DNA of 41,617 nucleotides, taken from the IMG/VR virus record IMGVR_UViG_3300045997_000241, positions 1 to 41,617 of that record; one strand, 5' to 3'. The stretch comes from a virus. The notes beneath the pieces were generated by a model, which worked only from the letters and a program-made list of their open reading frames with translations, was not told where the DNA came from and searched no databases. The first letter of the stretch is position 1. Every line of letters begins with the position of its first letter. A program made the position numbers and the translations under genes. Positions 1 through 41,617 of this stretch are shown in pieces.

Positions 1-128
1 TTATAAAGCCTATCCAAGATTGCGCGCCGTCGATCAAGGCCAGCCAATCTATCTTCGTTGTTGCCACCGCAAAAACAGCGGCCAATTATACGCCGTTCCT
101 TTGCCGTTAATTTTTTAGACCTGCGCAT
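1..128 (-). CDS. 5' part of a small Cys-rich early protein (continues at the right end of the window if circular)
   Basis: Seen: an ATG at 128 preceded by AAGGAG five bases upstream opens a frame that stays open to base 1 (42 codons plus two bases). The N-terminus is strongly basic (MRRSKKLTAKERR) and is followed by a CFC pair. The leftover two bases plus base 41617 read on the minus strand complete a Lys codon. They continue in frame into the ORF at 41422-41617, giving a 107-residue protein with about nine cysteines and several histidines. That pattern suggests a metal-binding fold, but no family is recognised. It is the first gene behind the leftward promoter at 158-189. The start is well supported; the function is unknown. 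Confidence 0.7.
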   Translation of the reverse strand, partial: MRRSKKLTAKERRIIGRCFCGGNNEDRLAGLDRRRAILDRLY

Positions 129-157
129 GCCGTCTCCTTGTTAGATGGTTATACCTT

Positions 158-189
158 ATTATAACACAAGGTTGCCTAAAAATAAACAA
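158..189 (-). promoter_or_regulatory. Leftward early promoter P1
   Basis: On the minus strand a TATAAT (158-163), preceded by TGT (extended -10), lies exactly 14 nt after the block TTGTTTATTTTT (178-189). The same block and spacing occur at four other leftward gene starts in this window. It sits 30 bases upstream of the ATG at 128. Inferred to drive the small early genes that, if the genome is circular, continue from the right end of the window. Confidence 0.75.
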
Positions 190-557
190 CAAAATAAAGT
201 ATTTTTAGGTGAGATGTGCGGCAGGGTTCAAATTCCTAAAAATTTGTAAAGGCCACGCAGTCAACAAGTTAGATCAAAAAGGTCCTTTTTTAAATTAACT
301 TATTGAAAAATAAGAAGTTATAGAATCTTGGAAATTTTATCTTGCACTTTTGTAAACGAAAATGTAATCAGTTTTTATTAATACGTTGTTTAAAATCATT
401 GTGTTGCTGGCCAAGTACTTTTTTATTCAAAAATTATCTTGTTATAAATCAATGTGTTAACTTTTTTGACTGTTTACATAGGACCACAAAAGTGGTTACT
501 GTAATCAAAAAGCATGAAAATTTATTTTAAGTGGGCGCTTCCGGGGTCTTGGTGCCC

Positions 558-793
558 GGCCAGGGTTGTAAGTGGTTGATATTTTCCGTGCTATAAGGGA
601 ATAGGGATTTAGAAAGGTAGTAGCAAAAAATAAATTTGAATTGCATACCAGATTTAAATTTTAAAATAATTATACAAAATACAGTACTTTTAAGGTGGGG
701 GGGCCCCCCCTTCGCTATATAGCATACAAATGATAACAACATTAAAACCCTGGCCAACTGCACACCAGCACCAGGCACGGATAATCCCTGGCC
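558..793. repeat. Inverted and direct copies of CCCTGGCC around a G7C7 palindrome
   Basis: GGCCAGGGTT at 558-567 is the exact reverse complement of AACCCTGGCC at 746-755, and CCCTGGCC recurs at 786-793. Between them, at 697-710, lie seven Gs followed by seven Cs. The third copy is flanked by CACGG and CCGTG, which could form a small hairpin. Such clustered symmetry beside terminase genes fits a terminase or replication-protein binding region, but no known pac or cos consensus is recognised. Confidence 0.4.
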
Positions 794-881
794 GTGTAAT
801 TCTCACCCAAGATCAGGCAACATGGTTTAGGTGTCCAAGTCATTGAACCGTTTAGGTAATTGTACCCAATAGGTATTAGAC

Positions 882-913
882 TGGTATATACTTGGATCAT
901 TTGTTGGTATAAT
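882..913 (+). promoter_or_regulatory. Rightward late promoter P2 (terminase), probably leaderless
   Basis: TGGTATATACTT (882-893), 14 nt, then TATAAT (908-913) preceded by TGG (extended -10). The same arrangement with a near-identical upstream block (CGGTATATTCTT) lies before the tail sheath gene. The -10 box ends only six bases before the ATG at 920, so transcription would start at or next to the start codon. Confidence 0.65.
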
Positions 914-919
914 CTATAT

Positions 920-1630
920 ATGGCCAAGCAATTAAAAGAACCAACAACTCGCCGCCTTATTGAGGGTCGGCCGTCGCCTGAGCTGCTTGCCATGTATTAT
1001 GATCTTTGGCGTGATGGGCTTGAGGCCGACGCCATGATCAGTAAACTGGCGGAAATCTTTCCAGCGCTTGGTATTTCAGCCGCCTTTGTTAAGCGACACC
1101 TTCCGGCGTTTCATGCCCACTGTCGCCAGCAGATGATTCGTGACACGCGCCAGGCCTTGGTCAATGACCAACAATTGCCGAGCGTGGCCCTAACCCCGGC
1201 GAGGCGTGAGAGGCTTCTTGAGCTTGTGGGTTGTGGAGCCACGCTCCAAAAGGCCGCGGACATTCTCAACGTCCCATTAATTACGATTACAGACTGTTGG
1301 TACGCCGATGATGTTGACCTTCGGGCCGAGGTTGCCGTGGTTAGGGACGCCTACGATTATAAGGTGGTGGCCGCCACGCATAAACGGGCCCTGGGATACG
1401 ATCTTGACGTGAGGGAAACTCATGAGATAAATGAGGAAACTGAAAAGGGCTATCGTCGGGGCACCAACGTGGTTACAAAGGTTCAACATGTTCCAGGATC
1501 AACAACCGCGCAGACCCTGTGGTTGAAGGCACGACTCGGCTGGTCGGATTCGCCGACGGAGGCCAGCGACGCGGAGGTTGTGGAGTTTGACGTGCGTCGG
1601 CGAATGTATATCGAGGATGGTGCAGCATGA
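920..1630 (+). CDS. terS: Terminase small subunit (TerS)
   Basis: A 236-residue protein expected to recognise the packaging site and load the large terminase. Residues about 96-130 form a helix-turn-helix-like segment (ATLQKAADILNVPLITITDC). Residues about 187-211 (VTKVQHVPGSTTAQTLWLKA followed by RLGW) match the C-terminal signature common in phage TerS proteins. An upstream in-frame start at 860 is possible but would overlap the promoter. The ATG at 920 lies six bases after a perfect extended -10 box and has no Shine-Dalgarno, so a leaderless mRNA is likely. It overlaps terL by four bases (ATGA), the usual TerS-TerL order. Family assignment is by motif and position. Confidence 0.85.
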   Translation: MAKQLKEPTTRRLIEGRPSPELLAMYYDLWRDGLEADAMISKLAEIFPALGISAAFVKRHLPAFHAHCRQQMIRDTRQALVNDQQLPSVALTPARRERLLELVGCGATLQKAADILNVPLITITDCWYADDVDLRAEVAVVRDAYDYKVVAATHKRALGYDLDVRETHEINEETEKGYRRGTNVVTKVQHVPGSTTAQTLWLKARLGWSDSPTEASDAEVVEFDVRRRMYIEDGAA

Positions 1631-2931
1631 TAAAGACCATCTTTGAACCGTCACAAAAGGCCAAGCTTGTTTGGCGCAATCGTGGCAAGGCCCGGATTCG
1701 CCTGCTTGAGGGCGCCGTGCGCTCGTCGAAGAGCTTTACGGCCAATGACCTCGCCATCGAGGAAATTCAGGCCCTGCCCCCGTGCAATGTGTTGCTGTCT
1801 GGTTTTTCCATTACGTCCGTGGCGCGCAATGTGCTTGCGGAGTGGAAGAAAGCGATCAATCCGCCTAAAAAGAATCTATTTACCATGGTGCGGGAGGACA
1901 AGGATGAATACCTTAAGATAAATTGGCGTGGTTTAAAAAATAAGAAGTTCTATCTTCGCGGCGCCGGCAAGGAGAACGATTACATGCAAATCCAGGGGGC
2001 CACGTTCGGCTACTGGCTTTGCGACGAGGTGACCAGGCACTGTGAATCATTCGTCGACATGGCCCTCTCACGCCTTTCGATGGACGGGGCGCAGGCCACG
2101 TGGACCACGAACCCCGATCATCCACTGCACTTTGTGAAGACTCGGTTTATTGATGATAAAAAGCTTTATGAGATAAACGCGGACACCGGTAGGGCCGAGA
2201 TAATCTGCTTTACATTTTACCTGTCGGACAACCCGTCATTGACCCCAGAGTATGTGCGTGGACTTGGGAAATTATATACCGGGGTGTTTCATCAGCGATA
2301 TATTGAATCAAAATGGGTGATGGCGGAGGGGGCAATCTACGACTTCTTTACAACAGGCACGCATACGGCCGCTGGTCCATTGGCCAATGTAACTAACCGA
2401 TACATTGGCATTGACTACGGCACGCACAACCCAACCGTGTATCTCATGTTTGGGCGCATCCGGGATGGCCACCGTGACCACATAAGGGCAGAGCGTGAGT
2501 ACTATTATAACAGCGTGGCCGGGGGTCACCAGAAGGACGACGCGGAGTATGCCAAGGACTTTGTGAATTTTCTCGGCCACACGGAGGTGGATGCGGTGAT
2601 CTACGATCCATCGGCACTAAGCCTTATTTTGGCGATAAAGAAGGCCTTGGCGGAGGCTGGCCGTGCGCTTGTTTTTAGGGCGGCGGACAACTCCGTGCTC
2701 GACGGCATTCGCACCCAGCAGCGCCTGTTGGTTTCAGGTGAGTATACGGTTTGTGAGAATTGCACGCAGACAATTTTAGACTACGGCTCGTATGTTTGGG
2801 ACAAAAGGGCGGCGGCCCGCGGTGAGGACGCCCCGTTGAAGGAATATGACCACACAAAGGACGCGGAGCGGTACGTGCTGCACACCTTGTATGGTGGGAA
2901 CTTTATTGACTACGAACAAGCCTTGAAATGA
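1627..2931 (+). CDS. terL: Terminase large subunit (TerL), PBSX-like
   Basis: ATP-driven DNA packaging motor and nuclease, 434 residues, the normal length for this family. Walker A is GAVRSSKS (residues 29-36), Walker B YWLCDEV (129-135), and the coupling motif ATWTTNP lies at 157-163. The RNase H-like nuclease domain follows, with acidic residues in GIDYG (D263), IYDPS (D327) and HTKDAERY (D412). It is translationally coupled to terS by a four-base overlap and followed seven bases later by the portal gene. The protein looks intact, with all the key residues visible. Confidence is high. Confidence 0.95.
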   Translation: MIKTIFEPSQKAKLVWRNRGKARIRLLEGAVRSSKSFTANDLAIEEIQALPPCNVLLSGFSITSVARNVLAEWKKAINPPKKNLFTMVREDKDEYLKINWRGLKNKKFYLRGAGKENDYMQIQGATFGYWLCDEVTRHCESFVDMALSRLSMDGAQATWTTNPDHPLHFVKTRFIDDKKLYEINADTGRAEIICFTFYLSDNPSLTPEYVRGLGKLYTGVFHQRYIESKWVMAEGAIYDFFTTGTHTAAGPLANVTNRYIGIDYGTHNPTVYLMFGRIRDGHRDHIRAEREYYYNSVAGGHQKDDAEYAKDFVNFLGHTEVDAVIYDPSALSLILAIKKALAEAGRALVFRAADNSVLDGIRTQQRLLVSGEYTVCENCTQTILDYGSYVWDKRAAARGEDAPLKEYDHTKDAERYVLHTLYGGNFIDYEQALK

Positions 2932-2937
2932 GGAAAT

Positions 2938-4284
2938 ATGGCCGGTAAAAAAATAGCTGAAAGCAAGCTGTCATCAAATTTTGATGGCTGGGAAAACCTG
3001 TGGACTGGGGTTGGAATCGAGAATCGCGATCGCCGCGTCTCGACAACGTTTACGGCGCGAAACATCCTAAGCGAGGGCGAGCTCACCCAGCTTTACTCGG
3101 ATGACGGCCTTGCCCGCAGAATTGTGGACAAGTATGTCGAGGAAATGATGAAAAAGGGTTTTCGCGTGGAGGGTGACCCAGGTGACCTTGTCAAGGCCAC
3201 GCTCGAGGACATTGAGGCCTTTCCCGCGCTTGAAGAGTTGCTTACCTGGGCCAGGCTTCACGGTGGCGCGGTAAGCGTTGTGCGCATCGATGATGGCGGC
3301 ACGCTTGATACACCTGTAAACGAGGCCCAAATACGAACCATTGAGGCCATTGATACCTATGATCGTTGGCAGGTGCAGGTCAACCGTCCGCTTGACCTCT
3401 ATACAGATATAAATAACCCAAAATATGGGAAGGTTCAATTCTACAATATTCAACCATTTGACGGCACGGCCTCCTTCAGGGTGCATGAAAGCCGCTGCAT
3501 TGTGATGGATGGGCAAAAAATCCCAAAGAGATTGCGCTTATTAAACCAAGGTTGGGGGATTTCAATTCTTCAAAGTTGCTTTGAAAAACTTCGACGACTT
3601 GATAATATTTACGGCAACGTTGAGTCCATAACCGAGGATTTTGTAACGACGACAGTCACGATGAAGAATTTGATGGAGCTTATTGCGGCGAAAAAAGAGG
3701 CCGTGGTAAAGCGACGACTCGCCTTGATGGACATGTCACGACATACGATGAACACCGTATTGCTGGACGAGCTTGAAACCTTTAACAAGTCCGCGTCGAC
3801 GGTAAGTGGCCTTCCGGAGGTGGTTGATCGCTTTGTCAGCGCCCTCGTGGCGGTAACTGGCATGCCGGCGAGGGTTCTTCTTGGCCAGCAGGGCGGTGGG
3901 CTTAACAATAATGGTGACGGCGAGACGCGCGATTGGTATGATAGCATCGCCTCGGAACAGGTGCGAAAATACCGGCCCGCGCTTGAAAAACTTGTGCGAT
4001 ATATTTTCTTGGCAAAGAAGGGTTATTTCAAAGGCGTGGAGCCAAAGCAGTGGTTCATTGAATTTACCCCGCTGTATCAGCCCACTGAAAAGGAAGTGGC
4101 GGAGGTGTACAAAATAAACTCCGATGCGGATTGCGCCTACGTGAATGCCGGGGTGCTTGACGAGGTCGAGGTGGCACTATCACGCTTTGGTGAGACCAAG
4201 TATGGCCAGACAATCACCCTGGCTACCTTGAAACGTGAGCCGGCGACTGAGGACGAGGATGCCAGTTTGGATGAGGAGAAATAA
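2938..4284 (+). CDS. Portal protein, DUF1073 family
   Basis: A 448-residue protein placed between TerL and MuF, the classical portal position. The N-terminal part (LYSDDGLARRIVDKYVEEMM, residues about 52-71) and the following segment with WARLHGGAVSVVRIDD (residues about 105-120) match the DUF1073 group of portal proteins. As the dodecameric ring at one capsid vertex it would dock TerL during packaging and the neck proteins later. A GAGGAAAT site precedes the ATG. The C-terminus is acidic (EDEDASLDEEK). Some DUF1073 proteins carry other domains at the C-terminus; none is recognised here. Confidence 0.88.
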   Translation: MAGKKIAESKLSSNFDGWENLWTGVGIENRDRRVSTTFTARNILSEGELTQLYSDDGLARRIVDKYVEEMMKKGFRVEGDPGDLVKATLEDIEAFPALEELLTWARLHGGAVSVVRIDDGGTLDTPVNEAQIRTIEAIDTYDRWQVQVNRPLDLYTDINNPKYGKVQFYNIQPFDGTASFRVHESRCIVMDGQKIPKRLRLLNQGWGISILQSCFEKLRRLDNIYGNVESITEDFVTTTVTMKNLMELIAAKKEAVVKRRLALMDMSRHTMNTVLLDELETFNKSASTVSGLPEVVDRFVSALVAVTGMPARVLLGQQGGGLNNNGDGETRDWYDSIASEQVRKYRPALEKLVRYIFLAKKGYFKGVEPKQWFIEFTPLYQPTEKEVAEVYKINSDADCAYVNAGVLDEVEVALSRFGETKYGQTITLATLKREPATEDEDASLDEEK

Positions 4285-5172
4285 ATGGCCTCTACAATAC
4301 GCCGCGTTATTTTCGGAAATAAAAGACCCTCGAAGCGCCGGATTAAATGGCTGTTCCCAAAGCAGGCTGTTCGGCAATATGAGGCCTACCTTTTGTCCTT
4401 TATTGAGGATATTGAAAGCCAAATACGACGAGTGTTGTTAGGCGAACTTCCAACTATTTTGGCTGAAAAGGCGTCTGAAAATGTACGGCAGGACTCAGCG
4501 CAGAGCAACCTTGAAAAAATGCTTGAGGCGCTGAAAATAACGCTGAAAGGCCAACCAGAGAGCGACCTAAAATTGATGACGATGGATGTAGGCCAGCGAA
4601 CACATCGTTGGAATAACAAGGAGTGGCAGAAAACTGTCAAGGGAATAATGGGCGTAAACATTTTAATGAGGGAGCCATGGCTTAACGACGCGCTCAATGG
4701 CTTCGTGGCAGAGAATGTTGGCCTTATCACCTCATTACGCGCCCAGGTACTTGGGAACGTTGAGGAGACTATTCGCCGCGGCTTTTCAGCTGGACTTCGA
4801 CATGAGACCATTATGACAGACATTGCAGATCGTCTTGGCGTGGCAAAGACGCGGGCAAGATTGATTGCGCGTGACCAGGTAAGCAAGTTAAATGGGGCCT
4901 TGACAAAGGAACGACAGCAGGACGCCGGTCTTTCGTTGTACACCTGGGAAACGTCGGATGACTCAAGGGTGCGAGAAAAGACAAAATCGACGTCCAGTCA
5001 TCGCGCCTTGGATGGCAAGCTTTGTCGCTGGGATGATAACACGGTTTATTCAGATGATAACGGAAAGACATGGAAATCACGCGCTGCGATTGGGGCCTTT
5101 GTTGGCATTCCAGGCCAGGATTTTCAATGTCGCTGTTGGGCAAAACCAGTTTTTGAGGAGATTGAACAATGA
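4285..5172 (+). CDS. MuF-like head morphogenesis protein (SPP1 gp7 family)
   Basis: A minor head protein of 295 residues, expected to be present in few copies inside or at the portal and injected with DNA. The N-terminal two-thirds is helical. The C-terminal domain has the family signature: YTWETSDDSRVR, then SSHRALDGKLCRW, then PGQDFQCRCWAKPV (residues about 213-288). The ATG immediately follows the portal stop codon. The Shine-Dalgarno is the GAGGAG inside the end of the portal gene. The position directly after the portal supports the call. Confidence 0.9.
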   Translation: MASTIRRVIFGNKRPSKRRIKWLFPKQAVRQYEAYLLSFIEDIESQIRRVLLGELPTILAEKASENVRQDSAQSNLEKMLEALKITLKGQPESDLKLMTMDVGQRTHRWNNKEWQKTVKGIMGVNILMREPWLNDALNGFVAENVGLITSLRAQVLGNVEETIRRGFSAGLRHETIMTDIADRLGVAKTRARLIARDQVSKLNGALTKERQQDAGLSLYTWETSDDSRVREKTKSTSSHRALDGKLCRWDDNTVYSDDNGKTWKSRAAIGAFVGIPGQDFQCRCWAKPVFEEIEQ

Positions 5173-6440
5173 GTCACATAACACATCCGGTAGGCGCGGA
5201 GCACGCCCTGAAATTAACGCCAAATAACGCCTTGATTCCAGGTGCATTGACAACTATTGACCAGCTGTACAAGCTGCCATCAATTGCCGCGGCTAAATTT
5301 GCCGCATGGCGTGCGGTGGCCACCACGGCGGCAAAACTTCAGATCGCGGATAGCACTGGACTGGTCCTGCCATCTTACGTTGAGCACTTCGGCGCGGCGC
5401 AGGGGTCACTGTGGTTTAACGCCGACGTGGCGCAAAACACGAGCTACCTTCTTTATGCCGGGGCAGCATTTTCGAGGACAAATTCTGGAAGCATCTTCGC
5501 CCCATTTGTTTTTTCGTACGGCTTTACTGAGACGAATGCGCAGTTCGTGTGCAGAAAGGGGACGTATCAAACAGAACGAGAGGAGGCCGCGTATGGCTCA
5601 TCTGCTATCATTGATGGGTTGCTTGTGCTGGGTGATGAAAATAATGCCGTGATAAATAAGGGTTCAAAGGCCTTTAATGGCAAAACCGCGGTGCATTGGA
5701 CTGGACTTTTTAAGGTACTGGAGTTTGGCACATATCAAATAGTTTTTTCAAGGGAAAGCAGCCCAGTGTCGTTAATGGTCATAATCACGTCGCCCATACC
5801 TATGCTTGTTGTTCAGGTAATAAACAATGGATCATTTGGGGCGGTCAATCTTGGCGCAGGGGCGATTTTGGAAGATACTTTTTTCCTGTTGGATATTGTT
5901 TATAATGGTCTTGGGGCGACGAATGCCGATAAATTAAAGGTGTACGTAAATGGCATTGCAAAAACTGTCGCCTTTACTGGAACTATCCCCGCCGCGCTGA
6001 ACAACGGCGAGGAAAAATTGTTTATAGGCGACGTAAACGAGCTGTCGCTCATAGGCAGCTTTGATGAAGTTCGCGCAAAAACAACCTTGCCTCAAACAAA
6101 CGAGGTGGCCTGGAGAAGTAATCAATGGAGCGATCCAACGTACTGGACTACCACAGTTCAGCCGATTGTATTTACCGTAAATGACCAACACAATGGAACT
6201 ATTTTGGTCACAGGGTCTGGGTTCAAACCAGCGGGCGGGGCGGACCCGACGGTCACAGTCAATGGCGTGTCGAGGTCAATTTCAAGCGTGGGTGATTCAT
6301 CCTTTGTAGTAACGACCCCGCTGCAGTCAACAAATGAATTGACGGTCACAAATAGTGATGGTAACAACGAAACAGAGAACTTTGCGGCGGAAAGACGCCA
6401 CGCAAAGTCTCATTCACATGGGTACGACTTAACTTTTTAA
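5169..6440 (+). CDS. Virion surface protein with DUF2341-like, LamG-like and IPT/TIG-like domains
   Basis: A 423-residue protein overlapping the MuF gene by four bases. Residues about 60-100 resemble DUF2341 (QGSLWFNADVAQNTSYLLYA). Residues about 150-320 resemble a concanavalin/LamG sandwich, ending in the characteristic GSFDEVRAKTTLPQTNEV followed by WRSNQWSDPTYW. Residues about 335-410 look like an IPT/TIG immunoglobulin fold (VTGSGFKPAGGADPTVTVNG). These folds bind carbohydrates or decorate virions. A gene of this type inside the portal-to-protease segment points to capsid decoration or glycan binding rather than a tail fibre. Domain calls are from pattern recognition; the role is inferred. 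Confidence 0.6.
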   Translation: MSHITHPVGAEHALKLTPNNALIPGALTTIDQLYKLPSIAAAKFAAWRAVATTAAKLQIADSTGLVLPSYVEHFGAAQGSLWFNADVAQNTSYLLYAGAAFSRTNSGSIFAPFVFSYGFTETNAQFVCRKGTYQTEREEAAYGSSAIIDGLLVLGDENNAVINKGSKAFNGKTAVHWTGLFKVLEFGTYQIVFSRESSPVSLMVIITSPIPMLVVQVINNGSFGAVNLGAGAILEDTFFLLDIVYNGLGATNADKLKVYVNGIAKTVAFTGTIPAALNNGEEKLFIGDVNELSLIGSFDEVRAKTTLPQTNEVAWRSNQWSDPTYWTTTVQPIVFTVNDQHNGTILVTGSGFKPAGGADPTVTVNGVSRSISSVGDSSFVVTTPLQSTNELTVTNSDGNNETENFAAERRHAKSHSHGYDLTF

Positions 6441-6451
6441 CGGAGGGCTTT

Positions 6452-6748
6452 ATGGATTTAAAGGATCATGATTCAAACGTTCGTCGGGTAACGGCCTTGG
6501 GCGGGAAACTTCCCATAAAAATCGACGTGTCAGGTGGCGACGTTGCCATCACGGTGCCTATAAAGGCAATAACAAGCGTTGGCGGAACAACCATCATGGT
6601 GACCATGCTTGCGGATGGAACTTCACTGGCAAACGTGCCTTTGCCGGCCCCAGGGTCGCTTCGTGTGATGAATGTTTCACACATAGAGCAGTCGGGCACC
6701 GATGCGACTGGGATACTTGCGTGGCCTGATGATGATTCGATTGCTTAG
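6452..6748 (+). CDS. Small conserved-type head-region protein of unknown function
   Basis: A 98-residue protein with a strong GGAGGG site seven bases before its ATG. It is rich in Val, Ile and Thr and looks all-beta, with a motif KIDVSGGDVAITVPIKA. No family is recognised. It ends just before promoter P3 and is the last gene of the first head operon. A minor capsid or decoration role would fit the neighbourhood, but nothing in the sequence proves it. Confidence 0.6.
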   Translation: MDLKDHDSNVRRVTALGGKLPIKIDVSGGDVAITVPIKAITSVGGTTIMVTMLADGTSLANVPLPAPGSLRVMNVSHIEQSGTDATGILAWPDDDSIA

Positions 6749-6767
6749 GCACTTTATTGTGCAATTT

Positions 6768-6799
6768 AAGTATATAAAAAATCAACTACTTGATATAAT
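6768..6799 (+). promoter_or_regulatory. Rightward late promoter P3 (protease/scaffold, capsid)
   Basis: AAGTATATAAAA (6768-6779), 14 nt, TATAAT (6794-6799), in the 93-base gap before the head protease. It follows the same GT-N-T-A plus 14 nt architecture as the other promoters here. The -10 region is embedded in a 34-base palindrome (6784-6817), so a dimeric regulator could bind over it. Confidence 0.6.
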
Positions 6800-6817
6800 A
6801 TATTATGTCAAGTAGTT
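6784..6817. promoter_or_regulatory. 34-base near-perfect palindrome over promoter P3 (operator or 5' hairpin)
   Basis: Arms AACTACTTGA (6784-6793) and TCAAGTAGTT (6808-6817) are exact reverse complements. The centre is ATAATATATTAT, also self-complementary, and only the base pair 6794/6807 fails to match. It covers the -10 box and the predicted transcription start. It could be an operator, or a hairpin at the 5' end of the mRNA. Confidence 0.6.
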
Positions 6818-6841
6818 TTCAACAAACAACGAGGTGTTTAC

Positions 6842-7975
6842 GTGACCCGACTCATACGACTTGATGGGAATATAGGAATAATAGGCGTGTCGCGAACGGC
6901 CGATGGCTGCATTCAGGGCGAGGCGCGTGTTACAAGGACCGGGATACTTGTTTACAAGGCCGCGGATGGCTCCTTGCTTCGTGAATTGCGGCACCCAGAT
7001 GATGTATTTAAAAAAGAGTCGCTCGACACGCTCAAAATGATTCCAATAACTCGCGGTCATCCTACCTCCAATGGGGGCCTTGTATCCGTTGAGACGGCCA
7101 AGGCCCTTTCCGTTGGTTTTACTGGCGAAACCGTGGTGCCAGATGGCCAGTTTGTTGTCTCATCTGTTAAGATAAGCACCGCTGATGGTGTGGAGGCGGT
7201 AAAATCTGGCCTCGATGAACTTTCACTTGGCTACACGTTCGAGATGGATACCACGCCAGGGATTTATGACGGTCAGCAATATGATTGCCGTCAACGAAAC
7301 ATTGTATACAACCATTTGGCCTTGGTGCAAAAAGGCAGGGCCGGGGTGGACGTGCGATTAAATATGGACGCCGCCATTGAGGTGGTAGATGGTGATAAAA
7401 CTTCATTTAAAAGGAGGGCAGAAATGCTCGTAAAGATTGCGCTTGATGGCGGGCTTGAATACGAGGTGCCGCAGGAGGTAAAAGTTCACATGGCCGGGCT
7501 GCTGACAAGGTTGGATTCGCTGTCAGCTGAGATTTTGGGACACAAAAAGAACGTGGAAAAACTTACCGCAGAACGTGACACCGCGGCCGACCTTCTTGCG
7601 AAAGAAAGGGCCAAAAACAATGACGAGGCAATTTCGCAGCTTGTGTCGCAGCGCGTGGCCATTGAAAAAATCGCCAACGACTTTCTTGACACAACCGACC
7701 TTGCAAATCTGCCAAAAATGTCGGTTATCGACATAAAAAAGGCCGTAATAAAGAGCAAGTTCCCATCCCTGGCACTTGACGGGAAATCAAATGACTACGT
7801 TGATGCAAGATTTGATGGAACTGTTGAGGCCTTTGGTAAAAATGAATCCATGCAGGTGCAGCGGCAGCACACGCAGCACGATTCTTCGACAGGGCAAAGT
7901 GGCGGTACGGCCGAGTCCGCGCGGAAAAAAATGATGGAGCGGGCGCAGGGCGCTTATAAGGGCCACGCGAAGTAA
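6842..7975 (+). CDS. Head maturation protease with C-terminal scaffold (DUF2213)
   Basis: A 377-residue prohead protease that would cut scaffold and capsid proteins during maturation. The DUF2213 signature is clear: GEARVTRTGILVYKAADG (residues 26-43), ELRHPDDVF, ITRGHP with H73, LDELSLGYTFEMD with S128, and QRNIVYNHLALVQKGRAGVD with H158. H73 and S128 are the likely catalytic pair. Residues about 220-265 form an acidic/basic coiled coil typical of a fused scaffold. The C-terminus is Gln/Ser/Gly rich. The start is GTG at 6842, eight bases after a GAGGTG site. It is the first gene of the P3 operon. Confidence 0.88.
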   Translation: MTRLIRLDGNIGIIGVSRTADGCIQGEARVTRTGILVYKAADGSLLRELRHPDDVFKKESLDTLKMIPITRGHPTSNGGLVSVETAKALSVGFTGETVVPDGQFVVSSVKISTADGVEAVKSGLDELSLGYTFEMDTTPGIYDGQQYDCRQRNIVYNHLALVQKGRAGVDVRLNMDAAIEVVDGDKTSFKRRAEMLVKIALDGGLEYEVPQEVKVHMAGLLTRLDSLSAEILGHKKNVEKLTAERDTAADLLAKERAKNNDEAISQLVSQRVAIEKIANDFLDTTDLANLPKMSVIDIKKAVIKSKFPSLALDGKSNDYVDARFDGTVEAFGKNESMQVQRQHTQHDSSTGQSGGTAESARKKMMERAQGAYKGHAK

Positions 7976-8017
7976 ACAAGTCATCAACACGTAAACAAAT
8001 ACTCAGGAGTAAAATTT

Positions 8018-8785
8018 ATGCAGACAAGTTATGAATTCGGGTTTCCGCGGGCGATCAACGGCATGTTGGCTGACTCGCGCAGCAACACCTGTGTTTCAAA
8101 GCAAATGGTGGTGGCCACTGGCTTCGGTCTTGGTGTTTTTAAGCAATACGCGAGTGATCAACAGGCCAGACTGCCCGTTGAGAATCAGTGCGTAATCACA
8201 GACAGTGCCGGAACGTTTACCGCTGGAAGTATCGTGACCACGGTTAATGGCACGGCCATCACAACCAATTTTGGCACAGACAAGGACACCACAATGACCG
8301 CCCATGCGGCCGCAATTGCCGCCGGTGTTGCGAACGTGTCAAGCTGTGCGTACTCTGCAGGGTCGCACACCATCACAATTCAGACGCGGAACACTGCGCT
8401 TGTTGTGACTGTGAGCGTGGCCGGCGTTACCGGAACGATGACCATCAGCAGCGTGACCAACACCTCCCTTGACGCGGCCACGAATTTTCTTGGCGTCACG
8501 GTGTTTGACACGGCAAGGGAGCAGGCCTACCTTACAGGTGTTACTCAGCTTGCCGCAACAGAGTGTGGCAGCATAATTACGAACGGGGCAATCTATGTGC
8601 AGTGCGAGGAAACCGTGACCTCCGATGACGCGGTATATGTGCGCACGATGGCCGATGGTGCAAAGCTTGCAGGCATGTTTGGGAAAACCTCGGTCTCCGG
8701 AAAGACCGTGGCCTTGACAAACTGCAGATTTGCGGAGGGTGGAGGCACAACTCAACAGGCGAAATTGGTAATCAACAACCCGTAA
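8018..8785 (+). CDS. Structural cement-like protein with an inserted beta domain
   Basis: A 255-residue protein between protease and capsid, the usual place of the phage structural cement protein (Gp24-like). The outer parts (residues 1-58 and 150-255, with AIYVQCEETVTSDDAVYVRT) fit that family. Residues about 59-148 are an inserted domain, starting TDSAGTFTAGSIVTTVNGTA, whose pattern recurs at residues 87-175 of the tail sheath and more weakly in baseplate J. A CAGGAG site precedes the ATG. A rho-independent terminator follows at once. It is expected on the capsid outer surface. Confidence 0.72.
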   Translation: MQTSYEFGFPRAINGMLADSRSNTCVSKQMVVATGFGLGVFKQYASDQQARLPVENQCVITDSAGTFTAGSIVTTVNGTAITTNFGTDKDTTMTAHAAAIAAGVANVSSCAYSAGSHTITIQTRNTALVVTVSVAGVTGTMTISSVTNTSLDAATNFLGVTVFDTAREQAYLTGVTQLAATECGSIITNGAIYVQCEETVTSDDAVYVRTMADGAKLAGMFGKTSVSGKTVALTNCRFAEGGGTTQQAKLVINNP

Positions 8786-8788
8786 CTG

Positions 8789-8823
8789 TTGTCGGTGGTT
8801 TCCCACCGACAATTTTTGTTTTG
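8789..8823 (+). terminator. Rho-independent terminator or processing hairpin between cement and capsid genes
   Basis: A perfect 10-bp stem, TTGTCGGTGG (8789-8798) with CCACCGACAA (8803-8812), loop TTTC, followed by TTTTTGTTTTG. The capsid start codon lies about 20 bases further on with no visible promoter in between. The hairpin must therefore be leaky, be antiterminated, or act as a 5' stabiliser of the capsid mRNA. Confidence 0.85.
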
Positions 8824-8844
8824 TAAAATTTGCAAGGAGCGAAT

Positions 8845-9798
8845 ATGTTTGAAAGGTTTGTTAATTTGGACGCGCGCGAGAGCATCTTTTTTGCACGCGA
8901 GCTTGAGCACGTAAAAAGTGCGACGTATGACATTCTGTATCCTGAATTAAAGATGCAGACGTTTATTCCGGTGTCTTACGAGGCCGGTCCCGCGGCCGAG
9001 GCCATCATTTATCAGCAGTTCGGTGCAATTGGAATTGCCAAGGTGATAAGCAATTACGGTGACGACCTTCCGCGTGTTGACGTGGTAGCCGCGGAGTTTC
9101 CAATTCCAGTGCGCACAATCGGCGATTCGTATGGATACAACGTTCAGGAAATACGGGCAAGCGCTGCCACAAACAAAAATCTTCCAGTGAAAAAGGCGGC
9201 CGCGGCACGACGGGCGATTGAGAAAAAAATCGACGATATCGCGCTGTCAGCTCGTCCAACTGATGGCGTGAACGCCGGGCTGTGTGGACTTCTTTATCAT
9301 GCCAACACCACAAAGGGCACCGTGGCGACGCGCGGTGGGCACGTGACTTGGGCAGACAAAACACCGACTGAAATCCTGGCCGATATGAACGCGGCTGTTT
9401 CCGACATGATCACCCTGACAAAGGGCGTGGAAATTCCGGATAGCATGCTGCTGCCGATTGACCAGTGGTCGAAGGTAAGTACCTCGCCGCTACAGGCCGG
9501 CAGTGACACCACGATCCTTCAGTTTTTCTTGAAAAATAACCCGTCGATCAAAAATGTCGATTGGCTTGCCCAGCTGAAGGACGTCAACCCAGTACCGTCC
9601 ACCGGCGTGGCCGCAAATACGAACTGCATGGTTGTGTACAAGCGTGACCCGATGAAATTGACGCTTGAGATACCAGCCCCGTTTGAGCAGCTTGATCCGC
9701 AGGCTGATGGTCTTGAGTATGTTGTGCCTTGCCTCGCACGCTGTGCCGGTGTTTTGATCTACTACCCATTGTCTGTGGCCGTGTACGAAGGAATTTAG
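8845..9798 (+). CDS. Major capsid protein, DUF2184 family
   Basis: The main shell protein, 317 residues, HK97-type fold expected. The N-terminal ARELEHVKSATYDILYPELK, the mid segment PIPVRTIGDSYGYNVQEIRA, and the C-terminal CLARCAGVLIYYPLSVAVYE match DUF2184 capsid proteins. The ATG at 8845 has an AAGGAG site six bases upstream; the slightly earlier alternative start at 8830 lacks one. The gene is framed by two strong intrinsic hairpins, so its transcript may be a discrete stable unit. It lies in the canonical order protease, cement, capsid. Confidence 0.9.
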   Translation: MFERFVNLDARESIFFARELEHVKSATYDILYPELKMQTFIPVSYEAGPAAEAIIYQQFGAIGIAKVISNYGDDLPRVDVVAAEFPIPVRTIGDSYGYNVQEIRASAATNKNLPVKKAAAARRAIEKKIDDIALSARPTDGVNAGLCGLLYHANTTKGTVATRGGHVTWADKTPTEILADMNAAVSDMITLTKGVEIPDSMLLPIDQWSKVSTSPLQAGSDTTILQFFLKNNPSIKNVDWLAQLKDVNPVPSTGVAANTNCMVVYKRDPMKLTLEIPAPFEQLDPQADGLEYVVPCLARCAGVLIYYPLSVAVYEGI

Positions 9799-9824
9799 AC
9801 TTTTAATTTGTTTTGTTAACGTTT

Positions 9825-9856
9825 GACGGGTAATTGAAAGATTACCCGTCTTTTTT
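9825..9856 (+). terminator. Rho-independent terminator after the capsid gene
   Basis: A perfect 10-bp stem, GACGGGTAAT (9825-9834) with ATTACCCGTC (9841-9850), loop TGAAAG, followed by six Ts. It ends ten bases before the next ATG at 9867, whose Shine-Dalgarno GGAGGTGA begins directly after the T run. Confidence 0.88.
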
Positions 9857-9866
9857 GGAGGTGAGC

Positions 9867-10241
9867 ATGGTTGTTGAAAATAAGGCTTTGTGTGTTATTT
9901 CTTGTGCAGGGATTCTTTTTTTGCCGGGGGCAAACATCATTGCCGATAACTTGTGTGACGCTGCAAAGGCGGATTTTGGCTTTTCTAAATATACGAAGGC
10001 TGGGATTTTCAGTATCATTGTTGGTAAAAAGAATGGTGAGGCGATGACCGTGGCAACGGACGTAGACCCGTTTTTTAGCCTTACAGCGGCGCAGGCAAAG
10101 GTTGTTGCCAAGTCGCTGCTTGATCGCGTAAAAATTATCGCGCTATTAAAAGACGAAAAAAGAGCGAATATTCGTCTTTTGCTCGAAAAACAACTTGAAA
10201 TTCTTTCAAAGGATGAGACTAAAAATGACAAGCCCACTTGA
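9867..10241 (+). CDS. Head-neck region protein of unknown function
   Basis: A 124-residue protein, start ATG at 9867 with GGAGGTGAGC directly upstream. The N-terminal half has hydrophobic beta stretches (ALCVISCAGILFLPGANII). The C-terminal half is helical and lysine rich (ALLKDEKRANIRLLLEKQLE). Its place between capsid and the DUF4054 neck protein suggests a capsid-fibre or head-completion role, but no family is recognised. The gene overlaps the next one by 17 bases. Confidence 0.65.
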   Translation: MVVENKALCVISCAGILFLPGANIIADNLCDAAKADFGFSKYTKAGIFSIIVGKKNGEAMTVATDVDPFFSLTAAQAKVVAKSLLDRVKIIALLKDEKRANIRLLLEKQLEILSKDETKNDKPT

Positions 10242-10614
10242 GTTTATCCAGCTTTATGGGCCCCAGTTTGCAGCCGATCCTCGACTGAATACGTTGATCG
10301 AGGTGACGGCGGCAGTTTTTTCAGTTGATTTTTATGGCGATCGGTTTAATGAGGCCATTGCCTTAAACGTTTTACATAGGTTAACACTTGAACAGGTTTC
10401 GGGCGGAAGTGCCCCAGGGACAGGCACGAGTTCAGGTACAATGCTTGGCGGAGTTGCCTCAAAATCAGAGGGAGAATTGTCGGTCACATTTTCACAAGTA
10501 AATAGGCAGTCAGCATCTGGAGGTCAAGGAAATCTATCGTCTACGCAATATGGTCTTGATTTAATGGCCATACGTCGAGAATGTTCACTTGGTTTTAGAA
10601 ATAGCACAATATGA
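10225..10614 (+). CDS. Head-tail adaptor, DUF4054 family
   Basis: A 129-residue neck protein that would bind under the portal and extend the DNA channel. The helical N-terminus (YGPQFAADPRLNTLIEVTAA), DRFNEAIALNVLHRL, and the later SEGELSVTFSQVN and STQYGLDLMAIRREC segments follow the DUF4054 layout. The start at 10225 has an AAGGATGAG site. A longer in-frame start at 10195 would overlap the upstream gene more and lacks a site. The next gene starts four bases before its stop. Confidence 0.78.
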   Translation: MTSPLEFIQLYGPQFAADPRLNTLIEVTAAVFSVDFYGDRFNEAIALNVLHRLTLEQVSGGSAPGTGTSSGTMLGGVASKSEGELSVTFSQVNRQSASGGQGNLSSTQYGLDLMAIRRECSLGFRNSTI

Positions 10615-11066
10615 CGGTTAAAGTTGTGGACAAAGGTTGGAATGCCATGGTCGATCGCCTATCACAGGACGCGTATTCAAAGGTGGGCTATCCAACAAAC
10701 ACCGTGTCACACGGCGAGGGATTGTCAGTTGTTGATGTGGCCGCGTTTCACGAGTTTGGAACAAAAGATATTCCAATAAGGGCTCATGTGCGATCTACAT
10801 ACGATGAAAAAATAGAGGACCTTTCAAAAATGTCAGCGGCTGAATTGGGAAAGGTTGTTGACGGACGACAGACTGTTAAGATGGCCATGGCAAGGCTTGG
10901 AGAATTTCATGCCGGCCAGATAAAAACAAAAATAAACGAAGGTCCATTCAAAGAACTTTCACCAAAAACAATCGCAGCGAAGGGCAGCGATCGGCCTTTG
11001 ATTGACACCGGACAGATGATACAATCAGTTGATCACGTGGAGGGGTTTGGAAATGGGACTCTTTAA
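10611..11066 (+). CDS. Neck/virion morphogenesis protein (HK97 gp10 / Mu gpG-like)
   Basis: A 151-residue protein with the family pattern VDVAAFHEFGTKDIPIRAHV (residues about 43-62), then LGEFHAGQIKTKINEG, then KELSPKTIAAKGSDRPLIDT and GQMIQSV near the C-terminus. Members of this group act in head-tail joining or tail completion. It is coupled to the DUF4054 gene by an ATGA overlap and in turn overlaps the next gene by 14 bases, as expected for a neck operon. Confidence 0.82.
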   Translation: MTVKVVDKGWNAMVDRLSQDAYSKVGYPTNTVSHGEGLSVVDVAAFHEFGTKDIPIRAHVRSTYDEKIEDLSKMSAAELGKVVDGRQTVKMAMARLGEFHAGQIKTKINEGPFKELSPKTIAAKGSDRPLIDTGQMIQSVDHVEGFGNGTL

Positions 11067-11388
11067 TTATGTTGTAATAATTGTGTTGCCAAGAAGCTCA
11101 GCGTCGCTGATAAAAGGCCGATGGTCAAATGAGGTTGGTGGTACGGCAACCAACATAGTTTCATCATGGCAACCGGCCTCGCAAAGAGACATACAGTCAC
11201 TGCCAGAAGGTAGGCGTAATAACTCAGTGTTTAAGTTTTACTCAAACGTCCAGCTTGAGAGTTCTCTAAGCGGAAAAAACCCAGACCATGTGCAGGTTGC
11301 AGGCATTACATACGAAATAATCGCGCATGCCCCCTGGCAAAACGGGCTAATAAGTCACCATAAATATTTGGTGACGGAGGTTGCATGA
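11053..11388 (+). CDS. Probable head-closure or tail-completion protein
   Basis: A 111-residue protein, start ATG at 11053 with GGAGGGG inside the previous gene. It is beta-rich, with VFKFYSNVQLESS, VQVAGITYEIIAHAPWQNG and HHKYLVTEVA. The order after an HK97 gp10-like gene and before a tail terminator is where head-closure proteins sit, and the WQNG..HHKY ending resembles such proteins in related myoviruses. The family assignment is by context and weak pattern only. Confidence 0.6.
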   Translation: MGLFNYVVIIVLPRSSASLIKGRWSNEVGGTATNIVSSWQPASQRDIQSLPEGRRNNSVFKFYSNVQLESSLSGKNPDHVQVAGITYEIIAHAPWQNGLISHHKYLVTEVA

Positions 11389-11897
11389 ATTTACAAACAG
11401 TTGAGAACAGCTTGTATGATTGGGTGTATTCCATTGTGACGCCAGTTGTTTGCGCATGGCTTGACCAAACAATGCCAAGACCGGCGGCCAACTATATTGG
11501 CATGCGCCATTCAGCGTGGCGCAAGTTTGGTGCAACGTCGGCAAAAACTGTTAACGCCTCGACCGGTGTCATATCCAGCGCAGATAATTTTGAATTTACG
11601 TTCTCACTTATTGGATATGGCACGGCGATATCAGCAATTTTGCTTATTGTTGATGGTATTCAAAAGGAAATTGTTTTACGAAGTTTATCCAACGCAAATA
11701 TCGCCTACATAAATACGATCGGCATGTTCAATGCGCCAGTTGTGCTTGGAAATCATTTTGAACAACGACTGGCATTGGATTTATTACTACGCGTCAACAA
11801 TAAAATAACATATAGCGATGGGCTTATTGAAACTGTTGATTATGGCTTGACGGTGAAGGAGGGAAGTCGGGTAGTTTTTACGGACAATACCATTTGA
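11385..11897 (+). CDS. Phage neck/tail terminator protein (gp12-like)
   Basis: A 170-residue protein overlapping its upstream neighbour by four bases. The N-terminus (LQTVENSLYDWVYSIVTPVV) and the C-terminal part (RLALDLLLRVNNKITYSDGL, VDYGLTVKEG) fit the group annotated as phage neck terminator proteins in contractile phages. It would cap the tail tube and sheath before joining to the head. It is the last gene before promoter P4 and the sheath gene. Confidence 0.7.
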   Translation: MNLQTVENSLYDWVYSIVTPVVCAWLDQTMPRPAANYIGMRHSAWRKFGATSAKTVNASTGVISSADNFEFTFSLIGYGTAISAILLIVDGIQKEIVLRSLSNANIAYINTIGMFNAPVVLGNHFEQRLALDLLLRVNNKITYSDGLIETVDYGLTVKEGSRVVFTDNTI

Positions 11898-11917
11898 GGT
11901 GGCTTGAGGTAAGTTAC

Positions 11918-11949
11918 CGGTATATTCTTGTAAGTATTTATGTTACAAT
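11918..11949 (+). promoter_or_regulatory. Rightward late promoter P4 (tail operon)
   Basis: CGGTATATTCTT (11918-11929), 14 nt, TACAAT (11944-11949) preceded by TGT (extended -10). The upstream block is nearly identical to that of promoter P2. It overlaps an AT-rich inverted repeat (TTACA ... TGTAA). The sheath gene follows with an AAAGGAGTG ribosome site, so this mRNA has a short normal leader. Confidence 0.65.
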
Positions 11950-11980
11950 ATATTATAGTGTAAAATAAAGGAGTGCATGC

Positions 11981-13327
11981 ATGGATATAAACAATATTGT
12001 TGAGGTTTCTGTTACGCGCGAGACCAGAACGGTTTCACAGGTGGGTTTTGGAACAATTTGTATTCTTGGTCCAAATGTAAATGTTGCGTCAAGGTTGACA
12101 CGATATTCTTCGCTGTCTTCGCTTGAACAAGTTCTTATTGGTGGCTCAAGTGCCCCTGAATATCTTGCCGCGCAGGCCATATTCTCGCAGTCTCCGAGGG
12201 TTACTGAAATTGCCCTTGGCTACCAACGCGGTCTTCGCATTTTGACTGACGATGCAGGAACATACACCGCCGGGGCAATTTCTGCCGTTGTGAATGGCGT
12301 CACGGTGTCCCAGGCGTATGACACGGATAAAAATACAACCTTGACGGCTTTTGCGGCAAAGTTGGCGCTTGAACCAGCAGTTGATACCGCCGTGTATTCA
12401 TCAGTTGCACACACGATTACAATTACCGCAAATTCAGGCCAGTTGCTTGCGCTTTCCGTGAGCTTGGCGGCAATAACTGGAACGATGACAATGGTCCTAT
12501 CGTCAGATGCAACCGAGGACCCAGACGACGCCTACACCGCAATCAGGTTGTACGACGATGACTTTTACGTGACGCTTATAACGTCGCGAGACGAGGCGGA
12601 CGTGCTTCTTATGTTTGCCTGGGCCGAGGCCAATGGAAAGATCTTTGCGACCGCAAGCACTGATGCTGATATAATTGACGTTGCCTCGTCGTCCGACACA
12701 ACGTCCCTGGCCGCCGTGGCAAAGGCCGCGGGCTACGATCGGTCATTTGTGATGTATCATGCAGACGCCGCAACAACGTATCCTGAGGCAGCGGCCGTTG
12801 GCAAGGTAACCCCAATGCTTCCAGGTTCGTACACCCTTGCATTTAAGTCGCTGTCTGGGGTTACCCGCTCATTGCTGTCAGAAACGCAGAGCTATAATGC
12901 GCGTGCAAAAAATGCATTGACCTATGAGACAGTGGGCGCAGTAAACATTACTACTGACGGGAAGGTGGCCTCAGGTGAGTTCTACGATGTAATTGTTTTC
13001 ATTGACTGGCTTGTCGCAAGGGTAAAGGAAGCAGGTTATCGCGCCTTCGTTGTGAACAAGAAAATACCATACGATGAATCAGGCATTCTCAGCATCCGAA
13101 ACGCAATCGAGCCGCCTTTTGAGGAAGGACTTAGCAACTCAGGGATTTCACAGTTTGCGTACGACGCTGATGGTGTGCAAATTGGTGGATATTATTTCAC
13201 CGTGCCAAGGCTGGAAAACATTTCATCAGTTGACAAGGCGAATCGTGTATTGACCGGCCTTTCAGCCACATGCTTTCTTGCTGGGGCGATTCACAAGGCA
13301 CAAATCGAAATTCTTTTTACGCTATAA
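11981..13327 (+). CDS. Contractile tail sheath protein, DUF3383 family
   Basis: The sheath subunit that contracts on infection, 448 residues. The N-terminus (VEVSVTRETRTVSQVGFGTI) and C-terminal half (DVIVFIDWLVARVKEAGYRA, ISQFAYDADGVQIGGYYFTV, then NRVLTGLSATCFLAGAIHKA) match DUF3383 sheath proteins. Residues about 87-175 (ILTDDAGTYTAGAISAVVNG onward) are an inserted domain that closely resembles residues 59-148 of the cement protein. It would project from the sheath surface. The gene has its own promoter and an AAAGGAGTG site. This gene is the main evidence that the tail is contractile. Confidence 0.9.
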   Translation: MDINNIVEVSVTRETRTVSQVGFGTICILGPNVNVASRLTRYSSLSSLEQVLIGGSSAPEYLAAQAIFSQSPRVTEIALGYQRGLRILTDDAGTYTAGAISAVVNGVTVSQAYDTDKNTTLTAFAAKLALEPAVDTAVYSSVAHTITITANSGQLLALSVSLAAITGTMTMVLSSDATEDPDDAYTAIRLYDDDFYVTLITSRDEADVLLMFAWAEANGKIFATASTDADIIDVASSSDTTSLAAVAKAAGYDRSFVMYHADAATTYPEAAAVGKVTPMLPGSYTLAFKSLSGVTRSLLSETQSYNARAKNALTYETVGAVNITTDGKVASGEFYDVIVFIDWLVARVKEAGYRAFVVNKKIPYDESGILSIRNAIEPPFEEGLSNSGISQFAYDADGVQIGGYYFTVPRLENISSVDKANRVLTGLSATCFLAGAIHKAQIEILFTL

Positions 13328-13337
13328 GGAGGCCTAA

Positions 13338-13757
13338 GTGGTAGAGACATTAGTTCCATCAATGGTGAAATGTGTAATCGGGGGCGTTCCGCTCTCCGGT
13401 TTTGGTGATAACATTATTGAGATTGAGTACGACGAGGATGCATACACCGAGAAGGTGGGCACAGACGGGCGTACCGCTCGAATACGCAACCTGAATGAAA
13501 ATGGGACGGCCACTATTACCCTTCAGCAAACGAGCCCATCAAACGACGTGCTAAGCACCCTGGCCAACAAGGATCGCGTTGATGGTACTGGTGTGGTGCC
13601 TTTTTTGGTGATGGACTTGTCAGGTCGAACAATTGTGACTGCGGCGCAGTGCTACATTAAGAAGCAGTCAAAGGTTGCCATTGGAAAAGAATTAAAGGAA
13701 ACTTCGTGGGTGATCAAGCTTGTTAGCATGAAATTATTTGTTGGTGGAAACAGCTAA
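13338..13757 (+). CDS. Tail tube protein, DUF3277 family
   Basis: The inner tail tube subunit, 139 residues. The family features are clear: IEIEYDEDAYTEKVGTDGRT (residues about 28-47), ATITLQQTSPSNDVLSTLAN, GVVPFLVMDLSGRTIVTAAQ and the terminal MKLFVGGNS. The start is GTG at 13338, eight bases after AAGGAGG. It directly follows the sheath gene, the invariant sheath-tube order of contractile phages. Confidence 0.92.
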   Translation: MVETLVPSMVKCVIGGVPLSGFGDNIIEIEYDEDAYTEKVGTDGRTARIRNLNENGTATITLQQTSPSNDVLSTLANKDRVDGTGVVPFLVMDLSGRTIVTAAQCYIKKQSKVAIGKELKETSWVIKLVSMKLFVGGNS

Positions 13758-13774
13758 TTTTATTGGGGGTGGGA

Positions 13775-14218
13775 ATGGATTTAGGTAAATTTAAGCCGAA
13801 AATTAAGCAAATAGGTCCAATGACTGTCGAGGTAGTGCCGTTTGCCGCAAGACGTGCGATTGCGCTGAAGTTTCGGTTGCTTAAGGAACTTGGCCCAACT
13901 ATTGTTGGCACTTTAAAGGGCGTCTTGTCGGCTGTATCACAAACCGCTGACAGTAAATATGAATTCTCATTTGACAAACTTAATGCTGAAGATATTCCAA
14001 ATAACTTATTTGACGGAATTGACCCCTGTAAACTTGTCGAACTTATCGAGGCGCTGCTTGCATCTACTCGTGTAAATAACACAGAGATGACTGGGCAGGC
14101 AATAGACGAGTTGTTTACGACTGAATATGGCAACCTATACAAAGTTCTATTCTTTGTGCTGGAGGTGAATTTCAAGGATTTTTTCGAACCCCTTACTATC
14201 AACAAGAAAGGAAAGTAG
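13775..14218 (+). CDS. Tail assembly chaperone, short (unshifted) form
   Basis: A 147-residue protein between tube and tape measure, the position of the lambda gpG-type chaperone. It is helical and ends with GNLYKVLFFVLEVNFKDFF followed by EPLTINKKGK. The start ATG at 13775 has GGGGGTGGG just upstream. At 14179-14185 the reading frame contains T TTT TTC, a classic slippery heptamer. The -1 frame is open from there to 14409, giving a longer fused product annotated separately. The short and long forms would together chaperone the tape measure protein. Confidence 0.75.
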   Translation: MDLGKFKPKIKQIGPMTVEVVPFAARRAIALKFRLLKELGPTIVGTLKGVLSAVSQTADSKYEFSFDKLNAEDIPNNLFDGIDPCKLVELIEALLASTRVNNTEMTGQAIDELFTTEYGNLYKVLFFVLEVNFKDFFEPLTINKKGK

Positions 14219-14409
14219 AAGGCCAGGATATATTTACTGGTGTCGACACAGAGTTAAGCAATGAGTGGATGGTTTGGTTGCTTGTTGATAGTGGCTTGGC
14301 GACACTTAGTGAACTTGAAACAACCTGGACATACGACGACGTGCTTCGTGCCTCAGCTTATTTACTTGTGAAACGTGACTTGTCAAAAAGGATGCAGCAT
14401 GACAAATGA
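14179..14409 (+). CDS. Tail assembly chaperone C-terminal extension by -1 ribosomal frameshift
   Basis: From the slippery T TTT TTC at 14179-14185 the -1 frame reads 74 further codons to a stop at 14407-14409. It contains EGQDIFTGVDTELSNEWMVW (about 14217-14276) and TTWTYDDVLRASAYLLVKRD. This stretch has no start codon or ribosome site of its own and would otherwise be an unexplained 180-base gap. The composition is protein-like and Trp-rich, as in other chaperone extensions. The fused product would be about 211 residues. It parallels the lambda G-GT system. Frameshift efficiency cannot be judged from sequence. Confidence 0.72.
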   Translation, partial: FFRTPYYQQERKVEGQDIFTGVDTELSNEWMVWLLVDSGLATLSELETTWTYDDVLRASAYLLVKRDLSKRMQHDK

Positions 14410-14731
14410 TATTTTGATGATCTTGGCTTCGACAACTGTTACATTCTTATTGACTTATTTTTTAATGGCGCAGGCGGCGAAAAAGACCACAAAGGCCTAC
14501 GTTCAGGAAAGACTTGATGGTTTTGAGGGGCTTGTAAAAGAACGACTTGATGAACATGAAACGTATCAGCACGCCTTGCTTGTAAAAGGAGCCGATATAA
14601 GCAACTATATTGATAGGCACGCAGCCGTTTGTGGAGGTCTTGGAGCAAAGCGTCTTCAGAGAATTGAACTGGCACTTACTTGGCTCGTTGTTAAACATGA
14701 CGGAAATCCAAAAGATTTGGGGCTTGACTAA
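14399..14731 (+). CDS. Single-TM coiled-coil protein of unknown function, lysis or tail role
   Basis: A 110-residue protein, start ATG at 14399 with AAAAGGATG upstream. Residues about 5-24 form a hydrophobic membrane segment (ILMILASTTVTFLLTYFLMA). Then comes a charged coiled coil (YVQERLDGFEGLVKERLDEH) and a C-terminal helix. It overlaps the frameshift extension by 11 bases and the tape measure start by one base. A membrane protein between chaperone and tape measure is unusual. It could be a holin or spanin-like lysis protein, or a component of tail assembly. No family is recognised. Confidence 0.65.
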   Translation: MTNDILMILASTTVTFLLTYFLMAQAAKKTTKAYVQERLDGFEGLVKERLDEHETYQHALLVKGADISNYIDRHAAVCGGLGAKRLQRIELALTWLVVKHDGNPKDLGLD

Positions 14732-16266
14732 TGACTCTTCGTGAGCTGATAAACTTAGTTAGATTTAAGCTTGATGAGCAATCACTAAAAACTGTTGAGG
14801 CCAAGGTCAGCAGCGTGGCCACGAGTCTTGGTAGTTTTGGGACAAAAATGTCTCTCATGTTTACGGCCCCAATGGCTGCGCTGTCTGCGTATTCTATAAA
14901 AACTGCCAGCGACGCCAAGGAGACACAAAATAAATTCAACCAGGTTTTTGGCGATTTAAATGAGGAAGCAAATACCTTCGCGGGCGTATTTGGAAAGTCT
15001 GTAGGCCGATTTAAGACAGATATTCAGACTGGCATGTCTGCGTTTCAATCAATGTTTGTTGGTTTATCATACGGAAATGATGAAGCCTTGACCTTATCAA
15101 AAAGAATGCAAACCCTGGCCGTTGATTTTGGAAGTTTCAACAACTTAACCGACCAGGAATCAAACCAGCGATTTCTCTCGGCCCTTTCAGGTTCATCAGA
15201 AGTGCTGGACATGTTTGGAATAAATACCAAGCAGGCTGCCATTGAGCAGGAATTATTGAACATGGGTCTGAATAAGACGGTCAATTCTGCCACTGAGGCG
15301 GAGAAGGTCATGGCCAGGATAAACATAATTGAAAAGGCCATGACGAGACAAGGGGCTGTTGGAGACGCCACGCGAACACTTGGCGAGTTCGCCAATAAAT
15401 CGAGGTCATTTATGTCAGCCATAAAAGGCGTGGTTGACTTTATTGGAAACAAACTACTGCCAATTGCAAGTAAACTTATGGACGTTGGTTTTGCCGTAAT
15501 CGAATGGTTTCAAAATTTAAGTGACGGCACGAAAAACGTACTCATGATAATAACGGCGATAATTGCAGCAATTGGGCCATTGGCCATTGGCCTTGCTGGT
15601 TTGCTTGGCCTTGTAAAGGCGCTTTTGATGTTTAATACGTTCATAGGTGGCTTGGCTGGCTTAAAGGCGGCGGGATTGCTTCTTTTACAGCCGCAATTTT
15701 TGCTTATCGCGGCGGCAATCATGCTTGCGGTTGTTGCACTGGCGCTATTTATTGAGGACATTCAGGCGTGGGTCAGCGGTGGTGATAGTCTAACAGGCAA
15801 ACTTCTTGGCCCATGGGAGGCCTGGGCGGCTGGTATAAAGGAAATGTTTTCACTGCTAACAACTGATTTTGATTTGTTTGTCAAGGTCCTAGCCACCTCG
15901 TTATCAGATGGCTTGCAGGAAATGAGCAACAAGCTTGAGGAATCAACGTTTGGCAAAATAATGAAATGGGTTTCAGGCATAAAAATAGCCGAGCTTGCTG
16001 GTACCGGACTTGGCACACTTTATGGCAACTTTATGCCAAACGAAACCAAGCAACGAGTGGAGCTAACCAACGCCTTGTTTGAGGGTGAGCGACGACGGCA
16101 GGCAAAAAATACAAACGTGAATGTAAATAGTACCATAAGTATGCAAGTTCCAGCAGGCACGTCAGAGGAGCAAAAAACGTTTATAGAAAAGCAGGCAAAA
16201 CTGGCGGTAAAGCAGTCGTTTACAACTGAGCTTGAACGACTACTTGATAATGAGGTGATTAACTAA
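14731..16266 (+). CDS. Tape measure protein
   Basis: A 511-residue protein whose length would set the tail length. At about 1.5 angstrom per residue a tail near 75 nm is expected (inference). The N-terminal part is helical with coiled-coil character (KLDEQSLKTVEAKVSSVATS). Residues about 260-350 hold the long hydrophobic segments typical of tape measures (VLMIITAIIAAIGPLAIGLA, LLIAAAIMLAVVALALFIED). The C-terminus has a Gln/Asn-rich linker and a basic helix. It starts at TAATG overlapping the previous stop and is followed by TAATG into the next gene. Confidence 0.88.
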   Translation: MTLRELINLVRFKLDEQSLKTVEAKVSSVATSLGSFGTKMSLMFTAPMAALSAYSIKTASDAKETQNKFNQVFGDLNEEANTFAGVFGKSVGRFKTDIQTGMSAFQSMFVGLSYGNDEALTLSKRMQTLAVDFGSFNNLTDQESNQRFLSALSGSSEVLDMFGINTKQAAIEQELLNMGLNKTVNSATEAEKVMARINIIEKAMTRQGAVGDATRTLGEFANKSRSFMSAIKGVVDFIGNKLLPIASKLMDVGFAVIEWFQNLSDGTKNVLMIITAIIAAIGPLAIGLAGLLGLVKALLMFNTFIGGLAGLKAAGLLLLQPQFLLIAAAIMLAVVALALFIEDIQAWVSGGDSLTGKLLGPWEAWAAGIKEMFSLLTTDFDLFVKVLATSLSDGLQEMSNKLEESTFGKIMKWVSGIKIAELAGTGLGTLYGNFMPNETKQRVELTNALFEGERRRQAKNTNVNVNSTISMQVPAGTSEEQKTFIEKQAKLAVKQSFTTELERLLDNEVIN

Positions 16267-16934
16267 TGACTAACTTTTTATTCACAAATAAAGTAACCGG
16301 TAAGATAGATAACTTGTCATTGGATGTTGTTGTCCGTGAAAATCACCTGTTTCAAAATGAGGTCCCTGAGTTCGAAATTGAGGATGGCAGCGCTGTAAAT
16401 GACTTTATCATAAAGAAACCAGATCGTGTAACTATCGAGGGGTTGATAACCAACACACCCATGATTGGAAACGTTGGTGACGGCGTGAGCTCATACGCGG
16501 AATCGTTTAAAAGCAGTAATTTAGGCCAACAACTACTAAGCACAGGCAAGCGAACAGAGGTTGCGTTCAAGGAACTCATGCGGATAATTGGCAGGGCTTA
16601 TCCAATAAGTCCTGGTGGTGCCTACAAGCTTGTGCCTGTTGGCATTGTCACGATCGTAACTGGGCTTCGCGTTTATTCCGACATGGCCGCAACCCAGCTT
16701 TCGATTCAACGTGACGCTGGAACTGGCGACGCGCTACAATTTACAATGGATTTTTGTGCAATAAAAAAAGTGGCCTTTTTAAAAAGTCAAATTGATGCGC
16801 CAATAAAGGATACAAAAAACTTAAAAACAAGCGTGCCTGCAAAAAAGAATGTTGGGAAAGTTACTGCTGTAACTACGAAACCAAGAGTGTCGTTTTTGGC
16901 AGGCATGTTTAATCGACTTGCGACTGGGAGGTAA
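16266..16934 (+). CDS. Dit-like baseplate protein (DUF6046-type)
   Basis: A 222-residue protein. The N-terminal pattern VVVRENHLFQNEVPEFEIED, then NDFIIKKPDRVTIEGLITNT (residues about 22-68), matches the Dit-like N-terminal domain of phage baseplates. The hydrophobic segment GIVTIVTGLRVYSDM and a Lys-rich tail follow. It is the first gene after the tape measure, where Dit or hub-adaptor proteins sit. It would ring the distal end of the tail tube. Confidence 0.75.
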   Translation: MTNFLFTNKVTGKIDNLSLDVVVRENHLFQNEVPEFEIEDGSAVNDFIIKKPDRVTIEGLITNTPMIGNVGDGVSSYAESFKSSNLGQQLLSTGKRTEVAFKELMRIIGRAYPISPGGAYKLVPVGIVTIVTGLRVYSDMAATQLSIQRDAGTGDALQFTMDFCAIKKVAFLKSQIDAPIKDTKNLKTSVPAKKNVGKVTAVTTKPRVSFLAGMFNRLATGR

Positions 16935-16935
16935 A

Positions 16936-18456
16936 ATGTCTCTTCAAATTGAACAGGACACATGTACTGGGCGTGGTTTTGCCGACACTGACGCCAGTGG
17001 TTTTTGCGCTAAATTCAAGACGTGGATACAAAAGGCCCCGGCGTCAGGTGGGCCAGGCTGGACAATTTTGGTGGATCGATCAACTGCTCCAGTTGCAAAA
17101 ACTATTTCTTCGGTAAATACAACAACGGAGGAGCTCACAATTACGGCCCATGGATTTTTTGATGGTGAGCCGATTCGCTTTCAAAATTCAGGTGGGGCGC
17201 TTCCGGGTGGTCTTTCTGCTGGCACCATTTATTATGCCTTTGTTGTTTCTGTTAATGTTATAAAAGTATGCGCCACCTGGTTTAGTTGGCTTGGTCAGTC
17301 CTATATAAATATTACAAGCGCAGGCAGTGGCACAAATCAAGCAATAATGACAGGACCCTATATCGTGGTGTCAAATTTAGCGAGCCCGGCTGTGCAATCT
17401 GAGGCAAAAATACTCAAGGTTGGGTATAATTCAAGCTACGCCGGCTATGTCTCAGTTCAGATGTTTATGTCGAAGGGATTCACGGTCTCAACCCACCCGG
17501 TTGGAGTTTGGGCAGGTTATTATCTTAAGACGGTGGACGCCGGGGCCTTTACCTATAACTTTCGTGGTGGCCTGGATTTTTTGCTATTGCAGACAAGACC
17601 ACCTGCTGGTGCCGTTTGGTGGCGTGTCGGCATTGATGAATTTACTGTGCTTTCAAATTTTACAGAGGACCCAGACACAGTTGGCGGGGTTGTTGCAACG
17701 ACCGTGTCATACACGCCCGGGGCAAGCGAGACCACGGTCACGCTTTCCTCAAGCGCTGAGGTGAATACATTGACTACTGGTAATGGGTATTTTATTTACT
17801 ACGCCGGCGTCCAATCAACTGTTGGCAAGTACTATATTGTTTATGGTATTGTAAGCAAGCGCGGTGTGGCTGATGGTCTTGCGGCTGACCAAATTGCGTT
17901 TTCATTTTTGTCAAAGCCGCTTGTTACCGGTGATCAAATCTACGCCGGGGCCCGTGTTACGCCCTACCCACTGCGGGCATATACAATTGCCAACACGCTT
18001 GATGAAATTGACACAAACATCCGCGACTTTAACTATAGGGCCTCAGGTTCGCGATATCGCAGCAGTGTCCCCGCGATTTCATTTAGTGAAACAAGCCAAT
18101 CATATTTTGCCTGTCACTCAATGCAAACAAGTATTCAAGTCTCTGTCATGGAAAGCGTCGAGGCCGCAGCCATTGACAAGGGGGCCATGGACGACGGTAA
18201 GTTTGTTGTCATGCGGCCGTTACTTATTGAGAATACAACTGACTCAGGGTCGACGGCCGCGACGCTTGGCGCGAACAAATTGCTCGGCGAAGGAAAAAAC
18301 ACCTTTATCTCAAAAGATACGGGAATGATAGACATGGAAACTGGACGGATAATAAGCGGAAATGCCTTTATCTGTGTTGGTGCAGATAGCACGTTGTTCG
18401 CAAGTACGCCTTCTGGGTCCAGGGTTGTGCTTGTTCCACAAACTGAAAGCGTATAA
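16936..18456 (+). CDS. Tail/baseplate structural protein of unknown family
   Basis: A 506-residue protein starting at 16936, after GGGAGGT. It is Ser/Thr/Gly/Val rich and apparently all-beta. Residues about 70-115 carry a module seen in many virion proteins (AHGFFDGEPIRFQNSGGALP, GGLSAGTIYYAFVVSVNVIK). The C-terminal part has short repeated beta stretches. It lies between the Dit-like and plug genes, so it is probably part of the baseplate periphery. No named family is recognised. The next gene begins at the ATG overlapping its stop. Confidence 0.65.
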   Translation: MSLQIEQDTCTGRGFADTDASGFCAKFKTWIQKAPASGGPGWTILVDRSTAPVAKTISSVNTTTEELTITAHGFFDGEPIRFQNSGGALPGGLSAGTIYYAFVVSVNVIKVCATWFSWLGQSYINITSAGSGTNQAIMTGPYIVVSNLASPAVQSEAKILKVGYNSSYAGYVSVQMFMSKGFTVSTHPVGVWAGYYLKTVDAGAFTYNFRGGLDFLLLQTRPPAGAVWWRVGIDEFTVLSNFTEDPDTVGGVVATTVSYTPGASETTVTLSSSAEVNTLTTGNGYFIYYAGVQSTVGKYYIVYGIVSKRGVADGLAADQIAFSFLSKPLVTGDQIYAGARVTPYPLRAYTIANTLDEIDTNIRDFNYRASGSRYRSSVPAISFSETSQSYFACHSMQTSIQVSVMESVEAAAIDKGAMDDGKFVVMRPLLIENTTDSGSTAATLGANKLLGEGKNTFISKDTGMIDMETGRIISGNAFICVGADSTLFASTPSGSRVVLVPQTESV

Positions 18457-19424
18457 TGGGGACAATACTCGTTAGACGTGTTACAACCTTGGCGGGGCAA
18501 GGCGTGTTAATGGCTCCGCCTGTGCCTCCTGTAATCGAAGAACTGACGATAATTTTTTCGCATCGTATCACGACAAAATCAAGCGCGTCAGTTATCCTTC
18601 AGGAACCAGTACTTCCTCCACCTGAATTTCTTACAACGGCAAGGCTGTACGCACGTCGCCTTATTTTTTCGGCGACCGGTTCGTTTTTAAACTATGATTT
18701 ACCTGTCTATATTTCTTCGCGAACGGCCGTATTAACAAGAAGTGGTCTCACATCGTCAGCCGCCAGCACCGGTCGCATCCTGGTTAGGTCAAATGTTTTT
18801 GCTCTCTCGTTTACGGCAACACCAATCTCAGGCCCGGCGCCGCTTATCGTTCAGTTTCAAAACACAAGTCTTTCACCTGTGGACGTGTGGACTTGGTTTT
18901 TTGGTGACGGGCACAGTTCAACAGATAAGCACCCGACGCATACATACACGCATGCCGGCTTGTATTCGATCATGTTGATTGCTGGCAACATTTTTTGGGG
19001 TCAAAGCACCTTAATAAAATATAACTACATCCTTGTTTCTGCAGTTCCTGGACCACGCGCCAGGATGCAATTATCTTGGACCATTTTAGACGAGGTTGAT
19101 GTGATAACAATACCGTTTCAAAATCTACCAGCCTTTGTGCAAGAGGTTGAGTTGGAGAGTCTACTTTTAACTCTCTCATTTTATTGGAATTCATTTTCGC
19201 AGTCATGGCTTATGGATGTTGAGGATATTGACAAGGTGGCCATTTTGCGTGGTGTCCATCTTGTTATTGGCTTTGATTTATTTAAGCGACACAATGACGG
19301 ACGCTTGCCAGGTGGTAAATTGTTTGTGATAGATCCAAGTGAACGACTTGACAAAATACAATACGGCGATTTTGTAGGAACACGCGGACTTCAGCTTGTA
19401 TACATTCCAAGGAGCGATGAATGA
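18456..19424 (+). CDS. Baseplate plug protein fused to a PKD domain
   Basis: A 322-residue protein. Residues about 115-195 form a PKD domain with the diagnostic WTWFFGDGHSSTDKHPTHTY and HAGLYSIML. Residues about 213-320 (IPFQNLPAFVQEVELESLLL, FYWNSFSQSWLMDVED, LVIGFDLFKRHNDGRLPGGK) match the baseplate plug family (DUF6983-like) that closes the tube above the spike. The N-terminal 110 residues are an unassigned beta-rich region. PKD domains usually bind surface polymers. Their presence on a plug protein is unusual and is repeated in the DUF2612 protein of this genome. Confidence 0.75.
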   Translation: MGTILVRRVTTLAGQGVLMAPPVPPVIEELTIIFSHRITTKSSASVILQEPVLPPPEFLTTARLYARRLIFSATGSFLNYDLPVYISSRTAVLTRSGLTSSAASTGRILVRSNVFALSFTATPISGPAPLIVQFQNTSLSPVDVWTWFFGDGHSSTDKHPTHTYTHAGLYSIMLIAGNIFWGQSTLIKYNYILVSAVPGPRARMQLSWTILDEVDVITIPFQNLPAFVQEVELESLLLTLSFYWNSFSQSWLMDVEDIDKVAILRGVHLVIGFDLFKRHNDGRLPGGKLFVIDPSERLDKIQYGDFVGTRGLQLVYIPRSDE

Positions 19425-20284
19425 ATCAGTTTGGGAGGGTAGGAAGCATCATTGTAGGCTCGCCAGGCACCATAGGTCACGAATATACTGGGCTAAATTT
19501 TTCGTTTTCCATAAAGAAAACCATAACTCCAGAAATGAACCCCGCAACCGTAATCGTTACAAATTTATCGAAGGACACAATTGCAGGCATTCACGAGCGG
19601 GAAACTGTTTGCATAATAAAGGCTGGCTATATCGAGGCGGAAGGCGCGATTGAGATTTTTAGAGGTTACGTTTCCAATGTAAGTTCAGTAAAAAATAAAA
19701 CGGCATGGGAAACGACAATAGAACTGCGTGATGGGTATGAGGAATTGCGTGCAAGCACGTTTGCAAAAAGCTATGCCGGCGGGGCAAGCATTAAAAACAT
19801 CCTGGCTGATATCGTAAAAAGTTTTAATTTGCCAAACAATATAAAGCAGCGGCTTTTGAGCATTGCCGATAAAAAATTACCAAGAGGGATTTCGTTTAAT
19901 GGTTTGTCTAAAGATGCTTTGCAAGATATTGCTGAGTTGGCTGGAATTGAGTGGAGTATTCAAAGTGGCAAGCTTAAATTTTTAGAGAAAAATAAGGCCG
20001 ATGAACAAACTGCTTTTTTGTTGTCAAAAGAGTCAGGCCTTCTTGGTTCGCCAACAAGACTGTCTGGAATAACAATCTCAAAAAGCAAGCAGCCAGGACG
20101 TGCTGAAATGAAACAAACAGGTTGGTCGCTCACTTCTTTTTTGCTCCCCACAATTGAACCTGGAAACAAAGTCAGTGTAACGAGCGCAATTGTCTCAGGT
20201 GTTTTTAAAGTAATTAATGTTTTGCACACCGGCGAACTTTTTGGTCAAACTTGGGCCACCACGCTTGAGGTTATAGATATTTAA
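19421..20284 (+). CDS. Baseplate hub protein (gpD/gp27-like)
   Basis: A 287-residue protein overlapping the plug gene by four bases. It begins with NFSFSIKKTITPEMNPATVI and contains the hub-type segments AGGASIKNILADIVKSFNLP, LSKDALQDIAELAGIEWSIQ and LPTIEPGNKVSVTSAIVSGV. These follow the order seen in Mu gpP and related hub proteins, which hold the spike. The gene precedes promoter P5 and the spike gene. Confidence 0.78.
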   Translation: MNQFGRVGSIIVGSPGTIGHEYTGLNFSFSIKKTITPEMNPATVIVTNLSKDTIAGIHERETVCIIKAGYIEAEGAIEIFRGYVSNVSSVKNKTAWETTIELRDGYEELRASTFAKSYAGGASIKNILADIVKSFNLPNNIKQRLLSIADKKLPRGISFNGLSKDALQDIAELAGIEWSIQSGKLKFLEKNKADEQTAFLLSKESGLLGSPTRLSGITISKSKQPGRAEMKQTGWSLTSFLLPTIEPGNKVSVTSAIVSGVFKVINVLHTGELFGQTWATTLEVIDI

Positions 20285-20294
20285 GGCATTTTTT

Positions 20295-20326
20295 ATGTGT
20301 TTAATAATTTAAGTCGTTGTTATAAT
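20295..20326 (+). promoter_or_regulatory. Rightward late promoter P5 (spike), probably leaderless
   Basis: ATGTGTTTAATA (20295-20306), 14 nt, TATAAT (20321-20326) preceded by TGT (extended -10). The -10 box ends five bases before the ATG at 20332. It lies in a 47-base gap inside the baseplate operon, with no ribosome site before the ATG. Confidence 0.6.
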
Positions 20327-20331
20327 ATAGT

Positions 20332-20964
20332 ATGAGCGATCTTGAATCATTAGACTTTTCAAACACACTGCCTCTTGTTATAAGGAGTCTTGTAGGTAAA
20401 ATACACACCTCAACAGTGGGTGTGGTTGAGACTTTTGATGGCTTGACTCAACGTGCACAAATTAGACCACTTGTAAATAGGGTAATTGGAGACAAGTCAC
20501 TTCCATATCAACCAATTGATGAAGTACCTGTTTGCTTTTTTGGCTCAAATGTAAGTGGTTTTTACACAGAATTAAAAAAAGGTGACCTTGGCCTTTTAGT
20601 ATTTTCAGAGCGCTCAATTGACGAGGCGATCGCGTCAGGGGTGCCGTCTACGCCGGTTGATAACCGGCAATTTAGTCTATCTGACGGTGTTTTTATTCCA
20701 GGACCGCTAAGAAAAGAAAATCTTCGCAAGCGAGAAAATACAGCCGTTACTGAGATGTATAACGGGGCTTCGGCGGTCGTTCTTACGGAGCAAACTGTTG
20801 CGATTGGCGTTGGGTCGGTCGAGTTGTTGCGGGTAATAAGCGACCTTCTTACGACGCTTGCTGGAACTACCGTGCTTGTTCAAGGTGTTCCAGTACCACT
20901 ATCATCGGCCATAACCTTTACACAGTTAAAGGCTGAAATAGAGACAATAAGAGGCCAACTATGA
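20332..20964 (+). CDS. Baseplate spike / membrane-puncturing protein (Gp138/Mu gp45-like)
   Basis: A 210-residue protein expected to form the trimeric tail tip. The N-terminal GVVETFDGLTQRAQIRPLVN is the OB-fold region of the Gp138 family, with VPVCFFGSNVSGFYTELKKG following. The mid-section has the typical DGVFIPGPLRKEN, and the C-terminus has a beta-helix-like stretch and a final helix. There is no Shine-Dalgarno. The ATG stands five bases after a TATAAT, so a leaderless mRNA is predicted. It overlaps the gp25-like gene by four bases. Confidence 0.85.
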   Translation: MSDLESLDFSNTLPLVIRSLVGKIHTSTVGVVETFDGLTQRAQIRPLVNRVIGDKSLPYQPIDEVPVCFFGSNVSGFYTELKKGDLGLLVFSERSIDEAIASGVPSTPVDNRQFSLSDGVFIPGPLRKENLRKRENTAVTEMYNGASAVVLTEQTVAIGVGSVELLRVISDLLTTLAGTTVLVQGVPVPLSSAITFTQLKAEIETIRGQL

Positions 20965-21314
20965 CTGATATTTTGATTGACTCAAATTGTGACATTGACA
21001 TTGCAGACGGACCACAATTGGTGAGTGAAATTGACCAGGTGGCCCAGCATGCAAAGACACGGATGCAAACTTTTTTGGGAGAATGCGCCTTTAACACAAC
21101 CATTGGTGTTAGATGGTTTGAGGACATTTTTGTCAAGGCGCCAAATAAGGAGTTAGTTGATAGTCTTATAAAGGCAACGTTGCTCGATACTCCTGGCGTT
21201 TTTGAATTATTGAAATATGATTCTACCTACGATGCGAGAGCGCGAACGCTCGTAATTTCTTGCGAGATAAATACCACTTTTGGGCCGATTACATTGGAGG
21301 AACTTGCCTTATGA
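20961..21314 (+). CDS. Baseplate wedge protein (gp25 / Mu gp46 / DUF2634-like)
   Basis: A 117-residue protein. DILIDSNCDIDIADGPQLVS, VAQHAKTRMQTFLGECAFNT and GVRWFEDIFVKAPN match the DUF2634/gp46 group, the sheath-initiating baseplate component. Four-base overlaps with both the spike and the J genes show tight coupling. Position between spike and J is standard. Confidence 0.85.
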   Translation: MTDILIDSNCDIDIADGPQLVSEIDQVAQHAKTRMQTFLGECAFNTTIGVRWFEDIFVKAPNKELVDSLIKATLLDTPGVFELLKYDSTYDARARTLVISCEINTTFGPITLEELAL

Positions 21315-22759
21315 CGACGTTTGGAATAACAAATGAGGGGTTTAACCTAAAGAGGTTTGATGACTGCAAGGTGGAACTTGAGGCGGAGTATAGGGACGCG
21401 TTTGGGCAAGATATAAACTTGGACGCGGACTCAGTTTTGGGCCAAATAGTAAATATCTCAGCCCTTAGAGAGGCTGATATTTGGGAAAAAATGCAGGCCG
21501 CCTATGATAACTTACGACCAAGTTCTGCCGAGGGCGCGGCCCTTGATGCGATTCTTGATTTAACTGGGCTTGATCGACTTGGGGCAACATATTCCCAGGT
21601 TGACATAACGATGAACGGCCCAGATGGCACAATTGTATCACCAACTTTTACCGTATCAGACCTAACAAACAGCATATTTTTTACCATTGACGCGCAAACA
21701 GAAATAAGAAAAGAGAATGCCGTGCAGGCCGTAGTAACGTGTCCATCAGTGGCCGCCGGTGACTACACCGTAAACATTAACGGGGACAACTATACGTACA
21801 CCGCGGACGGCACTGAGACTGCCACGGCCATTTTATCTTGGATCAGTGGGCTTATAAATGCCGAGGCCGTTGAGGAAATTGAGGTCAGTTCGATCGATGA
21901 TTCAACAATTCTACTTTTATCGACCGACCTTGTGACAAGTTTTTCTGTGTCAGTGTCCGCCAATCTCACGATATCCTCAGTTGGAACACTTGGCACCTTT
22001 CTATGCACAGTTGTTGGGGCCGTGGCTGCGCCGGCCAACACCCTGGTAAACATCACCACACCGGAGGCCGTCACGTCCGTAATTAACTGGCTGGCGGCAA
22101 TGCCAGGGCGGTTGGTTGAAACAGACATTGAGGCACGCCTGCGACGGGAGCAGAGCTTGGCTGGTATTTGTGGGGCCACGGCGTCCACAATAAAGAACAG
22201 GATTCTTACTGAGGTTGAAAATGTGTCAAACTGCTTTGTTCATGAAAACGACATGGACGAGATTGACGGGGCCGGTCGACCACCTCACGCCATTGAGACG
22301 GTGGTGCTTGGTGGATTATCCGCTGACATTGCACAAAAATTATTTGAGGTAAAGGCCGCAGGAACACCGACATTTGGCAACACCGCAGTGTCTGTTGTTG
22401 ATGATCTTGGTCAGGTGCGGCTAATAAAATTTTCAAGGGCCACGACCGTGTATGTTTGGATTCGATACACCATAAGCTATGATCCTGAAACGCCGTTTCC
22501 AGTTGACGGAATTTCGCAAATAAAACAGGCCACGGTGGCTTTTTGCACCGAGGTTTTTACACTTGGAAAAAACCTGCTGGTCGATAAACTAAAGGTGCCC
22601 GTCTACACAGTCCAAGGCGTTCGTCAAGTGTTAGTTGAGGTAGCGATTACCTCAACGCCAATTGGTACCCCAACATATTGGGGATTTGACCTTGTGGTTG
22701 AGCCCAGTCAATTTACTGATTTTTCAACTGATCGAATCGTTGTTTTGGAGGGGGCATAA
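21311..22759 (+). CDS. Baseplate J protein with an inserted beta domain
   Basis: A 482-residue wedge protein. The N-terminal DCKVELEAEYRDAFGQDINL, DADSVLGQIVNISALREADI and GAALDAILDLTGLDRLGATY are typical of baseplate J (gpJ/gp6). PGRLVETDIEARLRREQSLA and the C-terminal domain follow after an insertion at about residues 138-238 (DYTVNINGDNYTYTADGTET onward) resembling the domain inserted in the sheath and cement proteins. The start ATG at 21311 has GGAGG ten bases upstream. An upstream in-frame ATG at 21260 lies inside the gp25-like gene and lacks a site. The next gene starts at the stop. Confidence 0.88.
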   Translation: MTTFGITNEGFNLKRFDDCKVELEAEYRDAFGQDINLDADSVLGQIVNISALREADIWEKMQAAYDNLRPSSAEGAALDAILDLTGLDRLGATYSQVDITMNGPDGTIVSPTFTVSDLTNSIFFTIDAQTEIRKENAVQAVVTCPSVAAGDYTVNINGDNYTYTADGTETATAILSWISGLINAEAVEEIEVSSIDDSTILLLSTDLVTSFSVSVSANLTISSVGTLGTFLCTVVGAVAAPANTLVNITTPEAVTSVINWLAAMPGRLVETDIEARLRREQSLAGICGATASTIKNRILTEVENVSNCFVHENDMDEIDGAGRPPHAIETVVLGGLSADIAQKLFEVKAAGTPTFGNTAVSVVDDLGQVRLIKFSRATTVYVWIRYTISYDPETPFPVDGISQIKQATVAFCTEVFTLGKNLLVDKLKVPVYTVQGVRQVLVEVAITSTPIGTPTYWGFDLVVEPSQFTDFSTDRIVVLEGA

Positions 22760-23583
22760 TGGCATATACACCAGATTTTATTGTAAATAAAAGCGTCGTG
22801 GTGCAGCTTGAGACCGTTGTATTTTCATATACTGGGAGCACGTCCCCGGCGGTGAGAAGCTTGTTTTGGTCATTCGGCGATGGAGGAACATCGACTGAGC
22901 TTTCACCAAGCCATTACTGGAAAAATGACGGAATCAAGGCCGTGACTCTCACCGCCATTTATGCCGATGGAACACAGGTCATGGTAGAAAAATCAAGCAT
23001 CGTTCAGGTAAATGTCGGAGTTATTGAGGACTACATAGATTTGCTGCTTTATCAATTTAAGCAGAAGGCTAATTGGAGAAAACTCCTCACCCCTCCAATA
23101 AACCAGGTCACGCTCATTGATTTTGTTGCCTTAACTTTGGGTCAGATTTTTTCGTTCAACGTTGATGGCGTGCATCTTGACAACCTTGGTGTTATTCTTG
23201 GTCTTCCACGACTTGAACGATCTGATAGCGATTACCGCGCGGCCCTTCAACAAATGCCGGAGGTGATCACTGGTTTTGGTCAGCTACCTATTTTAATAAA
23301 ATATGCCCAGCTATTTTTGGGGGCTGAAACACTGTCCTTGTTTGAGTCTGACAAGGCGCTATATCTTGACGCCACAAATCCAATTCCTCAGAATTACAAC
23401 ACTTTTTTGGGTCGGTTTAAGCAGCACACCGCGGCCGGGACCTCGGTTGCCCTTGTTATTTCTGATAATAATGAAGTCCCACTTGAATTTGAATTTACTG
23501 ACGAGCCCGCTGATTACTTAACCGAAAATGAGCTAAGTGAATTAAGCTATGACGATGATGGTTTTTTATCTGAACTATATTAA
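22759..23583 (+). CDS. Baseplate/tail protein DUF2612 with an N-terminal PKD domain
   Basis: A 274-residue protein. Residues about 12-88 form a PKD domain (SLFWSFGDGGTSTELSPSHY, then WKNDGIKAVTLTAIY). The rest matches DUF2612, with DFVALTLGQIFSFNVDGVHL, DNLGVILGLPRLERSDSDYR and AALQQMPEVITG. It occupies the gpI position after baseplate J, linking the wedge to the fibres. The C-terminus is very acidic. It is the second baseplate protein in this genome with a fused PKD domain. Confidence 0.78.
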   Translation: MAYTPDFIVNKSVVVQLETVVFSYTGSTSPAVRSLFWSFGDGGTSTELSPSHYWKNDGIKAVTLTAIYADGTQVMVEKSSIVQVNVGVIEDYIDLLLYQFKQKANWRKLLTPPINQVTLIDFVALTLGQIFSFNVDGVHLDNLGVILGLPRLERSDSDYRAALQQMPEVITGFGQLPILIKYAQLFLGAETLSLFESDKALYLDATNPIPQNYNTFLGRFKQHTAAGTSVALVISDNNEVPLEFEFTDEPADYLTENELSELSYDDDGFLSELY

Positions 23584-23595
23584 TTGGAGGTACAA

Positions 23596-24486
23596 ATGGC
23601 AACAAAACCGGTCAATCTTCCTGAATTTGCCTTGCTCGATCAAATCGATGCGACAAGCCTACAAAACAACGTGGTCGCACCCACACAGGCGATCAAAGAC
23701 TATGGCATGCCACGAAAAAGTCGACTCCCAAGGCAATACTTAAATTATCTTGGTCGAATGCTTTCTGAATGGACAGGGTGGGCCTCTAATCAGTCTGATG
23801 AAACTGTTGCCAGCGTTGCGGCAGAGGCGGTCTTGAGAGAGGCCGCAGATACCTACATAATAAATGATTTAAACGCGGAGATTGACAATCGCGAGGATGC
23901 TGACGCCGCGGAGGCCCTTGCAAGGGCCACGGCCGACTCAAATGAAGCCACGGCAAGAGGCAATGCGGATGCCGCAGAGCTACTTGCCCGACAAACCGCA
24001 GATACCACAGAGGCTGGCACCAGGGCCACGGCTGACATAAATCTGGGCAATCGCATCACGGCCATTGAAAACAACACAAACATTTTTACAGAGGTTCTTT
24101 CACTTTCAGGATTTGGAGCCGGTGAAGACGTTGACACGTCGGCCACCGTTCTTATAACAACCCACGATACTGGCGCGGTTGTGATCGAGGAGGTAACGCT
24201 TATTTTTCCCACAGATGTTTTTGGTGAAAATGCCGCGGACGCTTCTATTTACCTATTTTTCACAGACGCAAGCATCTCGGCCGCCATTAGACCGGCGTTT
24301 AATCAAAAAATCGCCGTTTCTTTGCTTAACGGCGCGGGTTCAGCTGCAGATATTGGCTTTATAAGCTTGACAACTACTGGAACCTGGAATTTTCAACTAA
24401 ACGGCGTGGCCACATTTACAGACACCATTGGTGACTACAAGGGTCTCTGGGCCTCGCAGATACGATATATAAAATCGATAACGTAA
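23596..24486 (+). CDS. Tail fibre protein with Ala-rich coiled-coil repeats
   Basis: A 296-residue protein, start ATG at 23596 with TTGGAGG upstream. The N-terminus (NLPEFALLDQIDATSLQN, with RLPRQYLNYLGRMLSEWTGW) is the attachment segment found in many short tail fibres. Residues about 72-140 are an alanine-rich trimeric coiled coil with ARATADSNEATARGNADAAE repeats. The C-terminal about 150 residues are beta-rich and would carry the receptor tip. It is the only obvious fibre gene, and the C-terminal tip resembles no family I can name. Confidence 0.75.
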   Translation: MATKPVNLPEFALLDQIDATSLQNNVVAPTQAIKDYGMPRKSRLPRQYLNYLGRMLSEWTGWASNQSDETVASVAAEAVLREAADTYIINDLNAEIDNREDADAAEALARATADSNEATARGNADAAELLARQTADTTEAGTRATADINLGNRITAIENNTNIFTEVLSLSGFGAGEDVDTSATVLITTHDTGAVVIEEVTLIFPTDVFGENAADASIYLFFTDASISAAIRPAFNQKIAVSLLNGAGSAADIGFISLTTTGTWNFQLNGVATFTDTIGDYKGLWASQIRYIKSIT

Positions 24487-24488
24487 CA

Positions 24489-24508
24489 GTCGGCAATAAT
24501 TTGCCGGC
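24489..24508 (+). other. Hairpin between the fibre gene and the last late gene
   Basis: CGGCAA (24491-24496) and TTGCCG (24501-24506) with loop TAAT, extended by one G-T and one G-C pair. No T run follows, so it is not a convincing terminator. It may be an mRNA-processing or attenuating hairpin. Confidence 0.4.
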
Positions 24509-24538
24509 ATTCTTAAGCATAAACAAAAGGAGGTCGCA

Positions 24539-24790
24539 ATGGCGACTCAGGTTACAATCATCAATGGTGGAAGTCAAAGTGAAGTTGACTTCAGCGCGCT
24601 CAGCAATAACGACTGCTTCGAGGTTGCTGCAAAGCAATACCGGAAACTTGATGCAGGCAATGCGATCGATATTCAACGTGTATTTGGCTCCCAGGTAATT
24701 GTGGCAATTGAGGACGTAGTTGTTTTTTTTCAGGCCACTGACAAGGTTCGCAGAATCAATTCCGCCTCGATAAACTACATAAAGGCATAA
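24539..24790 (+). CDS. Small protein after the tail fibre, unknown function
   Basis: An 83-residue protein with a strong AAAGGAGG site six bases before its ATG. It is beta-rich (VTIINGGSQSEVDFSALSNN, VIVAIEDVVVFFQATDKV), with one cysteine. It has no membrane segment. It could be a fibre chaperone or small tail protein, given its place as the last rightward gene. No family is recognised. Confidence 0.65.
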   Translation: MATQVTIINGGSQSEVDFSALSNNDCFEVAAKQYRKLDAGNAIDIQRVFGSQVIVAIEDVVVFFQATDKVRRINSASINYIKA

Positions 24791-24797
24791 CTTGCCG

Positions 24798-24822
24798 ACC
24801 CAGGCCAAGCAAGCGCCTGGGT
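24798..24822. terminator. Hairpin between the convergent late and early blocks
   Basis: ACCCAGGC (24798-24805) pairs perfectly with GCCTGGGT (24815-24822) across a nine-base loop. It sits between the last rightward gene (ends 24790) and the last leftward gene (ends 24823). No clear T run follows on either strand, so it may be a weak bidirectional terminator or an anti-collision element. Confidence 0.55.
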
Positions 24823-26481
24823 TCATTCAAAAAATATCCGCCAATTCGATTGTATAAGGCTTTCTGAAAGCGTTCTTTTTCCACGAACGGTCTCAAAGAC
24901 GCGTTCATCGACCGTTCCTTTTGTTATCAGGTCGACATACAGGCAGGGCCTTGTTTGACCAATCCGGTGAAATCTTTTTTCAACCTGATTTCTCGGCTCC
25001 GCGTCAAAGTCGCTGCAGAATGAAATCATATTTGTGATGGCCGTCAAGTTTAAACCATAGGCCCCAGTGTGATTGGTTATAAAGAAACGCACATTGTCGT
25101 TATGTTGAATTTCTGACACGGTCTCAAGTCGTTGCTCATGTGTCGTATCTCCAAAATACGTGCGAACTGAGTCGGCGCCATACATGTCGCTCAGGGCCTT
25201 TTGCGCGATGCGAATGCTGTCACGGAAGACCGCGTAGATTAAAACCTTCCCACGCATCTCCTCTGTCACTTCTATCATAGCCTCTGCGCGATGACTTGCA
25301 ATGTCATGGACCAAGCCCTGGTCATCCTTAACGAACCCGCAGACCACTTGTTGGAGACGCAAAAGTCGCGTCAAAACCATGTTGGCGGTAACCAGGGTTT
25401 GGTCATTTAGAAACGTAAGTGACTCCTCCTTTAAGTCTTTATATATCCGGGCCTGCTCGTCCGTCATGTGGACGCTGTGTGTCATGTATGTTTTTTCAGG
25501 AAGATCGAGGCAATCCTCACTTTTTACAACGAAGCAAAATTTGTTTATTATGGCCTTAAATTCATCCAAGTTTCGATAACCCACAATTTTATTGATTTGA
25601 CCAAGCATGAGTTGATACAACCGGTCAATATAATAGCTGTCCTTTGTTACCGAACTAAGAAGGTCGAGCCTTTCCTTCACCTTTTTAAAGTTATAGGCCT
25701 TTGTAAAAATGTCAACCACCTCAAGCAATATTGACTGCTCAGCGTAACCAAGTTTTGCCTTAAGTTGCGCAGCGAGGGCCTTTATTTGTGGAAGATTTTT
25801 TACGCGTTGATCAATCCCTACCATGGTATATATTGGTGCAAGGTCCGCGAATTGTGCTTTGAAGGCGTAATATGACGGATACCCAGAGCAACCTTTCTTT
25901 AGGAATTCAAGTTGTGCCCAAATATCAAGTGGTTTGTTGTCTATCGGGCTTCCAGTCAAAAATCGACGGGCGATTGAGACGTCGCGAAGCTTGAATGCCG
26001 CCTTTGTTCTTCCAGATTGCGGATTTCTTATCGTAGAACTTTCATCGATGGCCGCCAATGTCTTGTTTTGCCTTGTAAATTTGTAAAAAATGGCAAAGGC
26101 GCGTTTTGAGTTCAGCGATTCGATATTTGCCGTTATTATTTTTAATTTATCCGTGGCCTTTGCCTCTGCGAATGAAACGAAGGCCTCGAATTTTTTACCG
26201 CTAAGCTTTGAGCTCCATTCAGCAAGTTCGTATGGTGCGTCCGTCGACATGTGCAACGGAATGTGCTCACTTTTCCATGTTTGGTACGAACCGCTATTGC
26301 CAAAAATAATCAAGGCGTTTATGTGTCCGTTTACAAACATGTGCGCCGCCACGTCAAGCAACATCTTGCTTTTTCCGGTGCCCATGTCACACACATTGCC
26401 AAAATACACCTTGTCAGCCGTCAACTGGTAATTTTGAAGTTGATGGGTCATTGGTGTCATTTTAAATGAGATTTTTTTCAT
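24823..26481 (-). CDS. SNF2-like superfamily 2 DNA helicase/translocase
   Basis: A 552-residue ATP-dependent DNA translocase. Motif I is CDMGTGKSKM (residues 31-40), motif II AAIDESS (about 143-149), motif III RRFLTGSPIDN, and motif VI QVEKRFHRIGQTRP with the DERVFE tail typical of SNF2 proteins. An about 100-residue helical insertion lies between the two RecA lobes. The start has AAAGGACG upstream. It is the last gene of the early block and lies nine bases after a UvrD-like helicase. Such phage SNF2 proteins are usually thought to act in replication or recombination; the exact role is unknown. Confidence 0.88.
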   Translation of the reverse strand: MKKISFKMTPMTHQLQNYQLTADKVYFGNVCDMGTGKSKMLLDVAAHMFVNGHINALIIFGNSGSYQTWKSEHIPLHMSTDAPYELAEWSSKLSGKKFEAFVSFAEAKATDKLKIITANIESLNSKRAFAIFYKFTRQNKTLAAIDESSTIRNPQSGRTKAAFKLRDVSIARRFLTGSPIDNKPLDIWAQLEFLKKGCSGYPSYYAFKAQFADLAPIYTMVGIDQRVKNLPQIKALAAQLKAKLGYAEQSILLEVVDIFTKAYNFKKVKERLDLLSSVTKDSYYIDRLYQLMLGQINKIVGYRNLDEFKAIINKFCFVVKSEDCLDLPEKTYMTHSVHMTDEQARIYKDLKEESLTFLNDQTLVTANMVLTRLLRLQQVVCGFVKDDQGLVHDIASHRAEAMIEVTEEMRGKVLIYAVFRDSIRIAQKALSDMYGADSVRTYFGDTTHEQRLETVSEIQHNDNVRFFITNHTGAYGLNLTAITNMISFCSDFDAEPRNQVEKRFHRIGQTRPCLYVDLITKGTVDERVFETVRGKRTLSESLIQSNWRIFFE

Positions 26482-26490
26482 GGTCGTCCT

Positions 26491-27942
26491 TTATAAAACA
26501 TAGTGATTTGCCGTTTTTGGCTGTAGAATGAAGAGATTTTTTTTCGCCCGCGTGGCCCCAACGTAATACACCCTGGCCTCGTCGTCTGGATTTTTTATAT
26601 AACCCTCGTACGACCTTAGCGACATGTCGAGCGACAGCACGACATTTTCACTCTCGCTTCCTTTTGAGCCGTGGATTGTGTTAACATGTATTCTTGGGGC
26701 CGTGATAAAACTTTCATTTCGTCGGCGACAGGCCCGATAATATTCGCTCTCGTCAAGTGGCAAAAGATCAAGCGCGTCATACCAGGGTTTTTCAAGTCGT
26801 CGCTTGTCGATGTTTTCGACGTTGTTGATCATTTTTCGTGACATGAACTTGTTTATGAAATAGACCTCGTCCTTTGTGACTGGTCTTCCAGCCCTTAAGC
26901 TTTCCCAGGCAAGTGAGGCCTTCACCCCGGGATTGTCACGAACATCACCATATACGCTTTTGTAAACAAAACCGCAAAGCTTTAAATAATCGATGACCTC
27001 TTTTATTTGGAAGTTGTTTCTCATCAAAATTAGCCACTGTCCAGTGGCCATGTCAATGTCCTCAATTGAGCGGACAACCTCCACCTTTCCAGTCTCCTTT
27101 GTTGGCTTGAAAACTTTTTTATGCCGACCTTTTACCTTTGTGATTATTTGGTCGGCCTGGGCCTTTATTGATTTAGGCAATCTGTAGCTTTGGTTTAGCA
27201 CCCTTGTCGCGGCCACTTGTTTTGTCAATGCGGTAAAGTGCTCAACCGCCGCCCCTGACCACCTAAAGATGGCCTGATCATCATCACCGGCAATGATAAC
27301 CTTTGGCGTCACACTAATAAGACGTTCCAATATTTTCCACTGAAGAAGACACAGGTCCTGGGCCTCGTCGATTATCAGCAAATCAAGGCTTGGCGGCATT
27401 CCTTGATCATAGAATTGGACAAGCATGTCGGTATAGTCAACAAGCAAGTTGGCCTTTTTATATTGCCTAAGGCCGTCAACCACGAAGTTAAGTTCGAGCC
27501 ACGTAACGTCACTTTGCTGGTCCTCCCACGTTGTTCGAATATCTTGCATCTTAAGGCGTGAAAGCGACTCTATAAAAATAATTTGGTCACCTAAGTTCAT
27601 TTCAAAGGTGGCCAAGTCTTGCCGCTGAATACCGGTGATTGGCACGCCAAGCTGCTTTCCAAGGTCCCGATAGTGATTACGTTGCATCACCTCATGCGTG
27701 CTTAGTCCCAATTGAAAAAATGCCATTGAATGTGTCGTCTTATAGAACTGTAATTGACGCCGCGATAGGTCAAATTTATCCATTGTTCGCGAGGCGGCCT
27801 CCTCAACGGCCTTTTTTGTAAACGACATGAAGCCGATCCGTTCAGGCGTCAGTCCTTCTTTTAGACCAGCTTCAACTGCGTTTATTAGAGTGGTAGTTTT
27901 CCCGGTGCCAGGTGGGCCCAAATATAGTGTCGCGTTATCCAT
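26491..27942 (-). CDS. UvrD/Rep-like superfamily 1 DNA helicase
   Basis: A 483-residue helicase. Motif I is LGPPGTGKTTT (residues 8-18), Ia SFTKKAVEEAASR, II IIDEAQD (190-196), III AGDDDQAIFRWSGA (218-231), IV NQSYRLP (250-256), V TIHGSKGSESENVVL and VI YYVGATRAKKNLFI. It is complete but shorter than bacterial UvrD because the 1B/2B domains are reduced, as often in phages. It overlaps the small upstream gene by eight bases. Expected to unwind DNA during replication or repair. Confidence 0.93.
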   Translation of the reverse strand: MDNATLYLGPPGTGKTTTLINAVEAGLKEGLTPERIGFMSFTKKAVEEAASRTMDKFDLSRRQLQFYKTTHSMAFFQLGLSTHEVMQRNHYRDLGKQLGVPITGIQRQDLATFEMNLGDQIIFIESLSRLKMQDIRTTWEDQQSDVTWLELNFVVDGLRQYKKANLLVDYTDMLVQFYDQGMPPSLDLLIIDEAQDLCLLQWKILERLISVTPKVIIAGDDDQAIFRWSGAAVEHFTALTKQVAATRVLNQSYRLPKSIKAQADQIITKVKGRHKKVFKPTKETGKVEVVRSIEDIDMATGQWLILMRNNFQIKEVIDYLKLCGFVYKSVYGDVRDNPGVKASLAWESLRAGRPVTKDEVYFINKFMSRKMINNVENIDKRRLEKPWYDALDLLPLDESEYYRACRRRNESFITAPRIHVNTIHGSKGSESENVVLSLDMSLRSYEGYIKNPDDEARVYYVGATRAKKNLFILQPKTANHYVL

Positions 27943-28135
27943 CAGTGCTTCTCCTGCCGATGCTTTCTGCCAACCAAGGAAAGCAGATCATTGCGGCGTC
28001 TGATACCTCTAATTTGCCACCTTTTATAAATTGAATTACTTGTCGTTGTCCTTGCTCTGAACAGCTTGTGACGCAGGCAAGCTTGCCATCGACATATACC
28101 ATAAAATTTGGAATTATGCACAAGACGTCAATCAT
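27935..28135 (-). CDS. Small protein between primase and helicase, unknown function
   Basis: A 66-residue protein with a strong AGGAGG site seven bases before ATG. It has four cysteines and a central VTSCSEQGQRQVIQFIKGGK. It overlaps the UvrD-like gene start by eight bases and follows the primase by ten bases. It may be a replication accessory factor by context only. Confidence 0.65.
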   Translation of the reverse strand: MIDVLCIIPNFMVYVDGKLACVTSCSEQGQRQVIQFIKGGKLEVSDAAMICFPWLAESIGRRSTDG

Positions 28136-28145
28136 GTGTTACCTC

Positions 28146-29663
28146 CTAAAAATAAGTTGCTGGCTCGTCAATCTCCGGTTCAAGGACGCTGTCAGGTTCT
28201 GAGAACTGAGGAATGCTCCAGATATTTACGTTTTTACCCCGTATTTTCATTAGCTCGGCCTCGCCACCAATATCCTTTAAAATAGCCGTTATTTTGTTGG
28301 ATGTAAAGGCCTTGAATTTTTTCCTATCAAGAAAGGCAAGAAAGTCCGATAGCTTGAAATACGTTCGCCCTTGACTGGTCCACGGCTTTCCAATAAGAAG
28401 TTCGTCCACCTTTTTTGCCTTTACAAGTGAGATGCAGTATGTCTCAAGCAATTCCTTTAATTGACCTGATGGTGATGAATCCTCCGTGGCCTCAATAATC
28501 GAAACCTTGTCCAAAAGGGCCTTTATAATGTTATGCCAAACCCCAGGTTTTACGATGGGCGTAAGAACGTTCAATGAGTCAAGGCAAATTTTTTGAAAAC
28601 GCATTTGGTTTTGAAGGTCATTTGTCTCAAGTTCAAGGCGACCACCGCCATCCACGTCAACAAACCAAATAGGTGGGTTGGTGTCATACTTTGTAAGGGC
28701 GGTAAGCACTGGCATGTCAAGAAGGGCACCGACGCCAAATTTACGCGTGCGACAAAGCCCTGAATTGCAGTGCGGCTTTAACGGGGCCTTGCTGCATGAG
28801 TAGTCATATTCTTTTTTCTTCAGACTTTTTACGACACCCTCCACCTCATTGGACAAGAGCGGGGGGTCAAAAAACTTTATGTTGAAGTCGTTCAGCAATT
28901 GCGCCCAGCTGTCGGGGGATTGTTTCTTTAAATACACGCCCAAATTATATAGGCCGTCATTCCTGGTACCCGCCACAAATCCCCTGGTAACAAGATATTG
29001 AAGGCACGGAGGTCCATCAGACAGGTCGGGAAGCAGGGCCACGGTGAAGGCCTCGAACTCCGCCATTGTTTTGCGACTTGCCAGGGCGCGCTCGACGAAC
29101 TGCTTAATGGATAGGCCCTCATTATTTTTATCCAACGCAAACCTAACGGTATTCTCAGCATCAAAATAAGGCATGTTTATCCATTGCCCAATGTCGCCGC
29201 GCTCCGATAACACCTCGTTTTGCCTTGGATAAATCTCGGAGCCGGCAAAGCCAAGAAGCGCGGCGTAGTGACTTAGTTTTTGACGAACAAGGCTCGCAGG
29301 CGTGGCCTCACTAAGAAATGTGTAGAGGTGCAAACCACCGGACTTTGTCTTGCATGGAATGAGCGGCAGCTCGTTATCCTCAATCAATTTTAGTGTTGGA
29401 ACGTAGTCAAGGTCATAAACGTCAACGTCAATGGCCCCAAAAAAGCACATTGAGTCGTCACGAATCGGAACTATGCCAATGCCGGTTCGCCCGGCAAGAT
29501 GGTCCTCCCATAATTGCTCAGTTACCGGCGCATGCTTGGTAATGGCCTCACCAAGAATTTTATTTTTATCTGTTTTGGATGACCTAACAAGCGAATAGGT
29601 GCCGTAGGCTCGGTCCAATCCCTTGAATAGCGTCATCATGTCAGCTACGAATAAATTACCCAC
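28146..29663 (-). CDS. Archaeo-eukaryotic-type primase (AEP/TOTE-like primase with PriCT)
   Basis: A 505-residue protein. Catalytic acids lie in FFGAIDVDVYD (D79, D81), the substrate motif is KSGGLHLYTF (about 107-116), and the third AEP motif region is DIGQWINMPYFD (about 157-168). The C-terminal part has a PriCT-like segment, TRNDGLYNLGVYLKKQ, and a cysteine cluster around residues 290-304 (CSKAPLKPHCNSGLC). It would make primers for the phage polymerase, possibly with polymerase activity itself. The start is GTG at 29663 with AAAAGGGG upstream. The C-terminal 180 residues are unassigned. Confidence 0.82.
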   Translation of the reverse strand: MGNLFVADMMTLFKGLDRAYGTYSLVRSSKTDKNKILGEAITKHAPVTEQLWEDHLAGRTGIGIVPIRDDSMCFFGAIDVDVYDLDYVPTLKLIEDNELPLIPCKTKSGGLHLYTFLSEATPASLVRQKLSHYAALLGFAGSEIYPRQNEVLSERGDIGQWINMPYFDAENTVRFALDKNNEGLSIKQFVERALASRKTMAEFEAFTVALLPDLSDGPPCLQYLVTRGFVAGTRNDGLYNLGVYLKKQSPDSWAQLLNDFNIKFFDPPLLSNEVEGVVKSLKKKEYDYSCSKAPLKPHCNSGLCRTRKFGVGALLDMPVLTALTKYDTNPPIWFVDVDGGGRLELETNDLQNQMRFQKICLDSLNVLTPIVKPGVWHNIIKALLDKVSIIEATEDSSPSGQLKELLETYCISLVKAKKVDELLIGKPWTSQGRTYFKLSDFLAFLDRKKFKAFTSNKITAILKDIGGEAELMKIRGKNVNIWSIPQFSEPDSVLEPEIDEPATYF

Positions 29664-29688
29664 GCCAGCCCCTTTTGCACGTATGAAG

Positions 29689-29721
29689 ACAAATAAAGGA
29701 CCCCATAAGTTTCAGGGGTCC
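29689..29721 (-). terminator. Intrinsic terminator between SSB-like and primase genes
   Basis: On the minus strand GGACCCC (29721-29715), a ten-base loop and GGGGTCC (29705-29699) are followed by TTTATTTG. It lies directly downstream of the SSB-like gene. No promoter is seen before the primase GTG, so it probably acts as a partial attenuator, giving more SSB than primase. Confidence 0.7.
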
Positions 29722-29738
29722 AGCATAGACTGCCTCAA

Positions 29739-30581
29739 TTAGAAGTGGTTGTCGTCGGTGACAGGAGGAGCGGCGTCCTCGAACGTGTCAGACGGCGGGG
29801 TTACTTTCACAAGGCCTTTATTCACCTCGGCGCAAAAAGCACGCCCGGCAAGATATAGCTCAGGTTTCGTGACTGGAATTGGGTCCGAAATTTTGTAATT
29901 TTGGAATGTGTTTCCGTTGCGCTCTTCCATTTCTGCTGAAATATTGTACACGTGGCTGTACGACGCCGGCGTGGCCATTGTCTTATTCGGCCCAATAGGT
30001 AACTTCAGGTCCGTCATTCTGCTTATCCATTTTCTTGATTTTTTAAGCTGCGTCCGTGTCATTGAAATAACCACGCGGGACGTGGAGCCGTCCTTATTTA
30101 TCAGCAGGCAGTAGTGGTAGGCGGTTTGAACAAGCACGTTTCCATTTGGGAGAATATCCATATTCTTGTCATTGCGCTTCGTTGTTGCCATCAACTCGTC
30201 GGTCGCGTGATGCGCCACAAAACCACCACCCTTTGAACGCTCGACCCACTCAACCCACGCCCGATTAAAGGCGCATGGCAGCACATTGATGCTTTCGTAA
30301 ATGTCGCCTGTGACGGTGTTGTATAGCAAGCCCTCACGCGCCCCGTGGACGGCAGTGGCCCCGCGAAGTTGCGGTGAAAGTGCTTGAAGAAGTGTGATAA
30401 ACGGCACTGCCATGTCCGCAGCCGTCACGTTTTCAAACCCACCACCAACATCCTGGGCCAACACCTCTGCAATGGCTGTTGTTTCAGTGGTGGCCAAAGT
30501 TTTTGTAGTCGATACGGCCACGGCCGTTTGCGACTGTTTTGCTCCTTGTGCGGCGTTTGCCGCGTCATTCTTTTTTGCCAT
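29739..30581 (-). CDS. Probable single-stranded-DNA-binding protein with acidic tail
   Basis: A 280-residue protein. Residues 1-45 are Ala/Thr/Gln-rich and disordered. The central about 200 residues contain the conserved-looking ALSPQLRGATAVHGAREGLL, YNTVTGDIYESINVLPCAF and QLKKSRKWISRMTDLKL. The C-terminus is TDDNHF after DTFEDAAPP, resembling the acidic, phenylalanine-ended tail of SSB proteins such as T7 gp2.5. Its place beside the primase, with its own terminator for higher expression, agrees. The fold is not proven by sequence alone. Confidence 0.6.
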   Translation of the reverse strand: MAKKNDAANAAQGAKQSQTAVAVSTTKTLATTETTAIAEVLAQDVGGGFENVTAADMAVPFITLLQALSPQLRGATAVHGAREGLLYNTVTGDIYESINVLPCAFNRAWVEWVERSKGGGFVAHHATDELMATTKRNDKNMDILPNGNVLVQTAYHYCLLINKDGSTSRVVISMTRTQLKKSRKWISRMTDLKLPIGPNKTMATPASYSHVYNISAEMEERNGNTFQNYKISDPIPVTKPELYLAGRAFCAEVNKGLVKVTPPSDTFEDAAPPVTDDNHF

Positions 30582-30591
30582 TCCTATCTCC

Positions 30592-31182
30592 TTATTTTAA
30601 GATGATTGTTTCACGGTACTTGTATACAGAGAAAAGGTCCTGCGGAAAACTTGTGTTTTCAACAATTTGCTCCCTAACAAGCGCCTTTAATGTTTGCGGA
30701 TGCACCGATTTTTTCTCGGTAAATTTCAAGCGTAGCTTCTTTAAGAGCGTGGTTAACTCCTTTGAGTGGGCAAGGTCGTCTTTTTTTAACTCGACGTCAA
30801 TTTTGTTTTTAATCACGGTATCGAGCTTGTTCTTTGCCAGCCAGGCAAAGCAGTCTGCCTTTTTTTCCTCCGTGATCGCCGCGTTATAGTCAGTTTTTAT
30901 GGCCACACCGGTGCCGTCACTTAGACTCACCTTGCTTAGGCCAAGCTCATCAAATAGCGTCGGGACCAAGTCGGAGCCGATATATTTGATTCTATCTGAT
31001 ATCTTTTTTGCCTCCTCGTTCAACTTTTCAAGGGCCTTTTCTGCCTCAAGTTTTTCACTGATTAGCTTTGAAATAATCCCTAATTTTTGATGAACAAGGT
31101 CGCCATCAAGCTGGCCACCAACGTCCTCGGCCAACAAGGAACTAAGCGAATTATCATCACATTGTTTGCTTGTTTTTTTCAC
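30592..31182 (-). CDS. Replication-cluster protein with coiled coil, unknown function
   Basis: A 196-residue protein, start GTG at 31182 with GAAAGGG upstream, first gene behind promoter P-L5 (31202-31233). Residues about 35-70 form a coiled coil (SEKLEAEKALEKLNEEAKKI). Residues about 75-130 have the pattern LFDELGLSKVSLSDGTGVAI, then ITEEKKADCFAWLAKNKLDT and VIKNKI, seen in phage proteins found next to SSB and recombination genes. The specific activity is unknown. Confidence 0.65.
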   Translation of the reverse strand: MKKTSKQCDDNSLSSLLAEDVGGQLDGDLVHQKLGIISKLISEKLEAEKALEKLNEEAKKISDRIKYIGSDLVPTLFDELGLSKVSLSDGTGVAIKTDYNAAITEEKKADCFAWLAKNKLDTVIKNKIDVELKKDDLAHSKELTTLLKKLRLKFTEKKSVHPQTLKALVREQIVENTSFPQDLFSVYKYRETIILK

Positions 31183-31201
31183 ATAAACCCTTTCTTTTTT
31201 A

Positions 31202-31233
31202 ATTATACCAAGTTTTACGTAATATTTAAACAG
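31202..31233 (-). promoter_or_regulatory. Leftward early promoter P-L5 (SSB/primase/helicase operon)
   Basis: Minus strand: CTGTTTAAATAT (31233-31222), 14 nt, TATAAT (31207-31202) preceded by TGG (extended -10). It precedes the GTG at 31182 by about 20 bases and follows the end of the upstream gene at 31234. Confidence 0.7.
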
Positions 31234-31542
31234 TTAAAGATCAATTCTTATCGGAAGATACATTTGCCTGTGCCGGTCCCATTGTAGCAATGCAATATTG
31301 CGCGAGACGGCACTCGCCGCGGCCACCGTTAGTCCAATAAGCACCGGTGAGCCAATCAAGACAAGATAGTCGTAATCACCGTCATAGCTGCGTAGCTCAT
31401 AGCCTAAAGTTGCCCAAACCTCTTTAAAATCAGCGCGCTTAATTGACATGTCCATGGTTGCTGGAACAAGATAGCAGAGCTGGCCAAATTCTGCCGCTGA
31501 CGATATATCAAACATAGGTTGTGCCTGCGTTATAAAGACCAT
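31234..31542 (-). CDS. Small protein of unknown function in the polymerase operon
   Basis: A 102-residue protein with GGGGGGAAT immediately before its ATG. It overlaps the VRR-NUC gene by 13 bases. It has a DYDYLVLIGSPVLIGLTVAA stretch that could be a single membrane helix or a buried beta-alpha unit, and a basic C-terminus. No family is recognised. It is the last gene of the polymerase operon, ending right at promoter P-L5. Confidence 0.6.
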   Translation of the reverse strand: MVFITQAQPMFDISSAAEFGQLCYLVPATMDMSIKRADFKEVWATLGYELRSYDGDYDYLVLIGSPVLIGLTVAAASAVSRNIALLQWDRHRQMYLPIRIDL

Positions 31543-31928
31543 ATTCCCCCCATAACTACCGCGCTCACGGCCTCACGGCCGGCAATCCGATGAACGCTTG
31601 TAACAAGTGAATACCTTTTGTGTTTATTGACGTTGGCCACCGCCCGGTGCAAATAGACCACGTCATTGTGCAAGGTCAAGACAAAAACACTTCCCTGGCC
31701 ATATACTACCCGTGCCATGTGCCACGCAATCTGCTCGGGCTCAAGCAGGCGGGTAACCAGGGATTTTGGGTCACCTACCTTGAGCTCAATCCAAGTTTCG
31801 CGGCCGTGGTCACACAGGTTCACGTCTGGGGTGCCGGCCCCTATCTTATTTTCAATGCGCAGCACGTGGCCACGTAAGATTGCATTGTCGTGTAGATAGG
31901 TCCAAAAAAGCTGCTCAGGTTTTCTCAT
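31530..31928 (-). CDS. VRR-NUC domain nuclease
   Basis: A 132-residue PD-(D/E)xK-type nuclease. The motif residues are visible: RIENKIGAGTPDVNLC (E26, P34-D35), then RETWIELKVG (E48, K50) and EPEQIAWH (Q66). VRR-NUC proteins cut branched DNA such as Holliday junctions or flaps. In phages they often accompany helicases and polymerases. The start overlaps the polymerase stop by four bases (ATGA), so it is co-translated with the polymerase. Confidence 0.88.
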   Translation of the reverse strand: MRKPEQLFWTYLHDNAILRGHVLRIENKIGAGTPDVNLCDHGRETWIELKVGDPKSLVTRLLEPEQIAWHMARVVYGQGSVFVLTLHNDVVYLHRAVANVNKHKRYSLVTSVHRIAGREAVSAVVMGGIWSL

Positions 31929-33832
31929 AGCTCCACCTTTTGAACCTCACCCCATGAGGGGCCAATCTCAGCGTCGACTTTCAATGGGAGCTCGAGCTTT
32001 ATGGCGTTTATCATGCAATCCACCACCTTTTTTGCCTCGTGCTTGTCTGTGACCCCGTAGTCGTTTTCATCATGCACCGTGATGTACGGCACGAGGCCAA
32101 GTTGGTCGTACGTGTCAAGCATTGCCTTTTTTATCATGTCAGCCGACGTCCCTTGCACCAAGGCATTCAGCGCCTTATGCAGAAAATAAACCTGCACAGG
32201 CCTACCAAATTTCTCAATGGCCTCGTCGTATCTTAGCGGCACGACTCCTTTTTCCCATTTTGGCGGACCATATAGGTTGAAGTGCCTACGACGCCCAAGA
32301 ATTGTTTTTATGTATCCACGAGACTTCGCAAGTTCCTGACAGCGGTTTCCAAGCTGGCGCACGTATGGAAGGGCGGCGTGGTATTGATTTGAAAGAGCCT
32401 TTGCCTCAGCCAACGACCGTTCAAGTTTTAGCGCAAGCTTGGCGGCGCCCATGCCGTACGACAGGCCAAGGTTAATCGTCTTCGCGGGTTTTCGCTCAAT
32501 GCCAGCCATGTCTGCCGTAAATTGATGATAGTCCGTCGCGGGGTTTTCTCGGTATCGCCTGACACCCTCCGCGGCCCCGGCAAAGCCACAAAGGCTTGCG
32601 TAGTGAAGAAGCACTCGTGGCTCCTGCTGTGAGTAGTCTGAGACAAGCCACTCCTTTCCCGCGTCTGGAACAAAACAGGCGCGCACCAGTGGGCCAATCT
32701 CGTGGTCCTTCTCCGGAGAGGGGACCTGCTGCATATTTGGGTTTGATGAGGCAAACCTACCGGAAACCGTGCCGTTGCTGTCTGATTTTACCTGCCAAAA
32801 TTGCGGATGCACCCGGCCATTGACGGCAAGCTTTATTATTTTTGAGCGAATAAAGACCGCCCCTCCGCGGTCAAGCTTTCTTGCCCGATGCAATAGCTTC
32901 AAAAACTCATTGTCGCTTTCCTCAAAAAAGTCGGCCGTGAATGATGGGTTGCCCTTTGCCGTGCGCTCGAACGGTATTTTTAATTTTTCACAGGCCTTTA
33001 CGAGGTCCTCCGCCGCCCAAACATTTGGATCAAAGCCGCAGCGTCGGCGGACCTTCATCATCACCTTGTTATACTCCTTGTCCAGGTGCTTGGCGGCGAC
33101 CTCGGCCCGGTCAAGGTTAACCGGCACGCCCTGCAGGCGCATCAACAAAAGAAGGTCAACCATTGGGGCCTCAATGTTTCTGAAAAGGTCCCACACCTCG
33201 TCACGCTTCATGGCCTCAATTTGCTTTTCAATTATTCGAAGTGGCAGCTCGGTGTCCTTCTCGCAGTATGGTCCCACAAAGCGCGCTGGAAGGCGCCACA
33301 AGTTTTGCTTCACAAGCGTGGCAAGTTTTTTAGGGTCCGTCTCCGTAAGGTGGAACATCCACACCGCGGCCCGTGTCATGAGGTCCTCATTCTTGTGCTC
33401 GTTAAAGTATGAAACCCCAAGCGAGTCAAGGCTATATGTGAGCCGTCCCTCGTCAAGAAGCGGCTCCGCAATTTGGACGTCATATTTTGGGCCGTTCACC
33501 CGTATTTTAAATTTTGGGTCGGTGGCCAGCCACTCAAGGTCGTAGAGAATATTTGCCCCAATTTTTGGCTCATTGCCTGAAAGCTGCGACTTTACGTAGG
33601 CCACAACCTTTCCAATGTCCGGACAATTGTCACCGCCCTCGTGCCTTACAGGGTAATATGCTGAGTGTCCAGCAACGGCCAGGGATATGCCCACGATGTA
33701 GCCATTCCCACGAACGCCGCCTGGGCCATCTACGATTAAATCTGGGTCATACGTTTCAAGGTCGACGCTTATTGGCCCATTACCACGAATATTTGGAAAC
33801 TCAGTTGGCGGACGCCAAGATGATTCAATCAT
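31925..33832 (-). CDS. Family A DNA polymerase with 3'-5' exonuclease
   Basis: The replicative polymerase, 635 residues. The proofreading exonuclease motifs are SVDLETYD (D24, E26), GANILYDLEWL (D98) and GPYCEKDTEL (Y189, D193). The polymerase motifs are A LVSDYSQQEPRVLLHYA (D399), B RKPAKTINLGLSYGMG (K451, Y459) and C ITVHDE (587-589). There is no 5' nuclease domain. The position equivalent to E. coli F762 is leucine (L455). A TTTGGAGG site precedes the ATG. A 207-base non-coding gap lies upstream. All catalytic residues are intact. Confidence 0.97.
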   Translation of the reverse strand: MIESSWRPPTEFPNIRGNGPISVDLETYDPDLIVDGPGGVRGNGYIVGISLAVAGHSAYYPVRHEGGDNCPDIGKVVAYVKSQLSGNEPKIGANILYDLEWLATDPKFKIRVNGPKYDVQIAEPLLDEGRLTYSLDSLGVSYFNEHKNEDLMTRAAVWMFHLTETDPKKLATLVKQNLWRLPARFVGPYCEKDTELPLRIIEKQIEAMKRDEVWDLFRNIEAPMVDLLLLMRLQGVPVNLDRAEVAAKHLDKEYNKVMMKVRRRCGFDPNVWAAEDLVKACEKLKIPFERTAKGNPSFTADFFEESDNEFLKLLHRARKLDRGGAVFIRSKIIKLAVNGRVHPQFWQVKSDSNGTVSGRFASSNPNMQQVPSPEKDHEIGPLVRACFVPDAGKEWLVSDYSQQEPRVLLHYASLCGFAGAAEGVRRYRENPATDYHQFTADMAGIERKPAKTINLGLSYGMGAAKLALKLERSLAEAKALSNQYHAALPYVRQLGNRCQELAKSRGYIKTILGRRRHFNLYGPPKWEKGVVPLRYDEAIEKFGRPVQVYFLHKALNALVQGTSADMIKKAMLDTYDQLGLVPYITVHDENDYGVTDKHEAKKVVDCMINAIKLELPLKVDAEIGPSWGEVQKVEL

Positions 33833-34039
33833 TTAACCTCCAAAGATCATGTAGACAATCAATGTTTTTGGTGGGGCTGGTACACCTTTCCGGAATTACC
33901 AATTTTTATTGCCGCTACGTTGACCTTGATTCGCAGATTGTGCCCGCACTGTGAACTGTTTATCCACGTAGTTTTACTTTAACGGTAGTCAGCACCCCCA
34001 AAAACATTGCTTTACACGGAGCAACACAACTATTTACTT
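33833..34039. other. Non-coding gap upstream of the polymerase, possible replication origin
   Basis: A 207-base stretch without a gene. It is bounded by an inverted repeat: CAATGTTTTTGG at 33860-33871 and its exact reverse complement at 33998-34009. Inside is TTATCCACG at 33960-33968, eight of nine bases of the E. coli DnaA box, plus CTACGT/ACGTAG half-sites. Placement beside the polymerase and the repeat symmetry suggest an origin or a structured leader. The evidence is suggestive only. Confidence 0.4.
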
Positions 34040-34261
34040 TCAAAACTGCGCGTATGGATCCACCGCGTCCTTGTGCGCGAGCACGTCCAGCAAGGCCTGC
34101 CGCTCCTCAACAGTGGCGCTCCCGCGCAGCTGGTCGTCATCAAACATTGTGAATAAAAAATCAGGGTGCGAGGTGTACACCTCCTCAAAAGTTGACCCTG
34201 CATACGGCCCCACCGTAAGTCTTACAGTTCTCCACGTGGCCTTTTCCTTGCCTTTACCCAT
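34040..34261 (-). CDS. Small DUF3820/exonuclease X C-terminal-like protein
   Basis: A 73-residue protein. The pattern VGPYAGSTFEEVYTSHPDFL followed by a short helix resembles the small GKYKGKTxEEVxxxxPxYL module found as DUF3820 or at the C-terminus of proofreading exonucleases. It has a basic N-terminus (MGKGKEKATWR). AGGAGG lies upstream of the ATG. It lies between dCMP deaminase and polymerase, consistent with an accessory of the replication machinery, but the role is unknown. Confidence 0.6.
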   Translation of the reverse strand: MGKGKEKATWRTVRLTVGPYAGSTFEEVYTSHPDFLFTMFDDDQLRGSATVEERQALLDVLAHKDAVDPYAQF

Positions 34262-34273
34262 AACACCTCCTTT

Positions 34274-34714
34274 TTAAATAACCTGTTTCCAAAATTGCTC
34301 GTATTTTCCTGCAAGCAGCCACAATTTTTTGCCGCTGCCGGCGTATTCATTCAAAAAAATAACCCGCTCGCACGAGGTGTTGAGAAGCAGTCGCGTGCAA
34401 ATCGCGCATGGCTCGCATGTGCAATACAGCGTGTTTATTTCAAGCGTGTTCTTGCATTGGAGGAGCGCATTTTGCTCCGCGTGCACGGCAAAGCAGTTGT
34501 CAACAAGGCCAAGGCCACTGCAAAAAAATTCCCTGGCACATTTGCCGACCTCACTGCAGTTAAAGATGCTTTTGGGACTTCCGTTGTAACCGGTTGAAAG
34601 AATGTGGTTATTGGCGTCAACAAGCACCGCCCCAACGCTTCGCCTTCTACATGTACTTCGCGCGGCCACGGCCACGGCAATTCCTAAAAAATACTGATCA
34701 ATGCTTGGTCTCAT
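34274..34714 (-). CDS. Deoxycytidylate (dCMP) deaminase
   Basis: A 146-residue zinc enzyme converting dCMP to dUMP. Zinc and catalytic residues are visible in CFAVHAEQNALLQC (H78, E80) and CTCEPCAICTRLL (C103, C106). RSTCRRRSVGAVLVDANNHI and STGYNGSPKS are typical of dCMP deaminases. The frame extends upstream to 34777, but that part overlaps the promoter, so the ATG at 34714 (AAAGAAAG upstream) is chosen. It has its own early promoter and follows the TS-family gene. It would drain dCMP and supply dUMP for thymidylate. Confidence 0.92.
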   Translation of the reverse strand: MRPSIDQYFLGIAVAVAARSTCRRRSVGAVLVDANNHILSTGYNGSPKSIFNCSEVGKCAREFFCSGLGLVDNCFAVHAEQNALLQCKNTLEINTLYCTCEPCAICTRLLLNTSCERVIFLNEYAGSGKKLWLLAGKYEQFWKQVI

Positions 34715-34745
34715 GTTAATTCTTTCTTTTAATCCTGCATAGTTA

Positions 34746-34777
34746 ATTATATCAAAAAACATGACAAAAATAAACAA
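34746..34777 (-). promoter_or_regulatory. Leftward early promoter P-L4 (dCMP deaminase/polymerase operon)
   Basis: Minus strand: TTGTTTATTTTT (34777-34766), 14 nt, TATAAT (34751-34746). The upstream block is identical base for base to those at 178-189 and 39120-39131. It lies in the gap between the TS-family gene and dCMP deaminase. Confidence 0.75.
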
Positions 34778-34782
34778 TTATT

Positions 34783-35628
34783 TCAACAAAAAAGTTCATA
34801 TAAAAACAAACCGTCATCAACCCGGCAGATACCTTTGTCGTAGGCCAGGACCGTGGGCGTTGTGCCGTGTGACAAGCCAATCAAATAGGCCTGAAGAGAG
34901 TCATATTTTAAAAATTGATTAAGGCACAGCGGGGCGTAATCCGCCTCGCGGTCATCACCAAGCAAGTTGTAGACGTCTGACTTATCATAACCAAACGACT
35001 CTTTGTGGCAATATAGGTGTGAACTTCCGGCCGTGAGGTATAGCTTGCCAAGCCGTACATTGATGTCTAAAACGTCACGAAGAAGCAAGGCAACCCCCGC
35101 AGAGACCATTGAAAAATTAAATAGGTCGTATGGAAGGCCAAGCCATGCGTCGGATGATCGCATCGTGGCCACGCAGTTAAGCTGGCCGTCACGACAAAGC
35201 CATTGAAGACTTAGCGTGCATGGAACGTCCTTTGTGTCGTATGGCCGTTCTCGCCAAATTGTGAGCACGGCCTGGCGCGTGTGCAGGTCTTTTTTAAAGG
35301 CCTGAATAATATATGGAAGCTGCTCGATTATTTTGGGACCGTAGGCGCCAAAAAAGAAGTGACCGTCATCTGAGAAATTTGCGATTTTATTGTTGCAGTA
35401 GCCAATATCAGCCACGCGATTGCTTCCTGACAGTATCCAGCCGGCCTCCCCCATGGCAAACTTTCGACTTAGCTTGCGGCCAACCAAGGTAACAAGCGGG
35501 AAGGTCATGTCAATCATGATGGTTTTTGCAAGTTGCTCAATAATATCGTGGCCACGACAGGTGCAGCTATGCCCGTTTACCAAAATGTCCTGAATATGAT
35601 TTACGTATGTCATGTTGGTCTCAAGCAT
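34783..35628 (-). CDS. Thymidylate-synthase-family enzyme, predicted dCMP hydroxymethylase or methylase
   Basis: A 281-residue enzyme of the TS fold. The catalytic cysteine is in VPCTLSLQW (C137). The phosphate-binding RSSD (157-160) and the HLY pair (H204, Y206) match TS. The residue that in TS is the invariant asparagine of the PFN motif (E. coli N177) is aspartate here (LGLPYDLF, D168). That change is the known mark of dCMP- rather than dUMP-specific members such as T4 gp42. The histidine following the catalytic cysteine in E. coli TS is Thr here. It overlaps the kinase gene by eight bases with GGAGG upstream. The product could be 5-hydroxymethyl- or 5-methyl-dCMP. Confidence 0.82.
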   Translation of the reverse strand: MLETNMTYVNHIQDILVNGHSCTCRGHDIIEQLAKTIMIDMTFPLVTLVGRKLSRKFAMGEAGWILSGSNRVADIGYCNNKIANFSDDGHFFFGAYGPKIIEQLPYIIQAFKKDLHTRQAVLTIWRERPYDTKDVPCTLSLQWLCRDGQLNCVATMRSSDAWLGLPYDLFNFSMVSAGVALLLRDVLDINVRLGKLYLTAGSSHLYCHKESFGYDKSDVYNLLGDDREADYAPLCLNQFLKYDSLQAYLIGLSHGTTPTVLAYDKGICRVDDGLFLYELFC

Positions 35629-36646
35629 TTAAGAACCTCCGTAATTTCTCAATAAATAGTTTCTTGTATGTTGGAAAACGATTTGCCGCCTGCGGGTGTG
35701 GGAGCGGTGTATAGACAAGGTCGAAATTTTCAAGAAGCGTTACCTCGGCCTTTTCGCCAAAGACGCCTATTTTCACCTTCTCACCGTTGCGGCCTGCGTG
35801 CCAATTAAGCCATTTGCGCAGCTCGATCTTGCCAAGTCGGTGATTCATATTTATAAAATAGAGCCGATGCTCATCAATTCCCAGTTCGTCAAGCACGTGG
35901 CAAAGGTGCAGCGAGCAGGCTGCGTTTCTAAAGAAGGGCCAGGCCGGGCGATGCGTGCCCCATTTAAGATTTGGTGTGTCTCCAAGCAACAGGGTGGCGG
36001 CTTGGAAGTTACCGGCGGTTGATACGCTTGGCTCAGGATTACCCTGCAACGTATGTGAAAAATGCACGTAATCACACACCTGTTTTGCAAACGAAGGCAT
36101 GTCGTGGCCCATGGTTTGATAGTCGTATATAAACATGTCAAATCTTTTAGCAATGCCAGCGCGAATAAAGTGGCGATGGTATCCGTGATACTCATCAAGG
36201 CTTGAGGTCCCATAAATAAGTCGCTGGTACTCATCGCGAACTTCGCACATTTTATCGACGTCATGATACAATTCGCGACCACTTTCAACAAGTGACTTAA
36301 ACTGGACCCGGTAGGCAACCTCGTTTCCGGGGACGCACAAAACATACACCCCGCCAAAGCGAATCAGCATGCGGTCCAGCATGCGACCATACTCCGGCCA
36401 CTTGGGACCGCCACGATAGACCTTTGCGTAAATCATCTCAGTAAGCCACCACCGATCAAGTATGCAGGGCGTCCCAGTCTTTTCAACCTTTGACAGGGCG
36501 TGCAAGAGGGCCGCGGTGTGGTAGACAGGCATTTTGTTCTTGTGACGATATGTCATGTGGATGTATGTTGCCCCACATTGACGTTGAATTTCCCTGGCCA
36601 GGGTGGTTTTTCCGGCCCCATCCGGGCCCTCAAGCACTATTATCAT
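35621..36646 (-). CDS. Nucleoside monophosphate kinase fused to a uracil-DNA-glycosylase-like domain
   Basis: A 341-residue two-domain protein. Residues 1-195 are a thymidylate-kinase-type P-loop enzyme: LEGPDGAGKTT (5-15), ILDRWWLTEMIYAKVYRG (62-79), and a lid-like basic region. Residues about 215-341 follow the UDG superfamily layout: ATLLLGDTPNLKWG (217-230), an FINMN motif (264-268), KIGVFGEKAEVTLL (292-305), and PLPHPQAANRFPTYKKLFIE (314-333), with the HP pair of the glycosylase loop. GGAGG precedes the ATG. It sits directly before the dCMP-type TS gene, so the kinase probably acts on the modified nucleotide. The glycosylase-like domain's activity is unknown. Confidence 0.7.
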   Translation of the reverse strand: MIIVLEGPDGAGKTTLAREIQRQCGATYIHMTYRHKNKMPVYHTAALLHALSKVEKTGTPCILDRWWLTEMIYAKVYRGGPKWPEYGRMLDRMLIRFGGVYVLCVPGNEVAYRVQFKSLVESGRELYHDVDKMCEVRDEYQRLIYGTSSLDEYHGYHRHFIRAGIAKRFDMFIYDYQTMGHDMPSFAKQVCDYVHFSHTLQGNPEPSVSTAGNFQAATLLLGDTPNLKWGTHRPAWPFFRNAACSLHLCHVLDELGIDEHRLYFINMNHRLGKIELRKWLNWHAGRNGEKVKIGVFGEKAEVTLLENFDLVYTPLPHPQAANRFPTYKKLFIEKLRRFLNA

Positions 36647-36661
36647 ATGCCTCCTGTTACA

Positions 36662-37510
36662 TTATTTTGCGGTGATTATCCAAAGATTGTTTCTTGCACG
36701 ATCTGGGCAAAGCACGGCGAAGATGCAGGACAATGCGTCGTCATCGAAATATTGACCCAACGCCTCACAGGTTATTTGATGCACCTCAGCCATCGTTTTA
36801 AAATTGCTTATGTTCATGAATGTGCCGTATCTCCTTGTCCATCGCAGACCAGCCGTGTTTATCGCGTCAGACAATTCAGCGATCGTGTATTCATGGATGT
36901 GATTTTTCGCCGCACTCCCATTGAACACCGGCGTCGATAGAAAAATCCTTCCTTTTGGGGCAAGCAACTCTTTGAATATTTTAAGAAGTTTAAGGCCGTC
37001 GGCGACGCTCATGTGCTCAATAACCTCAAAGCAGGTGATTACGTCGTACCCACATTTTGAAAGTTCATTGGGGCGATCTACCACGTTGAACTTATCAAAA
37101 ATTTTTACGTCGATGTTTTGCGACGTGGGCTTTTTTGTGATCAAATTAAGGTCAACCCCGGTGTAACTTGCCGGCCTGTATGCCCCAAGGGCCGAGGTCA
37201 AAATTTTATACAGCGGCAACTCTTGCCCGCAACCCACGTCGAGGACCCGGCAACCTTTTTCGATGTGCCGCCTTACAAACGACCACCTGAAAAAATGCGC
37301 GGAATAATCACGATGAAGTGTGGCCCCATGGCCAGTACTTTTAAGCTGCGTCGTATTGAATAATCGACCATCGACCTTGACATGCCTGCCATTGTTTTCA
37401 TCGGCCTCTGGCGTTTCAACTGGCGTTTCGATCTTAAGATTGCTTGGTTGGCTGGCATTGGTCAATCGTTCTTTCCGCTTTTTTGGCAGCGGGGCCACGA
37501 ATCTATCCAT
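36662..37510 (-). CDS. SAM-dependent class I methyltransferase
   Basis: A 282-residue protein. The SAM-binding motif is CRVLDVGCGQELPLYKIL (residues 87-104), the acidic motif II is YTGVDLNL (D120), and YDVITCFEVIEHMSVADGLK carries the post-motif helix. The N-terminal 60 residues are basic and low-complexity. The start ATG at 37510 has GAGGAG; an upstream in-frame start at 37543 has none. It belongs to the Ubi/COQ-type small-molecule or RNA/base methylase group rather than a recognisable DNA-MTase class (no DPPY or PC motif). The substrate is unknown; the gene lies within the modified-nucleotide cluster. Confidence 0.8.
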   Translation of the reverse strand: MDRFVAPLPKKRKERLTNASQPSNLKIETPVETPEADENNGRHVKVDGRLFNTTQLKSTGHGATLHRDYSAHFFRWSFVRRHIEKGCRVLDVGCGQELPLYKILTSALGAYRPASYTGVDLNLITKKPTSQNIDVKIFDKFNVVDRPNELSKCGYDVITCFEVIEHMSVADGLKLLKIFKELLAPKGRIFLSTPVFNGSAAKNHIHEYTIAELSDAINTAGLRWTRRYGTFMNISNFKTMAEVHQITCEALGQYFDDDALSCIFAVLCPDRARNNLWIITAK

Positions 37511-38111
37511 CAATTTTCTCCTCTTCAAGAGATACAAGGTCATGCAGGTCAGGGGCTATCCAGCCCTCGGGTTTTACCACGTCATAGCAGGAGCCACGCT
37601 TTGATTGGCTGGCCCGTTCAACCGGCACCTTCCGCATGTTTGCCGCATGCACCCTGGCCCATGCCGTTGCGAACACCTTTGCGAAGCCGAACACTTTTAC
37701 CGTGCCAAACGCAAAATAAATGAGGTCAACCAGGGCGTCAAGGATTCCGGCCTCGTCACCCGCCTCAATTGCGTAGGCGAGCTCATCAACCTCCTCCTGA
37801 ATGCAAGTTAGACGGAAATTTGTAATATCAGTGGATATTATCAGGCCTTTCCCGTATGGAATTTTAAATTTGTCGATAAATTTATTAAGATCACCCTGAT
37901 AATTTACCGCATTTCTTCCTGAGTGACTTTTCAGATGACGAAGCACGTTTAAGATTGGCTCGGGAACAGTTTTGAAAAGCTTGTTGTCCTCGTCAACAAT
38001 AAAGAGTTCAAGCACAAGACCGTCAATCTGCTTCACAAGATTGTCGATATTTTGGGCCTTTCCTGCCAACTCATTTTCGAGTTGCTTTTTTGTCTTTTGT
38101 TTTTTTATCAT
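37503..38111 (-). CDS. MazG-like all-alpha nucleotide pyrophosphohydrolase
   Basis: A 202-residue protein. The MazG/dUTPase-type metal-binding helices are visible: IQEEVDELAYAIEAGDEAGI (E106, E107, E110) followed by LDALVDLIYFAFGTVK (D125, D129), and later AWARVHAANMRKV. The N-terminal 45 residues are coiled coil. In T4-like biology such all-alpha NTP-PPases (dCTPase/dUTPase) clear dCTP so that modified cytosine is used. That role would suit this cluster, but the nucleotide specificity cannot be read from sequence. It overlaps the methyltransferase by eight bases and its upstream gene by four. Confidence 0.78.
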   Translation of the reverse strand: MIKKQKTKKQLENELAGKAQNIDNLVKQIDGLVLELFIVDEDNKLFKTVPEPILNVLRHLKSHSGRNAVNYQGDLNKFIDKFKIPYGKGLIISTDITNFRLTCIQEEVDELAYAIEAGDEAGILDALVDLIYFAFGTVKVFGFAKVFATAWARVHAANMRKVPVERASQSKRGSCYDVVKPEGWIAPDLHDLVSLEEEKIDG

Positions 38112-38380
38112 TCCGTGTGTCCAAATGTTACAAGGTGAATATCTACCGTAAAAAATGACTTTACGTGCACGATTGGATCATCAAAGGTCTCGGTCAACAA
38201 GGCCCTCATCAGCGTGAGCGATCCGTGGTGGATGCGAAGGTCGTCCTCAATCGCCGCGTCAACCATCGCCCGCGCCTGCCTAAGCATCATGTGCGTAAGT
38301 GAGTGAACACGTGAAATCAGGCGAACCCTTCCGGCACTTTCCTCAACCGTTAATTTTGTTTTTCCAATTATGTATGTCAT
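38108..38380 (-). CDS. Small early protein of unknown function
   Basis: A 90-residue protein with GAAAGGAC upstream of ATG. The central helix is basic (LTHMMLRQARAMVDAAIEDD). It overlaps the MazG-like gene by four bases. No family is recognised. It is probably a cytoplasmic accessory protein of the nucleotide operon. Confidence 0.6.
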   Translation of the reverse strand: MTYIIGKTKLTVEESAGRVRLISRVHSLTHMMLRQARAMVDAAIEDDLRIHHGSLTLMRALLTETFDDPIVHVKSFFTVDIHLVTFGHTE

Positions 38381-38421
38381 TGTTGGTCCTTTCTATTGAG
38401 GCCACCTTGCGTGGCCAAAAA

Positions 38422-39060
38422 TCATCGTGCCATGACGCCAAGATCGACAAGCACACCGCGCCAATACAACACCACGCCCCAAATATTTCGGGAGATGAAG
38501 CCACGTTTCTGCAGCAGGTCGACGATTTCCTCACGTGTTTTCTCAACCTTACCATCATTTGCCTCGGCCTCTCTTGAAAAAATCTCAACCATGTCCTTGA
38601 CCTGCGGGGAGGCCTTTATGTTTTCAGGAATTGGAGGGGCCACCTTCAACAAGTATTTTTTGCCAGTCTTCGCTTTTGCCGCCGGCACAACCTGTTCGTC
38701 AACTTGGGCGTCGGTGTCAACGGCGTTGGCCTCTGCAACATCGCTTATTAAAGTAAGGGCCGGGCTTTCAGCCACCGAGGTCTCAATCGCTTTGGTCGGC
38801 TTTTTGGCTGACTTCTTTTCGGCGCCGGATTTCTGAAAAAGCTCCGCTGCCTTGCCTTCAAGGACCGGAAAGATTGCCTTGGCCATTTTTTCACGCGCCA
38901 CCTTGTTGAAGGTTTTTCCAAGGTACTCCTGTGAAACTTTGTTCAACTGTGAACCTGTAAACAGCTGGGCAAGAACCTCCGCCGACTCCACAACGGTGAC
39001 ATGCTCACCCTTTCCTGCCTCAAGTTTTATGGTTGCGTTGTTCAAATAAATCTTTGACAT
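38422..39060 (-). CDS. Early protein with linker and possible winged helix, unknown function
   Basis: A 212-residue protein, first gene behind promoter P-L3 with an AAAGGAG site. Residues 1-75 form an N-terminal domain (LGKTFNKVAREKMAKAIFPV). Residues about 80-150 are an Ala/Lys/Glu-rich linker. The C-terminal 65 residues (TREEIVDLLQKRGFISRNIW) look like a winged helix. It might be a DNA-binding early regulator or host-takeover protein. This is speculation beyond the visible layout. Confidence 0.6.
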   Translation of the reverse strand: MSKIYLNNATIKLEAGKGEHVTVVESAEVLAQLFTGSQLNKVSQEYLGKTFNKVAREKMAKAIFPVLEGKAAELFQKSGAEKKSAKKPTKAIETSVAESPALTLISDVAEANAVDTDAQVDEQVVPAAKAKTGKKYLLKVAPPIPENIKASPQVKDMVEIFSREAEANDGKVEKTREEIVDLLQKRGFISRNIWGVVLYWRGVLVDLGVMAR

Positions 39061-39099
39061 AAAACTCCTTTATTTTTGTTTGTTTTGTATGATAACTTA

Positions 39100-39131
39100 A
39101 TTCTACCACTTTTTTCACGAAAAATAAACAA
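39100..39131 (-). promoter_or_regulatory. Leftward early promoter P-L3 (nucleotide-metabolism operon)
   Basis: Minus strand: TTGTTTATTTTT (39131-39120), 14 nt, TAGAAT (39105-39100) preceded by TGG. The ATG at 39060 follows a normal leader with AAAGGAG. Expected to transcribe the genes from 39060 down to the dCMP-type TS gene. Confidence 0.72.
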
Positions 39132-39473
39132 CTATTTGGCGATCGATAGGCTAAACTCAAAAAACCCACTCGTTGGGCCAACATGATCAACCCTGTAATT
39201 ACTGGCAAGCGCCTTCTTGGTCAGCTCCCTGGCCTCATTGATATCGAGCTGCAGGCTGACACGCCGCCCAGGTGGAAAGTTCCCAATGACAAGGGCCCGC
39301 GTCTCACCAACCTCGAAGCGCAGGAAATCGAGCCCATCAGCATGCGTTAGCCAAACTGTCTTCGTCTCCACAGAGACATTTGGGCGAGTGAGGAAGGCCA
39401 TCGCCTGCCCATCCGGCCTGCCACCTTCACGAAAATTATTCGCCGCCACCCCCTCCCGAATATCTTTGCTCAT
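39132..39473 (-). CDS. Small early protein of unknown function
   Basis: A 113-residue protein, start overlapping the upstream stop by four bases (ATGA), with no strong site of its own, so it is translationally coupled. It is beta-rich (DFLRFEVGETRALVIGNFPP, RVSLQLDINEARELTKKALA) and ends next to promoter P-L3. It has a YRVDHVGPTSGFFEFSLS C-terminus. No family is recognised. Confidence 0.6.
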   Translation of the reverse strand: MSKDIREGVAANNFREGGRPDGQAMAFLTRPNVSVETKTVWLTHADGLDFLRFEVGETRALVIGNFPPGRRVSLQLDINEARELTKKALASNYRVDHVGPTSGFFEFSLSIAK

Positions 39474-39682
39474 CTGAGAGACTCGCGATGCGCAAAGTCG
39501 TCCCAGCCAGCCTCGGTGCCGTTAAATTTTGCCCCCTCGTCAAAGGCCCGACGCATCGCGGCCTCGTGCTCCATGTCCGCCTCCTCGACGTCATAGTACT
39601 CACCATCACCGACCGCACCAAATATTGGCGGACAACAGTTGCATGAAGATATAAAATCATACCGCGTTATTTTTAATTTCAC
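39470..39682 (-). CDS. Small acidic early protein with CNCC motif
   Basis: A 70-residue protein, GTG start at 39682 overlapping the upstream TGA (GTGA), with GAGGAG about 12 bases before. It has an N-terminal SSCNCCPPIFG segment that might bind a metal, and an acidic helical rest (YYDVEEADMEHEAAMRRAFD). Function unknown. Confidence 0.6.
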   Translation of the reverse strand: MKLKITRYDFISSCNCCPPIFGAVGDGEYYDVEEADMEHEAAMRRAFDEGAKFNGTEAGWDDFAHRESLR

Positions 39683-39906
39683 TTGTTACGCGACTCCTCT
39701 TGAAAGGCCTTCGGTTGAAGTTCGTGCCCGCAATCTGGGCAAAACTTGTACCCACCAAGGCATGACATGTGCACCACCTGCTCATAAGTAAGACATGTTT
39801 GACAGTCTATGATTTCTGGGTCCACTTGCACCGTCCCGGTGGCAAGGCCAGTCACGCCGATGGCCGCGATGCAAAGCAAGACAAACAGGATAAAAACAAT
39901 TACCAT
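39679..39906 (-). CDS. Membrane-anchored zinc-ribbon-like protein
   Basis: A 75-residue protein with GGAGG seven bases before the ATG. Residues 2-23 are a membrane helix (VIVFILFVLLCIAAIGVTGL). Residues about 35-65 contain CQTC, SCLGG and KFCPDCGHE, a short zinc-ribbon-like cysteine set. It is likely an inner-membrane protein with a small cytoplasmic or periplasmic zinc domain. It lies in an early operon behind promoter P-L2 after a two-TM protein. Its role is unknown; candidates are host takeover, superinfection exclusion or lysis. Confidence 0.65.
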   Translation of the reverse strand: MVIVFILFVLLCIAAIGVTGLATGTVQVDPEIIDCQTCLTYEQVVHMSCLGGYKFCPDCGHELQPKAFQEESRNK

Positions 39907-39920
39907 CTAAACCTCCAAAG

Positions 39921-40103
39921 TTATCTTCGACAGACAAGGGCCAGCAGGATAAGGCCGGCAACCAGGGCAACAAAAATCACCGTGGTGTCAATGACCACGC
40001 CGCTGAACATGCCCGCAACCTGCGAAAGCGTTCCGCCGTTTGATTCAAAAAAGCACAGCAGGCCTAAGAATATCGCGGTCAGCAGCAGGGTTACCTTTAT
40101 CAT
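39921..40103 (-). CDS. Small two-transmembrane protein, holin-like
   Basis: A 60-residue protein with AAGGAG upstream of ATG, first gene behind promoter P-L2. It has two hydrophobic helices (VTLLLTAIFLGLLCFF, residues about 4-19; VIFVALVAGLILLALVC, residues about 42-58) joined by a Gly/Ser-rich loop. It ends in Arg-Arg. The size and topology resemble small holins, but an early promoter argues against a normal late lysis role. Superinfection exclusion is equally possible. Confidence 0.6.
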   Translation of the reverse strand: MIKVTLLLTAIFLGLLCFFESNGGTLSQVAGMFSGVVIDTTVIFVALVAGLILLALVCRR

Positions 40104-40132
40104 ACTTTCTCCTTGTTAAGTGGCTATAATAT

Positions 40133-40164
40133 ATTATACCCTAAAACCACCTAAAAATACACAA
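40133..40164 (-). promoter_or_regulatory. Leftward early promoter P-L2 (membrane-protein operon)
   Basis: Minus strand: TTGTGTATTTTT (40164-40153), 14 nt, TATAAT (40138-40133). The -10 region is part of a perfect 14-base palindrome TATAATATATTATA (40125-40138). It lies 30 bases upstream of the ATG at 40103. Confidence 0.72.
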
Positions 40165-40198
40165 GAAAATTAAGGATTTGCATTTAAAATTGGGTAAT

Positions 40199-40348
40199 TT
40201 AAGTGAAGCCCGTCGGGTACCAATGGAACGAGAACCGGTTTAATATGAACGGTCCCATTGGGGCGGTGTAAATAAGGCACGGGCCAATGGTCATCACGAG
40301 GCATTTGTGGCCGATAATCATTAAATTAATCGCGTGACAGGTGATCAT
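40199..40348 (-). CDS. Possible 49-residue paralogue of the 62-residue protein at 40429-40617
   Basis: A short frame with ATG at 40348 and AAGGG nine bases upstream. It starts MIT and ends HWYPTGFT. The larger neighbour starts MIT and ends HWYPTGFV. In the shared C-terminus the Pro, Thr and Phe codons differ only at the third base. This points to duplication with coding constraint, although the middle parts no longer align. It may be a shortened paralogue or a decaying copy. Not detected by length alone, so confidence is modest. Confidence 0.35.
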   Translation of the reverse strand: MITCHAINLMIIGHKCLVMTIGPCLIYTAPMGPFILNRFSFHWYPTGFT

Positions 40349-40461
40349 AACGACCCTTGGTCCTTAGTTACTTACGTTTAGGTTTAGTTTTGGGTAATTA
40401 AAAGTTATGTGCTGACCTCAATGGAAGTTTAAACAAAGCCGGTTGGGTACCAATGTCCATA
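40210..40461. repeat. Cluster of CCAATGG-like motifs and a duplicated segment
   Basis: CCAATGG or close variants occur at 40220-40226, 40255-40261 (inverted), 40284-40290, 40419-40424 (CAATGG) and 40450-40456 (CCAATGT). GGGTACCAATG is repeated at 40215-40225 and 40445-40455, and TTGGGTAATT at about 40190 and 40390. Part of this reflects duplication of the small-gene 3' end. The extra copies could be iterons or operator sites. Confidence 0.45.
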
Positions 40462-40617
40462 TATTTGTCGCCAATTGATTCTTGGCCTTGTGCGGTAAAA
40501 CCGTTCTTGCAAGTCGCCTGCGTTGGTTGTTATTTTGCAAATATAGCTATGCGAGACTATTTTTAGCATAAATTGGTCACACTCTCGCAGAACCGATAAA
40601 TCAAAATAGGTTATCAT
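40429..40617 (-). CDS. Small early protein of unknown function
   Basis: A 62-residue protein whose ATG overlaps the stop of the HTH-like gene (ATGA), with GAGGAAC as a weak site. It is Arg/Tyr-rich toward the C-terminus (LQERFYRTRPRINWRQIYGH) and ends HWYPTGFV, shared with a smaller frame just downstream. No family is recognised. Translational coupling and the repeated C-terminus support it being real. Confidence 0.5.
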   Translation of the reverse strand: MITYFDLSVLRECDQFMLKIVSHSYICKITTNAGDLQERFYRTRPRINWRQIYGHWYPTGFV

Positions 40618-40973
40618 AAAAGTTCCTCAAGCTCGTCATTGAGCGTGGCCAGGCGATGAAGCCTGTGATACGTAAAGCCGGTGTTTAGGCCGTCTTTAAT
40701 AAGCGCGTGCAGGCGACGGGCCGTCATGCGAAGCTTGTCAATGTCAAGTCCACCAAGCGCGCGGGCCTCATCAGTTCCCCAAAAGCCGAGTTCGATGCAG
40801 ATATTTTCAATCTGTGTAACCTCCTCCGCGGGTCGCCGCTCCCCGTTCACCATCTGCTGGAATTTAAAGTATGAAATTCCGGTTGGCGTGACATGCTTAT
40901 TAAAAAAGGCCCGCGTGGTGCCAAATTGACGCCTTATTAGGTCCAAAAGATCAAGTGAGAGTGATACGCGCAT
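40614..40973 (-). CDS. HTH-like putative DNA-binding regulator
   Basis: A 119-residue protein, ATG at 40973 overlapping the stop of a 27-residue upstream ORF (TGATG). Residues about 18-58 (FGTTRAFFNKHVTPTGISYF, then KFQQMVNGERRPAEEVTQIE) resemble the Cro/CI-type helix-turn-helix layout. The C-terminal half is helical (LRMTARRLHALIKDGLNTGF). It could be an early-gene repressor or activator. The adjacent cluster of CCAATGG sites is a possible target. The family call is tentative. Confidence 0.55.
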   Translation of the reverse strand: MRVSLSLDLLDLIRRQFGTTRAFFNKHVTPTGISYFKFQQMVNGERRPAEEVTQIENICIELGFWGTDEARALGGLDIDKLRMTARRLHALIKDGLNTGFTYHRLHRLATLNDELEELL

Positions 40974-41056
40974 CACAGTCTCCCATTAATAAAGTCGTCA
41001 ATCCACCAGCGAATAAACATTAGTCTGAACATAAATCGTTTCCAAAGCCATATCAT
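40973..41056 (-). CDS. 27-residue hydrophobic, tryptophan-rich peptide upstream of the HTH-like gene
   Basis: ATG at 41056 with a perfect AAGGAGG five bases upstream. The ORF ends at TGA overlapping the ATG of the next gene (TGATG). The peptide starts MIWLWKRFMFRLMFIRWW and ends DDFINGRL. It is amphipathic, basic and rich in Trp, Phe and Met. It may be a leader peptide coupling translation of the regulator, or a membrane-active peptide. A terminator-like hairpin abuts its ribosome site. Confidence 0.55.
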   Translation of the reverse strand: MIWLWKRFMFRLMFIRWWIDDFINGRL

Positions 41057-41063
41057 GCTGTCC

Positions 41064-41096
41064 TCCTTAAAAAGGAACGCGCCGGCCCGCGTCCTT
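41064..41096 (-). terminator. Terminator-like hairpin with an alternative ribosome-site-masking hairpin
   Basis: On the minus strand AAGGACGCG (41096-41088), loop GGCCGG and CGCGTTCCTT (41081-41072) form a bulged stem, followed by five Ts (41073-41069). The same T run can instead form TCCTT-TTT-AAGGA (41076-41064), which covers the AAGGAGG of the 27-residue ORF. The two structures exclude each other. It lies downstream of the gene at 41154-41429. Confidence 0.55.
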
Positions 41097-41153
41097 GATC
41101 TTTTGGGAATAATCACACCCCAACCACTTGGTTTAAGGTGACCGGGTTAAGAA

Positions 41154-41429
41154 TCAGTATTTTACCTTGCCAATGTGCCGCACCTTGCTGAGATACGAAT
41201 TGGGCAGCAGGTCCCTGGCCAGGATATTAAGCAGCGACTCCACCGCGGCCTCCGAAAGGGCCAAGTCGGCAATTCTCTTTGAAATCTCAGTAATGGCATT
41301 TGGGTATCGCGTGCGCAGGTCCGCCTCGCTGTCCGCCATGCCGGTTGCCGTGACATACTTTCCAAGGTCATTTCTTACCATGGTCTTTCCAAGGGCCTTT
41401 TTGAAGTTTTCAAGATTCTTGTTAGTCAA
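41154..41429 (-). CDS. Small early protein of unknown function
   Basis: A 91-residue protein. The likely start is TTG at 41429, overlapping the stop of the upstream gene (TTGACTAA), with GAGGGGG six bases before it. A longer in-frame ATG at 41486 lacks a site and would overlap 60 bases of the upstream gene. It is helical, with TEISKRIADLALSEAAVESL and LARDLLPNSYLSKVRHIGKV, and a basic C-terminus. No family is recognised. It is the second gene of the operon that would start at promoter P1 if the genome is circular. Confidence 0.6.
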   Translation of the reverse strand: MTNKNLENFKKALGKTMVRNDLGKYVTATGMADSEADLRTRYPNAITEISKRIADLALSEAAVESLLNILARDLLPNSYLSKVRHIGKVKY

Positions 41430-41617
41430 GGCGCACCCCCTCGTACGGATTCTCTGGGTCAATCGTTGGGGTTTTTTGAATGGCAAGGCCCGTCACAAAG
41501 CCACCGGCAACACATGGTATGGTGCACAGCGCCCCGTGCACATGGGGCTCTGCACAACCACAACTTCCAGGGTGACCAAAGCCCTCCTCACATCTTTTAC
41601 TACTTGGACACTGAACC
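41422..41617 (-). CDS. 3' part of the Cys-rich early protein that starts at 128
   Basis: An open frame from the window edge to TAA at 41422-41424, with 64 codons visible. It begins VQCPSSKRCEEGFGHPGSCG, continues CAEPHVHGALCTIPC, and ends with DPENPYEGVRLD. The eight visible cysteines and several histidines suggest metal binding. It has no start codon in the window near a ribosome site. The frame joins exactly to the ORF opened at 128 if base 41617 precedes base 1. Function unknown. Confidence 0.68.
   Translation of the reverse strand, partial: VQCPSSKRCEEGFGHPGSCGCAEPHVHGALCTIPCVAGGFVTGLAIQKTPTIDPENPYEGVRLD

Follow-up and report, generated by a model that had tools for sequence, protein, structure and literature searches.

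Nine candidate extended -10 promoters with a T4-early-like GTNTA element in a small Pam3-like myophage

Background

Early promoters of bacteriophage T4 carry the -35 sequence GTTTAC at positions -36 to -31 (PMC1524935) together with a TGn motif, which places them in a UP/-35/TGn/-10 class, and they are read by the E. coli sigma70 holoenzyme right after infection, before phage proteins exist (PMC2988021). The early promoters of RB49, RB43 and Aeh1 favour a G at -33 (PMC1524935). T4 middle promoters rely on a MotA box, centred at -30 and 11 to 13 nt from the -10 element (PMC1524935). Here we describe nine sites in a phage unrelated to T4 that combine a GTTTA-type -35 element with TGn and TATAAT, an occurrence which suggests that a strong type of promoter for host polymerase was either arrived at independently or is used in common.

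Results and discussion

Genome organization

The window, i.e. the whole stretch of DNA that was analysed, is the 41,617-bp IMG/VR record IMGVR_UViG_3300045997_000241 (positions 1 to 41,617). A minus-strand ORF starting at 128 leaves the record at base 1 and resumes in frame at 41617, reaching its stop at 41422, and the genome appears to be complete and circular (or circularly permuted) because this ORF encodes a single protein over the join (1-128 and 41422-41617, minus strand). Rightward genes (920-24790) encode packaging, head and contractile tail functions, some of them Pam3-like. The leftward set, which extends from the join as far as 24823, includes small early ORFs and genes for nucleotide metabolism, DNA polymerase A, primase and helicases, as well as Pam3 gp32/gp33/gp34-like members. 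The virus is a small Pam3-like myophage with a bacterial host. Close relatives were not found, the top DNA polymerase and capsid matches having identities of about 51% and 55%, respectively. A host search by portal protein gave no result, and capsid alignment did not point to a host either, the relatives (mis-binned or prophage) coming from bins as diverse as Firmicutes, Proteobacteria and chlamydia.

Nine sites heading nine predicted transcription units

The first-pass annotation had proposed a phage-wide class of nine promoters of one design, each comprising a 12-base block, 14 nt and TATAAT or a one-base variant, and the coordinates, strands and 12-14-6 layouts were exact for all nine. Five candidate promoters (L1 to L5) point leftward. 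L1 (158..189, minus strand) has the layout TTGTTTATTTTT-N14-TATAAT with a TGT extended -10, and its unit begins at the ATG at 128, behind a 23-nt leader with AAGGAG, and runs over the circular join and on through 41422, 41154 and 40614. L2 (40133..40164, minus strand; TTGTGTATTTTT-N14-TATAAT) has GGG instead of TGN and heads the unit 40103..39132, also with a 23-nt leader and AAGGAG. L3 (39100..39131, minus strand; TTGTTTATTTTT-N14-TAGAAT, TGG) precedes nucleotide metabolism genes (39060..34783), L4 (34746..34777, minus strand; TTGTTTATTTTT-N14-TATAAT, TGA) precedes the genes for dCMP deaminase and DNA polymerase A, and L5 (31202..31233, minus strand; CTGTTTAAATAT-N14-TATAAT, TGG) precedes a unit (31182..24823) with Pam3 gp33/gp34-like, primase and helicase genes. 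On the plus strand, R1 (882..913; TGGTATATACTT-N14-TATAAT, TGG) heads the terminase and portal genes, R2 (6768..6799; AAGTATATAAAA-N14-TATAAT, TGA) the head protease, cement and capsid genes, R3 (11918..11949; CGGTATATTCTT-N14-TACAAT, TGT) the tail sheath, tube and tape measure genes, and R4 (20295..20326; ATGTGTTTAATA-N14-TATAAT, TGT) the baseplate and fibre genes. Three leftward blocks were thus identical (158, 34746 and 39100), the -10 hexamer departed from TATAAT at 39100 and 11918 only, and TGN stood upstream of the -10 in eight of nine sites; the GTNTA element said to be common to the class was present in eight, site 20295 reading GTGTTT.

The nine units lie head to tail and cover every gene, which supports the phage-wide character of the class and gives this small, complete myophage a clean operon map. 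Leaders measure 13 to 36 nt and mostly contain a Shine-Dalgarno sequence. The exceptions are R1 and R4, whose ATG codons (920 and 20332) lie on the predicted +1 and have no Shine-Dalgarno sequence, so that the mRNAs starting at 920 and 20332 (plus strand) are probably leaderless. One basic design would serve early/replication genes and virion genes alike, unlike in T4, where middle (MotA) and late (gp55) promoters form classes of their own.

Enrichment of the motif in noncoding DNA

All nine sites are intergenic, each pointing at the next gene. The sole apparent gene overlap was at 34746, which a simple gene finder marked as half coding. However, similarity to the dCMP deaminase family sets in only around residue 19-22 of that frame, to which the ATG at 34714 corresponds; this ATG is most likely the start of the gene, and the site was counted as intergenic for that reason. 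The genome has 12 occurrences of GTNTA-N19-TATAAT when one hexamer mismatch is allowed, seven of them wholly in gaps, one half coding (34746) and four in coding DNA; site 20295 (GTGTTT) falls outside these strict pattern counts. There are accordingly eight matches in approximately 2.7 kb of noncoding DNA, where 0.38 to 0.39 would be expected from order-2 Markov sequence, versus four in approximately 39 kb of coding DNA (odds ratio 29). An equal frequency in coding DNA, which the first-pass annotation had named as evidence against a promoter class, was therefore not what was found. Spacing was likewise sharply defined: seven sites had N19, and neither N18 nor N20 occurred.

Promoter anatomy and likeness to T4 early promoters

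Alignment on the -10 element revealed invariant G(-36), T(-35), T(-33), G(-14) and TA.AAT, with A(-32), T(-31) and T(-15) each present in eight of nine sites; many of the upstream regions are A/T-rich. The fixed distance of 14 nt reported earlier is exact as a layout but not special, since the 12-base block at whose end the count began is arbitrary; with the -35 to -30 hexamer as reference it becomes the ordinary 17-bp sigma70 spacer. These hexamers (TTTATT, TATATA, TATATT, TGTATT, TTTAAA and TGTTTA) are indeed not TTGACA, matching it in two to four of six positions, and only 31202 reaches four. As a class the sites hence fall outside canonical -35/-10 sigma70 promoters (TTGACA-like in at least 4/6, spacer of 16-18 bp), and the intergenic gaps of this genome contained no canonical TTGACA-class site (0). 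They do agree with extended -10 sigma70 promoters (TGn plus a TATAAT-like hexamer), having T(-15) in 8/9, G(-14) in 9/9 and no more than one hexamer mismatch. Because 17 bp is the standard sigma70 distance, the nine sites are read as putative extended -10 promoters whose -35 deviates in sequence but not in spacing.

The sites share with T4 early promoters a GTTTA-type element at -36 to -32, 19 nt between this element and TATAAT, the TGn motif (8/9), a location in gaps before genes, and A/T-rich upstream DNA. They differ in having T or A at -31, where T4 keeps C, and A or G at -34 in the rightward sites. By the strict T4 definition (GTTTAC at -36 to -31) the class is excluded: GTNTA is in register in eight of nine sites, but C(-31) in none. 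Early promoters of RB49, RB43, Aeh1 and 44RR are likewise lineage-specific variants of the -36 to -31 element, although the T at -33 that is invariant here contrasts with the G favoured in RB49, RB43 and Aeh1. T4 middle promoters resemble the class in combining a non-TTGACA upstream element with TATAAT, and often TGn, but their MotA box (TGCTTtA) lies 11-13 nt from the -10 whereas the element here ends 19 nt upstream, and the class does not qualify as T4 middle by box position and MotA/AsiA genes. Judged by its ranking with a T4-derived matrix (see below), the class seems to behave like T4 early promoters without strict membership.

As a control, T4 bases 1-50000 gave a GTTTA-N19-TATAAT peak (13 sites at N19), many of them with TGn. 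A matrix built from T4 only, on the basis of ten T4 sites picked for having GTTTAC and a TATAAT-like hexamer rather than of mapped promoters, ranked the nine sites 1, 2, 4, 5, 6, 7, 8, 13 and 15 of approximately 83,000 positions, and a canonical TTGACA/TGn matrix performed far more poorly (ranks 2 to 277). When only the -10 and TGn went into the matrix, all nine sites fell within ranks 1 to 17, a result nearly as good as that of the T4 matrix, from which it follows that the discriminating information lies mostly in the extended -10 and that the -35 adds a modest amount. For the same reason the -35 at these sites is credited with no more than a possible functional role.

This ranking also fits an explanation in which the -35 block is incidental, the sites in these AT-rich gaps working through the extended -10 only and owing their GTNTA likeness to the duplication of a few ancestral promoter segments. 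At least two promoters are duplicates, in that the 72-bp promoter and ribosome-binding-site units at 133-204 and 40108-40179 are 75% identical. However, spacer letters between the elements vary widely among the sites while GT.T is constant. Moreover, as the motif had been chosen in the first-pass annotation, all 4-of-5 patterns at 16 offsets were searched at 59 intergenic -10-like sites, and GT.TA at exactly this offset still came out as the winner (P = 0.009, a conservative value in that site 34746 was treated as coding there). We give an incidental block a small but real chance of being correct.

Recognition by RNA polymerase

The nine sites are probably extended -10 promoters that resemble the early ones of T4 and are used by host polymerase. 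Their sequence, position, orientation, enrichment and T4-like register can be read directly from the genome, and transcription is predicted to start at them. The simplest reader would be the unmodified host housekeeping (sigma70/sigmaA-type) RNA polymerase, with recognition probably carried by the TATAAT -10 and by TGn, contacted by sigma region 3, and with G(-36) T(-35) N(-34) T(-33) A(-32) T(-31) possibly read by sigma region 4 as a secondary anchor. Such a strong -10/TGn pair could allow the phage to compete for unmodified host polymerase, and promoters distributed along the genome would then generate five leftward (early, replication) and four rightward (virion) units, the timing of which would be set by something other than promoter class. 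By analogy with T4, for which the precedent is E. coli, the host sigma should suffice. What counts against this assignment is the base at -31, conserved as C in T4 and T or A here, together with the A or G at -34 in rightward sites and the TGGACA-type -35 elements of L004 and L015, which are closer to this phage in their replication module.

The first-pass annotation had concluded from the non-TTGACA -35 that either a host sigma with different recognition or a phage factor must be involved. This does not follow, given that E. coli sigma70 reads T4 promoters with GTTTA and TGn-TATAAT; a non-TTGACA -35 is by itself no evidence for an altered sigma or a phage-encoded factor, and no exotic factor is needed because the sites closely resemble strong T4 early promoters.

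The invariant -35 letters at the nine sites do exceed the strict requirements of an extended -10 promoter, and a dedicated reader is therefore conceivable. A phage activator or sigma-appropriation factor (MotA/AsiA-like, RNA polymerase-binding) could bind GTNTA in place of sigma region 4, making the class phage-specific. The invariance of GT.T over nine sites and the lack of TTGACA-class sites in the gaps would agree with this, as would the presence of several small unannotated early ORFs, one of which (40614-40973) looks vaguely HTH-like by eye. Set against these points, nearly all predicted proteins were searched and yielded no match to a sigma factor, RNA polymerase, MotA or AsiA; the block lies at -36 to -31 with normal spacing, unlike the MotA box at -30 (PMC1524935); and the earliest genes share the design, and their transcription has to precede the first phage protein, unless the factor is injected. 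Such a factor is unlikely. An AlphaFold model of the HTH-like protein was discarded (pLDDT 48). In two other sequences (L066 and L067), small ORFs near the primase are labelled "DNA-directed RNA polymerase" and "sigma-G factor", but their sequences resemble neither, and the 66-aa neighbour in the window has no family match; for these reasons no phage sigma was deduced from the labels.

Leftward and rightward subtypes

Three of the four rightward sites have A at -34, and no leftward site (of five) does (P about 0.05 in a Fisher test calculated by hand). In addition, the palindrome TATAATATATTATA (40125..40138) covers the -10 and start region of L2, and near copies occur at R2 (6794), R3 (11944) and R4 (20321), where the -10 is extended into the palindrome. 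Allowing up to three mismatches, TATAATATATTATA had six matches against 0.97 expected, a number reached in none of 100 shuffles. These patterns suggest that leftward and rightward subtypes exist. Of the earlier proposal that T-rich and GGTATAT blocks could set the timing of two programmes, no more than a hint is left in the weak split at -34. It is quite unlikely that an unrecognised small phage protein recruits host RNA polymerase to GTNTA(T) or redirects it there, the rightward subtype with GTATAT and the TATAATATATTATA palindrome then being a late class with its own timing.

Promoters of related phages

In MW202510 (Caudoviricetes sp. ct3Et533, Manatee Spring; L220 in our set), whose primase and DNA polymerase are 42% and 37% identical to those described here, GTTTAC occurred 12 times in noncoding DNA versus 2.1 expected, and GTTTAC-N18-TAtaaT four times in gaps versus 0.18 expected. 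These candidate promoters have C at -31 as in T4 and are without TGn. A second relative, L013, had two such sites versus 0.08 expected. The scan of related phages that had been suggested thus recovered comparable sites in these two, but L004 and L015, which are nearer kin by replication module, use TGGACA-type -35 elements, and relatives found via DNA polymerase, capsid and Pam3 gp34 were mostly without this promoter class. As the -35 type differs among phages having the same replication module, promoter style does not seem to be inherited with that module; it may follow the host. A scan of IMG/VR viral contigs for exact TTGTTTATTTTT-N14-TATAAT returned 103 stretches, mostly in AT-rich contigs, of which 57 were intergenic and seven had TGN, and was set aside as mostly background.

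That the host housekeeping sigma itself prefers GTNTA over TTGACA at -35, with the phage mirroring this, is very unlikely: style does differ among phages with one replication module (GTNTAT here, GTTTAC in MW202510, TGGACA in L004 and L015), a sign of possible adaptation to different hosts, but the sigma70 of E. coli favours TTGACA and T4 nevertheless has GTTTAC in that host, so that a deviating -35 does not reveal host preference.

Other features of the genome

The replication/nucleotide module (24823-38111) is common to the podovirus MW202510, while the virion module is that of a Pam3-like myovirus here and of an unrelated podovirus in MW202510; judging from these affiliations, the two modules appear to have been combined by modular exchange. 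Alongside the same replication module, the noncoding gaps of L004 and L015 contain repeated putative promoters of the form CTGGACAAAA...TATAAT/TATACT. The protein encoded at 35621-36646 (minus strand) has an N-terminal P-loop (thymidylate-kinase-like) and a weak C-terminal uracil-DNA-glycosylase match, and is possibly a fusion of these two parts. Two strong hairpins of 11 pairs each (8788-8813 and 9825-9850, plus strand), resembling intrinsic terminators, bracket the gene 8845-9798, relatives of which are annotated as major capsid protein. Long noncoding stretches are located at 40104-40613 and 129-881, a possible origin or packaging region. CCAATGG was considered as an operator in 40104-40613 and rejected, being also found throughout coding regions. 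The same stretch contains imperfect direct repeats (40193-40225 and 40423-40455).

Follow-up and report, generated by a model that had tools for sequence, protein, structure and literature searches.

The window, the whole 41,617-nt stretch of viral DNA analysed here, carries on its minus strand an open reading frame (35621–36646) that starts with ATG, encodes 341 amino acids without an internal stop and shares 8 nt at its 3′ end with the beginning of the TS-family gene that lies downstream. Its product joins a kinase domain to a compact domain of the uracil-DNA glycosylase (UDG) superfamily, and it lies among genes of nucleotide metabolism. The features of the locus, as predicted from sequence and structural models, are as follows.

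34274–34720, minus strand: dCMP deaminase (PF00383, 3e-21; phrog_174, 2e-41).
34783–35628, minus strand: TS-family dCMP 5-hydroxymethylase with GLPYD and Asp at TS position 177 (PF00303, 2.9e-17).
35624–36022, minus strand: compact C-terminal UDG-superfamily domain, residues 209–341 of the fusion (AlphaFold2, Foldseek, VIA-align, family profile and PF03167).
35696–35698, minus strand: His317, motif II (HPQ), assigned by conservation among relatives.
35849–35851, minus strand: Asn266, base recognition, matching Asn80 of T. thermophilus UDG (alignment to 1ui0; conservation).
35933–35935, minus strand: Phe238, base stacking, matching Phe54 of T. thermophilus UDG (alignment to 1ui0; conservation).
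35978–35980, minus strand: Asp223, motif I acid, matching Glu41 of T. thermophilus UDG (alignment to 1ui0; conservation).
36035–36646, minus strand: N-terminal TMK-fold P-loop kinase domain, residues 1–204 of the fusion (phrog_761, AlphaFold2, VIA-align and motifs).
36662–37543, minus strand: SAM methyltransferase (PF13489, 4.3e-15).
37503–38111, minus strand: PRA-PH/MazG-type nucleotide pyrophosphohydrolase, a dCTPase candidate (PF01503, 1.2e-9; phrog_671, 2.6e-22).

Elsewhere on the same strand, the window encodes a primase-like protein (28146–29663; Pfam AEP-TOTE, 9e-10, and phrog_21866, primase) and members of the Pam3 gp34-like and gp33-like families (29739–30581 and 30592–31182), relatives of which occur in 10–16 of the fetched loci.

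The N-terminal half matches the thymidylate kinase family phrog_761 (5e-14). Within an AlphaFold2 model of the full protein (pLDDT 91.6, pTM 0.91), residues 1–204 align by VIA-align with YorR (3kb2/2axp; Z 16.6), human TMK (Z 15.3) and many other TMKs (Z about 14–15), and both the P-loop, G-x-DG-x-GK, and the DR motif are invariant across 76 relatives. The score against the TIGR00041 dTMP kinase model is 24.3 bits, under the curated score of 83.25 bits. From its sequence we assign this half as a TMK-fold dNMP kinase with a candidate substrate only, and not as a proven dTMP kinase. A PADLOC search gave weak P-loop matches alone for the kinase half and zero matches for the UDG half.

The C-terminal half is more divergent from known families. 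Taken alone it matches the Pfam UDG model PF03167 at 7.7e-4 to 9.2e-4, and its 20.0 bits fall below the Pfam gathering score of 24.3 bits, so that the window sequence is by itself merely suggestive. Relatives exceed that threshold, including the fusion in locus L068 (35.8 bits, 1e-8, the best value) and a stand-alone UDG in locus L053 (34.4 bits); 20 of the 38 members of a profile built from relatives match PF03167 at 0.1 or better. Searched against PDB sequences, this profile returns UDGs for all of its top 27 hits, the best being 1ui0 (5.8e-7). An AlphaFold2 model of the domain alone (pLDDT 89.2, pTM 0.83) gave 34 Foldseek hits in the PDB with E ≤ 0.001, all 34 of them UDG or UdgX structures (best 1ui0, 4.7e-6). 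VIA-align places it on 4zbx with Z 12.0 over 123 of 133 residues at an rmsd of 2.7, within a range of 10.3–12.0 for the family-4 UDGs and UdgX (1ui0, 4zbx, 1vk2). Foldseek and VIA-align together rule out a fold unrelated to UDG. Profile and model evidence together show the C-terminal half to be a genuine UDG-fold domain of compact size, nearest in fold to family-4 UDG/UdgX. The first-pass annotation, made from the letters and translations of the window, had proposed such a kinase–UDG fusion with a C-terminal domain starting at residue 205; the fusion and the domain stand, and the boundary moves to nearer residue 209.

The fusion is not confined to the window. A single-sequence search of viral contigs returned no relatives and alignment queries were needed; an alignment search of IMG/VR then gave 152 relatives, and the top 80 went into the analysis. 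With the window and named phages included, the set holds 77 complete fused loci, 6 kinase-only loci and 3 truncated by contig ends, and about 43 of the complete loci differ mutually by more than 30%. The complete fusion is encoded in Stenotrophomonas phage AXL3 (gp29, annotated as thymidylate kinase), in Pseudoxanthomonas phage PW916 (L002, 2319–3299) and in ctUtU524 (L003, 7971–8900), the gene being absent from the public annotation of the latter two, as well as in Actinomycetia phage DSL-LC01, whose genome is metagenome-assembled (PMC10611076), and in more than 70 metagenomic virus contigs. These homologues, seen in a number of named phages and in dozens of contigs, rule out an assembly artefact or frame-shifted join. 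Bacterial genomes yielded kinase-half relatives only, among the matches listed. The earlier annotation had placed the architecture in no standard family; among the libraries searched, Pfam, PHROGs, NCBIfam and PADLOC contain no model of it, and we found no published description of a kinase–UDG fusion in the literature.

The two halves are co-inherited. Distances between kinase halves correlate with those between UDG halves (Mantel r 0.64; the highest of 2,000 permutations gave 0.28). The UDG half of the window protein lies on a long branch, and the kinase and UDG trees place the protein differently, with low support. The halves also exist as neighbouring genes. In L053 (2450–5631), a dCMP-hydroxymethylase-type gene, a stand-alone UDG (PF03167, 2.8e-8), a kinase, ThyX, a MazG-type gene and a dCMP deaminase follow one another with mostly overlapping ends, which supports a shared task for the two halves. 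The other kinase-only loci showed no UDG, either by PF03167 across the whole record or by the family profile across the fetched locus. Kinase-only relatives that carry a dCMP deaminase and, L053 apart, are UDG-less thus indicate that the domain is dispensable for such a cassette.

Conservation within the UDG half separates the fusions into two classes. The motif order first read from the window (LLLGDTPN, NMN, GVFGEKA, PHPQAAN) is real and maps on Glu41, Phe54 and Asn80 of T. thermophilus UDG and on the HP dipeptide, matches that rest on alignments and not on model geometry. In the first class, here called HP, His317-Pro318 is present in 42 of 42 sequences, an acid at position 223 in 38, Phe at 238 in 38 (Trp in 3) and Asn266 in 39, with Asp at the base-reading position in L048 only. 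This conservation holds at about 28% identity, and the window protein keeps all four residues (D223, F238, N266 and H317), the catalytic Asp, His and Asn that the first-pass annotation had singled out for checking among them. The second class, PPPL, comprises 34 sequences (including L026, L028, L031 and L033–L040) in a single clade with support of 0.99–1.0; motif II has changed from HPQ to PPPL, with Pro replacing His in all 34, and the KRF motif that follows is lost. The acid, Phe238 and Asn266 are each kept in 34 of 34, many of these sequences being near-identical and so not independent, and as one clade PPPL counts as one event. Between close pairs, dN/dS of the UDG half is 0.05–0.17 in both classes, which places the domain under purifying selection in HP and PPPL alike.

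The neighbourhood of the fusion points to modified cytosine. A TS-family gene adjoins it in 76 of the 77 complete loci, and the closest PDB sequence to the window's TS-family protein is a CMP 5-hydroxymethylase (5.6e-16). All 80 readable sequences (two of them second fetches of one contig) have Asp at TS position 177, as does the control T4 gp42, a dCMP hydroxymethylase; the control SPO1 gp29, a dUMP hydroxymethylase, has Asn there. Asp at this position selects dCMP over dUMP, according to two earlier reports (PMC6400193; PMC8670742). Across the 43 HP-class loci, a dCMP deaminase gene is found in 40, a MazG-type pyrophosphohydrolase gene in 34 and a SAM methyltransferase in 29; the methyltransferase occurs in none of the 34 PPPL loci, and no dCMP deaminase was found in the 14 PPPL records searched. 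We considered and dropped the idea that catalysis by the UDG half and a dCMP deaminase strictly go together, since three His-bearing records are without deaminase and kinase-only records have deaminase without UDG. As a separate observation, two hypothetical AXL3 proteins with no Pfam match, gp34 and gp32 (L001, 4766–5413 and 5925–6524), have relatives in 15–17 non-PPPL loci and in no PPPL locus.

Phage AXL3 has been isolated, and of 37 restriction enzymes only two, TasI and Tru1I, cut its DNA, both at A/T-only sites (PMC7504290). Taken with Asp177, these restriction data point indirectly to cytosine as the modified base. The link to base hypermodification drawn in the first-pass annotation, and its placement of the gene beside a SAM methyltransferase and a dCMP-type TS, are upheld. 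In a metagenome association study, contigs with modified cytosine carry Asp177 TS, PRA-PH and dCMP deaminase domains (PMC8670742). By the homology of its parts, the cassette looks like a 5-hydroxymethyl-dCTP pathway, and the phage probably replaces its DNA cytosine with a modified version, the methyltransferase at 36662–37543 being a candidate finisher of the hmC modification. We infer that 5-hydroxymethyl-dCTP is produced by fusion-bearing phages, with hm-dCMP as the substrate of the kinase half.

To the whole protein we assign, with a probability of roughly 0.4, the role of an hm-dCMP kinase joined to a pyrimidine glycosylase of the U type, with U or 5-hmU as its target. Domain homology, the cassette, residue conservation and purifying selection are what we observe; substrates, catalysis and purpose we infer as follows. 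The adjacent dCMP hydroxymethylase would make hydroxymethylated dCMP, the TMK-fold half would phosphorylate it (and perhaps dTMP too) and the PRA-PH/MazG enzyme would clear dCTP. The C-terminal half, a pared-down member of the UDG superfamily in which the acid of motif I, the stacking Phe, the Asn that reads the base and the His of motif II are all in place, would act as a glycosylase on U and/or 5-hydroxymethyl-U. These bases arise when C and hmC are deaminated, and the domain would clear them from phage DNA or from the nucleotide pool. Attached to the hm-dCMP kinase, the glycosylase would sit where nucleotides are made, and synthesis of hm-dCTP would be coupled to removal of its deaminated by-product. 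The base-reading Asn predicts a uracil-type base and not a cytosine-type one. In family-1 UDGs, a Tyr at the position matching residue 226 excludes 5-substituted bases; here this position, close to where motif I ends, is for the most part occupied by Asn, Ala or Gly, so that 5-substituted uracils such as 5-hmU could fit. The more specific proposal, that one polypeptide both charges hm-dCMP and excises U/5-hmU, fusing synthesis with quality control and accepting 5-substituted uracil beyond the reach of host Ung, we consider doubtful. Against a glycosylase role altogether stand the His-less PPPL clade, the deaminase cassettes that are UDG-less, the missing family-4 features and the long branch of the window sequence.

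Several of these same observations lend themselves to the main rival reading, which we regard as a tentative but possible one. In it the UDG half has no catalytic role and serves to read or tether: it would bind DNA, a base or a replication protein and keep the kinase close to the hydroxymethylase or the replisome. The PPPL domain, maintained by selection after loss of His, indicates that the domain can serve a purpose even where standard catalysis is lost, and at 133 aa it is smaller than the approximately 190–205 aa of catalytic UDGs. Phage DNA polymerases, whose UDG-fold domains may plausibly read or tether in this way, offer possible precedents. The N terminus of the SPO1 DNA polymerase (L114, 27242–27841) has a UDG-fold domain (PF03167, 3.9e-23) in which Ser replaces the base-reading Asn (TSIVKY), the UDG half matches residues 37–205 of the phiLo family-A polymerase 9qhs with VIA Z 10.7 (we found no paper on this polymerase in the literature), and there is a match to the SP-15 and Colly_1 polymerases as well. 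What this reading leaves unexplained is the HP class, which retains four active-site residues despite strong divergence, His in 42 of 42 sequences among them, although binding alone would not need them.

Two further catalytic readings appear unlikely. The UDG half might act on modified or unmodified cytosine, as a hypermodification step or to destroy unmodified DNA; the methyltransferase in 29 of 43 HP-class cassettes fits with this, and Brig1 demonstrates that a UDG fold can accept glucosyl-hmC (PMC11078745). We consider it improbable, since a phage that excised its own modified base would be attacking its own DNA, and the base-reading residue, Glu in Brig1, is Asn in 39 of 42 HP and 34 of 34 PPPL sequences and Asp in L048 only; the Asn makes action on modified cytosine less likely than clearance of U/5-hmU. 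It is likewise a slim prospect that the domain edits for the kinase at the level of nucleotides and not of DNA, splitting free dUMP or hm-dUMP at the glycosidic bond. Fusion to a nucleotide kinase, the adjoining dCMP deaminase as a source of dUMP and a crystal structure of UdgX with dUMP (6ajp, among the Foldseek hits) speak for it, but UDGs as a rule work on DNA rather than on free nucleotides, and we found no sequence feature that separates the two modes of action. Finally, a base-swapping or pyrophosphorylase role, raised in the first-pass annotation, is not supported; known pyrophosphorylase-type hypermodification enzymes are AlkA/HhH-like, whereas the fold predicted here is that of UDG.

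The fusion is widespread, under selection and linked to a dCMP hydroxymethylase, and one of the phages that carry it, the isolate AXL3, has restriction-resistant DNA. Public records call the fused protein merely 'thymidylate kinase' or omit the gene. The His-bearing, His-less and split forms of the fusion make it testable whether a phage with modified cytosine needs a glycosylase of its own for the deaminated form of that base or whether the domain is a reader. If the glycosylase reading is true, a phage glycosylase for 5-hmU would handle 5-substituted uracil beyond host Ung. More generally, UDG-fold domains recur on DNA enzymes of base-modified phages.

Among known glycosylases, family-4 UDGs (1ui0, 4zbx, 1vk2) and UdgX share with the UDG half the motif order of acid, Phe, Asn and HP. 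Family-4 enzymes differ in having about 190–205 aa, against 133 aa attached to a kinase here, and in their 4Fe-4S Cys residues, none of which is conserved in the 38-sequence alignment, the N-terminal part with the first two Cys being absent. UdgX has a KRRIH motif with the covalent His109, and the window sequence is without KRRIH. Brig1 is likewise a UDG-superfamily protein tied to hmC phages and has the same closest structure, S. tokodaii UDG, but it is bacterial and anti-phage, excises alpha-glucosyl-hmC and presents a Glu (E147) to the Watson–Crick edge (PMC11078745) where the fusion protein has Asn266. Judged by these residues, the UDG half is outside family 4 (no Fe-S Cys), UdgX (no KRRIH) and Brig1 (no Glu). 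The SPO1 gp31 and phiLo 9qhs polymerases similarly fuse a UDG fold to a DNA-metabolism enzyme of a base-modified phage; here the UDG fold is attached to a dNMP kinase and retains the Asn where the SPO1 polymerase has Ser.

At the level of the pathway, the T4 route to hm-dCTP (gp42, the dNMP kinase gp1, the dCTPase gp56 and the deaminase cd) has the same four activities that are predicted here in one cassette, and Asp177. The present cassette departs from it in that the kinase is TMK-fold with a UDG domain, the pyrophosphatase is of PRA-PH/MazG type and there is an extra methyltransferase, with no glucosyltransferase seen. The MetaGPA cytosine-modification cassettes have in common with ours the Asp177 TS, PRA-PH and dCMP deaminase domains; they end in a carbamoyltransferase, and the portions of that report at hand name no kinase–UDG protein (PMC8670742). 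The parts and the pathway are of known kinds, and it is their combination, its breadth and its three forms (His-bearing, His-less and split) that are new.
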